64,000 nt of DNA from the IMG/VR virus record IMGVR_UViG_3300023184_000039, positions 62,001 to 126,000 of that record; one strand, given 5' to 3'. Shown one piece after another: positions 1 through 64,000 of this stretch. Below the pieces are notes generated by a model that was given only the letters and a program-made list of their open reading frames with translations, made no database searches and was not told where the DNA came from. Source of the stretch: a virus. A program made the translations under genes and the position numbers. Position 1 is the first letter of the stretch, and every line of letters starts with the position of its first letter.

Positions 1-1
1 A

Positions 2-1819
2 GCGCGCCTGCCAATCATTTTGCGAAAGGATAACTCCCCAGATGGAGAAATCGTTACTGGTAGCAAAGCAAAGAAATCAAGCCTCTTAGAAGTACTAAAC
101 ACCAAATCAAACATTGGTGAAAATTCTTTTATATTTAGGTACAGGCTTTCCGCACAGTTGCTTCTTGGAACCCGTGGCGTATTTATTGAAAAGGTACGCG
201 GACGTGATGGGAGCATCGTCGGGTTGAACCTTCTGCCACCACAGCACACTGCACCAATTCCTGATGTTAAAAAATTTGTTTCTGGCTACGAAGTTACTAT
301 GCCAACTGGCGAAATAGTAGTTATGAAACCAGAAGATGTTTGCTGGATTCGACGCCCACACCCACTTGACCCATATCTTTCACTAACACCAATGGAGTCT
401 GCTGGTGTTGCTATTGAAATTGAGAATTTTGCAAAATTATATAATAGAAACTTTTTAATGAACGACGGAAGACCCGGTGGAATACTTGTTGTCAAGGGCG
501 AAATTGCCGACGACGATAAAGAAGAATTAAGAAATAGATTTAGAGGAAACCTGTCTCGCGCAGGATTGACGACAGTACTGTCTGCTGATGATGGTGCCGA
601 ATACGTTGATACGAGTTCGTCTCCTAGGGATGCTGCGTATATTCAAATGCGACAGATTACCAAAGAGGAAATTCTTGCATCGTTTGGTGTTCCAGAAACA
701 GTAATTGGCAATGCATCTGGAAGAACATTTAGTAATGCATCAGAGGAGATTCGGGTGTTTTGGATGGAGACAATGCTTCCCCATCTTGAGCCACTTGCCC
801 GAGCACTTGATGAATTGGACGAAGAGAATTATGTTGATTTTGATTTGTCCGAAGTTCCAGTCCTTCAGTTGTACAAGCAAGAACGAGAAAGATACCTTAA
901 AGATGAATTGTCGCAGGGTTTGATTTCCGTTAATGAGTACAGAATTTCAAGCGGAAGAAAAGAAGTTGATGCTGACCTTGCTGACTCACTTCTAATGAAT
1001 CCAAACTTGACACCGATTGCAAATACGAAAAAGAAAATGGAAGAACCACCAGTGATGGCGCCAGGGGCACCAGGGGCACCAGGCGCACCAGGTGAACCAC
1101 CACCACCGGGGATGGAAGGTATGCCACCAAGCGAACCACCACCATCGGGTCTAGACCCAAATACAATGGCTGGCGCTCTTGCTGCTGCATCCGCAGGTGG
1201 ACCACCAGCAGATGCTGGATTTCCGGCAAGTGCCCCACCACCGCCAATCGGTGTAACGGCAAATGCTATGGCCCCAGTCCCCGCAGGAGCCGCCTCAGCA
1301 GACACGATGCTTGCCTACAAGACAGAAGAAATGAACAATGCCCTAGAGCGATGGACGCAAATTCTTGACCGTTCGCTAGAGCGAGTTCTTGAGCGCCAAC
1401 AACGAGTCGTTTTGGAAAAAGCTGGTGGTGCAAAATCCAAGAAGGCACTATATGCAGGAACCATGCAGCCAGATTCCATCTACGGTATTGACATTTGGGA
1501 AAAACAAATGGACGAGGACATCAAGCCAGTTGTGACGGCAATAATTAGGGATTCTGCAGAAATGAATAGCCTTGAAATTTCGTCAATGGAGATATTTGAA
1601 AAAGCCACACGTCATATGAACAGAATCAAAATAGTCAATCACAACATTGGCGAGCAGATAAAGTCGGCAATATCAGATTCCCTGAATGTCGCTGGGGAAG
1701 AACCAAGACACGAATTTCTTCGCAATGAACTAGTGCAAGTTTATACAAATGCACTTGGGAAAATTCGCTATCAGGTCGCATCTGATGAGGCTCGTCGTGC
1801 TTGGGAGAACAGTTTTTAA
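2..1819 (+). CDS. HK97-type portal protein (5' end cut by window)
   Basis: Forms the dodecameric portal at the head vertex through which DNA is packaged. The frame is open to the left edge (residues reading RLPIILRKDN precede the first possible TTG start at 20), so the N-terminus lies outside the window. The body has the phage portal pattern: a segment where the protein refers to a right-hand landing loop (NDGRPGGILVVKGEI) followed by a helical stretch and the ASFGVPETVIG segment typical of HK97-family portals. Residues about 340-430 form a Pro/Gly/Ala-rich low-complexity stretch with three GAP repeats (nt 1060-1240), absent from most portals; it is followed by a charged helical C-terminus. 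The giant protease gene lies 105 nt downstream, the usual portal-protease order. The family assignment is secure; the role of the Pro-rich tail is unknown. Confidence 0.88.
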   Translation, partial: ARLPIILRKDNSPDGEIVTGSKAKKSSLLEVLNTKSNIGENSFIFRYRLSAQLLLGTRGVFIEKVRGRDGSIVGLNLLPPQHTAPIPDVKKFVSGYEVTMPTGEIVVMKPEDVCWIRRPHPLDPYLSLTPMESAGVAIEIENFAKLYNRNFLMNDGRPGGILVVKGEIADDDKEELRNRFRGNLSRAGLTTVLSADDGAEYVDTSSSPRDAAYIQMRQITKEEILASFGVPETVIGNASGRTFSNASEEIRVFWMETMLPHLEPLARALDELDEENYVDFDLSEVPVLQLYKQERERYLKDELSQGLISVNEYRISSGRKEVDADLADSLLMNPNLTPIANTKKKMEEPPVMAPGAPGAPGAPGEPPPPGMEGMPPSEPPPSGLDPNTMAGALAAASAGGPPADAGFPASAPPPPIGVTANAMAPVPAGAASADTMLAYKTEEMNNALERWTQILDRSLERVLERQQRVVLEKAGGAKSKKALYAGTMQPDSIYGIDIWEKQMDEDIKPVVTAIIRDSAEMNSLEISSMEIFEKATRHMNRIKIVNHNIGEQIKSAISDSLNVAGEEPRHEFLRNELVQVYTNALGKIRYQVASDEARRAWENSF

Positions 1820-1924
1820 TTTCAGTATTTAGATATAGTGAAATGAGCCCGTAAAAGGCATTAGTTGCACTGAAGGCAAGTAAAACTGGATTACTATTTA
1901 TATCAATCCTAACGATTGGTCTTT

Positions 1925-4900
1925 ATGAATAGTGATTTTAAATTCAAATCAAACCCTGGCGTTGTCAACATTGACGAAGCACAGGGCATTGTTGAATGTT
2001 TCGTTGCCGGTATCGGGAACAAAGACAGCGTTGGCGACATTGTTATTAGTGGTGCTTTTGCAAAGAGTTTGACCCGAAGGAAGCCACGCGTTGTTTGGGG
2101 ACACAGTTGGAACGACCCAATCGGCAAAGTTCTTGAGATGTACGAAGTTCCACCAAATGATTCTCGCCTACCAGCAAAAATGAAGGCGGCCGGAATTGGT
2201 GGCTTGTATGCCCGTGTTCAATTTAACTTGCAGTCAGATAAGGGCAAAGAGGCATTTGCGAGCGTTGCCTTTTTCGGTACAGACCAAGAGTGGTCAATCG
2301 GATACAAAACAATAGATGCAATTTTTGACCCTAATCTTCAGGCAAATGTTCTTAAAGAAGTTGAACTGTATGAAGTTTCTCCAGTCCTTCACGGTGCCAA
2401 TCAATTAACTGGAACCATCTCGGTTAAGAACCACCCAGTCAGTTCGGCGATGCCAACGATGATGCCAATGACAATGGACCAAATGCCTCGGATAGTTATT
2501 GTTAGTTCTGATTCGATTGGCGAACCACAAGAAGAGCGCGAAGAAGACGATGAGCAGGAGTTAAATCTTTTTGCCGAGGGATTAGCGCAACCATTGACCG
2601 ATGAGCAAAAAGCAAAGATACAAAGCGAACTTTCGGAAAGAACTGGTTCAAAGGTAGAAATAACCCATGCAACCGAGGGTTCAATAGTATTCAAGAGGAC
2701 GACAACAGACGGAAAAACTTCCATGTACCGAGTTGGGTATCACACCCCAGACGATTACAACACCTTCATGTTCGGTAAGCCAGAAATTTATGCTGATGGG
2801 GAAAAGCCTCAAGCCGAAACAGAAATTCAGTCAAAGCCAAACCCAGACACACCAGTTGTACTTGCTGATGGCGGGGCTTCTTACCGTGACAACGAACAAC
2901 AGATGTCATCATTCCTCGGTTCTGAAGAGAATGTAAACCCATGGGGCAAATCATTAGCAATGCATCTCATTCAATTGCCGGGATATTCAATGAAGGATGC
3001 ATCGCAAAAACTTTCTTCAATTTTTGAATACCACAAACTTGATGTTGTTGAAACAAATAACGGTCTACTTGTAACCAGTCAGTTGTCATCGGATGCAATG
3101 GATGCATTGCAAGTTGCCGTAAAGGGGATTGGTCAAGCACTTGGTCAATCTGCTGGAACATTGCGTTCAATGTCAGAGGGATTTAACCCACATGCAATTG
3201 ACGGTGACAATGATGGTTTTGCACAAGACAACACTGCATTCATGCGTCCCTATATTCCAATCGGAAGTCTTGATATAAACCTTCCAGACATTGGTGGAAA
3301 AAAACGTAACTCTTCTGATTTATTGGACATGCCATCGCTGGGGTCAAAGATTCCCGATGGTGACCCATCACTACTGTCTGGCACTGAGCGCGAAGCCGCA
3401 CTTGCTGCAGGAAAATTAACTCCTCGCACGCGCGAAGACATGATGTTCCTTGCTGACAGAAGACCAAATAATCCAGGTCTCGCCAAGTATTGGGACATGA
3501 ATGACAATGAACTCACACTTGCTGGACAGCGACTCAAGAGTCAGCGTGCTTCTGTTTCAAGTAACGAGCGCGGTCCAATTGATGCGGAACTATACAAAAT
3601 CTCACATGAGTTCACTCGTCGCCAATCGTACGAGCAACAGTTTGGCAAGAAATTCACTCCGTCAAAAGACGGTAAGAAGAAACCAGAAAAACTAAATGCC
3701 GCTGGTCGTACCGCCGAACAAGAAGCTCAACGGATGGAAAAATTTAGAGCCGATGCCGATACCGAGATTGTTGATGATGCAAGAGCACTCGGTTCGCGCT
3801 CTGGGGAGAAACCGAAGAAACCAAATACTGCTGGTCGTACTGCCGAACAAGAAGAATTGCGAACGGAAAAATTGCGCGACGGTGCAAACGACGACCTGAT
3901 TACAGATGCATATGACCGTGGCGAACTTGGTTCACGTTCAAATCCAGAACAGAGTGCGGCAGGACAGAAAATAATTGAAGACATGCTGGTTGCTCGTGGT
4001 TACGGCAGAGAAGAAGCCGGCAACATGCTTGACAACTGGAACGAAAACGACAACGGCACAGAAGAAATTCTTAAGTCAAATAAAAATGACCTTCTTGCTT
4101 CAATTGAAGAACATTGGTCAAATGCACTTGACAGAATGAATGACGATAAAGAGTCTCGCAGTCTTGGCTCACGCAGTGGCGAAAACCCAACACCAGACTA
4201 CCAAGACCAGTTTGATTCCGTTGTTGAAAAATGGTTTGACTCGCTACCAGACAGCAAGGAACGCGTTCAGGAATATCTTGACGAAGGTTTTGGTAAACAG
4301 AACGCTCGTGAAACAGCAATAGAAAAATGGATGGAATTAGAACAGAGTGAAAATCCAGAACTGTTCATGGACGAAATCCAGAACAGAATTGACGACTTAA
4401 ATGAAAACAGATGGGACGACTACCAGTCTCGTAATCTGGGTTCGCGTTCAAAGCCACTTGGTTCACGTGGTGACAAAGACGAATCAAACCGAGAAGAGAC
4501 ATTGGCTCAACGCCTAAAAGAAATTGATGGACTTTCTGCTGAGGAAGGATACATACCAAGACGCGGTCCACAACCTAGCGACCTTCAGCGTGACATGTAC
4601 GAGGAATTTGCAAGGTACGGTAACCAAAACGATGTTTGGGATTATCTGAACACTAGATACAGTGTTGAGAAATCTGATTACAGTGAGCCAGGATACTATA
4701 CAAATGAAAACAATTACAATCTCAGTGGCGCAATAAAAGACTCCATGTCCGAAGAGGACATGCGGAACTTTTTGAAAGCAGTAGCCGAATATGAGGCCAG
4801 CCCAGACTACGACGTATACAAAAAGGGAGGCCCCCTATACGACGAGTTGAACAAAAATCCGAAGCCACTCGGTTCACGTAGTTCTGACCCAATTGATGAG

Positions 4901-7900
4901 GCAATGAAGAAGCCTTCCAAGCCAGCAAAAATTCGTGAATACGGCGCCGAAGAGTATCAAGAATTTAATACCAGCAGGAACAACGACCCTCAGCAAGGTT
5001 TTGATGAACCAGTCTCTGATGATTTCAAATCTCACGAAGATGGCTCAAAATTTGTTGGACATACGGTTACCTTTTCCGATGGAAGAAGGGGCGTCATCGT
5101 CCAGGGTTATTGGCCAGAATATGAAATTATAGACAACGATGAATATCCCCCATCATTCATCTTTGACAGGGTTGGGAGTATTGATATTGCCGTCACACAC
5201 GACAAAGATGGCAATCGCCTAGATAAAATTCAATATGAAAAAGCAAAATTTGACCAAGAGTCAGACCTTGCGATTGCAAGCGAAGAATATCCATTTGAAT
5301 ATTACAATGACCCCGAACTCGCAGATGAGTTTAGTAGGTCATCCGTTCAGATTGACGACAACAAGGTAAGCCTTGAGGAGGTAGAAAAACTTAAACAACG
5401 CCCGAGCAAGCCACTCGGTTCACGTGGTGCACGCAAATCAACAGATGACTACAAAGATTTGGTTGATTGGTTGCCAGACCCAACCTCTGGCTCAACGAGG
5501 AAATACACAGATACCACCGATGGCGCCCTCAAGGTTGCCGAGGACAGGTATGCACTCATTCATGCTCGTCGTGAAATTGCCAAGGAAATGGCAGAAGCGA
5601 ACGGCGTAGAGTGGAAAAAGAACATCAGTATTTATGATGTATCAAAAGATGATGACGATATAGACATATTGGAAGACCTAACCAGCAGAATCAACAAACT
5701 CAATGATTATGTGACTGCACAAGACAAAGAATACAGACAAATTCGCAACCAAGAGAAAAAGGTCTACAAATCTGATTCGGAACTATCAGATATTAAGAAT
5801 TCAATAGACCTCGCTCTTGAAGGTTACGAAGGTACCGAGCGTGATATTGAGGAATATTCGGGCGACAATGCCGTGGACTGGTTCACTACAACACCAGAGG
5901 AAAATACAAAAGAACTAGCAGATAGTTTGAGGGATGACTTGGAAGAGTTGACCATTCACGAGGACGAGAATGGAAACGAGACACTCGCTAGAGAGTATTC
6001 CGAAGATATTGCCGAAGCAAAGACCCTGATAGATAAGGGCACACCAGAAGATTTGCAAAAAGCAATAGAGGTAATGCAAGGTGCTATTCGCAAGCAATCT
6101 GATGATTACGATACTGCTGCAAGAAATTACGAAGCTGAGGGTGACGAACTCCTTGGCCGTGGGTATAGACCAGTTGACTTGCTAGACGAAGATGTGGACT
6201 TTGCCGATGACACCTGGGAGTATGACGACGATTTAGACATAAAGGATGTTGGCGGCAAATACTCCATAATTCCCGACGAACTCTATGGCCCAGAACCAAC
6301 AGACAGTCCTTTCCATAGTGGCAAGGAGTCAGTTGACTATTACATGGGTCGGTCCAAGAATGCCCAGTACCTGAAACAGCAGGGCGTAGGACGATATGCT
6401 CTTGGCTCACGCTCGCAAGCGGATTCAGAGGGGCAAAAACCACCACGCAGAGCGGTTCTGATGTCGATGGACCCCAAGAATTCCAAACTTGCAAGACAGA
6501 TTGATTACGACCCACAAAATGGTGACCTCACTGTTTACCGCAAAGATGGCAAAAAAGAAACATTCAAAAATGTTTCTTATGACCGTGTTCGTGCGGCCGG
6601 AGTAAAAGACGACCCAGATACGCTCATTAATGCACTTCAGAAAGAGCAGAACAAGCCACGAAGTGGCTCGCTTGGTTCACGTCAAACATTGCAAAAGATT
6701 GATGTTGGCGACAGCCAGGCAATAGACGACATCCATTACGACGATATGCGCAAAGAACTGCATGTCGGTTTTACATCCCCAGATGGAGAGACTCGTCGGT
6801 ACACATATTTTGGTGTTTCGCAAGATGAGGCAGATGCCATTGATGCATCACCAAGCAAGGGTCGTGCAATCAACGACATCAAGAGAAACCACGATGTGGA
6901 GAAGATTGATTCGTCTGCCCTCAAGAGAGTGACTGGGACCAGCGACGAGCGCATGATTAGCCCCCTTACTGATTCTTCTGGAAAATATCCAGGTATCGGC
7001 GAACCAATTGATGTATCTGGAAGTTCTGCTTTAGAGGATGCTTTCTACGACCCTCGTAAGAGAGAGTTGGTTGTCAAATACAAAGATGGTGGCTCGTATG
7101 TCTACGAGCAAGTTCTTCCCGGAGAAGCAAGTACATTAAATTCTGCCCCAAGTAAAGGTCGTGCAATTAACGACATTAAAAAGAATCACTTTGTTCGCAA
7201 GTATGAAAAAGAAGCCGGCTCGTCAAAACTTGAATGGAGCGAGACAAGCGGAACCAGTTCGGAAACTTCTGGTCGCTCGGGTCTTGACTACACAATTGAA
7301 AAACAAGCAGATGGAACCTTTTCTGCTGAGGCTGGAAAATCCACATACTCCTACCAAGACGGTCCCGATTTTGAAACCGTTGACACAGCAGACGGATTTG
7401 AGACAGAAGATGCCGCAAAGACATGGGCAGCACAACACGATTTTGCTATTATTGAAAGAGAATCAGGATACGACAAAATTGACAGAGACAATGAGAGGGC
7501 TCGTAGGAACCAACCAGTAGATGTTGGTTACAGTTCAGCACTCGAATCTGCAAGTTGGGATGAAAGAAACAATGAATTAAGCATCACGTACAAGGGTGGA
7601 AAGAAATACATCTACTCAGACTTCACTCAAGACGACCTTGACAAATTTGAAGCCAACCCAAGTAAGGGCAGAGCAGCAAACGAAGTCAAAAAGAATCACC
7701 CAGTCCGCAAGGCAGACAGTGGCCCACTTGGTTCACGTTCCACCGGGAAGTCATCTCCATCAAGAGCGGTCATTCCAACAATGCCAGACATTGATGGAAT
7801 GGATGAACAAGATGCATCGGACGCATTAGAAAAATCCAATGAAGAGTTGCTTGATTTTATTGATGAAACAGAAAAACTGGCAAGAATGTCGCGTGGTGAC

Positions 7901-10900
7901 GATAACTACAACAAATATTTCGGTGGTGCAGTTCCATACATAGAAGAACTATCCAAGAACCATGACGGTTCAGTTGAAGAGCGTAGTATTGCTTTGGAAC
8001 AAGCAATTGACCAAGCAATGTTATATAGTCAGGATGTTGGTTCTTTGGGTGACGAGCGTGAGTCTCGCGAACTCGGTTCGCGTTCTGGTGCAGGTATCTA
8101 TCGCAGTCCTGGGCGCGGTGCTCCACGACCAATTCGCAGAGATGAAGGACTCCGTGAATTGACCCCATTTGACGAACTCCCGCCAAAGGTTCAAGAACGT
8201 GTCAACGAAAGTGTCATGGAATATCTCTATGACGAAAATCGCGGCATGTATTATGACGCCCAAGACGGCGGCGTTGACATGGATGAATTCCTTTCAGATA
8301 ATGCAGGATTCCATCCATATGGATATGTGGCTTTGACAGACAAGGAAAGAGCCCAAATTCGCGAACAAATGATGGATAGGTTTGCACCAAGAGAATACAT
8401 GGATGAGTATGGCGACGAAGTAGATGCAATGATTGCCAACTGGGACAAAGAAGTGGAAGTAAACCCAGACGAAATGGTTGATTTGCTGGACAAGAACAAG
8501 GATGACTATGTTGAGGCCATTCGCGATGCATGGGATATTGAGATGGATAGGCAACTCAATTCTCGTGAACTCGGTTCACGTAGTTCGGGCAACATTGACG
8601 ATGTTGATGTAAGTGGGTCAAGTGCTCTTGATTCTGCCTACTACCATGCGCCAACAGGTGAACTCGTAGTTGGTTATGCCAATGGAAGAAGTTATGTCTA
8701 CGAAGGAGTATCCAACGAAGAATTCCAAAACTTTAATGACAGCCCGAGCAAGGGCAGGGCTATCAACGAAATCAAGCGCACACATAGCTTCCGAGTTGCC
8801 AGTGATGAGGACAGAAATGACCGCATTGCAGGTGACAGAAGTGAAAGTGATGCAATGTCAAGAGGTGCTCTTGAGTCAAACTGGAAGAGAATCGGTTCAG
8901 CAGAACAACAACGATATCTTTCCCGTGAAACCAATAGTGCAATAAGTTCTGGTTCTGGTCAATCAACGGACGAACTTCTTAATGCAGCAAAAATGAGAGC
9001 CATGGATGACAGAAACATGGCCGACCTAGAAATGCAAGCAGAGTCGGTTGGTTCTGGTGGACGAAGCATTGATGTTTCTTCGAGTCAGGCACTCAACCGA
9101 GTGACATACGATAAAGAAAACGAATTACTCTCTGTTGAATATCGCGGCCGTGACGGTAAGGGTGCTGGAACGGTTTACGAATACCAAGGTGTCCCAGAAG
9201 ATGTTGTAGCAAGCCTAGAGTCGTCAGACAGCCGGGGTGCAGCACTTCGTCAAATCAGAGACGACTACGAATTCACTACTCGTGATGCACTGCCAGATTC
9301 TGCATATGACAAAACATCAAGCAAGCCACTCGGTTCAAGCAGCTCCAACAATACCCCTAATTTCAATCGTGAAGACATGGGTAAAATTCTTGACCGCGTT
9401 AGACAAACGCGAGAATTCCAAGACCTTGAAGAAGTCCAAAATACTCTTGACGGATACATGGAGCGTTCTCCAAGCAGAACCCGTGCAAGTTATCCAGAAC
9501 TTGATAAAGAAGAAGTAAGGGTAAGCAAACTGCTTGTTGAGAAGCGCAACGAGATAATTGCGGAGATGCTTGATGCTGGTGAAATAACAGACATTTCTGG
9601 TAAGCGTAAGCCACTCGGTTCGGGTGGGCGAATGGGGCCACGACCAGATGATTCTTCATATGCTCGTGACCTTGCAGACCAACGAAACAGAGATTATGCA
9701 GCAGGGGCCTACGCAACAAACCCAATAGGTAGATTTGCAGAAAACACAGATGGTGATAAGCCGTGGGTTTCGTATGAAGACCTAGACGCCGATGTTCGTG
9801 GCGAAATTGAGCAATCATATTATGAAAGCAATCCTGGGAGCCCACGTCCTGGAGCACGAGACTGGGACTCAGATTATGCACAAAACGACTTTGAAATGAA
9901 CCCAGGGAAGTATGGGTATGCGGACGAGGCAAGTTTTGAAGAAGATTTTTCTGCCGATATGGCAAGGTTTGAATCTAGGCGCAAGCGACTTGGTTCAAGT
10001 AGTGGCTCTTGGCCAACACCAAGTGGATATGAGCCAGACGAGTTCAACATGAACGAAGCAATGTCGCAGATTGGTCGTGGCAATATTGCTGCAATCTCTG
10101 GTGGCAGAGTTGTTAAGCGTGGCAATGAAATGGTTCTCCCAGTCAACAGGAATCAACAAGTAGTTGTTGGTTACAACGGCGGCTCGGATACCTATTACGT
10201 TCGAGCAGAACAAATAATCACAAGTGGCAAAGATAAAGGTAAACACAAAATCCTCGCACAATGGGGTGAGGTTTATGCAGAAAATGTTGGAGAAACGGCA
10301 TACAACGCATCTTTGAAACCATCAATGCACAGTGAAGAAAATGCAGATTTCTGGAAGACATCAGACCTTATTCCAAAGAACACGCTTGTTGACGGTGAAA
10401 CCGGAGAGAAGATATCAAACGCAGGACCACTCGGCTCACGTGGTTCACCCGGAAGCACTCGCCCAGGAATGGGTGTCTATACCGAAAACAGCGACGACAT
10501 GCTTTACGACGAAGCAAACGGACCAAGAAACTCAATTAGGCGTCGTGGCAACTATTCGCCACCAAACCAAAGACTGCTTGCAAGACAAGACAGAGCAGAA
10601 GCAATTGAAGAACTTGCTCAAAAAAATATTACACGGATGGATATTCTCAGAAAGACAAACCCTAAGAGATTTAGGGAAATGCTCAAGCGAGAAAATATAG
10701 ACCGTAGGGATTGGCGAGAACTTGCATACAGAGATGCAACAAATGCAATTGACCAACTTGCTAGGTATCAAGAACGCCGAGCCAGCGGTAACGGCATTAG
10801 AAGACCGCCTGGCGGCAACCTCCCAAAAGTTGACCCGTCACCACGGGGTGACGGACTCTCGCCGTTTGCAAACCTGAAAGACGGCGACATCGTCACTCTT

Positions 10901-13879
10901 GATAACGGAGCATTTAAGGTAAACGGAACTGAAGAATTGCGTGGAGCACTTGGTTCTCGCGCATTTAATTACGGACCAGAAACAGAAGTGAAGACAAAAG
11001 CAGAAGCAATGAAGATGCTTACCGACCAATTGATAAAATCAATTGAGTCAGCAGAAACTGGTGAATGGAAAATGCCATGGAGGGTTACAACCCTTCCGAC
11101 AAACCCAACAACTGGAAAAATGTATTCTGGTTCCAACTTTATGATGTTGTCCCTTATTGGTGAAGCGCGTGGATACACAAGTTCACAATGGGGTGGATAC
11201 GGACAATGGGCAGACAAGGGTGGACAGGTTCGCAAGGGAGCCAAAGGTGTTCCCGTATTTGTTCCGATGCCGTTCAAGGGGAAGTTGGACCCAATAACAA
11301 ATGAAGAAGACGGGGGCGGAATGTCATGGAAAGTCATTCGGGTATTTAACCGTGACGAAGTAGACGGACTGCCAGAAGATTTTGCAAACCCACCAGTTCT
11401 TCCAGAGGGAACAAGAATTGACAACCTGGAAAAAACAATTTTGGAAGTTGCGCCAAAAATAACCAATAGTGGAAGTAGGGCTTTCTACCGACCAAGCGAA
11501 GATTCAATTACCGTTCCAGAATTTAAAAATTTTAAAAGTGCACGCGATTACTACAGTACGGTTGCACACGAACTGATGCACTGGACTGGAAGTGAGTCGC
11601 GTCTCAACAGAAAAAAAATGAATGCTTTTGGTACACCAGAGTATGCATACGAAGAACTTGTCGCCGAAATTGCATCAGCAATGTTTATTGGGGCTCATGG
11701 ACTTGAGCCAAACATTCAAGAAAACCATGGACCATACCTGAAGAGTTGGCTCGCGGTGCTCAAAGATGACCCAACTGCATTACAACGAGCAATTAAGGAT
11801 GCCCAGGCCGCATTTGATTACGTCAATGGTGCTTCCCCAAACCTCAGGGGTTTGATGGGTTCCGAAGATAATGGCGGTCTAGAGGCTTCTGCAAAAACAG
11901 TTGAAAAATTGTCAACTCCATTGGGTTCCATGACATCGCGCCCCGGCATAGGGCTTACAGCCAATGATGTTAGGGATATGGATAGCGACCAACTTGATTC
12001 CATAATGAACCATTTCGGTCCACAAAATGTATACAACGCTCGTCCCGGTGAGATAACGCAGGAAGATTATGAAGATATTGCAAAATTCCTAAATAACCTT
12101 ACAGCCGAAGAGGTAATGGGATTCAGTAATCGTGATAGGGGCACATCTAGACCATTGGGTTCACGTTCCAGTTCTGGCGTGACAGACGGAAAACCCAAGA
12201 GTGCTAGAGCAAAACTTGAAGATGTCCCAGTACCCCCAATGCCACGCCAGTACGACGAAAACAGGACCAGTTCCGATGCATACGAAGATACTGAAATGGA
12301 AATTAGCAGTTACCTAGAGTCTCTTTCAAATGCCATGAAAGAGATTGTTGGCGATGATGAGTTTGAAAAGACATTCAAGCCAAGAGTGGACAGCATTATT
12401 GATGACATGCGAGACGAGCGTTCCCAATATGCAGAACCGCCAGACTGGGCTCTGAACAGGGCATGGAAACTTCACAAGGAAATGGTTTCTCGGTCACGCA
12501 TGCGTGAGCCGCTTGGTTCTAGTAGTGGCAATGGACCGCTTGGTTCTCGCATGAATCTTAGCCAAAGTGAGAAAAACGAAATAATCGCAATGGCACGACA
12601 AATGAGAAAGTCAAACTTTGCCAAAAGTGTTGTTGCACAATATGACACAAACGGCGGACAATTATCGGATGGTCAATGGGCGGCATTGAACCGAATGACC
12701 TTGCGAGGTGGTGGGAGAAATGCAATGGGTTCTCGTAGTGAACCAAAAAAGCCAAGAACACCCAAAGGTGGATGGTCGCCAGAAGATAGGCAGAGATTTG
12801 CCGACAGAGATATTCTCAAGTCACGAAAAGTTCCAGGTAAGCGTCTCCCGGGACCAAGTGCATCCGAGTATGGTGCACTGGGTTCAAGGTCGGCATTTGT
12901 TAATGGACGAACAGTTGACATGGAGCCCAGACAGGACACCAAACCACTACGAATTGGATTGAGCGACATTGTATTCGGAGATGACGGGAAGGGTAAATCC
13001 TGGGCTTTGGCCGACCTTGCTAGAAGTAGTTCTGAATTCAGAAATATAACCCCACAGGAATTAATGGGAAGATACGGAATTTCCGAACGTGCCGCTCTTG
13101 ACATGAAGAAACCAGGTGCAAAAATACGTGACCCATACCTAGCAGACGAACTGACTAATGCCTTTGGTTTTACCCCATCCGAAATTTGGGGACGAAACAA
13201 TCCAACTGCCTACCAAAATGCAGATGGAAGCCTAGTGGACCTATCGGACCTGTTTGAAAAGCCAGATAAAGACTTTGACCCAACACTTGATGGTTCGCTA
13301 CCCGTGGTGGAACTTCCAGATGCTGATGCAACATTGGAAGGAATTTCTTCTGCCGATGAAGCACGGAAGGTACGCAAGAGGGTGGGTGGTTCGCGCAGTG
13401 GAAAACTATCAACGGGTTATGATGCCCAGGTTCTTCTTGATGAGATTGGATACAACGGCTCCCGAAGTAGGCGCGCCCTTGAGCAGGCTTTCCCAGAAAT
13501 ATCAGAAAAGCGCTGGAGGTCAATTGCGGGCAAGGATTCAACGACTGGATTGACAGTAAACGAAGTCAATTCAATCCTAAAAAGATTAAAGTCAAACAAA
13601 AAGGGGACTGATATTTTTGGGGAATCATTTGAATCTGGAACCCAAACCCCCGTTGCCTCAATTTTCAGAAACCCACTCATTGTTGCAAACATTGAAAAAC
13701 GGGGTGGAATGAATGCAGTCGCCGAAGCCTACAAAAAGGCAACTGGTAGGAGTATCTCAAGAGCGCAGTCGTACAGATTGAGGGATAGCAAGGACTCCAT
13801 CACATCAACGGAACTACGAGTGATGCTGAATGAACTCGGTATTTCCGTGGAAGAGTTTGATGCACGAAATAAGGGGTAG
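1925..13879 (+). CDS. Prohead protease fused to giant multidomain polyprotein
   Basis: About 3,984 residues. Residues 1-170 resemble the HK97 prohead protease (S78): a conserved WGHSWNDPIG segment with His60 and a WSIGY segment with Ser124, likely catalytic, then VSPVLHGAN. The rest is modular. Residues about 420-442 hold an acidic Ca-loop-like AIDGDNDGFAQD motif. Then come helical W-rich modules, five KTSC domains (about 1589-1659, 1693-1762, 1863-1932, 2225-2292, 2380-2454), an ArdC-like N domain (about 3012-3119) with a metallopeptidase HELMH at 3215-3219, and two HTH-like segments (about 3679-3762 and 3906-end). Modules are separated by about 24 linkers of the form (P/A/E)LGSR(S/G) or LGSS. 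ArdC plus zincin modules are hallmarks of phage polyvalent proteins. I chose ATG 1925; a TTG lies 9 nt upstream. Self-cleavage at the linkers is inferred, not shown. Confidence 0.85.
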   Translation: MNSDFKFKSNPGVVNIDEAQGIVECFVAGIGNKDSVGDIVISGAFAKSLTRRKPRVVWGHSWNDPIGKVLEMYEVPPNDSRLPAKMKAAGIGGLYARVQFNLQSDKGKEAFASVAFFGTDQEWSIGYKTIDAIFDPNLQANVLKEVELYEVSPVLHGANQLTGTISVKNHPVSSAMPTMMPMTMDQMPRIVIVSSDSIGEPQEEREEDDEQELNLFAEGLAQPLTDEQKAKIQSELSERTGSKVEITHATEGSIVFKRTTTDGKTSMYRVGYHTPDDYNTFMFGKPEIYADGEKPQAETEIQSKPNPDTPVVLADGGASYRDNEQQMSSFLGSEENVNPWGKSLAMHLIQLPGYSMKDASQKLSSIFEYHKLDVVETNNGLLVTSQLSSDAMDALQVAVKGIGQALGQSAGTLRSMSEGFNPHAIDGDNDGFAQDNTAFMRPYIPIGSLDINLPDIGGKKRNSSDLLDMPSLGSKIPDGDPSLLSGTEREAALAAGKLTPRTREDMMFLADRRPNNPGLAKYWDMNDNELTLAGQRLKSQRASVSSNERGPIDAELYKISHEFTRRQSYEQQFGKKFTPSKDGKKKPEKLNAAGRTAEQEAQRMEKFRADADTEIVDDARALGSRSGEKPKKPNTAGRTAEQEELRTEKLRDGANDDLITDAYDRGELGSRSNPEQSAAGQKIIEDMLVARGYGREEAGNMLDNWNENDNGTEEILKSNKNDLLASIEEHWSNALDRMNDDKESRSLGSRSGENPTPDYQDQFDSVVEKWFDSLPDSKERVQEYLDEGFGKQNARETAIEKWMELEQSENPELFMDEIQNRIDDLNENRWDDYQSRNLGSRSKPLGSRGDKDESNREETLAQRLKEIDGLSAEEGYIPRRGPQPSDLQRDMYEEFARYGNQNDVWDYLNTRYSVEKSDYSEPGYYTNENNYNLSGAIKDSMSEEDMRNFLKAVAEYEASPDYDVYKKGGPLYDELNKNPKPLGSRSSDPIDEAMKKPSKPAKIREYGAEEYQEFNTSRNNDPQQGFDEPVSDDFKSHEDGSKFVGHTVTFSDGRRGVIVQGYWPEYEIIDNDEYPPSFIFDRVGSIDIAVTHDKDGNRLDKIQYEKAKFDQESDLAIASEEYPFEYYNDPELADEFSRSSVQIDDNKVSLEEVEKLKQRPSKPLGSRGARKSTDDYKDLVDWLPDPTSGSTRKYTDTTDGALKVAEDRYALIHARREIAKEMAEANGVEWKKNISIYDVSKDDDDIDILEDLTSRINKLNDYVTAQDKEYRQIRNQEKKVYKSDSELSDIKNSIDLALEGYEGTERDIEEYSGDNAVDWFTTTPEENTKELADSLRDDLEELTIHEDENGNETLAREYSEDIAEAKTLIDKGTPEDLQKAIEVMQGAIRKQSDDYDTAARNYEAEGDELLGRGYRPVDLLDEDVDFADDTWEYDDDLDIKDVGGKYSIIPDELYGPEPTDSPFHSGKESVDYYMGRSKNAQYLKQQGVGRYALGSRSQADSEGQKPPRRAVLMSMDPKNSKLARQIDYDPQNGDLTVYRKDGKKETFKNVSYDRVRAAGVKDDPDTLINALQKEQNKPRSGSLGSRQTLQKIDVGDSQAIDDIHYDDMRKELHVGFTSPDGETRRYTYFGVSQDEADAIDASPSKGRAINDIKRNHDVEKIDSSALKRVTGTSDERMISPLTDSSGKYPGIGEPIDVSGSSALEDAFYDPRKRELVVKYKDGGSYVYEQVLPGEASTLNSAPSKGRAINDIKKNHFVRKYEKEAGSSKLEWSETSGTSSETSGRSGLDYTIEKQADGTFSAEAGKSTYSYQDGPDFETVDTADGFETEDAAKTWAAQHDFAIIERESGYDKIDRDNERARRNQPVDVGYSSALESASWDERNNELSITYKGGKKYIYSDFTQDDLDKFEANPSKGRAANEVKKNHPVRKADSGPLGSRSTGKSSPSRAVIPTMPDIDGMDEQDASDALEKSNEELLDFIDETEKLARMSRGDDNYNKYFGGAVPYIEELSKNHDGSVEERSIALEQAIDQAMLYSQDVGSLGDERESRELGSRSGAGIYRSPGRGAPRPIRRDEGLRELTPFDELPPKVQERVNESVMEYLYDENRGMYYDAQDGGVDMDEFLSDNAGFHPYGYVALTDKERAQIREQMMDRFAPREYMDEYGDEVDAMIANWDKEVEVNPDEMVDLLDKNKDDYVEAIRDAWDIEMDRQLNSRELGSRSSGNIDDVDVSGSSALDSAYYHAPTGELVVGYANGRSYVYEGVSNEEFQNFNDSPSKGRAINEIKRTHSFRVASDEDRNDRIAGDRSESDAMSRGALESNWKRIGSAEQQRYLSRETNSAISSGSGQSTDELLNAAKMRAMDDRNMADLEMQAESVGSGGRSIDVSSSQALNRVTYDKENELLSVEYRGRDGKGAGTVYEYQGVPEDVVASLESSDSRGAALRQIRDDYEFTTRDALPDSAYDKTSSKPLGSSSSNNTPNFNREDMGKILDRVRQTREFQDLEEVQNTLDGYMERSPSRTRASYPELDKEEVRVSKLLVEKRNEIIAEMLDAGEITDISGKRKPLGSGGRMGPRPDDSSYARDLADQRNRDYAAGAYATNPIGRFAENTDGDKPWVSYEDLDADVRGEIEQSYYESNPGSPRPGARDWDSDYAQNDFEMNPGKYGYADEASFEEDFSADMARFESRRKRLGSSSGSWPTPSGYEPDEFNMNEAMSQIGRGNIAAISGGRVVKRGNEMVLPVNRNQQVVVGYNGGSDTYYVRAEQIITSGKDKGKHKILAQWGEVYAENVGETAYNASLKPSMHSEENADFWKTSDLIPKNTLVDGETGEKISNAGPLGSRGSPGSTRPGMGVYTENSDDMLYDEANGPRNSIRRRGNYSPPNQRLLARQDRAEAIEELAQKNITRMDILRKTNPKRFREMLKRENIDRRDWRELAYRDATNAIDQLARYQERRASGNGIRRPPGGNLPKVDPSPRGDGLSPFANLKDGDIVTLDNGAFKVNGTEELRGALGSRAFNYGPETEVKTKAEAMKMLTDQLIKSIESAETGEWKMPWRVTTLPTNPTTGKMYSGSNFMMLSLIGEARGYTSSQWGGYGQWADKGGQVRKGAKGVPVFVPMPFKGKLDPITNEEDGGGMSWKVIRVFNRDEVDGLPEDFANPPVLPEGTRIDNLEKTILEVAPKITNSGSRAFYRPSEDSITVPEFKNFKSARDYYSTVAHELMHWTGSESRLNRKKMNAFGTPEYAYEELVAEIASAMFIGAHGLEPNIQENHGPYLKSWLAVLKDDPTALQRAIKDAQAAFDYVNGASPNLRGLMGSEDNGGLEASAKTVEKLSTPLGSMTSRPGIGLTANDVRDMDSDQLDSIMNHFGPQNVYNARPGEITQEDYEDIAKFLNNLTAEEVMGFSNRDRGTSRPLGSRSSSGVTDGKPKSARAKLEDVPVPPMPRQYDENRTSSDAYEDTEMEISSYLESLSNAMKEIVGDDEFEKTFKPRVDSIIDDMRDERSQYAEPPDWALNRAWKLHKEMVSRSRMREPLGSSSGNGPLGSRMNLSQSEKNEIIAMARQMRKSNFAKSVVAQYDTNGGQLSDGQWAALNRMTLRGGGRNAMGSRSEPKKPRTPKGGWSPEDRQRFADRDILKSRKVPGKRLPGPSASEYGALGSRSAFVNGRTVDMEPRQDTKPLRIGLSDIVFGDDGKGKSWALADLARSSSEFRNITPQELMGRYGISERAALDMKKPGAKIRDPYLADELTNAFGFTPSEIWGRNNPTAYQNADGSLVDLSDLFEKPDKDFDPTLDGSLPVVELPDADATLEGISSADEARKVRKRVGGSRSGKLSTGYDAQVLLDEIGYNGSRSRRALEQAFPEISEKRWRSIAGKDSTTGLTVNEVNSILKRLKSNKKGTDIFGESFESGTQTPVASIFRNPLIVANIEKRGGMNAVAEAYKKATGRSISRAQSYRLRDSKDSITSTELRVMLNELGISVEEFDARNKG

Positions 13880-13956
13880 ATACCCTTGCGAGCAAGTGAA
13901 GTATACTAGGCTTGTATAATTAGAAGTTAATAATTTTATTCTAAAGGATTGGTTTC

Positions 13957-15525
13957 ATGGACTCAAATAACCCTAACAATACTGTCTCTTTGAGCATTGA
14001 CTCAGAGGGAAGCGTCCTGAAGTGTACCAAGGGCCTAAATCCTGGTGAGTGTGGGTTCACACCAGGTTCAGCTGTCTGTGGTAAATGTGGAGCCATCCCA
14101 GTTGAGATGAAGGTTCTCTCTTCTGACATGTACAACGCTATTGAATCAGAACTCGAGCGATTGCGTTCACTGGTAAGTACCAAGCAAGAAGAAAAATCTG
14201 TAGGTCCTTGTTGGGAGGGTTACGAACAACTTGGAATGAAAAAGGGCAAGGGTGGGAAAATGGTTCCCAACTGCGTGCCGGTTAAAGGTAAGTCCGCCGA
14301 GGATGTTTCAATGGACGAAGAGGGCAACGGTGAAGAGTTGCCGAAAAAGAAGAAGCGTCAAATTCCCGTGGCAATGGAAGATGCCGGTACGGAAGATGAC
14401 TCCAGCATGGAATTGCCGTATGACATGAATGACGAGGGGGATGAATCAGACGAATCAAGTTTGAGTGCTGGAGATTTAGCCCAAGAAGAAAACAGCGAAG
14501 GCGAAATGGCCGACGAGGATACCGTTCCAACCTCAGTTCCTGCCAAGAAGAAACCAGCAGTTGCAACAGACGAAGAAGATGATTCTGGAGACGAAGATGT
14601 AGCAATGATGGACAAGTTTCGCAAGGCTCGCTTGGGTCAAATGGGCGTAAAGAGTCTGGAGATGCGAAATGATGGGTACAAGTGCGCCATTGATAGAAAA
14701 CTATACTCCTCAAAGGTCGATACATGCGCTGGTTGTGAGGGTGGCTGTCACGGAACCAAGGGTCAGGTAACACTTCTGCATGCAGAGGGATATGCACAAA
14801 CCCTTGTCAAGGGTAACATTATTGATTCTGGCTTTGTTCCTGAGGCAGATATGTTTGCGGTAACAATACGCCGCAAGGATGCAAAAGTATTTGATATTTT
14901 CATCAATGGTGCAACTGGACAAATTCAGGGTCATCGACTAAACGATGATTTCTCAATCAGTTCAAAGAATGACTTGCTTTTGGTGACATTTGACGAAGCC
15001 GGAGATATTGCTGTAAAGACAATACCTGGAACTGTTGTGAGTATTGAGCCAGATTCATTTGAAGGCGTTGACTCCTATGCTGTAGAAGTAGAAACAAAAG
15101 ATGGAAAATCATACGATGTATTTGTTTCACTTGATGGCAACATTCTTGGCTACGACAAGTACGAAGAAGAAGATATTGAGATGATTGAGGCCGAAGCCGC
15201 CGAGATAGCACTAAAGCGCGCCTTCAGCGAAGAAACTCGTCAGGAGATGGCCGAAAGCGGTGGGGCATTACCAGACGGTTCGTTTCCAATCAAAACCGAA
15301 TCCGACCTTAGAAATGCAGTATCTGCATATGGAAGAGCATCGGACAAGGCGGCCGCAAAAGCACACATTATCAAGCGAGCAAGAGAATTAGGCAAAGAAA
15401 ACCTCATACCAGCAAATTGGGTAATGGGAGAGAAGTCAGAATTCATTGATGCCCTTGATGATGATTTCAAAAAACAACTACTTGAATTCCAACTTCTTAG
15501 CGAAGAGACATCGTCCAATAGTTAA
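13957..15525 (+). CDS. Acidic head-module protein with Cys cluster, scaffold candidate
   Basis: 522 residues of unknown function. The N-terminus has paired Cys (CGFTPGSAVCGKCG), followed by a very acidic low-complexity region with KKKK patches (about residues 110-220). A second Cys cluster CAGCEGGC sits near 268. Two repeated beta units (KVFDIFINGATGQIQGHRL and SYDVFVSLDGNILGYDKY) resemble PepSY-like repeats. The C-terminus has a GGALPDGSFPI...RAKAHIIKRARELG-like segment seen in several phage head proteins (DUF6582-like, by memory). Its place between protease and capsid genes and its acidic, helical ends would suit a scaffold or a protease-processed internal protein, but this is inference. 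The start ATG follows AAAGGATTGG; a TATAAT box lies at 13915-13920 in the 77-nt spacer, so it may have its own promoter. Confidence 0.72.
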   Translation: MDSNNPNNTVSLSIDSEGSVLKCTKGLNPGECGFTPGSAVCGKCGAIPVEMKVLSSDMYNAIESELERLRSLVSTKQEEKSVGPCWEGYEQLGMKKGKGGKMVPNCVPVKGKSAEDVSMDEEGNGEELPKKKKRQIPVAMEDAGTEDDSSMELPYDMNDEGDESDESSLSAGDLAQEENSEGEMADEDTVPTSVPAKKKPAVATDEEDDSGDEDVAMMDKFRKARLGQMGVKSLEMRNDGYKCAIDRKLYSSKVDTCAGCEGGCHGTKGQVTLLHAEGYAQTLVKGNIIDSGFVPEADMFAVTIRRKDAKVFDIFINGATGQIQGHRLNDDFSISSKNDLLLVTFDEAGDIAVKTIPGTVVSIEPDSFEGVDSYAVEVETKDGKSYDVFVSLDGNILGYDKYEEEDIEMIEAEAAEIALKRAFSEETRQEMAESGGALPDGSFPIKTESDLRNAVSAYGRASDKAAAKAHIIKRARELGKENLIPANWVMGEKSEFIDALDDDFKKQLLEFQLLSEETSSNS

Positions 15526-15542
15526 CGATAAAGCGAGTTCCC

Positions 15543-18500
15543 ATGAAGGGTAAGAAAATAAAATCAACTCGTTTCATTCTTTCGTTCAAGGCTCTTGGAC
15601 ACTCACAGGAACGCATTGAGGAAATCACACATGACTTCCTTGATGGTGTTCGTCTATCAACCAAGGCTATTTCTAGGGGTGACGAAATACTGGTTAAGGG
15701 AATATCTGTTGGAAAAACCATAGGAGGGACTGGGGATGTTCCCAAAAAACAAGAGAACGAACTTCCTGGTGTAACAAATATCAACGGGTGGAAGTTTGAA
15801 AAGGCGGCAAAATATGCCCCTGGTAAAAAACTTCAGTTATTTCCAACACAGCAACAAAGAAACTCCCCTTCCAAAAAACCAAACTTTGGCTGGATTGACG
15901 ACGACACTCAAACATTCGGTTCCCCAGAAGAACTTGTCAACGATTTGCTCGCTAAGCCAAAAGTAGAAAAAAAAATATACAACGTTGATAAAGACGGTAA
16001 CCCAACATCTGTATTTTGGGAAGAAGATAAAAAGGAAATAGAAGAAAAATCACTTGGTCGTTCAATACGAGAAATGAACCCCCGTGGTGGTTTGGCTCAA
16101 CAGGCGGCGAGTCGCCTGAGAATAGTTGTTGATGACTTGGGAAAATTTAGGTGCCCACCTGGGACACCGCAGGCAAATCAATTTACCGACAAATTGGGAA
16201 CAACATGTTTTGCTGTCAGCGTAGACGAACTTGTTGGATTGGTCGAAGGGGCAATACAAAAGTTCCAAATGACTCCTAGTGGTCCAAAATTTGGAAATGT
16301 TTTAGAATCTCTTTCATCAAGGGGAACACAGGGAACTGGAAGAATGGGGGAGTCACGAAGACTTGCCGAAGGTGCAAGCAGGTGGTTTTCTGGTGCCGTA
16401 AAACGAGTGGCAACTAGGCACAACAAAATTGATGCCAATGTCAAACATCTTGAAGACACATTGGGAATTGGTTCAACGGATTTAGAGAGAGCAACCAATG
16501 CTGACCTAACCAAGATATTTCATACGCTCAAATCAAATGGACATTGGGATATTGAATATAGGGGTGGCATAAGCGATAAAAAACTTCAACCCCTTTTAGA
16601 CCAAATGGGTCTTAGTCTTCAAGATTATAGAAAAACAGAACGGGCTTTTTTGTCTCGACTATTGATGGAATATTCGGAAAACCCAGAATTGGCAAAAAGA
16701 GTTGCAAGAATTTATCATGTTGGAGTCGGAACTTACAGAAACAACAGTGGTCTAGAAGCAGCCACCGATTTACTCCTACCCCCCGTTGGGGCAAAAGATG
16801 TCAGGAGGGGAATGGAAGATGCAATAGATGCCAAATTTGAAATCATGCTTGATGTAGGGCAAATGACTGGAGAGGCAACTAGGTTCAAGGGTCCAGAAGT
16901 GGTTTCCAAAAAACATCGCTGGGGTTTAACCGTATCTGGTGGTGCAACAGAAGAAGAGCGACAGGCTGCATTGCTTGACTATGTAAACAAACAAAACGAT
17001 TTTTCAAATCGCGCATCGCATTTTGTTATGTTTGCCAGCAAAGACAAACATGTGGGAAAAGGTTCCAATACCGCATCGCACGAATTAAATCATGTTCGTC
17101 AAGCAATGGCTGTTTTGCATAAAGCGCAAGAAAGTGACAAATTAAAAGGAAAGAAGTTATCCGAAATGACTTCTGGAGATTTGTGGGATGTACTTGTGGA
17201 TTTAAATGACGATATTGATATGAGGGACTGGGAAAAAGTACGTAAAAATAAGGGATTGATTGATGTGCTTGGTGGTGACTACCCGCGTGAATATGATGAA
17301 AGGAGGAACGATGTTGGAACCCTTGAGTTATTGGCAGAAGTTGGTGCATTGCATGACTCTGGGGTAATTTCTGGTCAGGAAATTGAAGACTTTCTTGATG
17401 TGCACTCCGCTTGGCAGCGTCAAGACAGTTCCGTAAAAAGAGATGTTTCTAGAAAAAAAACAATGCAGGCAACACGAAAAAGGGTAAGTCAACCAAGTCG
17501 CAACAGTGAGGGTGTTCTTGATGTCCCCGTTTTTCCAGAATCCGATGGTGCAACACGGCGTCGCCCCCCAAGAAGGAGCGGAAAAACATTTTTTGATAGT
17601 GATGGAACAAAAAAATATGCAGAAGAGCATAGAAAATGGGTGCTTAGCAAACTTACCGAAAGCGAACAAAAAGCAATAGAGCGTCTTGGAAGACCAGAAT
17701 ACGAAGATAGGGATATTGTAAAAATTACAAGGCTTTCATCAGTTGAGGACAGTATTAAAAGAATGGAACGAAGGCACAGAGAACTTGTTGATGTCGGTCT
17801 TGAACCAGACGGTCTTAGTGTCCACGAAGCATCGGTTTCACAACAACTAGAACGAACACTCATACCCACCCTGACGGCACTTGACAAAAGTGACCTTCCA
17901 GACAGAATACAAATCGTTATTCCATCAGGCGAAAAATGGGACCAATATGGTCATGCTGGTGCAATGTTAATGCCAGAATCGGTATCGTCGCACAACATCC
18001 TTGATAACGAAATGGCGATTGAGCCCGGAATGGTCATTCTTGACACAAGCCCTGGAACGCGCGGTATATTCCATGCAGAAAAAAATGGCGGGTCTGTAAT
18101 TCTTCCACCTTCAAAAATTAGACTTACACACCTAGATGCCGACAATGTTTGGCATGCCGAAATTGTTGACCAAGAATCAAGCATGGATACCATCAATAGG
18201 CTTGAGGGATTACTCCCAACAAAAGCAAACGACAAAAGGAATGACAAACTCATTGCTCGGGAGGTTGATTCCATCCGACAGGTAATTGACACCCATCGTA
18301 GTAATGCCGCAACTAGTAATTCCGGGATTCTTGGAGATGGCTTAAGCCATCCAGTTTTGGCTAGTCGGATACGAAAGAATAATACCGATGTGGTCAATTC
18401 AATACTTGATTCTGGTGGGAAACCGTTTGACGGACCCGAACAAATAGGTTCGGATTTACCAGACTGGCTAAAAAAGCAACTGTTTGACAAAAGCAAATTT

Positions 18501-19673
18501 CAAGAATTAATAGATGGCTATTCAGATGACGATGTTTCCAGTGCCCTTGATAATGCCGCACTTGACCTCCACGAAGGATTTGACCGTCGCGTTCGTGTCA
18601 GAATGGGTGACGATGGCTTGAACTCACTGTTGTCTGGAAATACAGTTGCTGCCCCAAAACTAACAGGCTCTCGAGCGATGATGCAAAGGAGATTCTTGGC
18701 ATCAAACGGAATCACCGAAGATGCAAAACCAGACACACATCCAGTTCGTGGATATGTAGCGCATGACGTGCACGAGGATAAAGTTTCTGAGTTACTCAAG
18801 ATGCAAGGAATTGTCACTGGTGATGCTCCAATAGAGTTTGATTCATCCAACCACCCCTATGGCTCCGTTGGTGCCGATGGGGATATAGAGGTATTGTTGC
18901 GACCAGAAGTTTCTGGAAGAACTGCGTACTCGCTTGGCAGAGGTATTGATAATGACAAAAAACCAGTGTGGATGAATTCCGATGATATGTCAGCCATATC
19001 GGAAGCATTGCTTCCAGTAGCAGAAAACAGAAAAGACAACACTGCTGGTATTTCAAATGCACTAACAGCACATCTTGATAATGACCTAAGTGCAATGAAT
19101 AACATGAAGGTCGTAAAACCAAATGCCAAGAAACCTTCCTACCAGGAAGAGATGGCAGATGCCAATTTCTCTGGTGGACAACCATACGGGGCGCACATTT
19201 TGGGTGGTTTTAATAGGGATGATGTTGCAGAAATTAGACACCCTTGGAGCAAAATTGAGAAGTCGTCAACAGATGTTGATATTAGTGATGTTGCTCAAAA
19301 AGAACCAATTTCGGAAAAATTAACTCGTCTTGGTTACTCGGAAGAAGAGATTAATTACTTCTACTCACTCAATGGTCGGAATGGAACAAGTGGGATAAAT
19401 ACTTCTGCCATGAAGCAATTGCGAAATTATAGAAAAAGCCAGACCGTAAAAAGCGACTACGAAAAAATGGGTGTTCCGAGTGTTTCTTTCCCACAGAAGC
19501 ATGGGCTTGACATGCACTCCCCTAGTTCTTATTCCACCAACCCATCTGACCGAGGGAAAACAGTGGAGGCAGTACTGTCAAAACGCATTGAGCAAGAAAT
19601 GGATGCCGAACTTGATGCAACAATGAAAAAGATACAAAAAGCAAGAGCTGAAATGGTTGGGGTTGGTTCGTGA
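15543..19673 (+). CDS. Large metallopeptidase-bearing polyvalent-like protein
   Basis: 1,376 residues. Visible parts: a basic N-terminus; a Cys-pair module around residues 190-240 containing RCPPGTPQANQFTD and TTCF, a pattern I recognise from other actinophage head-module proteins; a zinc-metallopeptidase motif HELNH at 513-517; a region around residues 780-880 with GTRGIF and GGSVILPPSKIRL, which resembles the R and ILLPP segments of phage ADP-ribosyltransferase toxins (weak); and a segment near 1060-1140 with THPVRGYVAHD and LLRPEVSGRTAYSLGR. It lacks the LGSR linkers of its neighbours and ends MVGVGS. It starts 17 nt after the previous gene and overlaps the next by 4 nt (GTGA), so it is translationally coupled. 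It may be an internal head protein delivered with DNA; only the zincin motif is firm. Confidence 0.7.
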   Translation: MKGKKIKSTRFILSFKALGHSQERIEEITHDFLDGVRLSTKAISRGDEILVKGISVGKTIGGTGDVPKKQENELPGVTNINGWKFEKAAKYAPGKKLQLFPTQQQRNSPSKKPNFGWIDDDTQTFGSPEELVNDLLAKPKVEKKIYNVDKDGNPTSVFWEEDKKEIEEKSLGRSIREMNPRGGLAQQAASRLRIVVDDLGKFRCPPGTPQANQFTDKLGTTCFAVSVDELVGLVEGAIQKFQMTPSGPKFGNVLESLSSRGTQGTGRMGESRRLAEGASRWFSGAVKRVATRHNKIDANVKHLEDTLGIGSTDLERATNADLTKIFHTLKSNGHWDIEYRGGISDKKLQPLLDQMGLSLQDYRKTERAFLSRLLMEYSENPELAKRVARIYHVGVGTYRNNSGLEAATDLLLPPVGAKDVRRGMEDAIDAKFEIMLDVGQMTGEATRFKGPEVVSKKHRWGLTVSGGATEEERQAALLDYVNKQNDFSNRASHFVMFASKDKHVGKGSNTASHELNHVRQAMAVLHKAQESDKLKGKKLSEMTSGDLWDVLVDLNDDIDMRDWEKVRKNKGLIDVLGGDYPREYDERRNDVGTLELLAEVGALHDSGVISGQEIEDFLDVHSAWQRQDSSVKRDVSRKKTMQATRKRVSQPSRNSEGVLDVPVFPESDGATRRRPPRRSGKTFFDSDGTKKYAEEHRKWVLSKLTESEQKAIERLGRPEYEDRDIVKITRLSSVEDSIKRMERRHRELVDVGLEPDGLSVHEASVSQQLERTLIPTLTALDKSDLPDRIQIVIPSGEKWDQYGHAGAMLMPESVSSHNILDNEMAIEPGMVILDTSPGTRGIFHAEKNGGSVILPPSKIRLTHLDADNVWHAEIVDQESSMDTINRLEGLLPTKANDKRNDKLIAREVDSIRQVIDTHRSNAATSNSGILGDGLSHPVLASRIRKNNTDVVNSILDSGGKPFDGPEQIGSDLPDWLKKQLFDKSKFQELIDGYSDDDVSSALDNAALDLHEGFDRRVRVRMGDDGLNSLLSGNTVAAPKLTGSRAMMQRRFLASNGITEDAKPDTHPVRGYVAHDVHEDKVSELLKMQGIVTGDAPIEFDSSNHPYGSVGADGDIEVLLRPEVSGRTAYSLGRGIDNDKKPVWMNSDDMSAISEALLPVAENRKDNTAGISNALTAHLDNDLSAMNNMKVVKPNAKKPSYQEEMADANFSGGQPYGAHILGGFNRDDVAEIRHPWSKIEKSSTDVDISDVAQKEPISEKLTRLGYSEEEINYFYSLNGRNGTSGINTSAMKQLRNYRKSQTVKSDYEKMGVPSVSFPQKHGLDMHSPSSYSTNPSDRGKTVEAVLSKRIEQEMDAELDATMKKIQKARAEMVGVGS

Positions 19674-20077
19674 ACGGTGTTCTTGTTGCCAAATCTGGGG
19701 GAAGTTCTGTCTACTTTATTGTTGACCAAAATATAGGTAGAGATGAGACTGGTGCTGTTATTGGGTCGGATGGGATTGTTTATTCTGTTCCATTCTGGGA
19801 CTGGGTTAATTCAAAACACGACCTTACCGAGTTGAAGGGGAGCGAATTCCTTCAATTGCTTTGGGGGGAACCGTCTGCCAAAGATGAGAAACTATGGCTT
19901 GATATTTTTGTCAATGGGGCAGTTCCAATAACACAAGACATACTCGGTGACACTGAAATCATGCCACTACAGGGAAAAAATGTGAAACAAAAACCCAAAG
20001 AAATCCTAAAGAAGCAGCGTGATACTATTAATATTCAAACGAAAATAGCCAAATTAATACTGAGCATAGGAGAATAG
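19670..20077 (+). CDS. Hypothetical protein, head module
   Basis: 135 residues, GTG start overlapping the upstream TGA (GTGA). I recognise no domain. The N-terminus alternates hydrophobic and polar residues as in a beta sheet (VLVAKSGGSSVYFIVDQ), then an aromatic-rich middle (FWDWVNSKH) and a Lys-rich helical C-terminus. It sits in a tightly packed string running to the capsid gene, so it is likely co-expressed with head proteins. Confidence 0.7.
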   Translation: MNGVLVAKSGGSSVYFIVDQNIGRDETGAVIGSDGIVYSVPFWDWVNSKHDLTELKGSEFLQLLWGEPSAKDEKLWLDIFVNGAVPITQDILGDTEIMPLQGKNVKQKPKEILKKQRDTINIQTKIAKLILSIGE

Positions 20078-20080
20078 ATT

Positions 20081-20722
20081 ATGTCTGAATACGAGGTAAA
20101 ACTTGACCCATTGGGCGGGTTGCTCCCACAGGAACTAATTAGCGGCGATGTATTGCACGGACATGGCCCACGTCGAGGAAACCTTGAGAGACTTCTTCGT
20201 TACTGGAGACCAATTATGAGAAAGGAGGGTGGTTTCCGTCGCTGTCGAGTCATCCTTGCTAATCACCCCGAACTTTATCCATTGGAAAGAATCTGTGCAT
20301 GGCTTCACCATGAAACAACTGGGCTATGGCCGAATGAGGGTTGTCATCATCCAGGCATGAAAAATTGCAGGGGCAAATTACGCAAGCACAACCTATCTGG
20401 TGCCGCACTTGCTAGAGCACTAACACCAGGAAACAAAAAGAAATCACTACTTGATTCTGATGTTTTTTTTGCTGAATGGTTGGGCGATAGCTACGAGGAT
20501 ACACCAATGGTTACTGTTTCTGACTTCATGCATGCAACAGATGTTCTTGCAGAATTTATGGAAATGGAATCCGAATTTATTAAGGAATTACGCAATTACG
20601 AAAATTGGGAGATGGACGGAGAAACGATTGATGGGGTAAAAGTTAAGTCGCTTCCCTACGAATCGCAATACGACCTTGATTGCTGTGGTGGATTAGATTT
20701 ACTTGGCGGGAGATATGAGTAA
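20081..20722 (+). CDS. Conserved phage protein, His/Cys-rich centre
   Basis: 213 residues, starting 3 nt after the preceding stop with AGGAG upstream. The core has a pattern I recall from several actinobacteriophage head modules: LLRYWRPIMRKEGGFRRC, then ICAWLHHETTGLWPNEG and CHHPG. The clustered His and Cys could bind a metal, but this is a guess. The C-terminus is acidic and ends with a CCGG pair. The function is not known. Its last 8 nt overlap the next gene's start. Confidence 0.72.
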   Translation: MSEYEVKLDPLGGLLPQELISGDVLHGHGPRRGNLERLLRYWRPIMRKEGGFRRCRVILANHPELYPLERICAWLHHETTGLWPNEGCHHPGMKNCRGKLRKHNLSGAALARALTPGNKKKSLLDSDVFFAEWLGDSYEDTPMVTVSDFMHATDVLAEFMEMESEFIKELRNYENWEMDGETIDGVKVKSLPYESQYDLDCCGGLDLLGGRYE

Positions 20723-22703
20723 AGACAACAGAAAAGCACTAACTAGAACCAGAATCATTCTAGGGAAAGCAGACCACAATACCCCCAACAATATTCTTCG
20801 TTTATATGCTCCCAATAAAAAAGAAATTATGCAATTTAAAGCCATATCTTTAGTCACCGGGTACAGCAGAAAGAATAGAAATGAGTATCAGAAAAAAGTT
20901 CTAGGACAGACATTGCTGACTCGTGCAATACCAGGAGATTCGGATAGGTTTCGTTCCCCAATTCGTTCTGCTGCATGGCGTGCCGCGACTCCCGGAAAGC
21001 CTGGTGTTGGTGGCTCGCTACCAGGAGAGAATCGGGCCAGCAGATGCCCTGAGGGATATCAGTACGGGGGTCGTTTTACAAATTCCCAACTATCAACATG
21101 TGGTGCAAAATTGTTTGATATCCCAAGCGCTATTGGTCTAAGTATTTCTGCCCTTAAGAAAATAGGAAGAAGTTTAACGACAAAACCGCAGGTAGCAAAA
21201 CCATTAACACCAGGCGAGTATGGGGAAATACAACAGGGGAGACAGCCAGTTATTCTGATTCCCAAGGTTGCTGGTGTGAGTCGTGCTGTTCGTACTGCTA
21301 AAGCGGCATCGCTGGTTACCGAAATGGGAAATTCAAATGGCAGATTTACAAGAATGGTTCGCAGGGATGGATTTACTCTACAGCCAGTTGTCCCTGCTTC
21401 GGTACTAAGAACCATTCCCGACAACAGGGACATGGAAGGCGCTCACTATATTCAATCGGTAATGGGGCAATCAGAAATGGGTGGAGAAGAACTTGGTCTT
21501 TTGTCAAACACGGGAATACAAAAATTAACATATGTTTTGCCTGGTGGTTCAAATATCTCCCTTGAAAAAGTTAGAGAGTTGACAGTTGGTGAAAGAAGAA
21601 AGCTTGGAAGAACGGTTAATACGGCAAACTCAATTTCAATAGCAAATGACCCAGCAGCACGACTGAAGTATGTTGCCAATGAAACTGGTGACGGCATGGG
21701 TTATACGGAAAATTTTGTCAACATCAGAAATCCTCACCAAATTGTTGGGGATGGCGCAAAGACACGCGAGAAATGGGTTAATGAGGTTTTTGGTGTAAGG
21801 GGAAATCGCCGAATGAAGCCAATGAACTCATCAAATATGTCAACACGTGAAACGGCATCAAATGCTCAATCTGGACAAAAGATAACATCAATTGATGCCG
21901 CAATGAATCACCTAAATGAAGGTGGGACGCTATCCGACATAAGTCCAAAACTCCTTGCACAGATTCTTTCCGAGGGCGCATTTTCAAAAGAGAACAAAAT
22001 AAGCGCATCTTCGTCCATTGTTGAATTAGGAAACAGAAAATATATCTATAACAAGAAACCAGGAAAATTTGAGGCGATTTCAGAACGGTTCTCTGAAGAT
22101 ATGCAACAATTTCTTGGCTTGGAATCACCAGACATTTACCTTGTTGGGAACGGCGATAATCGCAAGTACCTGAGAGAGGATGTGGAGAGTGCACTGATTG
22201 GGGCACGAATACAGAGAGATGCAACATGGTCATCCTTTGCTCCAGGCGATATTGCCAAGTTGCTTGTGGCCGACCTTGTAACTGACCAGCGAGTAAGGAC
22301 TCCGGATTCTGTCGTTGCAATGAAGATTGGTGACAGAACAGTACCAATGGCATCAATGAATATCTCTGGGTCGCTCATGGATTTGGATAAAATAGAAATT
22401 TCCAAACGTCAAAAATTGGTCATAGATAAACTTCTTTCGTCAACCCTAATGACTGAATACTCTCGTTATTATCAGCAACTAAAAATTAACGATAGAGTGC
22501 TGATGAGAAAGCAAATCTCCACACTTCTTGCACGCGCCAAAAAATTCAATACAGAACAATACCGTCAACGCCTATTCGCCGATGGTCTTAGCGAAGGTGA
22601 AAAAATCCATGTAAATATGTTGGCAAAACTATTTGAAGCCAGAATAAACACGCTTGAAAGAAGCGGTCAACTTATTAAAAAGTATCTTGAGGGTGCACAA
22701 TAA
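20715..22703 (+). CDS. Conserved phage head-module protein
   Basis: About 662 residues from ATG 20715, preferred to the TTG at 20703 because GGCGGGAG lies directly upstream. It overlaps the previous stop by 8 nt. The N-terminal third carries RFRSPIRSAAWRAATPG followed by RCPEGYQYGGRFTN and STCGAKLFDIP, a signature seen next to portal/capsid genes in other actinophages; the function is unassigned. The middle is Lys/Arg-rich, and the C-terminal 300 residues are mostly helical with a conserved-looking APGDIAKLLVADLVTDQ segment. It resembles a minor structural or injected protein more than an enzyme, but there is no direct evidence. Confidence 0.72.
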   Translation: MSKDNRKALTRTRIILGKADHNTPNNILRLYAPNKKEIMQFKAISLVTGYSRKNRNEYQKKVLGQTLLTRAIPGDSDRFRSPIRSAAWRAATPGKPGVGGSLPGENRASRCPEGYQYGGRFTNSQLSTCGAKLFDIPSAIGLSISALKKIGRSLTTKPQVAKPLTPGEYGEIQQGRQPVILIPKVAGVSRAVRTAKAASLVTEMGNSNGRFTRMVRRDGFTLQPVVPASVLRTIPDNRDMEGAHYIQSVMGQSEMGGEELGLLSNTGIQKLTYVLPGGSNISLEKVRELTVGERRKLGRTVNTANSISIANDPAARLKYVANETGDGMGYTENFVNIRNPHQIVGDGAKTREKWVNEVFGVRGNRRMKPMNSSNMSTRETASNAQSGQKITSIDAAMNHLNEGGTLSDISPKLLAQILSEGAFSKENKISASSSIVELGNRKYIYNKKPGKFEAISERFSEDMQQFLGLESPDIYLVGNGDNRKYLREDVESALIGARIQRDATWSSFAPGDIAKLLVADLVTDQRVRTPDSVVAMKIGDRTVPMASMNISGSLMDLDKIEISKRQKLVIDKLLSSTLMTEYSRYYQQLKINDRVLMRKQISTLLARAKKFNTEQYRQRLFADGLSEGEKIHVNMLAKLFEARINTLERSGQLIKKYLEGAQ

Positions 22704-23551
22704 TGAAGTATTCAGTTGTCTATGATGTTGTGAGAAACGAACCCTATGCCGTCATCATTGATGTCAAAGGCAAGAAAATTGCATACGGAATCAATGCCCA
22801 TTCAAAATCATGGGCGATGAACGTGAATGCCTATTCAAATAAAGATATACCCCTCCCAATTGGGATGAATTTCAGTAAATCAATATTACTAAATAGTGAA
22901 ATGCAAAAACAATTTACCGAAGCCTTTGGCGAGATGCCACAGCAGAGCAGACGACTCTCAAGACGTGTCAAAATGTTATTGCGAGAAGAATCAGAAATAC
23001 CACAACCCACCGAATTTATTTTTGGAGTTAGTCCAGACAATCTGAACAGAAAGTCTCGTGACAAGAAACAAAACCGTGGTAAGGCTACGGAAAGAAAGGT
23101 TTATCCGATTCTTGCAGCAAAACAAAAACAACTCTTTCACAATGCCTATCTAAAAAAAGCCATCGGATTTGATTCAATTCAAGAAGAAAAATCCGTTACT
23201 TCAATTGAGACCAAATCGGCCAAGCCAATCAGGAACCCAAAGGGTGGACTGACTGCTGCTGGTAGGGCACATTTCAAACGCACAGAGGGTGCGAACTTGA
23301 AACCAGGTGTTAAGGGTGCCGCTGATACACCAGAAAAGATGAGAAGAAAGGGTTCTTTCCTTACCCGTTTTTTCACCAATCCATCTGGACCAATGCAGGA
23401 CGAAAAAGGAAATCCAACACGACTTGCCCTAAGTGCAAATGCATGGGGTGAACCAGTTCCCAAGAATGCATCTGATGCTGCGCGCTTGGCAGAAAAGGGA
23501 CGCAATCTTCTAAAAAGATACGAAAATTCAAAAAAGAAATCAAAAGACTAG
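22703..23551 (+). CDS. Head-module protein with DUF6321-like C-terminus
   Basis: 282 residues, start overlapping the upstream stop (TAATG). The N-terminal 120 residues are of unknown type. The C-terminal about 100 residues carry NPKGGLTAAGRAHFKR, NLKPGVKGAADTPEKMRRKG, and RLALSANAWGEPVPKNASDA, the pattern of a small basic domain common in marine and freshwater phage structural regions (DUF6321, by memory). It is strongly basic, suggesting DNA or internal-head contact. The family's role is unknown. Confidence 0.72.
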   Translation: MKYSVVYDVVRNEPYAVIIDVKGKKIAYGINAHSKSWAMNVNAYSNKDIPLPIGMNFSKSILLNSEMQKQFTEAFGEMPQQSRRLSRRVKMLLREESEIPQPTEFIFGVSPDNLNRKSRDKKQNRGKATERKVYPILAAKQKQLFHNAYLKKAIGFDSIQEEKSVTSIETKSAKPIRNPKGGLTAAGRAHFKRTEGANLKPGVKGAADTPEKMRRKGSFLTRFFTNPSGPMQDEKGNPTRLALSANAWGEPVPKNASDAARLAEKGRNLLKRYENSKKKSKD

Positions 23552-23558
23552 GTAAATT

Positions 23559-24197
23559 ATGAAAAAAGAAACAGAAGAACAGGCATATGCACTGAGAATG
23601 GCAATCCAACTTGGGTGTGCTGGTGCCCATAAGGGTCCAGATGGCAAATGGATGCCGTGTAAAGACATGTCCGAAATGGAGCGACTGTCAAATGCCGCCG
23701 AGGAATCGTCATGGACTAATGACAACTCAATTTCTTCCCTAAGACGCAGGGAGCAAAGTGCGAGACTTTACGGGAAATCGGCTCTCATGGAATCAATTGA
23801 AAAAGGGAAAAAGCGCAAACCAAAAAAGAAGGGATGGGAAAAACTTACCGAGAAACCACTTCCCGTTGGGGGCATTGGAACACTCCCCAGTGGGGGCTTG
23901 TATGGCATGACATCAAAGGGTTTGGCTGTACCCATCTCGGCGCCACGTGATGCCGACCCAGATGTTTTTTCTGACCCTGATTCGGCACGGATGCGAGCCA
24001 GACAACTTGACTGCATCGGCATAAGTCGAAGGGTTTCAAGGAGCGGGAAAACGATATGGACACCCTGCACCAATATGAGCGACTATGCAAGGTCTGCCGG
24101 AACAACGGCATTGGGCAAAAAAAACAAGAAAGAAAAAGAGCGCAGGGTGGTCAGAACAATCGTTAATGAGGAACTAAAAAAACGTACAAAACGGTAG
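23559..24197 (+). CDS. Basic protein with two related Cys-x-W-x-P-C motifs
   Basis: 212 residues, Lys-rich. It contains two copies of one short motif: LGCAGAHKGPDGKWMPCKDM near residue 18 and LDCIGISRR...KTIWTPCTNM near 150. In both, a Cys in a (L)xCxG context is followed about 14 residues later by W-x-P-C and a Met. The spacing suggests a small structural knuckle or disulfide, possibly metal binding. Last gene of the portal-to-capsid string; a 116-nt spacer separates it from the capsid gene. The function is unknown. Confidence 0.7.
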   Translation: MKKETEEQAYALRMAIQLGCAGAHKGPDGKWMPCKDMSEMERLSNAAEESSWTNDNSISSLRRREQSARLYGKSALMESIEKGKKRKPKKKGWEKLTEKPLPVGGIGTLPSGGLYGMTSKGLAVPISAPRDADPDVFSDPDSARMRARQLDCIGISRRVSRSGKTIWTPCTNMSDYARSAGTTALGKKNKKEKERRVVRTIVNEELKKRTKR

Positions 24198-24313
24198 TTT
24201 GCATTAGTTCCCCTGCGAATGGCAAATCATCTGCTATTTTTGATATACATCGGTTGGGTGCTTACCTGAGCTGACTCTAATAACCAACATTCCAACAACT
24301 AAGGAAAAATATC

Positions 24314-25615
24314 ATGGCACAGGAAAATTTGAAGGAGCTCCAAGGAGCACTTCGTCAAAAAATGGCAGACAATAAGTCAATCGCCGACTCGTTCAAGGTC
24401 GAAGAGGGCACAGTTGTCATTAACCAAAAGCAGAAGTCAGCTTTTGATGCAAACATGAAAGACATCAAAGAACTCAAGGGTTTGATTGATGGCATGGAAG
24501 CAATGGAGCAAGTTCAGCAGTGGGGCGCACAAGCATCAGACACATCTGTTGCAGCAGCCGCAGCCGCTGGTTACTCAATCCCTAAGCAACAACTTGAATC
24601 AATCGGCGAGTCATTCTTGGCTTCAGCTGAATTCAAGGCTCTTGCTGGTGGTCGTAACGGCGCAAACATGCCAGCACCATTCCAGTACAACGGAAGATTT
24701 GATACCCCTGGTGGTTACAGCCAAAAGGACGCTTACACAGCAATGCCAAGCGGCTTTCCAACACAGTTCGGTTCAGTTCAACGTGACCCAATCGTTATCC
24801 CACCACGTCGCACAAAGCGAGTTCGTGACCTATTCCCAGTTCGTACGACCACATCGGCAATCATTGAGTATTTCCGCATGACTGGTTTCACCAACAACGC
24901 AGGCATGGTTCCAGAGCGCAACGGCGATACATTTGCCGCGAAGCCACAATCAAGCATGACGTTTGAAGGTGTTCAGACATCGACACGGACAATGGCACAC
25001 TGGGAAGCAGCACACAGAAATGTTCTTGCTGACGAACCACAGTTGCGTTCAATCATTGACAACGAGTTGATGTACGGTCTTCGTCTCCAAGAGGATTACC
25101 AAATCCTTAACGGTGACGGCAGTGGAGAAAACCTTCAGGGCATTTTGACCACTCCTGGCATTCAGACCTACAACTGGTCAATGGGTGCAACCTTGCCAGT
25201 CAAGGACACCAAGGCCGATGCAATCCGTCGTGCTGCAACCCTCTCCTTCTTGGCTTACTACGAGCCATCTGGTGTTGTCTTGCATCCAAACGATTGGGAA
25301 GACATCGAAATGACCAAGGACAGCAACGGTCAGTACCTGATTGCAGTTTCGGTTGCATTGGGTGGAGAACCAAAGGTATGGCGCTTGCCAATCGTTGAGA
25401 CTCCAGCAATGACTGAAGGAGTTGCTCTTATCGGTTCATTCGGTCAGGGTGCACAAATCTACGACCGTGAGCAGGCCAGCATTCGCATTAGCGAACAACA
25501 TGCTGACTTCTTCATTCGCAACGCAATCGTCATCTTGGCCGAGCAACGTCTCGCCCTTGCTGTCAAGCGTCCAGAGTCGTTTGTGAAACTAACCTTCAAT
25601 AACGCACCTGCTTGA
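24314..25615 (+). CDS. HK97-fold major capsid protein
   Basis: 433 residues. The N-terminal 110 residues are a charged helical delta-like domain ending in an Ala-rich patch, probably removed by the prohead protease. The body matches HK97-type capsids: IVIPPRRTKRVRDLFPV, a beta-rich segment with RTMAHWEAAHRNVLADEPQL, then the DYQILNGDGSGENLQGI loop and GVVLHPNDWEDIEMTKD, and a C-terminal RLALAVKRPESFVKL strand, a typical closing segment. AAGGAA precedes the ATG. Codon use is more uniform and C-ending than in neighbours, as expected of a highly expressed gene. A strong terminator follows, and the 116-nt leader (24198-24313) leaves room for its own promoter. Confidence 0.95.
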   Translation: MAQENLKELQGALRQKMADNKSIADSFKVEEGTVVINQKQKSAFDANMKDIKELKGLIDGMEAMEQVQQWGAQASDTSVAAAAAAGYSIPKQQLESIGESFLASAEFKALAGGRNGANMPAPFQYNGRFDTPGGYSQKDAYTAMPSGFPTQFGSVQRDPIVIPPRRTKRVRDLFPVRTTTSAIIEYFRMTGFTNNAGMVPERNGDTFAAKPQSSMTFEGVQTSTRTMAHWEAAHRNVLADEPQLRSIIDNELMYGLRLQEDYQILNGDGSGENLQGILTTPGIQTYNWSMGATLPVKDTKADAIRRAATLSFLAYYEPSGVVLHPNDWEDIEMTKDSNGQYLIAVSVALGGEPKVWRLPIVETPAMTEGVALIGSFGQGAQIYDREQASIRISEQHADFFIRNAIVILAEQRLALAVKRPESFVKLTFNNAPA

Positions 25616-25634
25616 TAATTAGATAACAGGTTAC

Positions 25635-25679
25635 AAAACCCCCGTGTCACACGTTGTGGCATGGGGGTTTTGTTGTTTA
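25635..25679 (+). terminator. Rho-independent terminator after capsid gene
   Basis: The arms AAAACCCCCGTG (25635-25646) and CATGGGGGTTTT (25660-25671) pair over 12 bp with one G-U pair, a 13-nt loop, and a T-rich tail TTTTGTTGTTT. It ends the head module transcript directly after the capsid gene. Confidence 0.92.
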
Positions 25680-25740
25680 CCCACTTCCTCCATTCTCAAC
25701 TTAGATGTGGGAGACTGTAGTTACCTAAAAAGGAACAAAT

Positions 25741-26397
25741 ATGACCGACACAAACTTATTCAACGAACTCATGCAACTTCAATCACGGTTGGGCAATATC
25801 AACCAATCCGAAGGTGAATCGGAAAGCCAATATGACGATGACGAAGGGGGCGACGATGATGGCGATGTGCTTGAGGAACAACAAGACATTACCGATTTGG
25901 TCGGCGCACTGGGTGTATTCCTAGCAAATACCTATTCCGTGTACCACGAAGCCCATGGATTTCACTGGAATGTAAAAGGTCCAGATTTTGCTCAATACCA
26001 TGCTCTTTTTTCTGGAATATACGAAGACCTTATTGAATCAGTTGATGCCATTGCAGAAAATATTTTGAAACTTGGTTACGACTCCCCCTTTAGAATGTCA
26101 GACATGATGGCGATGACGACAATCCCAGAATCAGAAAATTATGATGATGACGAAGAAGAAGACACACCGCTTGATATGGCTGTTGACCTTCTTGCAAGTG
26201 TGTCCGCGCTAGAAGGCGAAGCAAAAGAATTGTTTGAACTTGCAAACGATGCGGACGAGCAGGGTGTTGCAAACTTTGTGGCCGAAAGAATTGATGCATT
26301 GCAAAAGACAATGTGGCAACTGAGAGCTTCTGCGAACATGCAAAAACCAGCAATGATTAAGAAGAAGATAGTCAGGATTTCCCTTGGCAACGAATGA
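25741..26397 (+). CDS. Dps-like ferritin
   Basis: 218 residues. After an acidic, disordered N-terminus (about 47 residues, many D/E), the sequence has the Dps pattern: HGFHWNVKG, a second His 12 residues later, then D and AE. By eye the ferroxidase ligands are His75, His87, Asp102 and Glu106; the position usually occupied by Asp (here 91) is Ser. A second acidic insertion (about 125-145) precedes the last helices. Dps shells oxidise and store iron and can coat DNA. In a phage this could protect DNA from iron-driven damage or scavenge iron for the Fe-dependent enzymes encoded nearby (two dioxygenases, a ferredoxin). AAAGGA precedes the ATG. First gene after the capsid terminator. Confidence 0.85.
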   Translation: MTDTNLFNELMQLQSRLGNINQSEGESESQYDDDEGGDDDGDVLEEQQDITDLVGALGVFLANTYSVYHEAHGFHWNVKGPDFAQYHALFSGIYEDLIESVDAIAENILKLGYDSPFRMSDMMAMTTIPESENYDDDEEEDTPLDMAVDLLASVSALEGEAKELFELANDADEQGVANFVAERIDALQKTMWQLRASANMQKPAMIKKKIVRISLGNE

Positions 26398-26803
26398 AAG
26401 ATTCTGGTACGGAGCAACTCTCCTGAAGGTAATTGATGGTGACACCATTGAACTAATGATTGACTTGGGTTTCAACATCCACCACAAAATACGAGTTCGT
26501 CTGTATGGAGTAAACACTCCAGAATCAAGAACAAAAGACCTTGCAGAAAAAGAGATGGGTCTTAAGGCAAAGCATTACACCGAAGAATGGTTAACCAACC
26601 ACCAGTGGGTTTATGTAAACACAATCCCAGACAAGAACGATAAATACGGTCGCATCCTTGCCAGAATTTTTAGTTCAGACCAAACCGACGACCCAACCAC
26701 TGCATGTCTCAATAAGGACATAATTCAGGCTGGGTATGCACGGGAATACTTCGGCATTGGCGACAAGACATGGGCAGAGTTCAAACACGAGGATACAAAA
26801 TGA
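26384..26803 (+). CDS. Staphylococcal-nuclease-like (SNase) endonuclease
   Basis: 139 residues from TTG 26384, overlapping the Dps gene by 14 nt; no in-frame ATG fits. It has the SNase OB-fold signature: KVIDGDTIEL (Asp18, Asp20, Thr21), RVRLYGVNTPE (Arg39, Thr45, Glu47) and DKYGRILARIF (Arg90). In the middle motif the usual metal-binding Asp is Asn44, common among phage homologues. It likely cuts DNA or RNA in a Ca-dependent way, for host DNA degradation or recombination. No signal peptide. The next gene overlaps by ATGA. Confidence 0.88.
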   Translation: MATNERFWYGATLLKVIDGDTIELMIDLGFNIHHKIRVRLYGVNTPESRTKDLAEKEMGLKAKHYTEEWLTNHQWVYVNTIPDKNDKYGRILARIFSSDQTDDPTTACLNKDIIQAGYAREYFGIGDKTWAEFKHEDTK

Positions 26804-27252
26804 CGACATTGGGTAATTATCAGGGAAGAATAACCGGCATATACGTGCAAACAAAAGCCGATGAAGAAAACTGTCCTCCAGCGACTCAGGACATCGGACT
26901 AAACATTAAGAATCGACAGAAGGCAATTGACACAGCGGCTTACGGCCCACTAAACCCAAATGAACCAAATGATGATTTTTGGAAGAAAAAAGGTGACAGA
27001 TGGAATGTAAGTATTGATGAAGCAAAAAAGCAAAGATGTGGGAACTGTATTATGTTTGTTCGCTCACCAAGGATGATTGCATGTATCGAAGGTGCATTGG
27101 GTAATGAGACAGGGAATACCGCTATGGACATAGTTGATGCCGGTCAACTTGGGTATTGCGAAGCTTTTGATTTTAAGTGCGCAGCTAAAAGAACGTGTGA
27201 TGCTTGGGTCGTAGGTGGACCAACCACGACAGATGGCAAGGAAAAGTCTTAA
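26800..27252 (+). CDS. Cys-rich conserved phage protein, probable metal or Fe-S site
   Basis: 150 residues from ATG 26800 (ATGA overlap), preferred to a longer in-frame start. The C-terminal half has ordered cysteines: CGNC, a Cys 13 residues on (MIACI), then GYCEAFDFKCAAKRTCDAW and a closing GGP. The array resembles a small protein recurrent near capsid genes in diverse phages; a high-potential Fe-S or zinc site is plausible. Its position between a nuclease and a ferredoxin fits a redox role, but this is context only. Confidence 0.75.
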   Translation: MTTLGNYQGRITGIYVQTKADEENCPPATQDIGLNIKNRQKAIDTAAYGPLNPNEPNDDFWKKKGDRWNVSIDEAKKQRCGNCIMFVRSPRMIACIEGALGNETGNTAMDIVDAGQLGYCEAFDFKCAAKRTCDAWVVGGPTTTDGKEKS

Positions 27253-27258
27253 TAGGTA

Positions 27259-27504
27259 ATGAGAGTCTGGATTGACCAAGACCTATGCACTGGAGATGGT
27301 CTATGCGCAGAGATAGCCCCAGATGTTTTTCATATGATGCCAGACGGTCTTGCGTATGTAAAAGAAGGAGACAAGATTTATGCGGCCGCTGTGGGGAACC
27401 CAGAAGGCGCAGCTGGTTTAGCATCCTTTTCGGACGACAGGCTTGATGACGTAATTGAGTCAGCAGAAGAATGCCCTGGTGAATGTATCTTTATTGAGCC
27501 TTAG
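27259..27504 (+). CDS. Actinobacterial-type single-cluster ferredoxin
   Basis: 81 residues. Starts VWIDQDLCTGDGLCAEIAPDVF and ends ECPGECIFIE. Ligands by eye: Cys10, Cys16 and Cys72, with Asp13 where a fourth Cys would be in 4Fe-4S proteins; Cys76 follows. This is the pattern of the small 3Fe-4S (or Asp-ligated 4Fe-4S) ferredoxins that serve cytochromes P450 and other oxidoreductases in actinobacteria. No partner reductase or P450 is in the window; likely it takes electrons from host enzymes. It could feed the ribonucleotide reductase or a dioxygenase, but this is not shown. Its stop overlaps the stop of the convergent gene (TTAG). Confidence 0.88.
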   Translation: MRVWIDQDLCTGDGLCAEIAPDVFHMMPDGLAYVKEGDKIYAAAVGNPEGAAGLASFSDDRLDDVIESAEECPGECIFIEP

Positions 27505-27914
27505 GGTTGACGGTTTTTAAGATGGTCAACAACTGAATACCTAACAAGATGTGGTGTGGTTTGTGCAAATTCTGGATTAAGAATTTTCCTCCACCCATAC
27601 GGTGATTGCATTAAGACACCAGGCAATCCTGTTGCCTCGCACGTTGTGGCAGCAATCGCCTCATATTTCTTAACGACGGCATTCATCTTTGAGAGAGCCT
27701 CTCCATCGTAAACATCTGATTGCTCAAAGTAGTAACGCAATCCAGCAAACTTTTGTTTAATCTGAACGACAATGTAATTGGAGTCTATTTCGGTTAACTC
27801 TTTGTCGCAATCAATAACAATCCGATACCAACCCTCGTCAACATCTATGGATTTATAAAACGGTGGGGATATCTTTTCCTTTAACTTCTCAACGGCAACC
27901 TGCAACTCATTCAC
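27501..27914 (-). CDS. Widespread phage protein of unknown function
   Basis: 137 residues; GTG start overlapping the upstream stop by 8 nt. The body has a pattern I recall from many unrelated phages: GWYRIVIDCDKEL, a QIKQKFAGLRYYFE segment, and CEATGLPGVLM. Soluble, mixed alpha/beta. I know no function. Last gene of the minus-strand cluster that includes a dioxygenase and the tRNAs. Confidence 0.75.
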   Translation of the reverse strand: MNELQVAVEKLKEKISPPFYKSIDVDEGWYRIVIDCDKELTEIDSNYIVVQIKQKFAGLRYYFEQSDVYDGEALSKMNAVVKKYEAIAATTCEATGLPGVLMQSPYGWRKILNPEFAQTTPHLVRYSVVDHLKNRQP

Positions 27915-28173
27915 TGATTGGTTCCATGTTCTTCTTTAATAGGTCCTCGTATGCCTCATTCGGGGTATTTCCGATACCAATAAGTTTTGACTCATCGGAA
28001 TCCATCCAGAAGTCAACAGCGCTGCCATCATCACCAAATACATAGTCCATATAGTTGTTGCTAATGTTTTCATCGTCCCAACTCCCAATTGCATGCCACT
28101 TACCACCCTCGTAGGTGCCTCCGTAGCGAGATTGACGAATCACAATTGGGTACAAATTTATTTTTTTGTCCAT
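27907..28173 (-). CDS. Small conserved phage protein
   Basis: 88 residues. Contains PIVIRQSRYGGTYEGGKWHA and AVDFWMDSDESKLIGIGNTP, a pattern found in marine and freshwater phage genomes without assigned function. Acidic; no membrane segment. Upstream, TAACAT lies 5 nt before the ATG, so a leaderless start is possible but less regular than elsewhere. Confidence 0.72.
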   Translation of the reverse strand: MDKKINLYPIVIRQSRYGGTYEGGKWHAIGSWDDENISNNYMDYVFGDDGSAVDFWMDSDESKLIGIGNTPNEAYEDLLKKNMEPISE

Positions 28174-28181
28174 ACGATATG

Positions 28182-29009
28182 TTATCGCATTACAAGGAAC
28201 ATGTCGCCCTCTAATGCGTGTGCGAATATCCCATCAAATATTCGCTCTTCTGAGGAAAATCCCCCCGTGACAGCATGATATAGGCGTGATAGGTCAGCAA
28301 AAACAACATCGTATTGTTGCCACCGATGTTCAAATTGAACCGATGCGTCATACTTGATGGTGTTGGCAATTTTGCACATAATCGTTTCAAATCTTTGACG
28401 TTCTTTTTCGCCCCATTGGCGTCCCTGGTCGCAACAAAGTTTATCACCGTATGGAATATTCGTATTTGGTGGCATATATACCATTTCATTACCCGTAAGG
28501 TAATGTTTTTTTATCGGACAATAAATAGGGTGGTTGGAATCCACCGCACCATGTGCTTGCTCAACATAGAGGGACTTTTTCAAGAATTCAGCATCATCTT
28601 GTGAAAGATTTTGATACAACTGGATTCCATCAACAAAAAATGTTTTACCAGAATTAGGGGAGCAGGTAAATGTCCTCATGTTCCACGATGCACCAACGGC
28701 TGGATTTGGAAAGCCGATATGCTCCATATGCCAAACAACCAAAATATCATCCGTGCCAGTTGTAGCATTTTCCAAATTCCTCATATCAATGGTATGAGAG
28801 TGATTTTCCCTGTATGGAGTGTAATGCCCAGAGTCTCTCTGATTATTTGGGAACCATTTTGTAATATCCCCGAATGATTTCATAAGACTCAATTGCTCAT
28901 CGCGAGACATGTCATATCCACGCAAAACGAAACAACCAGATGCCATGTATTCTTCAAAGCACAAAGCAATATCAATTTCTTGAAATGATGATATTTCGTA
29001 AGTTTTCAT
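28182..29009 (-). CDS. TauD/TfdA-like Fe(II)/2-oxoglutarate dioxygenase
   Basis: 275 residues from ATG 29009. A longer frame upstream is an artefact of reading the tRNA. Iron ligands by eye: His94-x-Glu96 in VVWHMEHIGFPN and distal His245 in SRLYHAVTGG, with Arg256 as likely 2-oxoglutarate contact. The usual HxD is HxE here. TauD-type enzymes hydroxylate small molecules such as taurine or amino-acid derivatives; the substrate is unknown. The A of the start codon is the last base of the encoded CCA of tRNA-Asn, with no visible ribosome site, so the mRNA start may depend on tRNA processing. Confidence 0.82.
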   Translation of the reverse strand: MKTYEISSFQEIDIALCFEEYMASGCFVLRGYDMSRDEQLSLMKSFGDITKWFPNNQRDSGHYTPYRENHSHTIDMRNLENATTGTDDILVVWHMEHIGFPNPAVGASWNMRTFTCSPNSGKTFFVDGIQLYQNLSQDDAEFLKKSLYVEQAHGAVDSNHPIYCPIKKHYLTGNEMVYMPPNTNIPYGDKLCCDQGRQWGEKERQRFETIMCKIANTIKYDASVQFEHRWQQYDVVFADLSRLYHAVTGGFSSEERIFDGIFAHALEGDMFLVMR

Positions 29010-29084
29010 GGCTGACGAGGTAGGGGTCGAACCTACGACAAGCGGATTAACAGTCCGCTGCTCTGCCAACTGAGCTACTCGTCA
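29009..29084 (-). tRNA. tRNA-Asn (GTT)
   Basis: Reads TGACGAG acceptor, D-stem GCTC/GAGC, anticodon stem GCGGA/TCCGC with loop CTGTTAA (anticodon GTT), T-arm GTAGG-TTCGACC-CCTAC, and 3' CTCGTCA. Discriminator G is followed by an encoded CCA; its A is also the A of the downstream dioxygenase ATG. All stems pair perfectly. Confidence 0.96.
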
Positions 29085-29113
29085 TTGATTTATTGAAGAC
29101 TAGTTCATCTTTG

Positions 29114-29185
29114 TATCCCATGGAGGAATCGAACTTCCATCGATTGCTTAGAAGGCAATTGCTTTATCCATTAAGCTAATGGGAT
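29114..29185 (-). tRNA. tRNA-Arg (TCT)
   Basis: Acceptor ATCCCAT/ATGGGAT, D-stem GCTT/AAGC, anticodon stem ATTGC/GCAAT with loop CTTCTAA (anticodon TCT, reads AGA), T-loop TTCGATT with one A-C mismatch in the T-stem. Discriminator A; no CCA encoded. Its first base is the last base of the HNH gene's stop codon. AGA codons are frequent in this genome and usually rare in actinobacteria, which would explain keeping this tRNA. Confidence 0.93.
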
Positions 29186-29682
29186 TAGATTTTCTTCTCT
29201 TTCTTTTGCTTCCGCCTGCGCTCACTGCGCTCTTGATTCCACCTTTTGTGACACGTCTTGCAATCACGCATTTTGAAGCCGGTATGTTTGCTGATTTTCC
29301 AATAGGTATTTCCTTCGTCGTAAAGATGGCCGTGTTTGCAGTGGGTTTTCCGGCTCTCCTTGTGATTTCCATGCAAGACAGAGTAACGCTGGTTATGTGA
29401 ACGAGTTCCAACTTCTAGGTGGTCTGGGCGAACGCATGGCGGATGATTGCAGAGATGACAAACTTCCATCCCATCCGGAACAGGACCGTTTAGTTTTTCC
29501 CAAATATATTTATGCGTCTGAATGTTTCCGCTTATTCCATTTCGTTTGCACGAAAACATGCCATATGTTTTTACTGTGTTCGCAGTCCATTCCCAACAAT
29601 CTGGTTTATCTGGATTACGTCCAGATTTATCTACCTTCTCCCAAAAACGTTCTTCTTCTGGTATTGGTTTTCTTCCTGCCAT
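29185..29682 (-). CDS. HNH homing-type endonuclease
   Basis: 165 residues. HNH core: CWEWTANTVKTYGMFS, then EVCHLCNHPPCVRPDHLEVG (His and Cys of the beta-beta-alpha-metal finger). A second C-terminal knuckle has CKHGH and CKTCHKRW, and the protein ends in a run of Lys/Arg. Stand-alone HNH genes of this type insert next to conserved phage genes; here it sits between the ribonucleotide reductase and the tRNAs, 4 nt after the reductase stop side and sharing a base with tRNA-Arg. It may have mobilised into this junction. Confidence 0.9.
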   Translation of the reverse strand: MAGRKPIPEEERFWEKVDKSGRNPDKPDCWEWTANTVKTYGMFSCKRNGISGNIQTHKYIWEKLNGPVPDGMEVCHLCNHPPCVRPDHLEVGTRSHNQRYSVLHGNHKESRKTHCKHGHLYDEGNTYWKISKHTGFKMRDCKTCHKRWNQERSERRRKQKKEKKI

Positions 29683-29686
29683 GCCT

Positions 29687-31606
29687 CTACTTTATCGGAC
29701 ATGCCCCTGTGGCACAATCATCTAAGGTAATTTCAATATCATGCGAGCGTTGAACCAATGGGATTGAGTGGTTGATTTTGGCAACAGATTTTTCGTATTC
29801 TGCTTGGGTTATTTCCTCGTATGGGGGCAATTGGAAGTTGTGGTCAGCATGCAACAAGAAAGATACGGATTTGACATTCTTGTCATAGTTCTTTGATAGC
29901 CACAATTTGATTTCTTCCAATTCTTCCTTGCGATAATACACTGTTACCGAAACAGCATTATCTGCCCACATGGTTTGCATTTTTTTGACCCATTCAAGTT
30001 GCTCAAGTGCGGTCATGTTCTTTGCAAGCATTGAACCTTCTGGTGACATGCATGGAAACTCAACAACAAAACGGGTGTGGTCTTCTCTGCCGTCAATGCC
30101 AACATCGTATTGAACCTTGTATCCGCGCTTCCTGCATGAATCAACAAGTGGGTCAGAGGAGCCGAAGCGGACTCTACGGATGTAGTAGGGAGCGAATGCT
30201 GGATGGATTCCGGGGGTAACACCCGGAAGCAGGGACAGGGTTCCCGATGGTTGCACGGTTGTGAGTCGAACCGATACTGGGAGATTATTCGCTTCGGAAT
30301 ACTCCTTATCAAATTTCTCAAGTTCCTTATACGCAGCATCAAGCCATGAAACCTGTTCATCCGAACATTGCAAAACACCAGTAACAGATTGACCCAAACG
30401 TGCATTCTTCCTCACGATTGTCGTTGTTTTCTCGTAAGGGTAGGACATTTGGGTGATTTGCTTCTGCACCTTATAGAGCAATCGGGAAACCTCAAGTAAT
30501 TGTTCAAGAGATTCAATGTTTGGTAAGAAGATTGTTGCTAGGTTGCACGATTCTCCATTACCCAAGGCAATCTCTGCACACGGATTAAAGCCCTCCACAG
30601 AGGAGTCAGGCTTTGATTCTCCCAATCTCCCGTACTTCCTTGCAAGTTTCCTATTCAAGAGGCCGTAGGGCTCTCCAGAGCCGTCGTAGCCCCTCCAGAG
30701 TTCTGGTTGTATCTCCTCATAAGAGTCTGCATAGATACTGTTGTTTGAATTGGCGCGCCAACCCGGAACAGAACCAGATGACCAGTTTTTTGCACGCAGG
30801 AACAGAACATCGTCTGGGTCACCCATTGCTATTTGTGCTGAACGACGAGACGAACCAGAAACAACAATGCGACCGATGATGTTGCAGATGTCTAGGACAT
30901 CAATTGAGCGAAGCTTCTTGCCGACACGGTTGTCCATCACTAGGCAAATGTCTTTTATCCCATCAATCAATGCACCAGGTCCAGATGCCGTACCACCAAA
31001 TGTCTTGAGTTCTGCGCCATATTCACGAATGAGGACAGTGGAGTACGAAAATGATTTTCCTGTGTAGAAATATGACTTAAGAACGGCATGAAGCAATCTC
31101 TTCCATCCATGACGAGAATCTGGAACGATGATGTCTGCATCATTGCTTCTTTCCTGAGTAACCACAACACCACCAAGAACTTTAGGCAAATCGTGAATTT
31201 TGGAACGCTCTACCGAAAAGCCAACACCACCACCGAGCATTAGGTATTCAAAAATCATTTCAAAGTCTTCAATTTTTTCAATGTTTGTAAAATAGCAATT
31301 ATTTAAAGATGCAGCATTTAGTTTTTTTACTAATGGTGTTCCCAACTGCCATAGTGAACGACCCGAAAAAGTACATCGTAAATTAAACATGTGGTCAAAG
31401 AGTGTTTGCGCCTCTTCTGTTGAATAAGGGACACCAACCTCAATTGCTCCGTTGATTGTTCTTTGAATTGTCTCTGACCATGTCTCAAGTTCGCCATTGC
31501 TTTTCTTGCGCGAGTATGTGCGAAGGTAAACAATTTCACCGAGTCCATTAAATCCCCATGGTGGTGTTTTTGTTTCATACGTCGCAACAAAACTATCGTC
31601 AATCAT
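29687..31606 (-). CDS. Adenosylcobalamin-dependent (class II) ribonucleotide reductase
   Basis: 639 residues, monomeric class II type, reducing ribonucleotides to deoxyribonucleotides for phage DNA synthesis; needs host or environmental B12. Active-site residues by eye: Cys104 (LNNCYF), thiyl Cys343 and Glu345 in FNPCAEIALGNGESCNL, Cys354, and the C-terminal redox pair CATGAC (630-635). The QPSGTLSLLPGVTPGIHP loop is well kept. It is about 100 residues shorter than the Lactobacillus enzyme. GAGGGG precedes the ATG. No thioredoxin is in the window, so the reductant is host-borne, or conceivably the ferredoxin at 27.3 kb. Confidence 0.93.
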   Translation of the reverse strand: MIDDSFVATYETKTPPWGFNGLGEIVYLRTYSRKKSNGELETWSETIQRTINGAIEVGVPYSTEEAQTLFDHMFNLRCTFSGRSLWQLGTPLVKKLNAASLNNCYFTNIEKIEDFEMIFEYLMLGGGVGFSVERSKIHDLPKVLGGVVVTQERSNDADIIVPDSRHGWKRLLHAVLKSYFYTGKSFSYSTVLIREYGAELKTFGGTASGPGALIDGIKDICLVMDNRVGKKLRSIDVLDICNIIGRIVVSGSSRRSAQIAMGDPDDVLFLRAKNWSSGSVPGWRANSNNSIYADSYEEIQPELWRGYDGSGEPYGLLNRKLARKYGRLGESKPDSSVEGFNPCAEIALGNGESCNLATIFLPNIESLEQLLEVSRLLYKVQKQITQMSYPYEKTTTIVRKNARLGQSVTGVLQCSDEQVSWLDAAYKELEKFDKEYSEANNLPVSVRLTTVQPSGTLSLLPGVTPGIHPAFAPYYIRRVRFGSSDPLVDSCRKRGYKVQYDVGIDGREDHTRFVVEFPCMSPEGSMLAKNMTALEQLEWVKKMQTMWADNAVSVTVYYRKEELEEIKLWLSKNYDKNVKSVSFLLHADHNFQLPPYEEITQAEYEKSVAKINHSIPLVQRSHDIEITLDDCATGACPIK

Positions 31607-31677
31607 TTGATGTGCCCCTCAATGTGGTCGTTTGGTTCCTGAAAGATACCAGTTTACATCACCAAAAAATAGTGAAA

Positions 31678-32013
31678 TTAAGAAATTAGACCTAATTCTT
31701 TTGCCTTCACAAGTGGGATGTAGTCACCCTTCCTGTGGATAAGTACGCGTATTGTTGCGAACTGAGTTAATTGACGATTTTCGTAGATATCTTCTTCAAC
31801 AAGAACTGTTTGTGTTTCTTTGAGCAATTCAATCTGATTGAATCCAGCAATGTGTTTTGGTGGAACCTGACTACCAGCACAATCTCCGGTTGGGTGACCA
31901 CAAACTGGGCACGGTCTTCTGTCGGCAGGAAATACTTCTGCTCCAGCAATTGAATATTTGCCGTTGAATCCGAGTCCGCCACCTGCCCTGAATGGTTCTG
32001 GGTAACTTTCCAT
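31678..32013 (-). CDS. Zinc-ribbon-like protein
   Basis: 111 residues. A Gly-rich N-terminus (FRAGGGLGFNGKYSIAG) is followed by CPVCGHPTGDC, a short Cys knuckle, then a basic C-terminal half. I recall similar small proteins in actinophages but no function. Follows 32026-32673 closely on the same strand. Confidence 0.7.
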   Translation of the reverse strand: MESYPEPFRAGGGLGFNGKYSIAGAEVFPADRRPCPVCGHPTGDCAGSQVPPKHIAGFNQIELLKETQTVLVEEDIYENRQLTQFATIRVLIHRKGDYIPLVKAKELGLIS

Positions 32014-32025
32014 ATATAAAGTTTA

Positions 32026-32673
32026 TCAGTAATCTAATTCGCTAAATTCAAAAACCTCAAAGCCATCTCTATACATTTGCTTGACAATGGCATGTCGACT
32101 TGCTTCATCTGCATTCATGTCAATTTTTTCGCCGAGAATGGATACCATCATTGAGGGAAACATGCTCTCCCTGAGGATTTTGGTTGCATCGTCTGGAGCG
32201 GCCAACATTTTCTTCCACTTAACGGAACGGTTTGTCCCATATGAATACGGTATGGCAACAAGGCTCACAACGGGCTTTTCTGATTCTTTGGAAACACATG
32301 CATGCGTAATCGTAAGGCATTCCTTGATTTTCTCCGTGTTGGCAAACATTTGTTTTAAGTCTTTGCCGCGACTGGCGAGTGGGTCTAGTGAAACAAACCC
32401 CTCTGCGACCATGGTGATGTCTGTGACATGCCAGTACTTCCTCATTGCAAGACAAACATTGAACGATTGCTGAAATCTATTTGCTGGAATTTGCTTCATG
32501 CTCTCTTTGCCCATCTGGCAGATTATCCGAAGCCTGGGGCCGTCCCAGCCAAAAAAGTTAAAACTGAGGTCTTCCCCAATTCCGTCTCTCTTAACCCCAT
32601 CCTCTTTCGCCAACTGTGACGATGTGGAAATTAGAGCCATTTTGTTTATGTCGTCAGAGTAGTCATCAATCAT
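32026..32673 (-). CDS. Conserved phage protein of unknown function
   Basis: 215 residues; GGGAG precedes the ATG. Segments such as RLRIICQMGKES, ARKYW-like CLAMRKYWHVTD and MVAEGFVS look conserved, and the fold appears alpha/beta, but I cannot name a family. No membrane or metal motif. Confidence 0.68.
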   Translation of the reverse strand: MIDDYSDDINKMALISTSSQLAKEDGVKRDGIGEDLSFNFFGWDGPRLRIICQMGKESMKQIPANRFQQSFNVCLAMRKYWHVTDITMVAEGFVSLDPLASRGKDLKQMFANTEKIKECLTITHACVSKESEKPVVSLVAIPYSYGTNRSVKWKKMLAAPDDATKILRESMFPSMMVSILGEKIDMNADEASRHAIVKQMYRDGFEVFEFSELDY

Positions 32674-32762
32674 CTCCCAACCCTAATACAAAACCCCTAG
32701 AAATCAGGGTATGGGTGGAGTTCCACTACGGACGGCAATCGTGTGACTAGAATCTACATTCT

Positions 32763-32987
32763 ATGACAAACTCAAAAACCCCAAAAAAGAAGACCCCAGC
32801 AAAAAAGGCTCCAGCAAAAAAAGTTGCAGCGAAAACTGCCACCCCAGTTGCAAAAACGGAATCCTCTTCGGCTACGACCGGAACAGCAACTCCAACTTCT
32901 GCCTCATCGGCACAAATGGTAAAGATTGCCGTTCAAGTCGCGCCAAAAAAGAAATCGTTTTTACGTCGCCTTTTCGGCGCAAAGTAA
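32763..32987 (+). CDS. Histone-tail-like Lys/Ala/Pro-rich protein
   Basis: 74 residues. The N-terminal 30 consist of KKTPAKKAPAKKVAAK-type repeats like the C-terminal tails of actinobacterial Hup/histone H1-like proteins, then a Ser/Thr/Ala linker and a basic FLRRLF end. It probably binds nucleic acid non-specifically. It ends exactly where the convergent 71-residue gene ends. Confidence 0.65.
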   Translation: MTNSKTPKKKTPAKKAPAKKVAAKTATPVAKTESSSATTGTATPTSASSAQMVKIAVQVAPKKKSFLRRLFGAK

Positions 32988-33203
32988 TTACTTTTTGCGT
33001 TGGTCTCGCTTCATCTGGCGAAACTCTTCTTCAACCTGCGCGTCAAATTCTGCTTGGTGCTTACGGCTAATGACAATCATTGCTCGTCGGCGTGATTCTG
33101 CGCGCATTGCTACTACTTCTTTGCGTTGCATGCGCTCGTCTTCTGCCAAACGTGGACGACCACGCTTCATACCACTTGATTTGAGTTTTGTGTATTCGCT
33201 CAT
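32988..33203 (-). CDS. Small basic protein with AT-hook-like motif
   Basis: 71 residues. Contains KRGRPRL, an AT-hook core, followed by an Arg/Glu-rich helix. CCAAGGAGC precedes the ATG (good ribosome site). A DNA-binding role is likely but unproven; could be a small regulator. Confidence 0.68.
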   Translation of the reverse strand: MSEYTKLKSSGMKRGRPRLAEDERMQRKEVVAMRAESRRRAMIVISRKHQAEFDAQVEEEFRQMKRDQRKK

Positions 33204-33258
33204 TTTTGCTCCTTGGTTTAATATGGCTTTTTATTAGAGTAATAAAGGTAATCAAACT

Positions 33259-33462
33259 ATGACAAAACAACAACCCCAAATAGAAGTTTTTTTGCCGAAT
33301 TTTAGAAATGCAATATCCGATTATTTGTCAGAGCTGGTAAAGGTTTCCTCGGATTTTGTAGAAAAATCAGAAGTCATTGACAAACTTCTTGACATACTTG
33401 GCAACGACGAGGGATACCCCATTGACGGGGACGAGATGGCTAGATATTGGTCTAGGCGTTAG
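33259..33462 (+). CDS. Small acidic hypothetical protein
   Basis: 67 residues, AAAGG before the ATG. Predominantly helical with hydrophobic heptads (FRNAISDYLSELVKVSSDF). No family recognised. Overlaps the convergent gene by 11 nt. Confidence 0.58.
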   Translation: MTKQQPQIEVFLPNFRNAISDYLSELVKVSSDFVEKSEVIDKLLDILGNDEGYPIDGDEMARYWSRR

Positions 33463-33928
33463 GTAAATCGTAGTCTTTCTTGCTTAACATATTTATTGTT
33501 TCTGATTTTTGAACAACATATGCCAGTGCAGGATTTTCTGAATTTGGAGCCATCACACGCTTTGTATTTTCGTTGTAGAGATTCGGCAATGACCTGAGGT
33601 ATCTCTTAATTCTGTCAACTTTAAACATGACAAAAGATTCATCAACTGCAAATATGTAAACCCACCAAACGGCTTTCGTTACATTTAATCCAGATGGAAC
33701 CCATATTTGATTCCCCTCTGCATCTTTCCTGTTTCCTGGGCTTTGGTGTGTTTCAATGACCATATTGCCATTTTTGTATCTATCTGTTTTTACCTCAACC
33801 GCGCCAGAACCGATAAGTTTTGCAAATTCAACTATGGACACTTCACCGGATTGACCAAACTCTAAATCTTTCTTGAAATCAATCTGATTGCCAAGTGCGC
33901 TGATGTCATAATCGGATAGTCGAGACAT
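33452..33928 (-). CDS. PD-(D/E)xK nuclease-like protein
   Basis: 158 residues from ATG 33928. A longer frame upstream overlaps the divergent gene and is rejected. The segment KKDLEFGQSGE followed by VEVKTDRYKNGNMVIE fits the Asp...Glu-x-Lys core of PD-(D/E)xK nucleases such as Holliday-junction resolvases. The rest (VWWVYIFAVDESFVMFKVD) suits the strand after the active site. Function in DNA repair or branch resolution is inferred from motif only. The promoter overlaps that of the divergent DUF932 gene. Confidence 0.65.
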   Translation of the reverse strand: MSRLSDYDISALGNQIDFKKDLEFGQSGEVSIVEFAKLIGSGAVEVKTDRYKNGNMVIETHQSPGNRKDAEGNQIWVPSGLNVTKAVWWVYIFAVDESFVMFKVDRIKRYLRSLPNLYNENTKRVMAPNSENPALAYVVQKSETINMLSKKDYDLPNA

Positions 33929-33946
33929 ATGGACTATCCTATAGGT
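33929..33946. promoter_or_regulatory. Divergent overlapping -10 boxes
   Basis: On the plus strand TATCCT (33935-33940) precedes ATG 33947 by 6 nt. On the minus strand TAGGAT, read through the same bases, precedes ATG 33928 by 7 nt. The two start sites share one 18-nt interval, so the polymerase should fire one way at a time. Confidence 0.5.
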
Positions 33947-34969
33947 ATGGCACACGAGATTGAAACGACCAACGGACAAGCGAGAATGGCTTACTCTGGG
34001 CCTTCCGTGCCATGGCACAAACTTGGAACATCAGTACGAGACTTGCAGACCATACCCGAAATGCTTCGTGCGGCTAATGCTGATTTTGATGTTGTAACCG
34101 CAGATGTGGCTGCCGTTGATGCTCACGGAAGATTCATTTTAAATGCTAATGGAACTCCGGTTATTGTCCCTAAAACCCGTGCCACAATTCGTGTAAACGA
34201 TGATGGCTCATTTGATGGACTCGGAACAGTTGGTACCAGATACGTCGTACAGCAAAATAGGGAAGTTCTAGAACTTGCACTTGCTGTGTGTGGCGTATCA
34301 AAGGGGCAGGCGGTTCTTGATACATGCGGCGTACTCAACGGGGGGCAAGAATTCTTTGCCACGATTGACCTGGGACAAGTAGTAATTGACCCAAACGGTC
34401 TCAAGGACGTGGTTAAGCAATATATTGTTGTACACAATGGGCATGATGGAAAAACACCAATTTCATTTGCGAACACACCAATACGTGCAGTCTGTAAGAA
34501 CACAGTTTTCGCAGCAATGCAGTCGTCGGCAAAGGTGAGTGCTCGACACACAAAGAATGCCGACCTCATTGTCACGAACGCGCGCGAAGTTTTACAATTA
34601 TCAAGCCAGTCCTCTGATTCAATTCTTAGTTCGGCGACCAAATTGTCAAAAATAGAAATCCCTAACAGGTCAAATGCCTTCATGAATGCCGTGAACAATG
34701 TTTTTATCCAAAATAAAAACGAAACAAAACTTCAGCAGAAAAACAGAGAAAACATCATTGACGAAATCATCACCCTTTATTCGGCACCCAATAATGCTGG
34801 CGGTTATGGGTATACGGGGTGGTCGCTTTACAATACGATTGCCGAATACCTTGACCACCACAGGAATGCCACCGCTCAAGAAAAAGCAATGGCATCAATG
34901 GACGCCTATTCGTGGGTAAACAAGAAGAAATCACTTGCCCACGAAGCAATCCTTTCCCTAGCAAACTAG
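33947..34969 (+). CDS. DUF932 (TIGR03299) phage/plasmid protein
   Basis: 340 residues from ATG 33947. Opens MAHEIETTNGQARMAYSG, then PWHKLGT, the standard start of TIGR03299; later KQYIVVHNGHDGKTPI and RAVCKNT match the family. Such proteins are common in phages and plasmids of actinobacteria; function unknown. TATCCT lies exactly 6 nt before the ATG, with no ribosome site, so leaderless translation is predicted. Confidence 0.9.
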   Translation: MAHEIETTNGQARMAYSGPSVPWHKLGTSVRDLQTIPEMLRAANADFDVVTADVAAVDAHGRFILNANGTPVIVPKTRATIRVNDDGSFDGLGTVGTRYVVQQNREVLELALAVCGVSKGQAVLDTCGVLNGGQEFFATIDLGQVVIDPNGLKDVVKQYIVVHNGHDGKTPISFANTPIRAVCKNTVFAAMQSSAKVSARHTKNADLIVTNAREVLQLSSQSSDSILSSATKLSKIEIPNRSNAFMNAVNNVFIQNKNETKLQQKNRENIIDEIITLYSAPNNAGGYGYTGWSLYNTIAEYLDHHRNATAQEKAMASMDAYSWVNKKKSLAHEAILSLAN

Positions 34970-35032
34970 GAAACATGGGAACATTGGAGAGAACATCATC
35001 TAAGGGGAAACCCAGAATACGGTGGGCAGCAA

Positions 35033-35473
35033 ATGAGTGATTTCCAACAAGGTGACGATGAGTGGATTGAGTATGAACCACTCATCCCTATTGACAAGGA
35101 AGATGTCGTTAGTTTTCTGGCCGATTTTGTCTCTGGTGCCGTAACTTCGGAGAGCATGTACCGGGACAATTTTTGCGCCATCGCCGCGGGCAAGGCATAC
35201 CACGAATTTGGGCCAGAAGGGTTATGTCAGTTAATGCTGGCGATTGACGACAGGGCAAACTGGATAAGCGACATCATTATTGACGCTGCGGACATTGATG
35301 ATATTTTATACAAAAAGTACGGAGTATTTGGGGGCGATGTTGTGTTTAAGGCAAGGCAGACCAATGCCATGCAGGAAATGAACCAAAAGATGTGGGCATT
35401 AAGGCGAAAATATACAAAGAAAATCGCCGACGAGATATATCAGGTTGATGCAATTCCAACCGAAAGCGAATAG
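35033..35473 (+). CDS. Hypothetical protein
   Basis: 146 residues, acidic, no family recognised. Helix-rich with a basic stretch near the C-terminus (LRRKYTKKIADEIY). GGTGGG lies 8 nt before the ATG. It precedes the regulated 35573 gene. Confidence 0.62.
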   Translation: MSDFQQGDDEWIEYEPLIPIDKEDVVSFLADFVSGAVTSESMYRDNFCAIAAGKAYHEFGPEGLCQLMLAIDDRANWISDIIIDAADIDDILYKKYGVFGGDVVFKARQTNAMQEMNQKMWALRRKYTKKIADEIYQVDAIPTESE

Positions 35474-35509
35474 TTGACCTTTCATTCCGTACGCCGTACA
35501 TCTGATAAA

Positions 35510-35535
35510 ATTGTGAGTACTGAAGAACTCACAAT
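35510..35535. promoter_or_regulatory. Perfect 9-bp inverted repeat upstream of 35573
   Basis: ATTGTGAGT (35510-35518) and ACTCACAAT (35527-35535) are perfect complements around an 8-nt loop, 38 nt before the next gene's ATG. Lacking a T-run, it is more likely an operator or an mRNA-stabilising 5' hairpin than a terminator. Confidence 0.6.
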
Positions 35536-35572
35536 CTAGAGGAGTTCTCGGACCTAACTAAGGAGTAATAAA

Positions 35573-36004
35573 ATGTCAGCTTACGTACAACAAACACTCG
35601 CAATGACCGTAAATGGTGTAGTTGCCACAACTAGCACGGTAGTCGTTCGGGTTCCATTTTATGCTCGCGTTCGCGGCATCACTGCGGCCGTGGGAACTGC
35701 TCCTGTAGGTGCGGCACTCAACGGAACTGTTCGCAAGGCATCCGCATCAGGAACTGTTGTTGGAACTTGGTCAATCGCAGCCGGAGCAACTTCAGCTGTA
35801 GCAACAATGTCAAGCGTGGATGGTGCAGACCAACTCGCAGCAGATGACTTGCTCGTTCTTGTTGTAGCCGCTGTTGGTTCAAGCACTGCAGGTTCAAACT
35901 TGACAGCACTTATTCAATGGGATGCTTCGGCAGACCAAGACGGAGTAAACGTCCACTCGAACACGGTTCACCGTGGTGGTCATGCTGGAAGCGTTGTTTC
36001 CTGA
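35573..36004 (+). CDS. Probable virion protein, Ala/Val/Thr-rich beta protein
   Basis: 143 residues, very poor in charged residues and rich in Ala, Val, Thr, Ser and Gly, with alternating strand pattern throughout, as in capsid decoration or jelly-roll-like phage proteins. It has a strong AAGGAG ribosome site, an upstream 9-bp hairpin and its own terminator, so it forms a single-gene unit likely expressed highly. A late structural role is my best guess; there is no sequence family I can name. Confidence 0.65.
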   Translation: MSAYVQQTLAMTVNGVVATTSTVVVRVPFYARVRGITAAVGTAPVGAALNGTVRKASASGTVVGTWSIAAGATSAVATMSSVDGADQLAADDLLVLVVAAVGSSTAGSNLTALIQWDASADQDGVNVHSNTVHRGGHAGSVVS

Positions 36005-36040
36005 TAATTAAAAATTTCTAGTAGTAATTTAGGACATCCG

Positions 36041-36079
36041 AAAATACCAGTGGAGTTAAATCCACTGGTATTTTTGTTT
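36041..36079 (+). terminator. Rho-independent terminator
   Basis: AAAATACCAGTGGA (36041-36054) and TCCACTGGTATTTT (36061-36074) pair perfectly over 14 bp around a 6-nt loop; a T-rich stretch follows. It ends the 35573 transcript. Confidence 0.92.
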
Positions 36080-36085
36080 ATATGG

Positions 36086-36097
36086 GATAATTATTAA
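36086..36097 (+). promoter_or_regulatory. -10 box GATAAT 6 nt before ATG 36098
   Basis: GATAAT at 36086-36091 and a 6-nt gap to the ATG, with no ribosome site; same geometry as the other predicted leaderless starts. Confidence 0.45.
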
Positions 36098-36391
36098 ATG
36101 ACAATAAATAAAAACACAAAAACGGTTGTCAGATTCCTTGCCATTGGAATAATGCTGTCTGGGATGCTTTCCTGTGGGGACTCCTATCGGTATAAATGCC
36201 AAGACCCAGACAATTTTGGCAAGCCAGAATGCGTCCCACCAGGTTGCCTAGCAGATAACTCATGCACCTCAACCGTTCTTGGTTTTGACCCATTGCTTCC
36301 AGAACAAACGAATCAAACAGAATTGGTTCCAAACCAATCGCAGGACACTATTCCGTGCCCTTGCCCAACACAGGAGACTACAGCGCCATGA
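36098..36391 (+). CDS. Small lipoprotein, spanin-like candidate
   Basis: 97 residues. An N-terminal signal with hydrophobic core (VVRFLAIGIMLSGMLSC) ends in a lipobox-like MLSC at the cleavage point. The mature part is Cys/Pro-rich (YKCQDPDNFGKPECVPPGC) and ends Pro/Thr-rich. Similar proteins occur next to small membrane proteins in aquatic phages. Translationally coupled (ATGA) to a holin-like gene, so a lysis or envelope function is plausible, but not demonstrated. Confidence 0.72.
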   Translation: MTINKNTKTVVRFLAIGIMLSGMLSCGDSYRYKCQDPDNFGKPECVPPGCLADNSCTSTVLGFDPLLPEQTNQTELVPNQSQDTIPCPCPTQETTAP

Positions 36392-36696
36392 GTAAACGAT
36401 TTACACCAGCAGAACTTGATGCACGCCTAAAGTTTATTATTGGATGCCTACTGGGGGCAGTGCTCCTTATGACGACTGGGGCAATACTCTATGCACTCGT
36501 ATTCGTGACTCAGCCAATTGGAGCGCAAGCCGAGAACGACAAGATGTTCTTTGGTGTTCTTTCAAGCGTTGCAACATTCATCACTGGCACACTTGCTGGA
36601 TTGATGATTTCTACTGGCAAAGGTACCGGCGATGATGATGGCAATGGAATCCCAGATGCAGAAGAAAAACAATTAGGGAAACCTAACAAGTCGTAA
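36388..36696 (+). CDS. Two-TM membrane protein, holin candidate
   Basis: 102 residues from ATG 36388 (ATGA overlap with the lipoprotein). Starts SKRFTPAELDARLKFIIGC, then two hydrophobic segments (about residues 14-38 and 58-80) separated by a short polar loop, and a charged, Asp/Gly-rich tail DDDGNGIPD. Size and topology fit a holin; the Ca-loop-like tail is unusual for one. Function inferred. Confidence 0.68.
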   Translation: MSKRFTPAELDARLKFIIGCLLGAVLLMTTGAILYALVFVTQPIGAQAENDKMFFGVLSSVATFITGTLAGLMISTGKGTGDDDGNGIPDAEEKQLGKPNKS

Positions 36697-36702
36697 TTAA
36701 TG

Positions 36703-36770
36703 GCAGCGATAGTAAGTCCTAGACTCAAAACTTACAATTAGGACCTGTGAATATATAGTCTGCTATCGGT
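36703..36770 (+). other. Structured non-coding segment, possible switch
   Basis: This lies in the 374-nt gap 36697-37070. CGATAG (36707-36712) pairs with CTATCG (36763-36768), enclosing two mutually exclusive stems: GTAAGT/ACTTAC (36712-36717 with 36730-36735) or GTCCTA/TAGGAC (36716-36721 with 36739-36744). No tRNA fold or known RNA is recognisable. The remainder of the gap holds one weak minus-strand ORF and the methyltransferase promoter. Confidence 0.3.
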
Positions 36771-36805
36771 TAAGCCCGTAAGCAACAATAAAATTTGCCT
36801 TACTG

Positions 36806-36964
36806 CTAATTCAGTCGTTCTCTTTCAAAGTGCACAAAGTTGCGCTTCTCTTCGGTTCCATACGTGTGTTGGTCTACGACACGCATAAGTCCGGCATGTG
36901 CGGAGATGACCAATGTGGCTGATATTAAGCAGAAAATAAGCATCCCAGTATTATGGCATTGCAT
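36806..36964 (-). CDS. Possible small membrane protein
   Basis: 52 residues from ATG 36964: a hydrophobic segment (MLIFCLISATLVISAHAGL) and then a charged tail ending FVHFERERLN. The signal-anchor-like layout and clean composition look coding, but no ribosome site is visible and the frame is short. It would be the only minus-strand gene between 33.5 and 39.1 kb. Confidence 0.38.
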   Translation of the reverse strand: MQCHNTGMLIFCLISATLVISAHAGLMRVVDQHTYGTEEKRNFVHFERERLN

Positions 36965-37058
36965 TCTATATAGTGATGAAACTAACCCCAGTATCACTGA
37001 ATAAGATACCCCTCATCTCCCATTTTGCCATGTGTCCGCTTGCGAGTTCTTTATGGGC

Positions 37059-37070
37059 TAATGTGTCGCT
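37059..37070 (+). promoter_or_regulatory. -10 box TAATGT 6 nt before ATG 37071
   Basis: TAATGT at 37059-37064 and exactly 6 nt to the methyltransferase ATG; no ribosome site upstream. Confidence 0.45.
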
Positions 37071-39185
37071 ATGAACATTTTGAGTCTTTTCTCTGGCGTT
37101 GGTGGTTTTGACATGGGTCTTGAGGCCGCTGGATGGAAAACTATCTTTCAATGTGAAATAGATAAACATTGTCAAACTGTTCTTGCCAAACACTGGCCAG
37201 ATGTTCCAAAGTGGGGAGATGTTTCGACACTCACTGGTAAACATATTATTGAAATGGCTGGACCGCCAGATGTTGTTGCATGGGGAAGTCCGTGCCAAGA
37301 CCTCTCCGTCGCTGGAAAGCGCGCAGGATTGGAAGGAATGAAATCCGGCTTATTCCATGAAGGAATCAGAATCATCAAAGAAATAAGGGAGTTAACAAAC
37401 AATGAATATCCAAGAATCTCTATATGGGAAAATGTCCCAGGAGCCCTCTCTTCCAACAACGGAGCTGACTTCGGGGTCGTCCTCGACGAAATGGCTAAGG
37501 CAGGGGGCTTGGCGCTTGAATGGGCCGTGCTGGATGCACAGTACTTCGGAGTGCCCCAAAGACGACGCCGCATCTTCCTGTCTACTCTCTTCCATTCTGG
37601 AGATGCCAAACGAAGTGGAATCAAAATTTTTCCTGTCGCCGAAAGCTTGCCAGGGCATATTACGCCGCGCCCAAAGAAGGGGAAAAGAGTTGCCGCCAAT
37701 TCTTCGGAGAGCACTCAACAGAGTGGCGAGTCAAATGCCTTCAGAATGACCGCATTCGGCGAATATGCCGATGATGAAACAGCATCAGCAATGAAGGCGC
37801 GCGATTACAAAGATGCAACAGATTTGGTTGTAGAGCGAACGGAATATGCTCAAAGCGTATTTGCAAAATCACGACATGCGAAAGATAAAGACGATTTTGA
37901 AACATGGGTTGACGGCACTGTGTCGCCAACACTGAACACATTTGAAAACCATGTTGATACTCGTTCAACCGTTGCCATTGTTAATACAAACCCATTAATC
38001 ATTGATGGAACGCGCGTGGACGATGTTCGTGTTTATGACGATGGAACTACACCAACACTCACCCACCGAATGGGCACTGGTGGCAATAACACACCGATGG
38101 TTTTTGATGACAGAACACCAAGTACGCCAGCCACCCCGATTGTTCTAGATAGAGCTTCTTTTAATCAGGGTCCAAATGCACTATGGGAACCACTGATGGA
38201 GGAGGCACAATCAGTTCCGGCTCTTGTTGCGCGTGGTCCACACGCAGTTCTTGATACATCAACACAACCAATCGTATTTGAGCCTGGTGCGATGTCTCGC
38301 ATGAAGAGTGACTACTACTCAGACCATGTTGCACCAACCTTGCGCGCGCAGATGGGCGACAATCAGCCAGCAGTAGTACAACCCGACAATGGAACAATCG
38401 TATTTAACGATGACCGTAGAATTGGGCCGACCATACACGGTGATACCGTGTCCACGCTTCAAGCATTCATGGGAACGGGTGGAAACAACACTCCAATGGT
38501 TGCACAAATCCCAACTATCCCGATTCAAGATGGTCGTGACATTGAGAAAAACCAAAACGGCTTTGGTGTAGGGGAAAATGGCGACCCTTCGTACACCATT
38601 GACACAACCGGAGCACAAGCAGTCGTACAGACAGTTGTAGATGGACCAATGCTTTCATTTGACACTCAGTTTGGGTCAAATGCCAATGTCACCGAGAATG
38701 TCGCGCCCACCCTTAAGGCTAGTCAGCAATCCCCAAGTGTTGCATACTCAATTCGTGAGGATGCCAAGGCAAACAACTTCTCAGCAACCGAAATCAATGT
38801 TGCAAATTCACTATCAGCACTACAGCCAGCAATAACGTCTCATCACGCACAAACGATTATCACCGATGAGATATTGCAGTACGACGGATACAACCAAAAA
38901 CTTGAAGGCGACGGTTCATACAGGTCGTTGCGAGTTGGGCGAGATGCAAGCGACTTCGTATCACAAGGAGAAATGGTGGTCAGGCGTTTGACGCCCCTAG
39001 AGTGCGAAAGACTGATGGGATGGGGCGATTTTCACACTAAATTTCGTGCTGACGGTTCAATCGTTCCAGATACTCAACGTTACAAAATGTGCGGCAATGG
39101 AGTTGCCAGTCCATGCGCTGAATGGGTAGCGAAACAACTTATCGCCTACCTGCAGGACAGCACGGACGCTGGGCAATCGGTGTGA
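37071..39185 (+). CDS. DNA cytosine-C5 methyltransferase with repeat-filled middle
   Basis: 704 residues. Catalytic half: motif I LFSGVGGFDMG (6-16), motif IV GSPCQDLS with catalytic Cys75, motif VI WENVPG (119-124), motif VIII QRRRR (163-167). Motifs IX-X lie at the C-terminus (RLTPLECERLMGWGD and MCGNGVASPCAEWV, about 640-690). Between them, about 430 residues replace the usual 100-200-residue target-recognition region, with diverged repeats of the form PTL-x4-MG-x-GGNNTPMV. It would methylate phage DNA to 5-methylcytosine, most likely against host restriction; no partner endonuclease is present. A minus-strand ORF overlaps its 3' end. Confidence 0.93.
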   Translation: MNILSLFSGVGGFDMGLEAAGWKTIFQCEIDKHCQTVLAKHWPDVPKWGDVSTLTGKHIIEMAGPPDVVAWGSPCQDLSVAGKRAGLEGMKSGLFHEGIRIIKEIRELTNNEYPRISIWENVPGALSSNNGADFGVVLDEMAKAGGLALEWAVLDAQYFGVPQRRRRIFLSTLFHSGDAKRSGIKIFPVAESLPGHITPRPKKGKRVAANSSESTQQSGESNAFRMTAFGEYADDETASAMKARDYKDATDLVVERTEYAQSVFAKSRHAKDKDDFETWVDGTVSPTLNTFENHVDTRSTVAIVNTNPLIIDGTRVDDVRVYDDGTTPTLTHRMGTGGNNTPMVFDDRTPSTPATPIVLDRASFNQGPNALWEPLMEEAQSVPALVARGPHAVLDTSTQPIVFEPGAMSRMKSDYYSDHVAPTLRAQMGDNQPAVVQPDNGTIVFNDDRRIGPTIHGDTVSTLQAFMGTGGNNTPMVAQIPTIPIQDGRDIEKNQNGFGVGENGDPSYTIDTTGAQAVVQTVVDGPMLSFDTQFGSNANVTENVAPTLKASQQSPSVAYSIREDAKANNFSATEINVANSLSALQPAITSHHAQTIITDEILQYDGYNQKLEGDGSYRSLRVGRDASDFVSQGEMVVRRLTPLECERLMGWGDFHTKFRADGSIVPDTQRYKMCGNGVASPCAEWVAKQLIAYLQDSTDAGQSV

Positions 39186-39255
39186 TGAATCTTGGGCCTG
39201 GCTCTGCTGGTTCTTCCACAGGCAAAACCGGCGCTTCCTCTTCGTTTTCTTCCAT
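39139..39255 (-). CDS. Possible small acidic protein antisense to methyltransferase end
   Basis: 38 residues (starts MEENEEEAPVLPVEEPAEPG). It overlaps the 3' end of the methyltransferase by 47 nt on the opposite strand. The ATG is preceded by TATGAT and exactly 6 nt (GTTTAG), the geometry of predicted leaderless starts here. Composition is strongly acidic and Pro-rich. Too short to judge by sequence alone; support comes mainly from the promoter. Confidence 0.4.
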   Translation of the reverse strand: MEENEEEAPVLPVEEPAEPGPRFITPIAQRPCCPAGRR

Positions 39256-39267
39256 CTAAACATCATA
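39256..39267 (-). promoter_or_regulatory. -10 box TATGAT, minus strand
   Basis: TATGAT (complement of 39262-39267) followed by GTTTAG and an ATG at 39255. It is AT-rich around it; the facing plus-strand promoter is 70 nt away. Confidence 0.4.
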
Positions 39268-39303
39268 TAACAAAAAAATATTTTTTATGAACATCAAAAA
39301 ACA

Positions 39304-39318
39304 GATAAATCTAACCAG
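39304..39318 (+). repeat. Direct repeat flanking dioxygenase, left copy
   Basis: GATAAATCTAACCAG; 14 of 15 bases match the copy at 40118-40132, right after the dioxygenase stop. The pair brackets a single gene. Confidence 0.6.
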
Positions 39319-39330
39319 AGATGAAGTCTG

Positions 39331-39342
39331 TATATTATTTAT
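39331..39342 (+). promoter_or_regulatory. -10 box TATATT 6 nt before ATG 39343
   Basis: TATATT at 39331-39336, then ATTTAT and the ATG; no ribosome site. Leaderless geometry. Confidence 0.45.
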
Positions 39343-40113
39343 ATGGTGGCACCAGTGAGCATCTGCGTAATTCCCAATATTGACATCAACGAGATGCCCC
39401 CAACCCCGTCATCTGGAAATGAAATCAAATTACCAGAAGTAGAAAAAGTGCTGCGCGCGTATGCGAATCATTATGGTCATCCGTTTGGATACGTGCAAGA
39501 ACAGGGCTACGAGGTATTCCAACAGATAGTTCCTATCAAGAGACTGGCATCTGTACAGATATCTTCTTCATCAACCACCGAACTTGACTTACATACAGAA
39601 ACGGCCTTCCATCCATATAGGCCAGATTTCGTATTATTGTTGTGTCTTCGAGGCGACGCGGCGGCATTCACTACATATGCCAACCTGGAAACAATTCTCA
39701 GAAACCTAGGGGAGACAACACAAAGAGTATTACATCAACCTTGGTACACAACCCGGATAGATGAATCGTTTTTGCTCAATGGTCAAGAAGATAAGACGTT
39801 TACTCTGCCCGTGCTCCAGGGAGAGGGAAAAGATACCAGCATCGTCTATGACCGTGCATTTATGAAAGGCACTACAACGGCATCTCGTAATGCCCTAATT
39901 GAACTTGAAGAAGCAATCAAGAAAAGCACACGCAAGGTTGCCTTAAAAACCGGTGAATTGATGGTGATTGACAATAAGACAACCGTTCATGGTCGATTAC
40001 CGTTCACCCCTAGGTACGACGGCACCGACAGATGGATAATGCGCTCGCTTGTGACGAAGACTCTCCCACCAAGCGACCAGATGCACAAGGAAACCATCAT
40101 CACGGTTCTGTGA
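39343..40113 (+). CDS. Asparagine-oxygenase-like Fe(II)/2-oxoglutarate dioxygenase
   Basis: 256 residues of the clavaminate-synthase-like group that includes AsnO and VioC, which hydroxylate free Asn or Arg. Ligands by eye: His84-x-Glu86 in LDLHTETAFHPYRPD, His216 in TTVHGRLPF, and Arg234 in DRWIMRS for 2-oxoglutarate. The HTE/HGR pattern and the HPYRPD segment after the first ligand are typical. Substrate unknown; an amino acid is more likely than DNA, although the gene directly follows a DNA methyltransferase. Flanked by direct repeats, suggesting recent insertion. A second, only distantly related dioxygenase lies at 28.2 kb. Confidence 0.85.
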   Translation: MVAPVSICVIPNIDINEMPPTPSSGNEIKLPEVEKVLRAYANHYGHPFGYVQEQGYEVFQQIVPIKRLASVQISSSSTTELDLHTETAFHPYRPDFVLLLCLRGDAAAFTTYANLETILRNLGETTQRVLHQPWYTTRIDESFLLNGQEDKTFTLPVLQGEGKDTSIVYDRAFMKGTTTASRNALIELEEAIKKSTRKVALKTGELMVIDNKTTVHGRLPFTPRYDGTDRWIMRSLVTKTLPPSDQMHKETIITVL

Positions 40114-40524
40114 GCTGGATAAATCTAATCAGGTTTGGTGAACTCAAAATAGTTTCACATGTGCCCCCACCACCACAGAGGGGTTGGCGAAAGTCCCGAT
40201 ACGTGCCCCGTAGAAGGGGGTGTAAGGCATACCTAACAGCACTTCTTTTGATGTTACTTTCTGGTAACTTATCATTACCCTGTGGTAACTTGATGATATA
40301 CCACCCACATATCAGATACACACATCATATGTAGGTATTTGACACACAACGATATTTGTATTAGTATTCTATCCAGGATATTCGTTCACTATACAAATCA
40401 TTGTTCACTATAACGACCATTGTGTCTTATCTCAGATGATTGTTCCTTCTCATACACATCAGATACACCACACATACACATCGTTCCCTTGTGATGTCTC
40501 GTTCTAACTTACAATAGACAGATA
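40114..40524 (+). other. Repeat-rich non-coding control region
   Basis: 411 nt with no convincing gene. Contains GGTAACTT at 40263 and 40284 (each in a small hairpin with GTTAC or TTACC), GTTCACTATA at 40384 and 40403, ATCAGATACAC at 40311 and 40458, and CATACACATC at 40451 and 40473. A short GC stem CCCCGTAGAAGGGG lies near 40207. The right half is AT-rich, with TACAAT 9 nt before the ATG of the giant gene. It could be a replication origin or an array of regulator sites upstream of the 8-kb gene. Confidence 0.45.
40118..40132 (+). repeat. Direct repeat flanking dioxygenase, right copy
   Basis: GATAAATCTAATCAG, 5 nt after the dioxygenase stop; matches 39304-39318 except for one base. Confidence 0.6.
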
Positions 40525-43500
40525 ATGAATAACCTTGAGATACTGCTTGATGTCAAAGAACTAGGTCGTTACCAACGTAAGGTAATGACCCCATTAGATG
40601 AAGCATTTGACCCTGATGCTATTGATGGTGATGGTGATGGATTAGTTCAAGATAGAACTCCATTTGAGAGACCTGCCATTATCACTGCGATAACAGAGAC
40701 AGCACAAAGGATAAGTCAAGGTATCCGTGATGCTGGTCGTCTCAATCAGAAGCGCTCACACAATGTACATCGTGAGAGGCTAAGGGGTAAGAGCCATAGT
40801 GAGATAGCAGAGACACTAGTACCTAATGACTATGCCTCACTAGCATCATCCCTTACAGAGATGGCTATACAAGACCTAGGTGTTGATGCCTCACCTGCTG
40901 CCATACAAACTTGGATACAGGGGAAAGTATTTGACCTCACGGGTGATGCTACGGGTGATGTATTTGACTTCACACCTAAGCACATACGTAAGTTGCGTAA
41001 GACAGTAGAGAAGCACCTTGATGAACTACCTATGTTCAGACGACTAGTAGATGACTATGGTATGCCCCCCTTCTTCATACTAAAGAAAGGTGACTTCTCT
41101 GGTATCACATCACACGGCTTTGGTATAGGTGTGACTACTGGTGGTATGGGGTGGACAGATGGTAAGGGCAATCGCATACCCATACTTCGTTCCATATCAC
41201 TCAAACTTGGCTACTTTGATAAGTCTGGTGGTAGCAATAAGACAAAGAGATGGCTTACTGATACTGGTGTTAGGGGTACTGTGCTACACGAGTATGGTCA
41301 CTACCTAGCAGGTGTGCTGTATGACGACATTGTGAGTAACAAGTACGGTAAGTGGGAGGGTAGTCCTGATGTAGTGGACTTTGCTAGGTACATCAATATG
41401 GACTCCTTCAGTATCTCTACTCAGAACAGATTTCCCAATGTAGATGGCAAGGTAGGTAAGTCAATACCCGATGTGTTCTCTGCTATGTTCCATAAGCCTG
41501 AGTGGGATGAGGCTTGGAGTAAAGGCGACCTTCCTGATGAACTACCTCACGTACTTTCTTTCTATTCAGAAACAAACCCTTCAGAACAGTTTGCTGAAGG
41601 AATGGCGGCCCTTCTTTCTACCGACCCCAAACAACACAAACTTGTGTCACCCGGATTTGAGGATATGGTTAAACAACTTGTTGGATTAGAGACTGATGTA
41701 CCCTTTCAGTCTCAAGGTAGTAAATACAATGTAGACACCCTTGACTTACCACAAGTGACACAAGCACTTGGTTCTAGAGGTAGAGACTTCACAACACCTT
41801 CAGGAAACAAAGAGTTATGGCATCCAATCACCAAAGATATGGATGCTACAGAACTAGCAGAACGAATACATCCATCTAGTGCTGAAGAACTCATCTCAAT
41901 AATGGCTGAAGAAAACCACAGAATAACACCCACCTCATCCATCGAAGACCACAAGGCTTTGGTAGGACAAGTTCTTATGGAACTGTTTGAGGTCAAGTCA
42001 GTAAAAGAACTTGACTCAATGATGGATTTGTCAAAGAGGGGAGACAGGGTTGGGGCAATGGAACAACTCCTTCTAGACAACCCATCTTTGATGCTCCTAC
42101 ACAATCAGTATGGAGCGCCACCCCTCATACACCTCACACCAGAAGCATATGATGATGCTGCCAGAAGCCTAGAAGGAGAGTTTGCTGGAATACACGTCAT
42201 AGACCCACGACTCAATATTGGAACAATACTCCTATCACCCAACACCACCGACCTATTAGATAATTACAACACACCACTCCCACTAACTGGTGAAACTTTT
42301 CAGGAACTGCTTGACAACCGGCCATTGGGACAACGACTTGTTCTCTCTTATGCTAAGTGGAGAGGAAAGTATCCCAAGTCAGTGACATATATGTCTATTG
42401 GTAATAATGTTGAGCAACTCTACGCACACGAATATGCTCACTACCTACACGAACAAATGACGGCATCTCTCCCAATGGAGGGAAACCGTGAAAGACGAGC
42501 ATTACTCAGGGCATACTTGAGCGCAACTTGGGAGGAATTCTTTGCTGCTGTTGACAGACCAGATTGGGCTGAAGCATACACAAACAGAAGGAAAAAGGAT
42601 TTACCAGACGACTATCCGTTTGTTGACAGCGCATATGCCTTCTCAAACCCGTTAGAAATGTTCGCTGAGTCTTTCGCTGCTGCTACGGCTAGTGACCCAG
42701 CAATAAGGGGCGCAGTCAGTCCAGAAATGAACAGACAGATGGCGATGATGCTTGGACTTGACCCAGAACAAGCACTATATGAGCAATTAGTAGCCAATGA
42801 TGATGTAGTTAGCGCCTCACTTGACATATCAAGACCACTCGGCTCTAGGAGTAAGAAAAAGGACCGAGAGTTCTGGGAAAAAATGTATCCAGACAGAACC
42901 GCAGCAGAGTGGAAAGCGATTGAGGAAAAAATACAGCAAGAAAGAGATAATACCTATCTAGGTAGACCACTCGGGTCTGCCCCAAGTTTGACTGCTTCAG
43001 AGGCTATTCGTTCGCTTGATGAGGTAGCAAAGATAGAAGAACGTGACCTCATCACTACTGATGACCCAACACTACGACCCGGAGTACGAAAACTTGACAC
43101 AAAGGCTTGGGATGGCAAGGACATCTATCAAACAGCAGATGCTGGTGATGCGCTTGCCCTCATAGCAAACGGTCATTACGTTGAGATGACACACGAAGAA
43201 GGATTGTGGCTCGCCCTCGCAGACATAGGCAAGAGATGGAAAGAAATACAGAAGAGCAGCGGCAAGGAAATAAAAACACTCAATGCTTGTTTGTTTATGA
43301 CCGTTGATGCCAATGGTAAGTCAAACAACCTGTTCTGTCGAGGACACCACGATATTGCTCGATTGTCAATGCCACAAGTTGGTGGATATATGACAAAAGA
43401 AAATCAGGTCTTGCTACAAGCCTGGAGGTCAGGACTTACCGAGAACAGAGGTGGTGCTCACGATGCCTTCATTGGCGGCAATAAAGCCGTAGAAGCAATG

Positions 43501-46500
43501 AAGGAACTTGGAAAAGGAATTGTTGAGGCAACCATCACCGAAGATGAGTGGAAGGTACTTGATAAAAAGTGGAGAAAGAAAATAGAAACACCAGAAGAAC
43601 GAGCATTGTACTTTGCTAATACATATATGCCATTGGTGGAGGCTGACTCAACACCAGAATTCATACGCTTTCTAAAACAAAAAGGAATAGGCACGGGTGA
43701 TGTAGAGCTTGTAGATGTATTTGATGATGTCAACTCCACACAAAACGAATTAGTTCTTGACAAGATTTCTGGTATTGGTGGGGCAATGTTGTCCAAGTAT
43801 AGGGAGTTTCAAACCAGACGCGAACAGATACTTAGTGATATATCCCTATCTCAAACAGAAAAAGATACTGCTATTGCTGCGGCTCTCAAAGATTTCCAGA
43901 CCATCCCGCAGATGTTGCCAATTATCATATCCAAAGACGGATACATATTTGACGGTCACCACAGAGCATTTGGTAGACGTATATTTGAGTCTCAACTAAA
44001 CGAAGAGGAACTCAAAGAAGTAAAAGCAATGGGGTTCCAGGTCAGAAGAAGCGAAGCAAACATCTCCGAACTGTTGGGTATTGGAAAAGCATATCAAGAC
44101 CATATGGGTGTCGCAGCGGCACCGGGTGGCCCAAAGAAGGTTGACCTATATGTTGACCACACAGAAGACATTGGTGACATATCAAACGAAGAGTGGGTAC
44201 AACATCAGAAAGAAATCTTTGATGGTCTTGATGACATCGTTGCTGGTTACCATCCAGCAGACTATTGGAAACCAGCAGGTGTTGAGGAACTTGATGTCGA
44301 AGGAAATGTAATAAAAAGAACTGCTGACTCGCCAGCAATTCAAACTGGAACTCAATCAAACGAACCAATAAGAAAAATGTATAGAGGAGAAGCAAGAAAT
44401 ATATTTGAGGAAGGCGATAGACAAGGGGCAATGGCACTTGGCTCTCAATCAGAGCAACCAAGTGAACCATCATCGTGGATGATGTCAATTATGGGTTCTG
44501 GACCCAACGGCCCATTGGTTGATGTAAAACCACCAAAGCCAGATACGAGAACAAGTGGGTTCAATAAGAAATTACCAAGATGGGTAAGTACATTACTTTC
44601 CCTACATCCGTTTATTGACCCAGAGGTGCTTCAGTCGGTTCGTGACCGCACACCAAAACCAGTCATACCTTCGTCATATCCACAGGTAATGAAGATGACA
44701 GGCAAAGAAAGACGACTACATAACACCAATCTCAAAAAGATACTTGACACAATAGAACTATCGGATGATGTAGTGAAGAACTTGTCTTTAATGGGCAGGA
44801 ACAACACAAATGCACGTGACAATGCTGCCAATGTTTATCTACACTCACTTGGTGTTGACCTCAATGACTCAAAAGCAGTTGAGAAAGCCCTCAATGGTGG
44901 TTTTGCTGATTGGATGTCCACTAAACCCTATAGCGAAATAGAAACATTGAGTGAAATAACCCCGAGAGAGTGGAATAAGTATATAGATGGAACGCCAAGT
45001 CGTGGTGGCGAATCAGATATGAAAGAATTGGTTGCCACATTGTCTCCAATGGAAGCCAGAGAGATAGCCACATCACTCCGTGACTACACAAGGGGCTTGG
45101 AACGACCACTTACTGATGATGAATCAAAGAAACTCAATCAAATAATTGAGACACCTGTATTTAGAGCGGCACTCGGTGTCAATGATGGTGAAGATTCAGC
45201 ATCTGTTGTTAGAAGTTTCCTCTGGGATGATGCCGACAAAGCAGAACGAGGGCCGCTTGGTTCTATGTCTGAAGCCAAGCCCGTTGTTGATTACAATGAA
45301 GCACGCAAGGCCGGTAGAAGCAAGATATTCAGAAAGAAGTACAAGTCCCGTGCCGAGATGTATGACGGCGCATCAACCGAACAACAAGTACGACTGTCTG
45401 TTCCAAGAACGGCTGAAGAACATCACACAATGATGATGGATGCCACAGTTGACCGGCTCAACTTGCAACTCAAACTCAAAAATGCTGGAATAAGTGAAGA
45501 ACCAGTTGATGTACGACGGTTCATAGATATGTCCGACCCACTCAATCCACGGGCAAAGATTGCCGCAGTGCAGCCGCTTGTTGACCACGTCATCAAGACA
45601 GCAAAAGAGTATGAACCAGACTTCTCCCCAGAAGCAATCAAGCAAGCAGAAGCAATGGTCACCCAGACACTCAACTCATCTCCCGCCTTGCGCCACTTCG
45701 CTAGTGAGTACGGGTTACCCCCAGTGGTTATTGGCTCACAAAATGCCCTTGACAGACAGATGGTTGTGTATGCATTAAAGATATCCAAGCCAAATCAAGA
45801 AATGAACACCATCTTAGATAAATATCAAGGCATCAGGCAGATGATGGATGAAACACGTATTCAGGAAATACTTGATGACCCAGTCGCAATGGAGAAGATA
45901 CGCAAAGCATATGACAACGGGACTAACCCAATCGCAGGCGCATACATCAACGCCGCAAATATGTTGGTTATCTATCCCGGCTCAAGCAGCCATAAGGCGT
46001 TCCTTGACGGCAAGCCAATTGACCCGGCTTACGTCCCAAAACCAGGCGACCACACCGTACTTGACAACAGTATTGAGGCTACATTGTTACACGAATACGG
46101 GCATTACTTTGACCAACGTGTAGGTATGTTGTTGAGTGAGGGCGGCCTTGACCCAGAGAGTGATATGGCAAAAGCATATACTCGACTTCATCACAGCAAC
46201 ACTCTTGATGCGCTGACATCCAAGCGCGGCAACCCATTGTTCACATCAAAGGACAATCCAGTTATTGAAACAACGTACGGGCAAACAAATACGCAAGAAA
46301 TGGCCGCAGAAGCAATGAGCGCCGTCTTCTCAAACAACCCGCACGCTATGGAAATGCTCAACAAGCCGCTACTTGACGATGTATATACGCTACTTGGTAT
46401 CAAGTCAAGCGAACGTAATGGCATTACCGAACGGGACTTGCCGTGGCTCAAGGATGCAAAAGATAAGCGCAGCGAACTTGTTGGGGATGGCGCGCCATCA

Positions 46501-48606
46501 ACGTGGATGCAATCAGTTATGGGTTCCGGGCCGCTTGGCTCTCGACCAGCCCGGGATGCGCGGCCGCCTCGACCAACGCTAAAAAAACTCAAAAAAGACA
46601 AGCGTTACAAGAAGCTCCCGGATGAAACGGTGAAGCTGTCTGGCAAGGATTACACATTTCATCACGAATCGATTGCGTCTGATACATTTGTCGTCAAACA
46701 CAACGGGACAACAGTGGGAATACTCAACGTCGGAGAAGGTTTAGCCGGAGAGCCGCGAATAAGCAGCCTCACCGTACACGGCAATCACAAGACAAGCGGC
46801 CTCGAACAAGGACTTGTCGAGTTCGCACACGGGTATTATCCATCACTTCGTAGCGGTAAGCGTACGTCTGAAGCATTTGCGGCGCGTCAGTTCCCAGATG
46901 CCTTTGAGGATTTGCCAGATGGTCATTCAATAATCGAACTTCCTGATGGAGTTCCCGGTTCACCAGAGTACGTTACATCTCTTTCTGAACAGCTGAAGCG
47001 CGCTAAACGGGACAAAACCGTTGCTGTGTTTGAGTACAACAATGAAATACGGCGCGTTACTGTTGATGATGTGTACGAACAGAACGGCCAGACGTATATG
47101 AAGGGCTTTGACTCCACTCGAAACGACGGCCGCACATTCCGAGTCGACCGCATCTTTCGACCAAAAACAACAAATGTTGTTACAGAGGACGGCACAAAGA
47201 CAGCCGTCGCAAAGAAGCCAAAAGCCCCACGTAAGCCCGTTGCTCCATACACGGGTAAAGCAGAGGAGTTATTCAAGGGTGCTACAAGTTACCGTGAGGT
47301 ACACGACCGACTCACTACGGGTGAACTGTACTTCTATGACTTTGAGACAACCGGGATAGTCAACCATCCAAACGGTGAAATGAAATCACCCGGTGCGCCA
47401 GTGCAAATTGGGGTAATCAGGGTTGTTGATGGAAAGGTGACCGACCGCCACGATGTCTATATGAACCCAGGAGTCCCGTTAAGTCAGTGGTCTAAAGACA
47501 ACCTCAAGCGAACCGACCCAGACGGAACACAACACCCGCTTACAGATGAGTGGCTTGCAAAGCAGCCCTCAATAGCCGACCAAATCAAGGGAGCTCTTGA
47601 CTTTGTGGGCGGCGAAGGCAAAACATTTGGCGGTCAATACCAGATATTTGACCAAGATGTAATGAGGGAAAATCTTTCACCAGAAGAATTTGCTCGATGG
47701 CAACGTGTTGCAACCGGGTTTATTGATAGCAAGGGTGTTGTTGACCATCTATTCCCTCGATTTGATAAAGATGCGCCGCAAGACAATCGACTTGGAACAA
47801 TGACTAAACACTTCGGAGTCCCGTTGAGCAACTGGCACGACGCATCAGCTGATGCTGAAGCATCTTGGGCTGTAATCGAAGCGGCCGTACGTCGAGCCGC
47901 AGAACGTGAAGAACGCGGGGAGCCGCTACAACAAGGGCTGCGTGACATCGCGGCGACTCGAGCAGCGCACTCTGATTTGATGAAAAAGTACGATAATCAA
48001 CTTAGTGAGTTCCATCAATCTGTCGAACAGATAAAGAAAGAAACAGAGCAAGCATCAAAGGCTCTTGGTTCTCGCTCATCTGATGAAAAGATAACAACCG
48101 GAACACCAAAACTCAAGTACGTTGGCAAGAACACCGGCTCAAATGACTTCGTCAATGAGAACAGCCGCATCGTACAGTTCGGGACTGGCAAGAACACACG
48201 CAACTACTTGCTCTATAACGACCGGGACTCGATATATGTTATTGATTATGATAAATCTGGGCCGCTTGATGGGTTTGAGCCCAGAAAGATGCCAAAAGCT
48301 TGGATTGTTGGAGTTATGACTACCTGGGACAATCCGAGCGATGAAAAGAAACACGAAATATCCAACATTGAGGTAAAGAAATCCCATCAACGCCGCGGAT
48401 TAGCTACAGCAATGATGACTTTCTATCAAGAAGCATTCCCGGAGCGTAACTTGCAGCACTCAGACGTCCTTTCAGAGGACGGTAAGGCATTTAGGGCTGC
48501 AACAGAGGCCGCTGATATTGAAGATGCAGCCATATCCGGTAGAAAATCTGTAGCAAAAGCCGGCAAGGAAGCAGCCCAATCCCTAGCGTCTGCGGGTGCT
48601 AGATAA
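40525..48606 (+). CDS. Second giant multidomain polyvalent polyprotein
   Basis: 2,693 residues. An N-terminal acidic loop FDPDAIDGDGDGLVQD parallels the one in the 12-kb gene. Three related modules each pair a Y-G-x-P-P segment with a zinc-metallopeptidase motif: HEYGH 255-259, HEYAH 635-639, HEYGH 1856-1860. Between modules two and three lies a ParB/sulfiredoxin-like DGHHR (1143-1147). After the third come an acetyltransferase-like segment (about 2035-2130), a WYL-like beta barrel (about 2150-2213), a DnaQ-type exonuclease with DFE (2272-2274) and a later HDASADAE, and a GNAT segment with QRRGLATAM near 2623. About eight LGSR-type linkers separate parts, and SWM/TWM-x-S-x-MGSGP occurs twice. 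No protease of the S78 type is present, so any linker cleavage would need the other gene's product. Codon style changes visibly along the gene. Confidence 0.85.
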   Translation: MNNLEILLDVKELGRYQRKVMTPLDEAFDPDAIDGDGDGLVQDRTPFERPAIITAITETAQRISQGIRDAGRLNQKRSHNVHRERLRGKSHSEIAETLVPNDYASLASSLTEMAIQDLGVDASPAAIQTWIQGKVFDLTGDATGDVFDFTPKHIRKLRKTVEKHLDELPMFRRLVDDYGMPPFFILKKGDFSGITSHGFGIGVTTGGMGWTDGKGNRIPILRSISLKLGYFDKSGGSNKTKRWLTDTGVRGTVLHEYGHYLAGVLYDDIVSNKYGKWEGSPDVVDFARYINMDSFSISTQNRFPNVDGKVGKSIPDVFSAMFHKPEWDEAWSKGDLPDELPHVLSFYSETNPSEQFAEGMAALLSTDPKQHKLVSPGFEDMVKQLVGLETDVPFQSQGSKYNVDTLDLPQVTQALGSRGRDFTTPSGNKELWHPITKDMDATELAERIHPSSAEELISIMAEENHRITPTSSIEDHKALVGQVLMELFEVKSVKELDSMMDLSKRGDRVGAMEQLLLDNPSLMLLHNQYGAPPLIHLTPEAYDDAARSLEGEFAGIHVIDPRLNIGTILLSPNTTDLLDNYNTPLPLTGETFQELLDNRPLGQRLVLSYAKWRGKYPKSVTYMSIGNNVEQLYAHEYAHYLHEQMTASLPMEGNRERRALLRAYLSATWEEFFAAVDRPDWAEAYTNRRKKDLPDDYPFVDSAYAFSNPLEMFAESFAAATASDPAIRGAVSPEMNRQMAMMLGLDPEQALYEQLVANDDVVSASLDISRPLGSRSKKKDREFWEKMYPDRTAAEWKAIEEKIQQERDNTYLGRPLGSAPSLTASEAIRSLDEVAKIEERDLITTDDPTLRPGVRKLDTKAWDGKDIYQTADAGDALALIANGHYVEMTHEEGLWLALADIGKRWKEIQKSSGKEIKTLNACLFMTVDANGKSNNLFCRGHHDIARLSMPQVGGYMTKENQVLLQAWRSGLTENRGGAHDAFIGGNKAVEAMKELGKGIVEATITEDEWKVLDKKWRKKIETPEERALYFANTYMPLVEADSTPEFIRFLKQKGIGTGDVELVDVFDDVNSTQNELVLDKISGIGGAMLSKYREFQTRREQILSDISLSQTEKDTAIAAALKDFQTIPQMLPIIISKDGYIFDGHHRAFGRRIFESQLNEEELKEVKAMGFQVRRSEANISELLGIGKAYQDHMGVAAAPGGPKKVDLYVDHTEDIGDISNEEWVQHQKEIFDGLDDIVAGYHPADYWKPAGVEELDVEGNVIKRTADSPAIQTGTQSNEPIRKMYRGEARNIFEEGDRQGAMALGSQSEQPSEPSSWMMSIMGSGPNGPLVDVKPPKPDTRTSGFNKKLPRWVSTLLSLHPFIDPEVLQSVRDRTPKPVIPSSYPQVMKMTGKERRLHNTNLKKILDTIELSDDVVKNLSLMGRNNTNARDNAANVYLHSLGVDLNDSKAVEKALNGGFADWMSTKPYSEIETLSEITPREWNKYIDGTPSRGGESDMKELVATLSPMEAREIATSLRDYTRGLERPLTDDESKKLNQIIETPVFRAALGVNDGEDSASVVRSFLWDDADKAERGPLGSMSEAKPVVDYNEARKAGRSKIFRKKYKSRAEMYDGASTEQQVRLSVPRTAEEHHTMMMDATVDRLNLQLKLKNAGISEEPVDVRRFIDMSDPLNPRAKIAAVQPLVDHVIKTAKEYEPDFSPEAIKQAEAMVTQTLNSSPALRHFASEYGLPPVVIGSQNALDRQMVVYALKISKPNQEMNTILDKYQGIRQMMDETRIQEILDDPVAMEKIRKAYDNGTNPIAGAYINAANMLVIYPGSSSHKAFLDGKPIDPAYVPKPGDHTVLDNSIEATLLHEYGHYFDQRVGMLLSEGGLDPESDMAKAYTRLHHSNTLDALTSKRGNPLFTSKDNPVIETTYGQTNTQEMAAEAMSAVFSNNPHAMEMLNKPLLDDVYTLLGIKSSERNGITERDLPWLKDAKDKRSELVGDGAPSTWMQSVMGSGPLGSRPARDARPPRPTLKKLKKDKRYKKLPDETVKLSGKDYTFHHESIASDTFVVKHNGTTVGILNVGEGLAGEPRISSLTVHGNHKTSGLEQGLVEFAHGYYPSLRSGKRTSEAFAARQFPDAFEDLPDGHSIIELPDGVPGSPEYVTSLSEQLKRAKRDKTVAVFEYNNEIRRVTVDDVYEQNGQTYMKGFDSTRNDGRTFRVDRIFRPKTTNVVTEDGTKTAVAKKPKAPRKPVAPYTGKAEELFKGATSYREVHDRLTTGELYFYDFETTGIVNHPNGEMKSPGAPVQIGVIRVVDGKVTDRHDVYMNPGVPLSQWSKDNLKRTDPDGTQHPLTDEWLAKQPSIADQIKGALDFVGGEGKTFGGQYQIFDQDVMRENLSPEEFARWQRVATGFIDSKGVVDHLFPRFDKDAPQDNRLGTMTKHFGVPLSNWHDASADAEASWAVIEAAVRRAAEREERGEPLQQGLRDIAATRAAHSDLMKKYDNQLSEFHQSVEQIKKETEQASKALGSRSSDEKITTGTPKLKYVGKNTGSNDFVNENSRIVQFGTGKNTRNYLLYNDRDSIYVIDYDKSGPLDGFEPRKMPKAWIVGVMTTWDNPSDEKKHEISNIEVKKSHQRRGLATAMMTFYQEAFPERNLQHSDVLSEDGKAFRAATEAADIEDAAISGRKSVAKAGKEAAQSLASAGAR

Positions 48607-48785
48607 TGCCTTCCTACCAGCGTGATGATGATGATATATCATTATGGGGAGAGTATCAAGCGTATTGTCGTTCCCATCTGGGCGTACCAGACGAGTATGA
48701 TGACTGGGTGGCCGATAACCACCTCGAAAAACGTAAGAAACGACGCAGAAAGAACGTAACGTACGATGAGACCAGCGAGTTTTGA
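48606..48785 (+). CDS. Small acidic/basic hypothetical protein
   Basis: 59 residues; ATG overlaps the stop of the giant gene (TAATG), so translation is coupled. An acidic first half (QRDDDDISLWGEYQAYC) leads to a basic run EKRKKRRRKN. No family recognised. Confidence 0.6.
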   Translation: MPSYQRDDDDISLWGEYQAYCRSHLGVPDEYDDWVADNHLEKRKKRRRKNVTYDETSEF

Positions 48786-48927
48786 TGACCCAGAAGCTGT
48801 CATAAGGATGGCCAATGCATACGCAAAACGTTTCACACAATCAGTAACAGGCAAAACCCCAGTAGTCCCGAATAGTAAGCCAAACGAGCAAGAACAACCA
48901 AAGGAATCTGACAATGAGAACCAATAG
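48766..48927 (+). CDS. Small hypothetical protein
   Basis: 53 residues, starting inside the previous gene (20-nt overlap) in another frame and ending 14 nt inside the next. Begins MRPASFDDPEAVIRMANAYA; Pro/Glu/Asn-rich tail. Tight overlap on both sides supports it as a coupled gene; function unknown. Confidence 0.55.
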   Translation: MRPASFDDPEAVIRMANAYAKRFTQSVTGKTPVVPNSKPNEQEQPKESDNENQ

Positions 48928-49642
48928 CAACGACCCACAGGACCAAGACGCAACTGCAGCGTGGTATCAGTCAGAGAGTGAAAAGCAACTTGACGAACTT
49001 CTTGCCCTACAAGGAAAGATGGCGCGCGCCTTGCGCAAAGAAGGTGTTCCAGCCGGCGATGATGAGGAAGAAGAAGACGCGGCCATTCAGGGTTCTGGAG
49101 CAAAGAAACGAAAGCCAGCAATTGAGGGCGATGAGGAAGAAGGCGAACAATCATCAGATGACTACAACGAAGCTGATGAAGAGGAAAAAGGAATGATGGG
49201 TATTATTACCAAACCAATCAAAAAGATGATGGGCAAGGCTGCAATGAATCCAGCAGATGAAGAGATGGATGGCGAAATGTCGTCAGATGACTACAACGAA
49301 GACGAAGAAGCAATCGAGCCGACAGATGAAGAACTTGCCGCATCAGCACGCAATCGTGCTCGCAAGGGTGGTTCACAACAAGGTATGGGACGTCCGGGCG
49401 AAAAAGGTATGCCAATGGCACGCAACAAGCGCAACATCATTGAAGGCGGCCGGAGTGGCGATATGGGTGGCGACAATGGGAAACACCCAGATGAGCCAAT
49501 GTCCCGTGATGAGTTGATGAAGCGAATGTTTGGCGGTCGTACAAAGCCTATGAAGGGTCAAGTATCACGAGGCAACAACGGCAACAACGGTCGTGGCGGT
49601 ATGAAGCCGGATGTAAAGCGTCCAAAACCAATGGGTTACTAA
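48914..49642 (+). CDS. Low-complexity acidic then Gly/Asn/Arg-rich protein
   Basis: 242 residues. Helical start (EKQLDELLALQGKMARAL), then acidic tracts in which SSDDYNE followed by D/E residues occurs twice (about 80 and 123), then a Gly-Arg-Asn-Met-rich basic tail. Probably disordered; resembles no enzyme. Last gene of the plus-strand run, followed directly by the first GCGTCCCA promoter. Confidence 0.65.
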   Translation: MRTNSNDPQDQDATAAWYQSESEKQLDELLALQGKMARALRKEGVPAGDDEEEEDAAIQGSGAKKRKPAIEGDEEEGEQSSDDYNEADEEEKGMMGIITKPIKKMMGKAAMNPADEEMDGEMSSDDYNEDEEAIEPTDEELAASARNRARKGGSQQGMGRPGEKGMPMARNKRNIIEGGRSGDMGGDNGKHPDEPMSRDELMKRMFGGRTKPMKGQVSRGNNGNNGRGGMKPDVKRPKPMGY

Positions 49643-49645
49643 ACC

Positions 49646-49676
49646 CTGTCTCATTAGCGTCCCACCCCACTAAGAT
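49646..49676 (+). promoter_or_regulatory. GCGTCCCA promoter P1
   Basis: CTGTCT (49646-49651), GCGTCCCA at 49657-49664, and TAAGAT at 49671-49676 after a 19-nt spacer. Drives the small gene at 49722. Confidence 0.75.
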
Positions 49677-49721
49677 TGCGTTGCCGCAAGGCACACGACA
49701 TCTACGAAGGGGGTGAACAAA

Positions 49722-49934
49722 ATGGAAACTTGGGAAAAGGAAGGTTTTGCTTCAGAAGAGGCGTACTTGGAAGAGGCATATGCGAGTATAGAAGCCGAGC
49801 AAGAAGCGGAGTTCTGCATGAGCTTCGTCAACGGTGGGGGTCATTCCTCGGATTGGCGAGAGGCTTATCGCCAGTCGCAGATGACCGAGGAGGAGTTCTT
49901 CTTGTACCTCCACGCTCAATTCGGCGAAGTGTGA
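49722..49934 (+). CDS. Small acidic hypothetical protein
   Basis: 70 residues from ATG 49722, preceded by GAAGGGGGTG; the GTG at 49713 is possible but less well placed. Glu-rich helices (EAYLEEAYASIEAEQEAE). An alternative frame over the same bases is rejected. Unknown function, early-region gene. Confidence 0.65.
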   Translation: METWEKEGFASEEAYLEEAYASIEAEQEAEFCMSFVNGGGHSSDWREAYRQSQMTEEEFFLYLHAQFGEV

Positions 49935-49961
49935 CATAACGGGATGCTGGCAGATGGTTGC

Positions 49962-49973
49962 TAGTATCTCGTT
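49962..49973 (+). promoter_or_regulatory. -10 box TAGTAT 6 nt before ATG 49974
   Basis: TAGTAT (49962-49967) and CTCGTT, then the ATG. No GCGTCCCA element is present, so this start uses a different upstream signal. Confidence 0.45.
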
Positions 49974-50219
49974 ATGAACATATCCACCGAAGAACCAACC
50001 GTCGCCGACCTTCTTGTCGAGCATTATTACACCCTTTCGACTACCGGGGCCAATGCAATCGCTGCAATCTGGGGTGATTTAGCTGATGGCAACTTCAGTG
50101 ACAACCTTGTCGAGTGGGGTATGACTGAGTATCAGTTCATTGCCGCTGTAAATGATTTAGCACTCAACATTGCACATTCTGGGATGCTGTTCCGGGAACG
50201 AGCGGACAAACGTATCTAG
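49974..50219 (+). CDS. Small hypothetical protein
   Basis: 81 residues, helical, acidic, no family recognised. Leaderless geometry at its start. Its stop overlaps the stop of the convergent RHH gene. Confidence 0.62.
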   Translation: MNISTEEPTVADLLVEHYYTLSTTGANAIAAIWGDLADGNFSDNLVEWGMTEYQFIAAVNDLALNIAHSGMLFRERADKRI

Positions 50220-50512
50220 CCGCGTATTCGGCTGTTACATTCGAGACAAAACTCGGCCCACGGGTAAAATCTACGCATATTCGCTGGATGCTGACAATAC
50301 AGAAGCTCACGCGCGCGAGCGTTCAGGATGTCCCGTATAAACGAAGACACGGTGATATTGAGCTTCTCTGCGGCCTTGCGCCACTCCTCTTTTTCTTCTG
50401 ACGTTACGCGTATCATCACCTGGTTGTCAGCCGGGACATTCCCGGTGTTTGTTTCAGCTACGGGCTTTACGGCCATATCTGCTGTTTTCATACTTTTTGC
50501 CACGTCACTCAT
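50216..50512 (-). CDS. Ribbon-helix-helix-like protein with Cys tail
   Basis: 98 residues from ATG 50512, which overlaps the upstream stop by 8 nt; longer starts exist. The core NQVMIRVTSEEKEEWRKAAE followed by NITVSSFIRDIL is the strand-helix-helix pattern of Arc/MetJ DNA binders. A C-terminal CQHP...CLEC pair could bind zinc. Likely a small transcriptional regulator coupled to the HTH gene upstream. Confidence 0.72.
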   Translation of the reverse strand: MSDVAKSMKTADMAVKPVAETNTGNVPADNQVMIRVTSEEKEEWRKAAEKLNITVSSFIRDILNARARELLYCQHPANMRRFYPWAEFCLECNSRIRG

Positions 50513-51140
50513 TGCTTGCTTTAGTGATTTGTCCATCTTCGACCATTTCTGCGTCAATTATTTCCTTATCCGATGAACCAGATAGTAGTTCCTTGAACAT
50601 ACCGTGAGGTAGAACTCCAGATGATGTCATCAACTCAATAAGTTTGCGGGCATCTTCTTCGGGACTAAAGCTGTTTACCGGGGCCGACATACCATCCTGG
50701 CCAGCCAATGTAGCTTTGATTACGTTCCCCGCGCCGCTTGATACATCCATCGAAACATTTACGTTCACATTATCCATACCCAGGAGCTTCGTACGTCTGT
50801 CCATTATCGAAAGAACTGCGGTAACCGCCTTTAGGTCTGGCTCTAATTGAAGTTCAGTCCCGTCAGCATCGGTCTGCTTTCGATTTTGCGTCATAGCCCA
50901 GATAGCGGACTGCAGCGCATCAAGCCGCTCAAGCTCAAGCCGCAGCACGTTTGAGTAATCGAGTTGCATTTCCTGGTTCATTTTCGTAAGTTGCCGCTGC
51001 ACGGCCTTGTTGACCGCAATGGTTGTCATATCAAAACGTTTGGCTATTTCTCGAACGCCAAGTCCGGCCTTCTTCATAGCGAATATGCGATAATCACGTT
51101 CGGCAAGGAACTCTCGATTAGTGGCCGGCTTGTTGCTCAT
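50505..51140 (-). CDS. HTH protein, terminase small subunit candidate
   Basis: 211 residues. N-terminal HTH (KKAGLGVREIAKRFDMTTIA), then a long helical region LELERLDALQSAIWAMTQ and VTAVLSIMDRRTKLLGMD, a combination often annotated as terminase small subunit in actinophages. If so, it would bind the packaging site. No large terminase is in the window, so this remains tentative; a regulator is the alternative. Its ATG overlaps the stop of a tiny membrane peptide gene. Confidence 0.62.
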   Translation of the reverse strand: MSNKPATNREFLAERDYRIFAMKKAGLGVREIAKRFDMTTIAVNKAVQRQLTKMNQEMQLDYSNVLRLELERLDALQSAIWAMTQNRKQTDADGTELQLEPDLKAVTAVLSIMDRRTKLLGMDNVNVNVSMDVSSGAGNVIKATLAGQDGMSAPVNSFSPEEDARKLIELMTSSGVLPHGMFKELLSGSSDKEIIDAEMVEDGQITKASNE

Positions 51141-51214
51141 TTTCTGTCAGACCTAATCATCAACACGGCCCAAATCAGCGTGAGAAATAATACGAAATAG
51201 AACATCTTGCTCAC
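51137..51214 (-). CDS. 25-residue membrane peptide
   Basis: Starts GTG at 51214 with GGAGG 8 nt upstream, and reads MSKMFYFVLFLTLIWAVLMI then RSDRK, a single transmembrane segment with a basic end. It stops in ATGA overlap with the HTH gene, so it leads that operon. A TATGAT box lies at 51255-51260. Could be a leader peptide or a small membrane toxin/inhibitor; function unknown. Confidence 0.5.
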   Translation of the reverse strand: MSKMFYFVLFLTLIWAVLMIRSDRK

Positions 51215-51279
51215 GCTCTCGCCTCCGAGTGGTTATGAATCAATACATAAATCATAACACCATTGAGATAGCGAGATAA

Positions 51280-51465
51280 CTAGACGATTTCTTCCCAATC
51301 GTCAATGACCCAATCAAGATAGGTCTGGCCTTGGGCAATCTGCTCTTGTAAAGCGTTCATTACATCTAAGTCAGAGACCTGGTCCGCCATATCAACCTCG
51401 TCTTTGGCCTGAACACGAACGGTCACGGACGTAGTCATTGTGAGAAATACCTCGTAAGTTTTCAT
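51280..51465 (-). CDS. Small acidic hypothetical protein
   Basis: 61 residues from ATG 51465, with AGAGGAAAT upstream. Starts MKTYEVFLTMTTSVTVRVQA and ends YLDWVIDDWEEIV. A longer frame upstream belongs to the neighbouring gene's bases. Beta then helix; unknown role. Confidence 0.65.
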   Translation of the reverse strand: MKTYEVFLTMTTSVTVRVQAKDEVDMADQVSDLDVMNALQEQIAQGQTYLDWVIDDWEEIV

Positions 51466-51466
51466 A

Positions 51467-51610
51467 CTAGATTTCCTCTGCGATTTCGGATACAATTCCC
51501 ATACGCTTTTTGTAAGCCTCATCGGCCAACTCTTGTGCGTGGTAGTAAGCCTCTGCGGCTTCCCAGCCAATGAGATTGTCGCTAAATACTGGTTCTGTGT
51601 GGTTGTTCAT
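51467..51610 (-). CDS. Small hypothetical protein, leaderless start
   Basis: 47 residues (starts MNNHTEPVFSDNLIGWEAAE). TATGAT sits 6 nt before the ATG within a GCGTCCCA promoter, so it is one of the best leaderless examples. Helical, acidic. Function unknown. One nucleotide separates its stop from the next ATG. Confidence 0.68.
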   Translation of the reverse strand: MNNHTEPVFSDNLIGWEAAEAYYHAQELADEAYKKRMGIVSEIAEEI

Positions 51611-51616
51611 ACTCAA

Positions 51617-51647
51617 ATCATACTCACTTGGGACGCTAGTGAGACAG
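51617..51647 (-). promoter_or_regulatory. GCGTCCCA promoter P2 (leaderless)
   Basis: Minus strand: CTGTCT, 19 nt including GCGTCCCA, TATGAT, then TTGAGT and ATG 51610. The start codon lies 6 nt after the -10. Confidence 0.78.
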
Positions 51648-53429
51648 TTAGTCGTACTCCAGATACTCCAGCACCGTGAAAGCGAAACGTTCAGACTTAT
51701 CGGCCCGACGCAGTAAGGTCGGCCACTTGCGCTGGTCTCTAGCTCCCCTGAAATGTCGAACTTCATAGGTAAATGGAGCTCCTGTTGGGACCGGAGACAT
51801 CGAGATGCCAAACTCCGGCCAACGTGACCACACGCTGCTTCCAAATGGCCGTAAATCGCGTGTTGCCATCGTAGTCCCGAGTGGTGCGTGATGCTCAAAC
51901 CACATTGCGCACTTATACGTGACACGCAGCGAGTCTAAATATCGAGCTATCTCGACAGCAATGGCATCAGACGTGCGGCCGCCTGGGTCTATGTATGCCT
52001 TGTACAGCGGCCCCATACATATAAGTTCAGGCTGCACAATTTCTATCTGTTTTTCGAGCAGCGCGCGGTCAGCGGCTTTGAGTAAATCAAGGCCGCCTGG
52101 CTTTGCATACAAACGTGCAAGATTATGCGGCTGCTTTCCGGTCCGCGCCCCATCAGAAATCATCTTTTTTGACATACGTCGAATGATTGTCTCTGGGTTC
52201 TCCAAGTCAACCGTAAGCGTTACAACGGGACGAATGGGTTGATACGTGAACGGGTGTATTCCAGCTCCGGCCGTGATGGCTATTTGCCGCATAAGCATAG
52301 TTTTACCAACGCCTTCGGCCGCCACAACAATCACACGTTCTCCGCGCTCAAGAAGACCGGGTATAACCCAGTCGTAATCATCATTTTCTGCTTCTTTTAC
52401 AAAATCTTCCCAAACAACTAAGCGGCCCGCATCGAGCGGCTCTTCAGCTGTAGCTGAGTTCGTAATCATCGACATTTTTGCTATTTTTTGCTGCGACGTC
52501 AGGTCCTCTCGACTAAATACTTCTCCAAGTCGAGTGAGTGCGCGGGTGAACGCATCTTCTGTTTCCACAACCACTTGTTCCATCGGGACTTCATCAGTAT
52601 CTACGTGCAGCGTAAAATCGAGCGCAAGCGGCACAAGCTCTTCCATCTTCCCGCCCGCCGCTAAGTGGTCAGAAATATCCTTATTTTTGGGACAAATCCA
52701 AACAGCTACGTCGCAGCCCGCTTCTGTTAGCTGCGTGAATACGTTAAGTGCGTGTTGCTTTCCAGCATCATCATTATCAGCAATGATGTCAATCGTTCCA
52801 CCACCAGTAAGCGTCTCTGTATGAATATCAAGCCATTTTCCGGGACCAGCGCCGCCCGGCATCGTCGTAGCCACAATCCCCATAGATATTAATGTTTCTG
52901 CGTCTTTTTCTCCTTCGACAACAAAGATGCTTGACCCGGCGGCAACAGCGGCCGCGACTGCGGGTAAGTTATACAACACTTTTGGCGTATCTCCGAGTGA
53001 ATACTCCCAACCGCCACTTCCATCGGGACGGCGTTGACGAAACGTCTTGCGGCCATCCTGGTCAACGTATCGAATCTTCTCAAACAGCAACTCTCCGAGC
53101 GCATCCTGGTACTCGTACGTAGCAACTTTTGTCAGTTTCTGTTCTTTTTTCACCGGCACCGCGGGCGTGTTTACGGGCTGCATACTCACCTGACGTGATA
53201 AATCATCCGGGAACAAATCATTCATCTTTATTCCTAATGTTTCACATATTTTGTCCGCACTGCAGCCGCCTGTGCCGCGAAAACAATGGAAAACGATGTG
53301 TTCGTCCCGTATCCCAACAGCCAATGATGGACTGTTGTCATCAAGGCGGCACGGGCAACGCGCTTGCCATTGGCCGTTACTTCCAGTTACGCCGTCAAGC
53401 CGCGCAAGTACGTCGTCAATGTGAATCAA
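51648..53429 (-). CDS. Primase-helicase (TOPRIM + RecA-like)
   Basis: 593 residues. N-terminal zinc site (CPCRLDDNSPS and HCFRGTGGC, residues 25-56) as in CHC2 primases; TOPRIM with VVEGEKDAE (170-178) and DNDDAG (218-223); C-terminal ATPase with Walker A EGVGKTML (372-379) followed by DLENPETIIRRM. It primes and unwinds DNA at the phage fork, in the manner of T7 gp4-like or RepA-type enzymes. TTG start overlapping the upstream WhiB stop (TTGA). Its last bases run close to promoter P2. No DNA polymerase is in the window. Confidence 0.88.
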   Translation of the reverse strand: MIHIDDVLARLDGVTGSNGQWQARCPCRLDDNSPSLAVGIRDEHIVFHCFRGTGGCSADKICETLGIKMNDLFPDDLSRQVSMQPVNTPAVPVKKEQKLTKVATYEYQDALGELLFEKIRYVDQDGRKTFRQRRPDGSGGWEYSLGDTPKVLYNLPAVAAAVAAGSSIFVVEGEKDAETLISMGIVATTMPGGAGPGKWLDIHTETLTGGGTIDIIADNDDAGKQHALNVFTQLTEAGCDVAVWICPKNKDISDHLAAGGKMEELVPLALDFTLHVDTDEVPMEQVVVETEDAFTRALTRLGEVFSREDLTSQQKIAKMSMITNSATAEEPLDAGRLVVWEDFVKEAENDDYDWVIPGLLERGERVIVVAAEGVGKTMLMRQIAITAGAGIHPFTYQPIRPVVTLTVDLENPETIIRRMSKKMISDGARTGKQPHNLARLYAKPGGLDLLKAADRALLEKQIEIVQPELICMGPLYKAYIDPGGRTSDAIAVEIARYLDSLRVTYKCAMWFEHHAPLGTTMATRDLRPFGSSVWSRWPEFGISMSPVPTGAPFTYEVRHFRGARDQRKWPTLLRRADKSERFAFTVLEYLEYD

Positions 53430-53764
53430 CGGGACTCTGGCTTTCCACTCATATCACGACGATAACTCGTACGCACACCAGGAAGCAAATCACGCTCAAA
53501 TGTTTGTATTTTGATGCCGCGTTCTCTCCGGGTATAAAAACGCTCACGTTCATCTTGCCCGCCCCAAACTCCAAGCGGCTCGTGTACGAGTGAATATTCT
53601 AAACAATTACTTACAACAGAACATCCAGAACAAATCAATTTAGCGGCAGTAACTTTTTGTCGGTCTTCTCGTATTTTCACATTTTGTGGAAAGAACAACG
53701 TTGTGTCTTGTCCTTTACAGGCCGCCTGGTTCATAAACGAAACATTAACTTCAGTAATAATCAT
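53426..53764 (-). CDS. WhiB-family Fe-S transcription factor
   Basis: 112 residues. Cys16, then C-x2-C-x5-C (Cys45, 48, 54) and GVWGG, the WhiB signature; the basic C-terminal region (RRERG and YRRD) would contact DNA. WhiB proteins bind a 4Fe-4S cluster and the host sigma factor; phage copies can act as dominant-negative regulators. AGAGGGGGAA precedes the ATG. It heads the primase gene. Confidence 0.9.
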   Translation of the reverse strand: MIITEVNVSFMNQAACKGQDTTLFFPQNVKIREDRQKVTAAKLICSGCSVVSNCLEYSLVHEPLGVWGGQDERERFYTRRERGIKIQTFERDLLPGVRTSYRRDMSGKPESR

Positions 53765-53778
53765 TTCCCCCTCTTTCG

Positions 53779-54183
53779 TTACTGTCCCGTCATTTTACTC
53801 ACATCCCCACGAGAAAGAAAAATCGTTACTACTCTCTGCCCAGTTGGTTCATTGATTGTTACATCAATTGCATCCAAAGGCAACCCCAATCGTTTAGATA
53901 TTTCAGCTTTTACTTTTGCTTGAGCTTCCAGCGACGCAATGATGTCTTCGTCAATATTTTCTAAATCATTTGCGGGTGCCGGGTTGAGGGCTAACAAATC
54001 TCGACGTTTATCGACAACTCGCAAACACCACGCGCACGCAAGCTTGGGCGCTGTGGACTTTCTCTCTCGAATCTCAACGTGCCCGCACTCGAGCGTGTGT
54101 TGATACTTTACTGCCCCCCACGTACCAACGCGGCTAATCATCGTGATTTTGCGGCGCGGGGCTTTCCTGTGTTCTGTGGTCAT
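53779..54183 (-). CDS. Hypothetical protein with Cys/His knuckle
   Basis: 134 residues. CGHVEIRER followed about 15 residues later by CAWC suggests a small zinc site in the first half; the second half is acidic and helical. No family recognised. Follows a strong hairpin downstream of ssb. Confidence 0.62.
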   Translation of the reverse strand: MTTEHRKAPRRKITMISRVGTWGAVKYQHTLECGHVEIRERKSTAPKLACAWCLRVVDKRRDLLALNPAPANDLENIDEDIIASLEAQAKVKAEISKRLGLPLDAIDVTINEPTGQRVVTIFLSRGDVSKMTGQ

Positions 54184-54195
54184 ACTTAGACATTA

Positions 54196-54233
54196 GTCCC
54201 GTTGGTGGAGGTGAAAATCCACACCAACGGGAC
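54196..54233 (-). promoter_or_regulatory. Strong hairpin between ssb and next gene
   Basis: GTCCCGTTGGTG (54196-54207) and CACCAACGGGAC (54222-54233) are perfect 12-bp complements around 14 nt. No T-run follows on either strand, so it may be an mRNA processing or stabilising stem or an attenuator rather than a simple terminator. Confidence 0.6.
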
Positions 54234-54262
54234 CTTTGTCTTCTAGTTCTTACGCTAGATGG

Positions 54263-54718
54263 TTAGAAAGGTTCTGATTCAGTCTCAACTCCGACGCCAG
54301 CCATTGCTCGTTGACGTTGTGGTTGTGCTGCTTGTTTTGGTGCCGCTGCACCATCGGTATTTGATGCTTTACGTCGCTCGATGGACTCGATGCTACGGGT
54401 CAAGATGGCAATATCTTCGGCTACAAGCTCAGTCACGCTGCGCTTGTTTCCTTCTTTGTCATCGTATGAACGTTGTTCCAAACGTCCGTAAACCATTACG
54501 CCAATGCCCTTTTCGGCAACGCGCGCAAAGTTTTCTGCTACCCAACGCCAGGCTACAACGTTAATGAACGAAACTTTTTCTTGTTTCGCATTTTTGTCGT
54601 CGTACCAGACGTAGTTGACCGCAACCGAAAAGGTTGCTTTTGGTGTCCCGCTTGGTAAGAATACCAATTCCGGGTCGGCTGTAATATTGCCGATGATTAC
54701 TGTCGGTGACAGATTCAT
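54263..54718 (-). CDS. ssb: Single-stranded DNA-binding protein
   Basis: 151 residues. OB-fold SSB pattern: IIGNITADPELVFLPSGTP, ATFSVAVN, FINVVAWRWVAENFARVAEKG and MVYGRLEQRSY. A disordered Gln/Ala-rich linker ends in an acidic-aromatic tip (ESEPF), the site where SSBs recruit partners. AAGGAGAAAT precedes the ATG. It protects ssDNA at the fork, next to the primase. Confidence 0.94.
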   Translation of the reverse strand: MNLSPTVIIGNITADPELVFLPSGTPKATFSVAVNYVWYDDKNAKQEKVSFINVVAWRWVAENFARVAEKGIGVMVYGRLEQRSYDDKEGNKRSVTELVAEDIAILTRSIESIERRKASNTDGAAAPKQAAQPQRQRAMAGVGVETESEPF

Positions 54719-54790
54719 TTATTTCTCCTTGTCTCGTGTGTTTCTTGCTAGGCTATTACCATACCACCACCTAGTGACAAAGGACAACAC

Positions 54791-55066
54791 GTGACACCAA
54801 TCGAACAAGCAGAAGCAAAATTGGTTATTCTGGAACATCTTGAGGAACTCCTGGCTGACCTCACAATGGGTGACGATGAGGAAGATATGTCTGACAAGGA
54901 GATGGGTGAATATCTTGACGCAATGATGAAACTCGGTGCGGCCATACTTGAATCTCTTTCATTTGAGATTATTTCAGTAAATGACGGGACTTACACAGTA
55001 AGCATCAAACCCCTTGATATCCCTACGTTTGTTGATGAATACACATCTCGGCCTATCGTTAAATAA
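54791..55066 (+). CDS. Acidic helical hypothetical protein
   Basis: 91 residues, GTG start with AAAGGA 6-7 nt upstream. Heptad-like first half (ILEHLEELLADL), acidic middle, then a beta segment. No family recognised. Divergent from ssb. Confidence 0.65.
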   Translation: MTPIEQAEAKLVILEHLEELLADLTMGDDEEDMSDKEMGEYLDAMMKLGAAILESLSFEIISVNDGTYTVSIKPLDIPTFVDEYTSRPIVK

Positions 55067-55193
55067 TCGCACAGTTAATTAAAAGTGTGGTTCGGGTGAA
55101 CATCTGCTAACATTGTTGTAGCGATTACTGAACTTACATAGGCAGGAATTATTAGAACCTGTTGCCCTATTCACCTACTTCAGGAGTATCACA

Positions 55194-55757
55194 TTGAAAA
55201 CAATCACAGGCTGGGTTATATCTATTCTTATATTGAGCATCGGGTTGGCAATTCCGGTCCAAGCTCAGAAGGTTGATGCGCCCTCTGTGTCAGTCGTTCC
55301 ACTAGTTGTTCCGGAACGGGTTGTTGAGACCGTTCCTAAAGCCATTGTGTTCAGTCACGGCGATATCTCTTGGTTGCCTGAATTAGCAATACAAGCGGGT
55401 TGGAAGCCAAAACAGATTGCTCGGCTTGGTCAAATCATCTTACGTGAGTCGGGCGGTTGCCCTAATCGTAAGGGCGGCGACATTGTGGACAAGAACTGTA
55501 ATGTCACGGGTATATCTGACCTTTCCCATCGCTCTGACTCAGGTCTACTCCAAATCAACGGGGTAAATTACGATGTTTCTCGCAATAAGTGGGCAACAGT
55601 TTGTAGAGCAGGCATCGCCTGTTCACAAGAACCACTTCTTGATGCCCTCACAAACCTTCGTGCCGGATACGAGATGTTCAAAGTGTCCGGTTGGGGGCCT
55701 TGGGACCCGTGCCAATGGGGTCCAGAGTATGCCGCTCGTTGTAAGGCTGGCAACTAA
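55194..55757 (+). CDS. Secreted transglycosylase/lysozyme-like protein
   Basis: 187 residues, TTG start with CAGGAG 7 nt upstream. A Sec signal peptide (about 1-24, ending VQAQ) is followed by a disordered Val/Pro linker. The catalytic domain has ILRESGGC with likely catalytic Glu85, then DSGLLQIN (115-122) and NLRAGYEMFKVSGWGPWDPC, the lytic-transglycosylase/Rpf-like pattern; paired Cys suggest disulfides. It cleaves peptidoglycan outside the membrane, either for exit or to modify the wall. A secreted endolysin would not strictly need a holin. Confidence 0.85.
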   Translation: MKTITGWVISILILSIGLAIPVQAQKVDAPSVSVVPLVVPERVVETVPKAIVFSHGDISWLPELAIQAGWKPKQIARLGQIILRESGGCPNRKGGDIVDKNCNVTGISDLSHRSDSGLLQINGVNYDVSRNKWATVCRAGIACSQEPLLDALTNLRAGYEMFKVSGWGPWDPCQWGPEYAARCKAGN

Positions 55758-56248
55758 CTCTTGTCTAGTGACCTGTCTGAGGCAGGGTCACGTACTTCCC
55801 ACAAACCCTTCTTGACCTTCCTGAAGTAAGGACTGTCCTGAACGAACTTCAGGGTTGTTTGGTAAGAGAACCCACCAATCTCCACTAGTTCTTCCGTTGT
55901 CTTTTGGACAAAGATATTCTGTTTTGCCCAAGACACAAGTTTGTCGTACTTGTCTACTCGTTTCTCTTTGGGGGCGATAACTACTTCGTCAATGTCCTCG
56001 CCGCAATACTCCTGGACGAGTGAAATGATTGTCCTCTCGCTAACTGAATAACTCCCAAGAAGTCGGGCCGCAGAACCCTTGCCGTCCCAACCTTTGAGGA
56101 TATAAAGTCCACGTGTACGGTCACTAATTGACTGAGCGACATCACCTGGAACGGCAAACTTGTCTCCGTATTCTTGTGCAGCGTCGCGCCAAAGTGCCTG
56201 GTGTTCTGCCTCTATTTCATTGTCTGTGATTGTTCTGGTAAGTGCCAT
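55754..56248 (-). CDS. Probable winged-helix DNA-binding protein
   Basis: 164 residues, leaderless start (TATGAT, 6 nt, ATG). Two HTH-like segments: SYSVSERTIISLVQEY and TTEELVEIGGFSYQTTLKFVQ followed by a KKGLWEVRDP wing. Likely a phage regulator, but no family named. It shares its stop with the convergent transglycosylase. Confidence 0.66.
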   Translation of the reverse strand: MALTRTITDNEIEAEHQALWRDAAQEYGDKFAVPGDVAQSISDRTRGLYILKGWDGKGSAARLLGSYSVSERTIISLVQEYCGEDIDEVVIAPKEKRVDKYDKLVSWAKQNIFVQKTTEELVEIGGFSYQTTLKFVQDSPYFRKVKKGLWEVRDPASDRSLDKS

Positions 56249-56250
56249 AA

Positions 56251-56715
56251 CTACATCATATCCAGATGGGACGCTAGTGAGACGCCTCTTGTTTCAGCGA
56301 GAAGTATCAGGTCTTTTGCGTTCTCAATGGCCGCATCAAGGTCATCACAAATATAGTCAATGTGTTCACCGTCATTGGACAAGTCATACAAATCAAACCA
56401 AGAGTTATTGACCCACTCTGTTCGAGGGCCGGCATCAAAGACTTGTTTATCTGTAATGAAGTGTTCTTCTAAATCATCGCAGTACCGGACAACACTAAAG
56501 TTGCTATCTTTGTGTTTTGCTGCCGCATCTTCCCAGATATGGACGCGCATTTCACCATCGGCATAAATACCAATGAGATATTCACCCTTTCCTACAGAGC
56601 CAACGAGCTGATGACATTGATTATCCCAAGTCCACCACATCGAATCTAATCGGTCCGGATTGCGAGGTTCCTCTAAATCAATAGTAAAACCATCGGCGTC
56701 AATGTACGGGTTCAT
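56251..56715 (-). CDS. Acidic hypothetical protein
   Basis: 154 residues; ATG overlaps the upstream stop (TAATG). Rich in Trp, Asp and Glu, with WWTWDNQCHQLVGSVG and a C-terminal DLDAAIENAKDLILLAE helix. No family recognised. The last 12 residues are encoded by promoter P3, so its 3' end may be shaped by that element. Confidence 0.66.
   Translation of the reverse strand: MNPYIDADGFTIDLEEPRNPDRLDSMWWTWDNQCHQLVGSVGKGEYLIGIYADGEMRVHIWEDAAAKHKDSNFSVVRYCDDLEEHFITDKQVFDAGPRTEWVNNSWFDLYDLSNDGEHIDYICDDLDAAIENAKDLILLAETRGVSLASHLDMM
56255..56285 (-). promoter_or_regulatory. GCGTCCCA promoter P3 (leaderless)
   Basis: Minus strand: GCGTCT, a 19-nt spacer holding GCGTCCCA, TATGAT, GTAGTT, ATG 56248. It lies inside the end of the upstream coding sequence. 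Confidence 0.76.
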
Positions 56716-56939
56716 TACTTCTCGTCGCCAAATCTGCTCATAAAATCGTAATTGACAGATAGCCGTTCGTGAATAGAACAGACATCTCTCGTATTGAATC
56801 GACTAAGAACAGTCGTGCAGGCTTCGTGCGAACAACGTCTCTCGCCCTCTACTGGCCGAGTATGAATACGCTGCCGCCTCTCCCTTATTTTCTGATTACG
56901 ACTGTCTCGTTGCTGTCTTGTCATTTCTCTGTATGGCAC
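56715..56939 (-). CDS. Small basic protein with Cys knuckle
   Basis: 74 residues from GTG 56939 (overlapping the upstream TAG) or 69 from ATG 56924. An Arg/Gln-rich N-terminus is followed by CSHEACTTVLSRFNTRDVC and an IHE, a likely zinc site. Could bind nucleic acid. Operon member. Confidence 0.62.
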   Translation of the reverse strand: MPYREMTRQQRDSRNQKIRERRQRIHTRPVEGERRCSHEACTTVLSRFNTRDVCSIHERLSVNYDFMSRFGDEK

Positions 56940-57166
56940 TAAAGTTCCTCTCCGTCCTCGTCTGTGTAGATAAGACGGTGAAGACTACCAAAAATCTCTT
57001 GTGCTTCGGCATCAACCACTTCCATAATGTCATCAAGTGACGGGTCATTGTTCCCACCCTTGACTGCAAGTGTCTCGCAGATATCGGCCACATCAAACAT
57101 AAAGAGTTTGCTGACATTTATGTATTTAGGAAGTGTTCCGTCCGATAGGTGTTCCGTTGTCGTCAT
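56939..57166 (-). CDS. Small acidic hypothetical protein
   Basis: 75 residues, ATG coupled to the upstream stop (TAATG). Contains LFMFDVADICETLAVKGGNN; no family recognised. An overlapping frame on the same strand is rejected. Confidence 0.62.
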   Translation of the reverse strand: MTTTEHLSDGTLPKYINVSKLFMFDVADICETLAVKGGNNDPSLDDIMEVVDAEAQEIFGSLHRLIYTDEDGEEL

Positions 57167-57441
57167 TAGCCAACCAACTCATCGGAATAGAACTCTGACA
57201 ATGGGTTCTCGGCAACATGCTTGCTTGCCGAGAGTGGCGAATTGTTTGCAAAATAATTGGCAGCAAATCCGTCATTGTAGTAAACGTGTTGAACTGGCTT
57301 CATTGACATATCAACGATTAGTAGTTGCCCACCAACCTGTATGTATGCCTGTCCACCGTTGAAGTGGTACAGCCTGTTCTCACGGGCTGCTTGGTCTATT
57401 TCTTTTGCCCACTCGCTGTGGGTTACTGGTGCTGTTTTCAT
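57166..57441 (-). CDS. Small hypothetical protein
   Basis: 91 residues from ATG 57441, with AAGGAGAAG upstream; a longer frame runs into promoter P4. Contains EWAKEIDQAARENRLYHFNG and QVGGQLLIVD. First gene of a four-gene minus-strand operon ending at 56251. Confidence 0.68.
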   Translation of the reverse strand: MKTAPVTHSEWAKEIDQAARENRLYHFNGGQAYIQVGGQLLIVDMSMKPVQHVYYNDGFAANYFANNSPLSASKHVAENPLSEFYSDELVG

Positions 57442-57469
57442 AACTTCTCCTTGTGTAGTAGGTGTATTC

Positions 57470-57500
57470 ATCTTACTTACTTGGGACGCTGATGAGACAG
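57470..57500 (-). promoter_or_regulatory. GCGTCCCA promoter P4
   Basis: Minus strand: CTGTCT, a 19-nt spacer with GCGTCCCA, TAAGAT, then a 28-nt leader with AAGGAG to ATG 57441. Not leaderless. Confidence 0.76.
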
Positions 57501-57737
57501 TCATAATGCGAAGGTCACCCCATCTGTGTCAATTCCGAATAGAACACCACCACCGTTGCCCTCGTAATCCTGTGAAGGATAAAGTCGGACACCGTTACTC
57601 AACACCATTACAAGTGGTGTTCCGTTTCCGTATCTGACTTCCCAACCCTCTGCCTCAATTTCGGCAGGTGTCATTGGGCGAAGCTCGGTAATGGTCATAC
57701 CCTCAATCGCTACTAAGTTTTCTGTTGTGTTTGTCAT
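57501..57737 (-). CDS. Small hypothetical protein, leaderless start
   Basis: 78 residues (starts MTNTTENLVAIEGMTITELR). TACTAT is 6 nt before the ATG in promoter P5. A beta-rich body with GNGTPLVMVLSNGVRL. Unknown function. Confidence 0.66.
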   Translation of the reverse strand: MTNTTENLVAIEGMTITELRPMTPAEIEAEGWEVRYGNGTPLVMVLSNGVRLYPSQDYEGNGGGVLFGIDTDGVTFAL

Positions 57738-57743
57738 AAATAC

Positions 57744-57774
57744 ATAGTACCTAGTTGGGACGCTTGTGAGACAA
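57744..57774 (-). promoter_or_regulatory. GCGTCCCA promoter P5 (leaderless)
   Basis: Minus strand: GGTCGAA, TTGTCT, a 19-nt spacer with GCGTCCCA, TACTAT, GTATTT, ATG 57737. Paired divergently with P6. Confidence 0.8.
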
Positions 57775-57801
57775 TTCGACCTCGCAAGCTCTCCGGCCCA
57801 G

Positions 57802-57832
57802 TTGTCTCATCTGCGTCCCAAGTTGTTATAGT
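57802..57832 (+). promoter_or_regulatory. GCGTCCCA promoter P6
   Basis: TTGTCT (57802-57807), GCGTCCCA, TATAGT (57827-57832), then a leader with AAAGGAG to ATG 57863. Divergent from P5, with 27 nt between the -35-like boxes. Confidence 0.8.
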
Positions 57833-57862
57833 TGTATCACCTACTAGACAAAGGAGCCCACT

Positions 57863-58321
57863 ATGGGTTTAGACCAATACCTTTACGCAAAGCAATACAC
57901 ATCTGAAAGCGATTACGCACGACCTGACAAGTTTGCTGTTCTCAAAGATGTAGTTGGCAGCGACATCAAGTTTCTTGTCAAAGAAAGTCCAAGCATCTCT
58001 GTTGAGATGAAAGTCGGTCAATGGCGCAAAGCCAACGCAATTCACGCATACTTCGTGGACAACTGCCAAAACGGCGAGGACGATTGCCGTGAGAGTTATG
58101 TGGACAGAGAGAAACTTGTAGAACTGCTTGACTTGTGTAAGCAAGTTATTGCTGACCACTCAAAGGCAGATGAATTGTTGTCCACTCAATCAGGTTTCTT
58201 TTTTGGCTCAACGGAATACGGCGAGTGGTACTTCCAAGACTTAGAGGACACCGTGAGTATCTTGGAGAATTGCCTCACAATGGAAGACACTTGGGAGTTC
58301 TACTACCAATCATCTTGGTAG
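57863..58321 (+). CDS. Widespread phage protein of unknown function
   Basis: 152 residues. Opens MGLDQYLYAKQY, then QWRKANAIHAYFVDN, and a late QSGFFFGSTEYGEWYFQDL; I recognise this pattern from many phages and some plasmids with no assigned function. The W-R-K-A-N and FFFGSTEY segments are the most conserved. AAAGGAG ribosome site; first gene of a plus-strand unit under promoter P6. Confidence 0.8.
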   Translation: MGLDQYLYAKQYTSESDYARPDKFAVLKDVVGSDIKFLVKESPSISVEMKVGQWRKANAIHAYFVDNCQNGEDDCRESYVDREKLVELLDLCKQVIADHSKADELLSTQSGFFFGSTEYGEWYFQDLEDTVSILENCLTMEDTWEFYYQSSW

Positions 58322-58332
58322 AGAGCCAACCA

Positions 58333-58527
58333 ATGACCAAACCAATGACCAAACAGGAACGTGTTCTCCACGATATTCTCCACGACATTCGACTATGGGC
58401 ATATTATGGAAAACAAGCTGATGCTGGTGCTGTTGAGCGTAGAAAAATCCTGCGGCATATAGAGAAGTTAGCCAAGTCTGCCCTAGATGTCTCACCTGCG
58501 TCCCAGCGAGGTAAAGTGAAAGTATGA
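58333..58527 (+). CDS. Small basic helical protein
   Basis: 64 residues from ATG 58333; a longer frame is a shadow of the preceding gene. Two tandem MTKPMTKQ Mets, then a basic helix LHDIRLWAYYGKQ. Promoter P7 lies in its 3' end, and it overlaps the next gene by 4 nt (ATGA-type). Confidence 0.58.
   Translation: MTKPMTKQERVLHDILHDIRLWAYYGKQADAGAVERRKILRHIEKLAKSALDVSPASQRGKVKV
58487..58517 (+). promoter_or_regulatory. GCGTCCCA promoter P7 (leaderless)
   Basis: ATGTCT (58487-58492), a 19-nt spacer with GCGTCCCA, TAAAGT (58512-58517), GAAAGT, ATG 58524. Embedded in the end of the preceding gene. Confidence 0.76.
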
Positions 58528-59147
58528 ACCCGACAGAATTACACCCCGACTTACAGGCGCACTCATACGAACACCCGGAATTGGGTTTCGCTATCGCGCA
58601 CCCACTCTTACACACGATTGCTTGGGCCGATGCCGCGACTATCAACAAGAATTATCTACAAAAAGTTGATGCTGTTGCGAGTGCGCTAGAGGAACAACGT
58701 TGGAGTTCGTACATCTATCTCCACGAAAAGCCATATCGGGTTGACGCCTTCATTGAGGTCGCTGATGAGTTGGGCAACAAGGATTATTGGGAACTACTCG
58801 CAAGTGTTTGGACTGGCTCTGAAAACATTTGGCAAAACATTGACAGTTGGGTATCTCTTTGGAACTCGACCCGGCCTAACCGTGAACTGGCGATGACAGA
58901 GAACGACAGAGATGAACTGGCCGCATACCCGGACACGTTCACCGTTTATCGTGGCGCACTATTTGACGAGAACGAGCAAGGTATGTCTTGGACTAGCGAC
59001 TACGACAAGGCTAAATGGTTCTCCACACGCTTCGCAGGAGAGGGGGATGTACCTGTAGTCGTGGAACGTGTCATCAACAAGAGCGAAGTCCTTGCCTACC
59101 TAAGTGGGAGAGGCGAGAGCGAAGTCGTATTGGACTTGTCTCTCTAG
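58524..59147 (+). CDS. Putative mono-ADP-ribosyltransferase
   Basis: 207 residues. The C-terminal third has the R-S-E triad pattern of ADP-ribosyltransferases: FTVYRG (Arg143), GMSWTSD (Ser155/Ser158), a KAKWFSTRF helix, and GRGESEVVLDL with Glu198-x-Glu200. An E-x-E ending suggests Arg-specific transfer, as in T4 Alt/ModA. The N-terminal 120 residues are helical and unfamiliar. Such an enzyme could modify host proteins early in infection, which suits its leaderless early-type promoter. Assigned by motif only. Confidence 0.65.
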   Translation: MNPTELHPDLQAHSYEHPELGFAIAHPLLHTIAWADAATINKNYLQKVDAVASALEEQRWSSYIYLHEKPYRVDAFIEVADELGNKDYWELLASVWTGSENIWQNIDSWVSLWNSTRPNRELAMTENDRDELAAYPDTFTVYRGALFDENEQGMSWTSDYDKAKWFSTRFAGEGDVPVVVERVINKSEVLAYLSGRGESEVVLDLSL

Positions 59148-59166
59148 CGTCCCACTCGGATACGAT
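59136..59166 (+). promoter_or_regulatory. GCGTCCCA promoter P8
   Basis: TTGTCT (59136-59141), a 19-nt spacer with GCGTCCCA, TACGAT (59161-59166), then a 27-nt leader with AAGGGAG to ATG 59194. The stop codon of the previous gene lies within the element. Confidence 0.8.
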
Positions 59167-59193
59167 GTAATCACTCAACAAGGGAGAAAACCG

Positions 59194-59433
59194 ATGCCAA
59201 TTTACAATGTCACCAATGTAGAAACCAGAGAAACCAAATCAAATCGCTACATCACCTACAACCTGACGAAAGAACTGCCGCTGGAGTGGGACAAGTGGAG
59301 TTTTGATGACCAGAGTGCTTGGCTAAACAATAATGCCGAGTTCATACGCGATGAGTTTGAGGAAACCGATGAAGAAGTGACCGATGAGGTCGGTGTTGCT
59401 GTTGAATTAGACGAACTGAACAAGGACATCTAA
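59194..59433 (+). CDS. Small acidic hypothetical protein
   Basis: 79 residues from ATG 59194 with AAGGGAG upstream; a longer frame is not supported. Contains KWSFDDQSAWLNNNAEFI and an acidic tail (EETDEEVTDEVG). Followed by the next gene after one base. Confidence 0.66.
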   Translation: MPIYNVTNVETRETKSNRYITYNLTKELPLEWDKWSFDDQSAWLNNNAEFIRDEFEETDEEVTDEVGVAVELDELNKDI

Positions 59434-59434
59434 T

Positions 59435-59755
59435 ATGGAATACGTCAAGGACGAATTAGAACTCTGGGAAGATAAATACAAGCCCGTACAAAACCACATC
59501 AACGGAGATGCGTCGTGGGACGGAGTAATGTATGAAACATACGGCGCAGAATACGATTATGTGACGAAAGTAGCGAGTTTGCAGCCACATAAAGTATGGA
59601 CTTGGGTCGATGGTGACAATGGAACGTACATCATCAACGGTTGGCATATGGTCAATCGCATTGGATACTTTATTACGCAAGTTCCGTGTGAGTTTGATGA
59701 CCAAATTGAGGTTCGCGTGGACACCTATGATGATTCGGGTATCTATTTAGTCTGA
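59435..59755 (+). CDS. Hypothetical protein
   Basis: 106 residues, acidic, Trp- and Tyr-rich, beta-like (KVWTWVDGDNGTYIINGWHM). No family recognised. The 3' end overlaps the convergent WhiB gene by 13 nt. Confidence 0.65.
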   Translation: MEYVKDELELWEDKYKPVQNHINGDASWDGVMYETYGAEYDYVTKVASLQPHKVWTWVDGDNGTYIINGWHMVNRIGYFITQVPCEFDDQIEVRVDTYDDSGIYLV

Positions 59756-60003
59756 TTCCTACGTCTCTGACGTTGTCTGAGAGTAGTCGCGCCCCATATG
59801 CCGTGAAGCTTCGGGTATGAATTAGCGAACTCGCCGCACTCAATGAGAACCGGACAAGTTTTGCATATTTCGACGGCCTTGCGGGTGCCGGTATTAGCTT
59901 CGCCACGTTCCGGGAACCACCAGCTCGTTGGGAGCCCTCTACAATCGCCATCAAATCGAGGAACCGGTATTTCATCTTCGAGTATCTCGATATCGTGAAA
60001 CAT
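59743..60003 (-). CDS. Second WhiB-family Fe-S transcription factor
   Basis: 86 residues. Cys21, then C-x2-C-x5-C (Cys47, 50, 56), GIWGATT and a basic tail RQRQRRRNQ. The spacing and W-W-F-P segment are typical of WhiB. Distinct from the WhiB at 53.4 kb, which has GVWGG and a longer basic region. Together they give the phage two Fe-S switches. Confidence 0.92.
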   Translation of the reverse strand: MFHDIEILEDEIPVPRFDGDCRGLPTSWWFPERGEANTGTRKAVEICKTCPVLIECGEFANSYPKLHGIWGATTLRQRQRRRNQTK

Positions 60004-60031
60004 CTGGTCACCATATCGGGACTTGGGCGGT

Positions 60032-61888
60032 TTACAACCCTATTCTTTTCATAAACGCAGCCGCTACATCTTGCCCGGAAGCTCCTTCGATAGCTTCTGT
60101 TACAATCGAGAGCTTACGCTGCAGTAAATTGTAAATATCTTCATCAATCGAGTTCTCCATCAGCGCGTACGTGGCCGTAACTGACCCGGTTTGCCCAATT
60201 CGATGCAATCGACTAAATGTTTGCTGCACGTCGGCGGGCGTCCAGGGCAGTTCGACAAACAAAATGTCTTGCGCCGCTGTCAATGTGTGCCCGGTCTTCG
60301 CCGCTTGTATTGAAAGAACGATTACCGGAGCTTCTTCGACGCTTGATTCCTGGAATATCTTCTTATTTTCTTCGATTTGCTCGACAGTCATACCGCCTTG
60401 TATCTTCAGGCCGCCGAACCGCTGCGCTAAAGCATCAACAATGTCCCGATGGTGAGCCGCAACCACAACTTTCTTCCCGGCGTCTACACGTTCCTCAATC
60501 CACTCGATTACAGCCGGCATTTTGGCATATGCGGCCAGTCGACGCAGCACGCTTATCTTCGCAAGCTGAGTTGGCACGTCTAGGCCGCTGTTATCCCGCA
60601 AAAACGTAGAAACATCGTCTTCTGCGGCTTGATATTCCTTCTTTCCGGCTGTCGAGCCCTCAAATGTAACAATCGAGTGCATCACCGGGGGCAATTCTGT
60701 TAAAACTTGCGCCTTTGTACGCCGGATATAACACGTCGAGCGCAATAAATCGTTCAATTCATCAAGATTTGAGTTACCTTCGAGGTGCCATTGGCCCCAT
60801 TTGTCCTGGAACGCAGCGCAATAGCGGCGATAAAAGCCCCAGCGGCCGCCAAACTTGTTTAATTGGCCAAGAAGTTCAAGCTGCGGCGCATATTCTGCGG
60901 GTTTTGACGTTACCGGAGTGCCAGTTAGGCACAATATCGGGACTTCCGCACCAGAAGCGCGGGTCATTTTGAGTGCACTCTTTGTACGTTGAGCCGGAAA
61001 GCTCTTCAGATAGTGAGATTCATCAAAAATGTATGCATTTAGCCCGGTCAGCTGCCGCTCCCAGGCCGTAATGTTGGAATAACCGACAATAACTACGTCA
61101 AAGCTGCCGCGTTCCGGGAAGTTTTTTCGATTTTTTACAACTTTTACGCGTCTACTGGGAGCCCACTTTGCATATTCAGCGGCCCAGTTGATGGTTAAGT
61201 TGGCGGGGCACGTCACAACCGCTGGAAAACATTCGATTTTTTGAGAAATTACCTCGAGCGCAACGATGGCCTGGATGGTTTTACCCAATCCCATCTCATC
61301 AGCTATGAATGTTCTTCGCGCGCGAGCCGCATAATTGACTCCGGCCCGCTGATATGGCATCAGTCCCGTGAATCCTTCGATTATTTGCTCTGTTCCGGTA
61401 GCTCGACTTGCGTCTCGAAGCTCATTTAGTCGATTATCGACGTTTTTTGCAAGCTCCCGGAGCTCAACTGGGACGTGAATTTGGAATGTTTCGGCCCATT
61501 TTATGCACTGCTGCAGCGAAGTTACTGGGCTGCGCCAAGCTTTTGACTTGGAATGCCACGTTATTCCCGGTATTTGTTTAACGCTGCGCACTTTCACCGG
61601 GTCATACCCGAAAGAAAGGTAAATAAACTCGCCAGACTGCGTCAGTCCCGACATATTGGACATCGGCCGCTCGGGTAACGTCAGAATTAGGACATCCGAC
61701 TCGATTACGAAGCTATTTTTTTGGGCGAATACTCGAGCTTGTTCAAGACTTGATACTGGAACACTCCATAAATGGGCTACTTTATCCCACTTGCTACCCG
61801 GTATCGCTTTTATCTCGGCTACTTGCTTGACATCATACGGGAAGTCAAACACCAATACATTGTTCATCAGTATTAGGCGAGAAGTCAC
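60032..61888 (-). CDS. SNF2-family helicase, SMARCAL1-like
   Basis: 618 residues. GTG 61888 sits 6 nt after TACATT on the minus strand; an ATG 21 nt further in is the alternative. Two N-terminal repeats contain a Trp-x-Val/Arg-x-Pro-Val unit (about 30-50 and 108-125), resembling the HARP/annealing-helicase N-terminus. Helicase motifs: DEMGLGKT (197-204), DESH (289-292), LTGTP, and SRLHRIGQ near 575. Such enzymes rewind or remodel DNA forks; phage copies are common and probably act in replication or recombination. Confidence 0.93.
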   Translation of the reverse strand: MTSRLILMNNVLVFDFPYDVKQVAEIKAIPGSKWDKVAHLWSVPVSSLEQARVFAQKNSFVIESDVLILTLPERPMSNMSGLTQSGEFIYLSFGYDPVKVRSVKQIPGITWHSKSKAWRSPVTSLQQCIKWAETFQIHVPVELRELAKNVDNRLNELRDASRATGTEQIIEGFTGLMPYQRAGVNYAARARRTFIADEMGLGKTIQAIVALEVISQKIECFPAVVTCPANLTINWAAEYAKWAPSRRVKVVKNRKNFPERGSFDVVIVGYSNITAWERQLTGLNAYIFDESHYLKSFPAQRTKSALKMTRASGAEVPILCLTGTPVTSKPAEYAPQLELLGQLNKFGGRWGFYRRYCAAFQDKWGQWHLEGNSNLDELNDLLRSTCYIRRTKAQVLTELPPVMHSIVTFEGSTAGKKEYQAAEDDVSTFLRDNSGLDVPTQLAKISVLRRLAAYAKMPAVIEWIEERVDAGKKVVVAAHHRDIVDALAQRFGGLKIQGGMTVEQIEENKKIFQESSVEEAPVIVLSIQAAKTGHTLTAAQDILFVELPWTPADVQQTFSRLHRIGQTGSVTATYALMENSIDEDIYNLLQRKLSIVTEAIEGASGQDVAAAFMKRIGL

Positions 61889-61894
61889 CTACAT

Positions 61895-61910
61895 AATGTA
61901 GCATTGTCCA
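61895..61910. promoter_or_regulatory. Divergent overlapping -10 boxes
   Basis: On plus, TAGCAT (61899-61904) is 6 nt before ATG 61911. On minus, TACATT (complement of 61895-61900) is 6 nt before GTG 61888. The boxes overlap by 2 nt and there is no GCGTCCCA element. Confidence 0.5.
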
Positions 61911-62144
61911 ATGGAACAAGAAGACTTTGATGAACTATCCGCGCCGATTATCCAGGATGCGAACGTACTCAAGACCAAAATATCCCAACTTGAGACGAAG
62001 GTAAGCGAATTACAGAAACAACTTTCAGAAGTGCTGCGCTCTGCATCAGACGTTGGCCGACTTGACAAGAGTTGGATGTCCGACAATAGTTCTCTCGGAG
62101 CTAAGGCCGGCACTATCGCTGACAGGATGAACAAGAAGAAGTAA
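61911..62144 (+). CDS. Coiled-coil protein
   Basis: 77 residues. A heptad segment KTKISQLETKVSELQKQLSE near the middle, with basic ends. Likely oligomerises. Leaderless geometry at the start. Function unknown. Confidence 0.66.
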   Translation: MEQEDFDELSAPIIQDANVLKTKISQLETKVSELQKQLSEVLRSASDVGRLDKSWMSDNSSLGAKAGTIADRMNKKK

Positions 62145-62222
62145 TAAAGTGCTAGTATTGTTCTCGCACTCGTCTACCTGCTCCTTATCGTCGGGATTTG
62201 TGGTTAGCGCTAGGCGAGTGCA

Positions 62223-62528
62223 CTATTCGTAATAACCGTCATTGTATCTATCATCGTTGATTGCATCAAGAAAGTCATTCTGCTTTGGTGGAAGTGGAAC
62301 AACCTCTTGTAAATAGAGAAATGCAAAATACAACAATGCGGCAAGAAACAATAGGAACATTCGAGTTAGTCCGATGTATCCAAGCAACATAAATATCGGC
62401 CTGAACATAAATCGTGGAACGATTGCAAATATCACAACCGACGAGATGACCGGGTGCTCTTTCATTCGCACAAGTGTGTTGGCCGCATAATCCCAACTCT
62501 TATTTTTGATGATATTCAGTTTGCTCAC
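62223..62528 (-). CDS. Membrane protein with two hydrophobic segments
   Basis: 101 residues. Hydrophobic stretches about residues 28-50 and 54-75 (FMFRPIFMLLGYIGLTRM and FLLFLAALLYFAFLYL), then an acidic C-terminus (DDRYNDGYYE). Could alter the host membrane; a holin is an alternative. No ribosome site is obvious. Confidence 0.62.
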   Translation of the reverse strand: MSKLNIIKNKSWDYAANTLVRMKEHPVISSVVIFAIVPRFMFRPIFMLLGYIGLTRMFLLFLAALLYFAFLYLQEVVPLPPKQNDFLDAINDDRYNDGYYE

Positions 62529-62532
62529 ACCT

Positions 62533-62802
62533 TTACTCTACAGACTCTAGGAAGTCATAGAGGTGAAGTGTGTCCAATACTTGCTCAATGAGTGCATAGT
62601 TCACACCGTGAAATGTAATTCCCTCTGGGAGTTGCATCTCATAACCCTCATCACCAAACTCGGCGTAGTGGTCAAGTGCCATCTCGGCAACTTTAACAAG
62701 TGAGATTGGCAGCGATGGATAATGATTGTAAATGAGATGGTCTACGAGGAGTTGGTGGCGATATTCCACCAACCCCTCGCTTGACAAGATTGAGTCAGTC
62801 AT
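62533..62802 (-). CDS. Hypothetical protein
   Basis: 89 residues from ATG 62802, coupled to the upstream stop (TAATG); a longer frame is a shadow. Helical, acidic, His-rich (QLLVDHLIYNHYPSLP). Function unknown. Confidence 0.64.
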   Translation of the reverse strand: MTDSILSSEGLVEYRHQLLVDHLIYNHYPSLPISLVKVAEMALDHYAEFGDEGYEMQLPEGITFHGVNYALIEQVLDTLHLYDFLESVE

Positions 62803-63032
62803 TACTTGGACAACCTTGTGTATTCGTACGACTGGCTGATGACATTCGAGTGAAGTGCTGAACCGATTGACTCGGCTCCGATGACTGCCTTGACCGTTGC
62901 GAGCGAGACACCTGAATAGCAATAGGTGACACCACTTGTGAACGTTACGAACAACAATTCGTTCGCATACTGAAGGTCACGAACAGACGATGACTCGCCT
63001 GCGAGTGAGAAGGTGATTACTGGAGTTGCCAC
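62802..63032 (-). CDS. Stand-alone KTSC-domain protein
   Basis: 76 residues from GTG 63032, with AAAGAGG upstream; an alternative GTG at 63065 is leaderless (TATGAT, 6 nt). Reads SSSVRDLQYANELLFVTFTS, then GVTYCYSGV and IGSALHSNVISQSYEYTR, the KTSC pattern. The same domain occurs five times in the 12-kb gene. KTSC domains have no firm function. Confidence 0.7.
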   Translation of the reverse strand: MATPVITFSLAGESSSVRDLQYANELLFVTFTSGVTYCYSGVSLATVKAVIGAESIGSALHSNVISQSYEYTRLSK

Positions 63033-63071
63033 AATGTCCTCTTTCCGTAGTTGGTTATTTGCCACAAAGAC

Positions 63072-63102
63072 ATCATAGCCAAGTGGGACGCTTATGAGAC
63101 AA
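63072..63102 (-). promoter_or_regulatory. GCGTCCCA promoter P9
   Basis: Minus strand: GGTCGAA, TTGTCT, a 19-nt spacer with GCGTCCCA, TATGAT, GTCTTT, then GTG 63065. Same GGTCGAA flank as P5. Confidence 0.8.
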
Positions 63103-63119
63103 TTCGACCCTATGGCCAC

Positions 63120-63150
63120 TTGTCTCACGAGCGTCCCAAGTGGGTATTAT
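63120..63150 (+). promoter_or_regulatory. GCGTCCCA promoter P10 (leaderless)
   Basis: TTGTCT (63120-63125), a 19-nt spacer with GCGTCCCA, TATTAT (63145-63150), GTACCT, ATG 63157. Divergent from P9. Confidence 0.82.
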
Positions 63151-63156
63151 GTACCT

Positions 63157-63405
63157 ATGACAACACAAATAAACGACAACGAGGTAATCATCAACACTCG
63201 CTCCTGTATGCATTGTGGGCAGACTGGCGAACTTGTTGTTCGCTACGAGTCCGTAGAGATGCGACAGAGTGGTATGTCTGTCCAAGAAGCTTTTTGGTAT
63301 TTGGCAGCACCACAACGAGAGCAAATTATCTCGGGAACTCATCCTCATTGTTGGGAGCAGATGTTTGGGCAGGACTGCGATGACGATGACGATGACGATG
63401 AATAA
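63157..63405 (+). CDS. Small zinc-knuckle protein with Asp run
   Basis: 82 residues from ATG 63157, leaderless start. CMHCGQ near the N-terminus and a later HPHCW make a possible zinc site; ends in seven consecutive Asp, with GAT/GAC trinucleotide repeats at 63380-63400. Function unknown; early-region gene. Confidence 0.7.
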   Translation: MTTQINDNEVIINTRSCMHCGQTGELVVRYESVEMRQSGMSVQEAFWYLAAPQREQIISGTHPHCWEQMFGQDCDDDDDDDE

Positions 63406-63436
63406 TTGTCTCACGAGCGTCCCAACTGGGTACACT
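63406..63436 (+). promoter_or_regulatory. GCGTCCCA promoter P11
   Basis: TTGTCT (63406-63411) starts right after the previous stop; a 19-nt spacer with GCGTCCCA, TACACT (63431-63436), and a leader with ACGAGGA to ATG 63466. Confidence 0.82.
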
Positions 63437-63465
63437 TACTTCACCTACTACGAAACGAGGAACTG

Positions 63466-63819
63466 ATGGCTACAACGACAATGCAAGATTGCTGGAGTGA
63501 TGTAGAATATGCACTCAATGATGCGAAACTCATCGCATTCGATGGCTGCCACAAGATTTATCTTGCGATGGATGACATTGAGGCGAAGTGGTTTGTGGAT
63601 AATTACAACGGTAAAGGTTGTGATGACCGAACCTTTCTCGGCTCGCCCGATGAGATGCTCGCAACTATTCGCACTTGGTGGGATGAGTCTTGTGGACTTC
63701 GCTTCATCAATGCCGTATCGCACAACGAGCAAGACCCCAATGCTGGCTTCGTCACTCTCATCCCACAAGGTGCAGAGGATGAAGTAGAGGTCGATGAGGA
63801 TGAGGATGACGATGAGTAA
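63466..63819 (+). CDS. Acidic-tailed hypothetical protein
   Basis: 117 residues from ATG 63466. An alpha/beta body with AFDGCHKIYLAMDDIEAKWF and WDESCGLRFINAVSH, then an acidic tail (EDEVEVDEDEDDDE). No family recognised. Confidence 0.68.
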   Translation: MATTTMQDCWSDVEYALNDAKLIAFDGCHKIYLAMDDIEAKWFVDNYNGKGCDDRTFLGSPDEMLATIRTWWDESCGLRFINAVSHNEQDPNAGFVTLIPQGAEDEVEVDEDEDDDE

Positions 63820-63964
63820 TCCAATAGAAGTGGACCTAGATACAGGACTAACAACGTGTTGCCTCGCCTACACAACTTATATGGATGATGGCAACGATGG
63901 TTGGATTGAGTGTTGCAAGGCTTGCTATGCAGAGATATCTGGCTGGGCCGGAGTTGCCCACTAG
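63812..63964 (+). CDS. Small Cys-rich protein
   Basis: 50 residues, ATG overlapping the previous gene by 8 nt. Two double-Cys pairs (TTCCLAY, ECCKACYAE) suggest a metal or disulfide core. Its TAG stop lies in the next promoter. Confidence 0.6.
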   Translation: MSNPIEVDLDTGLTTCCLAYTTYMDDGNDGWIECCKACYAEISGWAGVAH

Positions 63965-63992
63965 TCTCACAAGCGTCCCATTGGGATACGAT
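63962..63992 (+). promoter_or_regulatory. GCGTCCCA promoter P12
   Basis: TAGTCT (63962-63967), a 19-nt spacer with GCGTCCCA, TACGAT (63987-63992). The gene it drives lies beyond the right edge. Confidence 0.8.
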
Positions 63993-64000
63993 TACTTCAC

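Follow-up and report, generated by a model that had tools for sequence, protein, structure and literature searches.

A giant phage protein joins an S78 prohead protease domain to a polyvalent polyprotein with repeated, lineage-specific linkers

Results

A prohead protease fused to a chain of diverse modules

The window, a stretch of 64,000 bases corresponding to bases 62001-126000 of the 140,645-base virus record IMGVR_UViG_3300023184_000039, carries a giant gene, designated P, between the genes for a portal protein and the major capsid protein, which is where S78 proteases are placed (Table 1). The open frame of P extends from a TTG at 1916 to 13879 (3,987 aa) and has no internal stop. Its N-terminal part was matched by the Pfam S78 family at E 5.3e-8 (33.6 bits against a cut-off of 21) and by the PHROG family 'head maturation protease' at E 1.3e-11, and His60 and Ser124 (numbered from the ATG), which we take to be the catalytic residues, were invariant in 21 of 21 aligned S78 sequences. 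The NCBIfam model proheadase_HK97 (TIGR01543) gave E 2.3e-12 and 47.3 bits, under its cut-off of 59, and the protease of P is therefore assigned to the S78 superfamily and not to that equivalog. A poor structural model of the S78 part (mean pLDDT 56) matched herpesvirus proteases only at E 0.36 and weaker in Foldseek, and no Foldseek match at E 0.001 or better was obtained from the models, both of them poor (pLDDT 56 and 46.5).

The roughly 3,800 residues of P that follow the S78 domain hold diverse modules, among which Pfam recognised five KTSC domains, an ArdcN domain and an MPTase-PolyVal domain; a PADLOC run on P returned nothing. Frames of 3,772-4,315 aa were open at the same place in the records of eight relatives, making an assembly artefact unlikely. 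Two parts of the preliminary description of this locus, an N-terminal S78 prohead protease with His60 and Ser124 and its fusion in one frame to more than 3,800 residues of diverse small modules, were thus borne out by the PF04586 and PHROG matches, the invariance of the two residues, the uninterrupted frame from the ATG at 1925 and the Pfam domains.

Elsewhere in the window, a Ferritin/Dps-like protein (25741-26397; PF00210, E 7e-15) is encoded shortly downstream of the capsid gene, and two tRNA genes, Asn(gtt) and Arg(tct), lie on the minus strand at 29009-29185. A 704-aa C-5 cytosine methylase (37071-39185; PF00145) has degenerate (A/S/T)PTL-core repeats in mid-protein, as read by eye. At 59104-63405, small ORFs in different genes start with SVPLGYDV, CLISVPLGYDV and CLTSVPSGYYV, which hints at a repeated DNA element upstream of them.

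Table 1. Coordinates of P, Q, their linkers and neighbouring genes in the window
Feature	Position	Strand	Details
P: S78 protease fused to polyvalent polyprotein	1925..13879	+	3,984 aa from ATG 1925
S78 prohead protease domain of P	1982..2419	+	residues 23-168 of 3,987; PF04586
Portal protein, upstream of P (context)	20..1819	+	PF04860 E 1.5e-44
Acidic tag in P (residue 423 on), common to Q and relatives' giant ORFs	3182..3250	+	
Linker LGSR, P 625	3788..3799	+	
Linker LGSR, P 671	3926..3937	+	
Linker LGSR, P 750	4163..4174	+	
Two linkers LGSR, P 841 and 848	4436..4468	+	
Linker LGSR, P 985	4868..4879	+	
Linker LGSR, P 1167	5414..5425	+	
Linker LGSR, P 1496	6401..6412	+	
Linker LGSR, P 1586	6671..6682	+	
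Linker LGSR, P 1938	7727..7738	+	
Linker LGSR, P 2053	8072..8083	+	
Linker LGSR, P 2219	8570..8581	+	
Best of five KTSC domains in P (residues 2389-2445)	9080..9250	+	PF13619 E 2e-47, 5 stretches
Linker LGSS, P 2472	9329..9340	+	
Linker LGSG, P 2567	9614..9625	+	
Linker LGSS, P 2692	9989..10000	+	
Linker LGSR, P 2839	10430..10441	+	
Linker LGSR, P 3012	10949..10960	+	
ArdC-like unit of P: ArdcN (3031-3127) and MPTase-PolyVal zincin (3171-3293)	11006..11794	+	PF08401 E 4.7e-23, PF18818 E 2e-38
Linker LGSM, P 3336	11921..11932	+	
Linker LGSR, P 3414	12155..12166	+	
Linkers LGSS and LGSR, P 3533 and 3542	12512..12550	+	
Linker MGSR, P 3604	12725..12736	+	
Linker LGSR, P 3655	12878..12889	+	
Major capsid protein, control	24314..25615	+	PHROG major head protein E 1e-69
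Q: second giant polyvalent protein (putative), linkers of same kind as P	40525..48606	+	2,693 aa
Acidic tag at start of Q (residue 28 on)	40606..40674	+	
Nine LGS/MGS linkers of Q	41767..48075	+	residues 415, 772, 816, 1305, 1323, 1578, 1999, 2004, 2514
DEDD exonuclease domain of Q (2270-2450)	47332..47874	+	PF00929 E 1.3e-5; PHROG 192 E 2.6e-16
GNAT acetyltransferase domain of Q (2594-2644)	48304..48456	+	PF00583 E 1.2e-5

A peptide repeat shared by three proteins of one genome

The chain of P is punctuated by a short linker. Twenty-three linkers match the pattern [LM]GS[RSGM], of which 17 read LGSR, and the median distance between the 23 is 117 residues. LGSE at 334, LGSK at 475 and MGSE at 3314 were excluded from this count by judgement; the 'about 24' LGSR-type linkers noted earlier for P were therefore close to the mark. 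In 1,000 shuffles of P, LGSR occurred 0.117 times on average and at most twice. Furthermore, LGSR was the commonest 4-mer of P when no motif was chosen beforehand, and no 4-mer exceeded five copies in 300 shuffles. The linkers differ at their fourth residue (R, S, G, M, Q or A), so that there is no fixed residue before a presumed cut.

A linker scan of the virus's own genome, in which 136 non-overlapping ORFs were kept, found more than one linker-like hit in only three of them under a stricter pattern, namely P (20), a second giant protein designated Q (3) and a 1,637-aa ORF outside the window (3); eight further ORFs had one hit each, presumably close to chance level. Judged from its sequence, Q looks like a second polyvalent protein, with its own linkers (of which MGSG at 1323 and 1999 are less certain), exonuclease and acetyltransferase domains and weak WYL matches, and PADLOC returned DEDDh and WYL accessory models only. 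The acidic tag common to P and Q comprises 23 residues, and the tag region of Q was matched in 15 of 21 relatives' records; we propose that it may serve as a capsid-targeting signal. The 1,637-aa ORF has the related sites ALASRS and ALGSGS, contains a glycine zipper and comes after the genes for tail sheath, tail tube and tail assembly chaperone, a spot which we take to be the usual place of a tape-measure gene. No family model names this ORF; on the basis of position, length and glycine zipper it is likely to be the tape-measure protein. Because the linkers are found also in Q and in the likely tape-measure protein, any recognition of them must also act in trans. A 1,376-aa protein encoded at 15543-19673, which had no family match, contains a zincin-like motif (HELNH) and, at residue 257, a single linker-like site, LSSRG, and is perhaps another cargo protein.

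Among the 33 linkers of P, Q and the tape-measure ORF, 25 distinct 12-base spellings were counted, indicating that the repeat is held at the peptide level. A DNA-level repeat or recombination signal was ruled out on this ground as the whole cause, and is also contradicted by the free third positions of the GFASR linkers and by the use of both serine codon families in the linkers of the related record G021. The core serine of the own-genome linkers was encoded by a TCN codon in 35 of 35 cases when counted by [LM]GS, which fits partly shared descent of the linkers.

The major capsid protein, the classic S78 substrate, was included as a control. It contains no linker, which counts against S78 as the reader, and in an alignment of nine capsid proteins the conserved region L-x-[GN]-G-[RKL]-N-G near the expected cut did not change with linker type. 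The capsid protein was consequently discarded as a tracer of the linker code.

Relatives of P and their linker versions

A scan of viral contigs yielded 579 stretches encoding a relative of the S78 part of P, showing such relatives to be common; the top 80 were retained, of which 21 served as handles, and 15 records entered the tape-measure work. As these records were picked by S78, its presence in all of them is by selection. Counted from the match on, the shortest of the relatives' S78 ORFs had 185 aa and the longest exceeded 3,500 aa, many of these ORFs ending at contig ends. The long ones carried repeated linkers of the FAS/FGS/LAS-R or LSSG kinds, and the shorter ones had a few LRSSG, LASST or LSSST sites or, in some cases, none. 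S78 proteins of 1,000-1,250 aa showed LRSSG, GLASST or LSSST-like sites in several instances and none in others, and ORFs without any linker included a 1,065-aa group and those of 468-554 aa. GSKSTT-like linkers were seen in the giant ORFs of G021 and LASST in those of G015 and G017, one G015 ORF having LRSTT. In G015 (L163, 48000-57000), the ORF directly upstream of the capsid gene encodes 879 aa with four LASST-type linkers, and its start resembles, by eye, the 212-aa protein at window positions 23559-24197, as if cargo had been added.

The linker versions, which were defined post hoc after inspection of the data, varied little within any one genome: P and Q share LGS, three G021 giant ORFs share GSKS, and G003 has GFASR both in its P (L009 lies in this record) and in its homologue of Q. 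As the kinds follow relatedness, the number of independent switches is small. Against reversed controls, the GFASR pattern scored 50 to 0 in seven records, GLASST scored 9 to 0 in G015, 4 to 0 in G017 and 1 to 0 in the own record, and the GSKS type scored 23 to 0 in G021, 3 to 0 in G015, 1 to 1 in the own record and 1 to 2 in G014. The motif-free 4-mer test gave 0 of 300 shuffles for nine long FASR- or LSSG-type proteins, the Q-homologue of G003 and both G021 proteins, and 1 to 5 of 300 for Q, two G015 proteins, one G017 protein, L075 and L082; it found nothing in L042, and the top 4-mer of L055 was a different one, KPEP.

A relative of Q was found in record G003, and the scans of viral contigs gave none. 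Among isolated phages there was no match to a tag peptide, to Q or to the middle of P; the ArdC unit of P alone matched 57 isolated-phage records, and the best-listed isolates by S78 and by capsid protein were Gordonia phages. A genome-contig scan returned three loci in Gammaproteobacteria and Phycisphaerae MAGs, which are not trusted as an indicator of the host.

Linkers as module boundaries and the origin of the fusion

When P or Q was aligned with 18 relatives' proteins, 54 of 154 homology breakpoints lay within 10 residues of a linker, as compared with 20.6 +/- 7.7 for shifted linkers, and 0 of 2,000 shifts reached this number, the alignments being non-independent. At distances of 15 (63 of 154), 20 and 30 residues, 12, 0 and 2 of 2,000 shifts, respectively, were as high. 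Alignments of fewer than 40 residues, P breakpoints before residue 640 and ends within 30 residues were skipped in this test. This clustering suggests that the linkers bound exchanged modules. Modules were seen to change order, residues 2687-2831 or 2694-2835 of P matching 1504-1651 of L007 and 3298-3439 of L019, and also to change chain, the ArdC unit of P and the exonuclease of Q both matching one G021 protein.

The G021 protease has a gene of its own (468 aa), and the frame that follows it downstream encodes a tag-headed giant protein with GSKSTT linkers. This 468-aa protease can be aligned with P as far as the stretch immediately preceding P's tag. Given this arrangement of a separate protease beside a tag-headed polyprotein, P looks like a fusion of two neighbours. 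The earlier suggestion that the protease carries its own substrates in cis and so in fixed ratio did not hold as the sole design, since the protease stands apart in G021 and the linker occurs also in Q and the likely tape-measure protein.

Concerted change of linkers across proteins

The preliminary description had asked for the linkers to be aligned across related phages, and this alignment placed the relatives' own versions at homologous positions. An aligned column in some relative was available for 25 of the 32 linkers of P and Q, and for 20 of these 25, by a reading by eye, at least one relative had a linker within two columns; at the aligned columns other relatives were without a linker, and some alignments cross KTSC repeats. 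Before the ArdC unit, the own LGSR stands against FGSR in L006 and L007; before MNLSxxEKNEII, it stands against FASR in the L019 group; and the LGSR at residue 2514 of Q corresponds to FASR in G003, LASR-TT in G015 and, a few columns off, SKSTTR in G021.

Of 15 tape-measure proteins, 12 carried a site of their own genome's kind, either near the N-terminus or in mid-protein, G001 being ambiguous and G014 and G018 having none. A pairing test was performed in which scoring matrices built from the linkers of other proteins, in 11 genomes, served to rank the tape-measure proteins; each of four sets contained a single genome for every linker kind, with 720 possible pairings. The true pairing came first among the 720 in three of the four sets, and in the remaining set 4 of 720 scored at least as well, a result that would be weakened by including G014 and G018, which were left out because they have no site. 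Five of the six rows in each set picked their own genome; the LSSG row did not. The test took 11 of the 15 tape-measure proteins, G005 and G008 being excluded as near copies of G010.

A site that is nearly uniform within a genome, present across its proteins, shifted between lineages and placed between modules is what would be expected of sites read by one enzyme, and on sequence grounds the linker looks like a lineage-specific recognition or cutting code. The excess of LGSR, the versions at homologous positions and the tape-measure pairing together uphold the initial view that the linker behaves as a specifically recognised site.

Discussion

Proposed working of P and Q

The reading that we favour, and hold tentatively, is that P and Q are polyvalent cargo in which the modules are set off by lineage-specific sites that a single phage protease, most probably the S78 enzyme, recognises. 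Both proteins would be chains of anti-defence and takeover domains that are loaded into the head and delivered to the host along with the DNA. The acidic tag, inside P and at the start of Q, would bring the chains into the prohead, where the phage's own S78 maturation protease would cut the linkers, in cis in P and in trans in Q and the likely tape-measure protein, so freeing the modules as separate proteins. Fusion of the protease gene with its tag-headed polyprotein neighbour would have given rise to P and would thereby place protease and cargo in one prohead. Cleavage at the linkers, S78 as the cutter, capsid targeting by the tag and entry of the modules into the host are all things that we infer. 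S78 is the leading candidate for the reader because it is fused to the chain, because its His and Ser are invariant and because related systems cut proteins at a short motif. Three points speak against it: the capsid protein is without a linker, a tape-measure protein, as a tail protein, would be an odd substrate for a prohead protease, and no one residue stands before the presumed cut. The S78 ORFs that have no linker, the small number of independent switches, the tape-measure proteins lacking a site and the LSSG row of the pairing test also weigh against the favoured reading.

A broader version, which we regard as possible and somewhat doubtful, is that the lineage as a whole relies on polyproteins much as eukaryotic RNA viruses do. 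Dozens of modules in several giant chains, together with the tape-measure protein, would then be freed at one cleavage code that drifts as a set with its protease, the linkers would mark module swaps, and the protease would have become the first module in this sub-lineage.

If cutting of the linkers instead followed ejection, through a protease of the host or a phage enzyme that is active solely inside the host cell, a site common to P, Q and the tape-measure protein would be expected, since all three would enter the cell; this would also explain why a likely tail protein carries sites and why the capsid protein, which stays outside, does not. However, it would leave the fusion of the chain to S78 unexplained, and entry of all three proteins into the cell is itself presumed, making this course of events unlikely.

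It is also improbable that the linkers are uncut, flexible joints spread by descent and module recombination, with lineage differences due to drift from a single ancestral joint. A shared joint would ease the exchange of modules, as the clustering of breakpoints at linkers would suggest, and the uniform TCN codon of the core serine points the same way. The linkers are, moreover, rich in G and S, and seven of seven fell in low-confidence parts of a poor model, in which 460 of 770 residues were of low confidence anyway. On the other hand, the local version stands at homologous positions and also in the tape-measure protein, in which no modules common with P were seen, and both the variety of spellings and the mixed serine codons of G021 speak against simple spread by descent.

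The linkers might instead be cut by MPTase-PolyVal, the zincin of the ArdC unit, or by a different zincin of P or Q, as was proposed for polyvalent chains by Iyer et al. in the accessible part of their article (PMC5512222). One HExxH motif is present in P and three are present in Q, and the MPTase family was detected in 9 of 15 records. MPTase-PolyVal was, however, not detected in the other 6 of 15, which may be incomplete, in a search that covered the MPTase family only, and it is therefore less likely as the common reader; G012, G015, G017 and G020 are among the records without it, yet have linkers or linker-like sites. Altogether, we consider cutting by a zincin quite unlikely. Least probable of all is a linker that stays uncut and is bound by an assembly factor, either a chaperone or the capsid interior, to arrange or thread the chains. 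Such a binding motif would explain the sharing in trans and the lineage-specific versions equally well, the clustering of breakpoints at linkers fitting cutting somewhat better than docking.

Should cutting of the linkers by S78 or another enzyme hold, phages would own a true polyprotein system with interchangeable cargo, and the sequence by itself would suffice to divide uncharacterised giant phage proteins into their units. With about six versions, the linkers would offer a natural experiment on a protease and dozens of sites shifting specificity together. Were the lineage-wide code true, new cargo could be added without any change to the processing machinery. The system of P and Q also provides a testable route for the loading of anti-defence proteins into heads.

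Comparison with known systems

In the accessible parts of the literature consulted, including PMC7824862, PMC5717097 and few subscription papers, no description of repeated lineage-specific linkers in phage polyvalent proteins was found, linker motifs not being among the search terms. The closest class is that of the polyvalent proteins, which Iyer et al. (2017), in the part of PMC5512222 available to us, likened to viral polyproteins and suggested to be released by embedded peptidases; the word 'linker' is absent from the paper. P and Q resemble this class in having disparate domains in each chain, an ArdC-N domain with MPTase-PolyVal and a phage head locus (PMC5512222, accessible part). The assemblin-like peptidase of those proteins is stated there to be always C-terminal, whereas the S78 domain of P is N-terminal (residues 23-168 of 3,987); the rule, as given in that part of the article, describes the data of Iyer et al. 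and is not a definition of the class. Gordonia phage DalanDe gp27 (ON755184) is, like P, an annotated capsid maturation protease with a long extension (1,633 aa), and its S78 domain is 40.8% identical to that of P over query residues 7-172. Unlike in P, this domain is situated nearer to the C-terminus, and inspection revealed no repeated linker.

Anti-restriction proteins are carried in the head of phage P1, where, according to the accessible portion of PMC12810830, the prohead protease is said to cut DarA; a signal for localisation to the capsid is present in DarB (PMC12810830 and PMC9024508, seen in excerpt). Unlike P, the Dar proteins are encoded by separate genes, and no linker-jointed chain is described for them in the accessible parts of these two articles. 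In SPN3US, the protease gp245, which has relatives in PhiKZ and 201phi2-1, cuts several virion proteins, some of them ejected, at AXE (PMC10052503, accessible part). In contrast to this SPN3US/phiKZ type, the major capsid protein of the present phage is without the motif. The likeness lies in a short motif common to several virion-type proteins of one genome, cleavage being presumed for the present phage. For SPN3US, the available part of PMC10052503 gives 14 sites in nine proteins, as compared with up to 23 sites in P within one chain that includes the protease.
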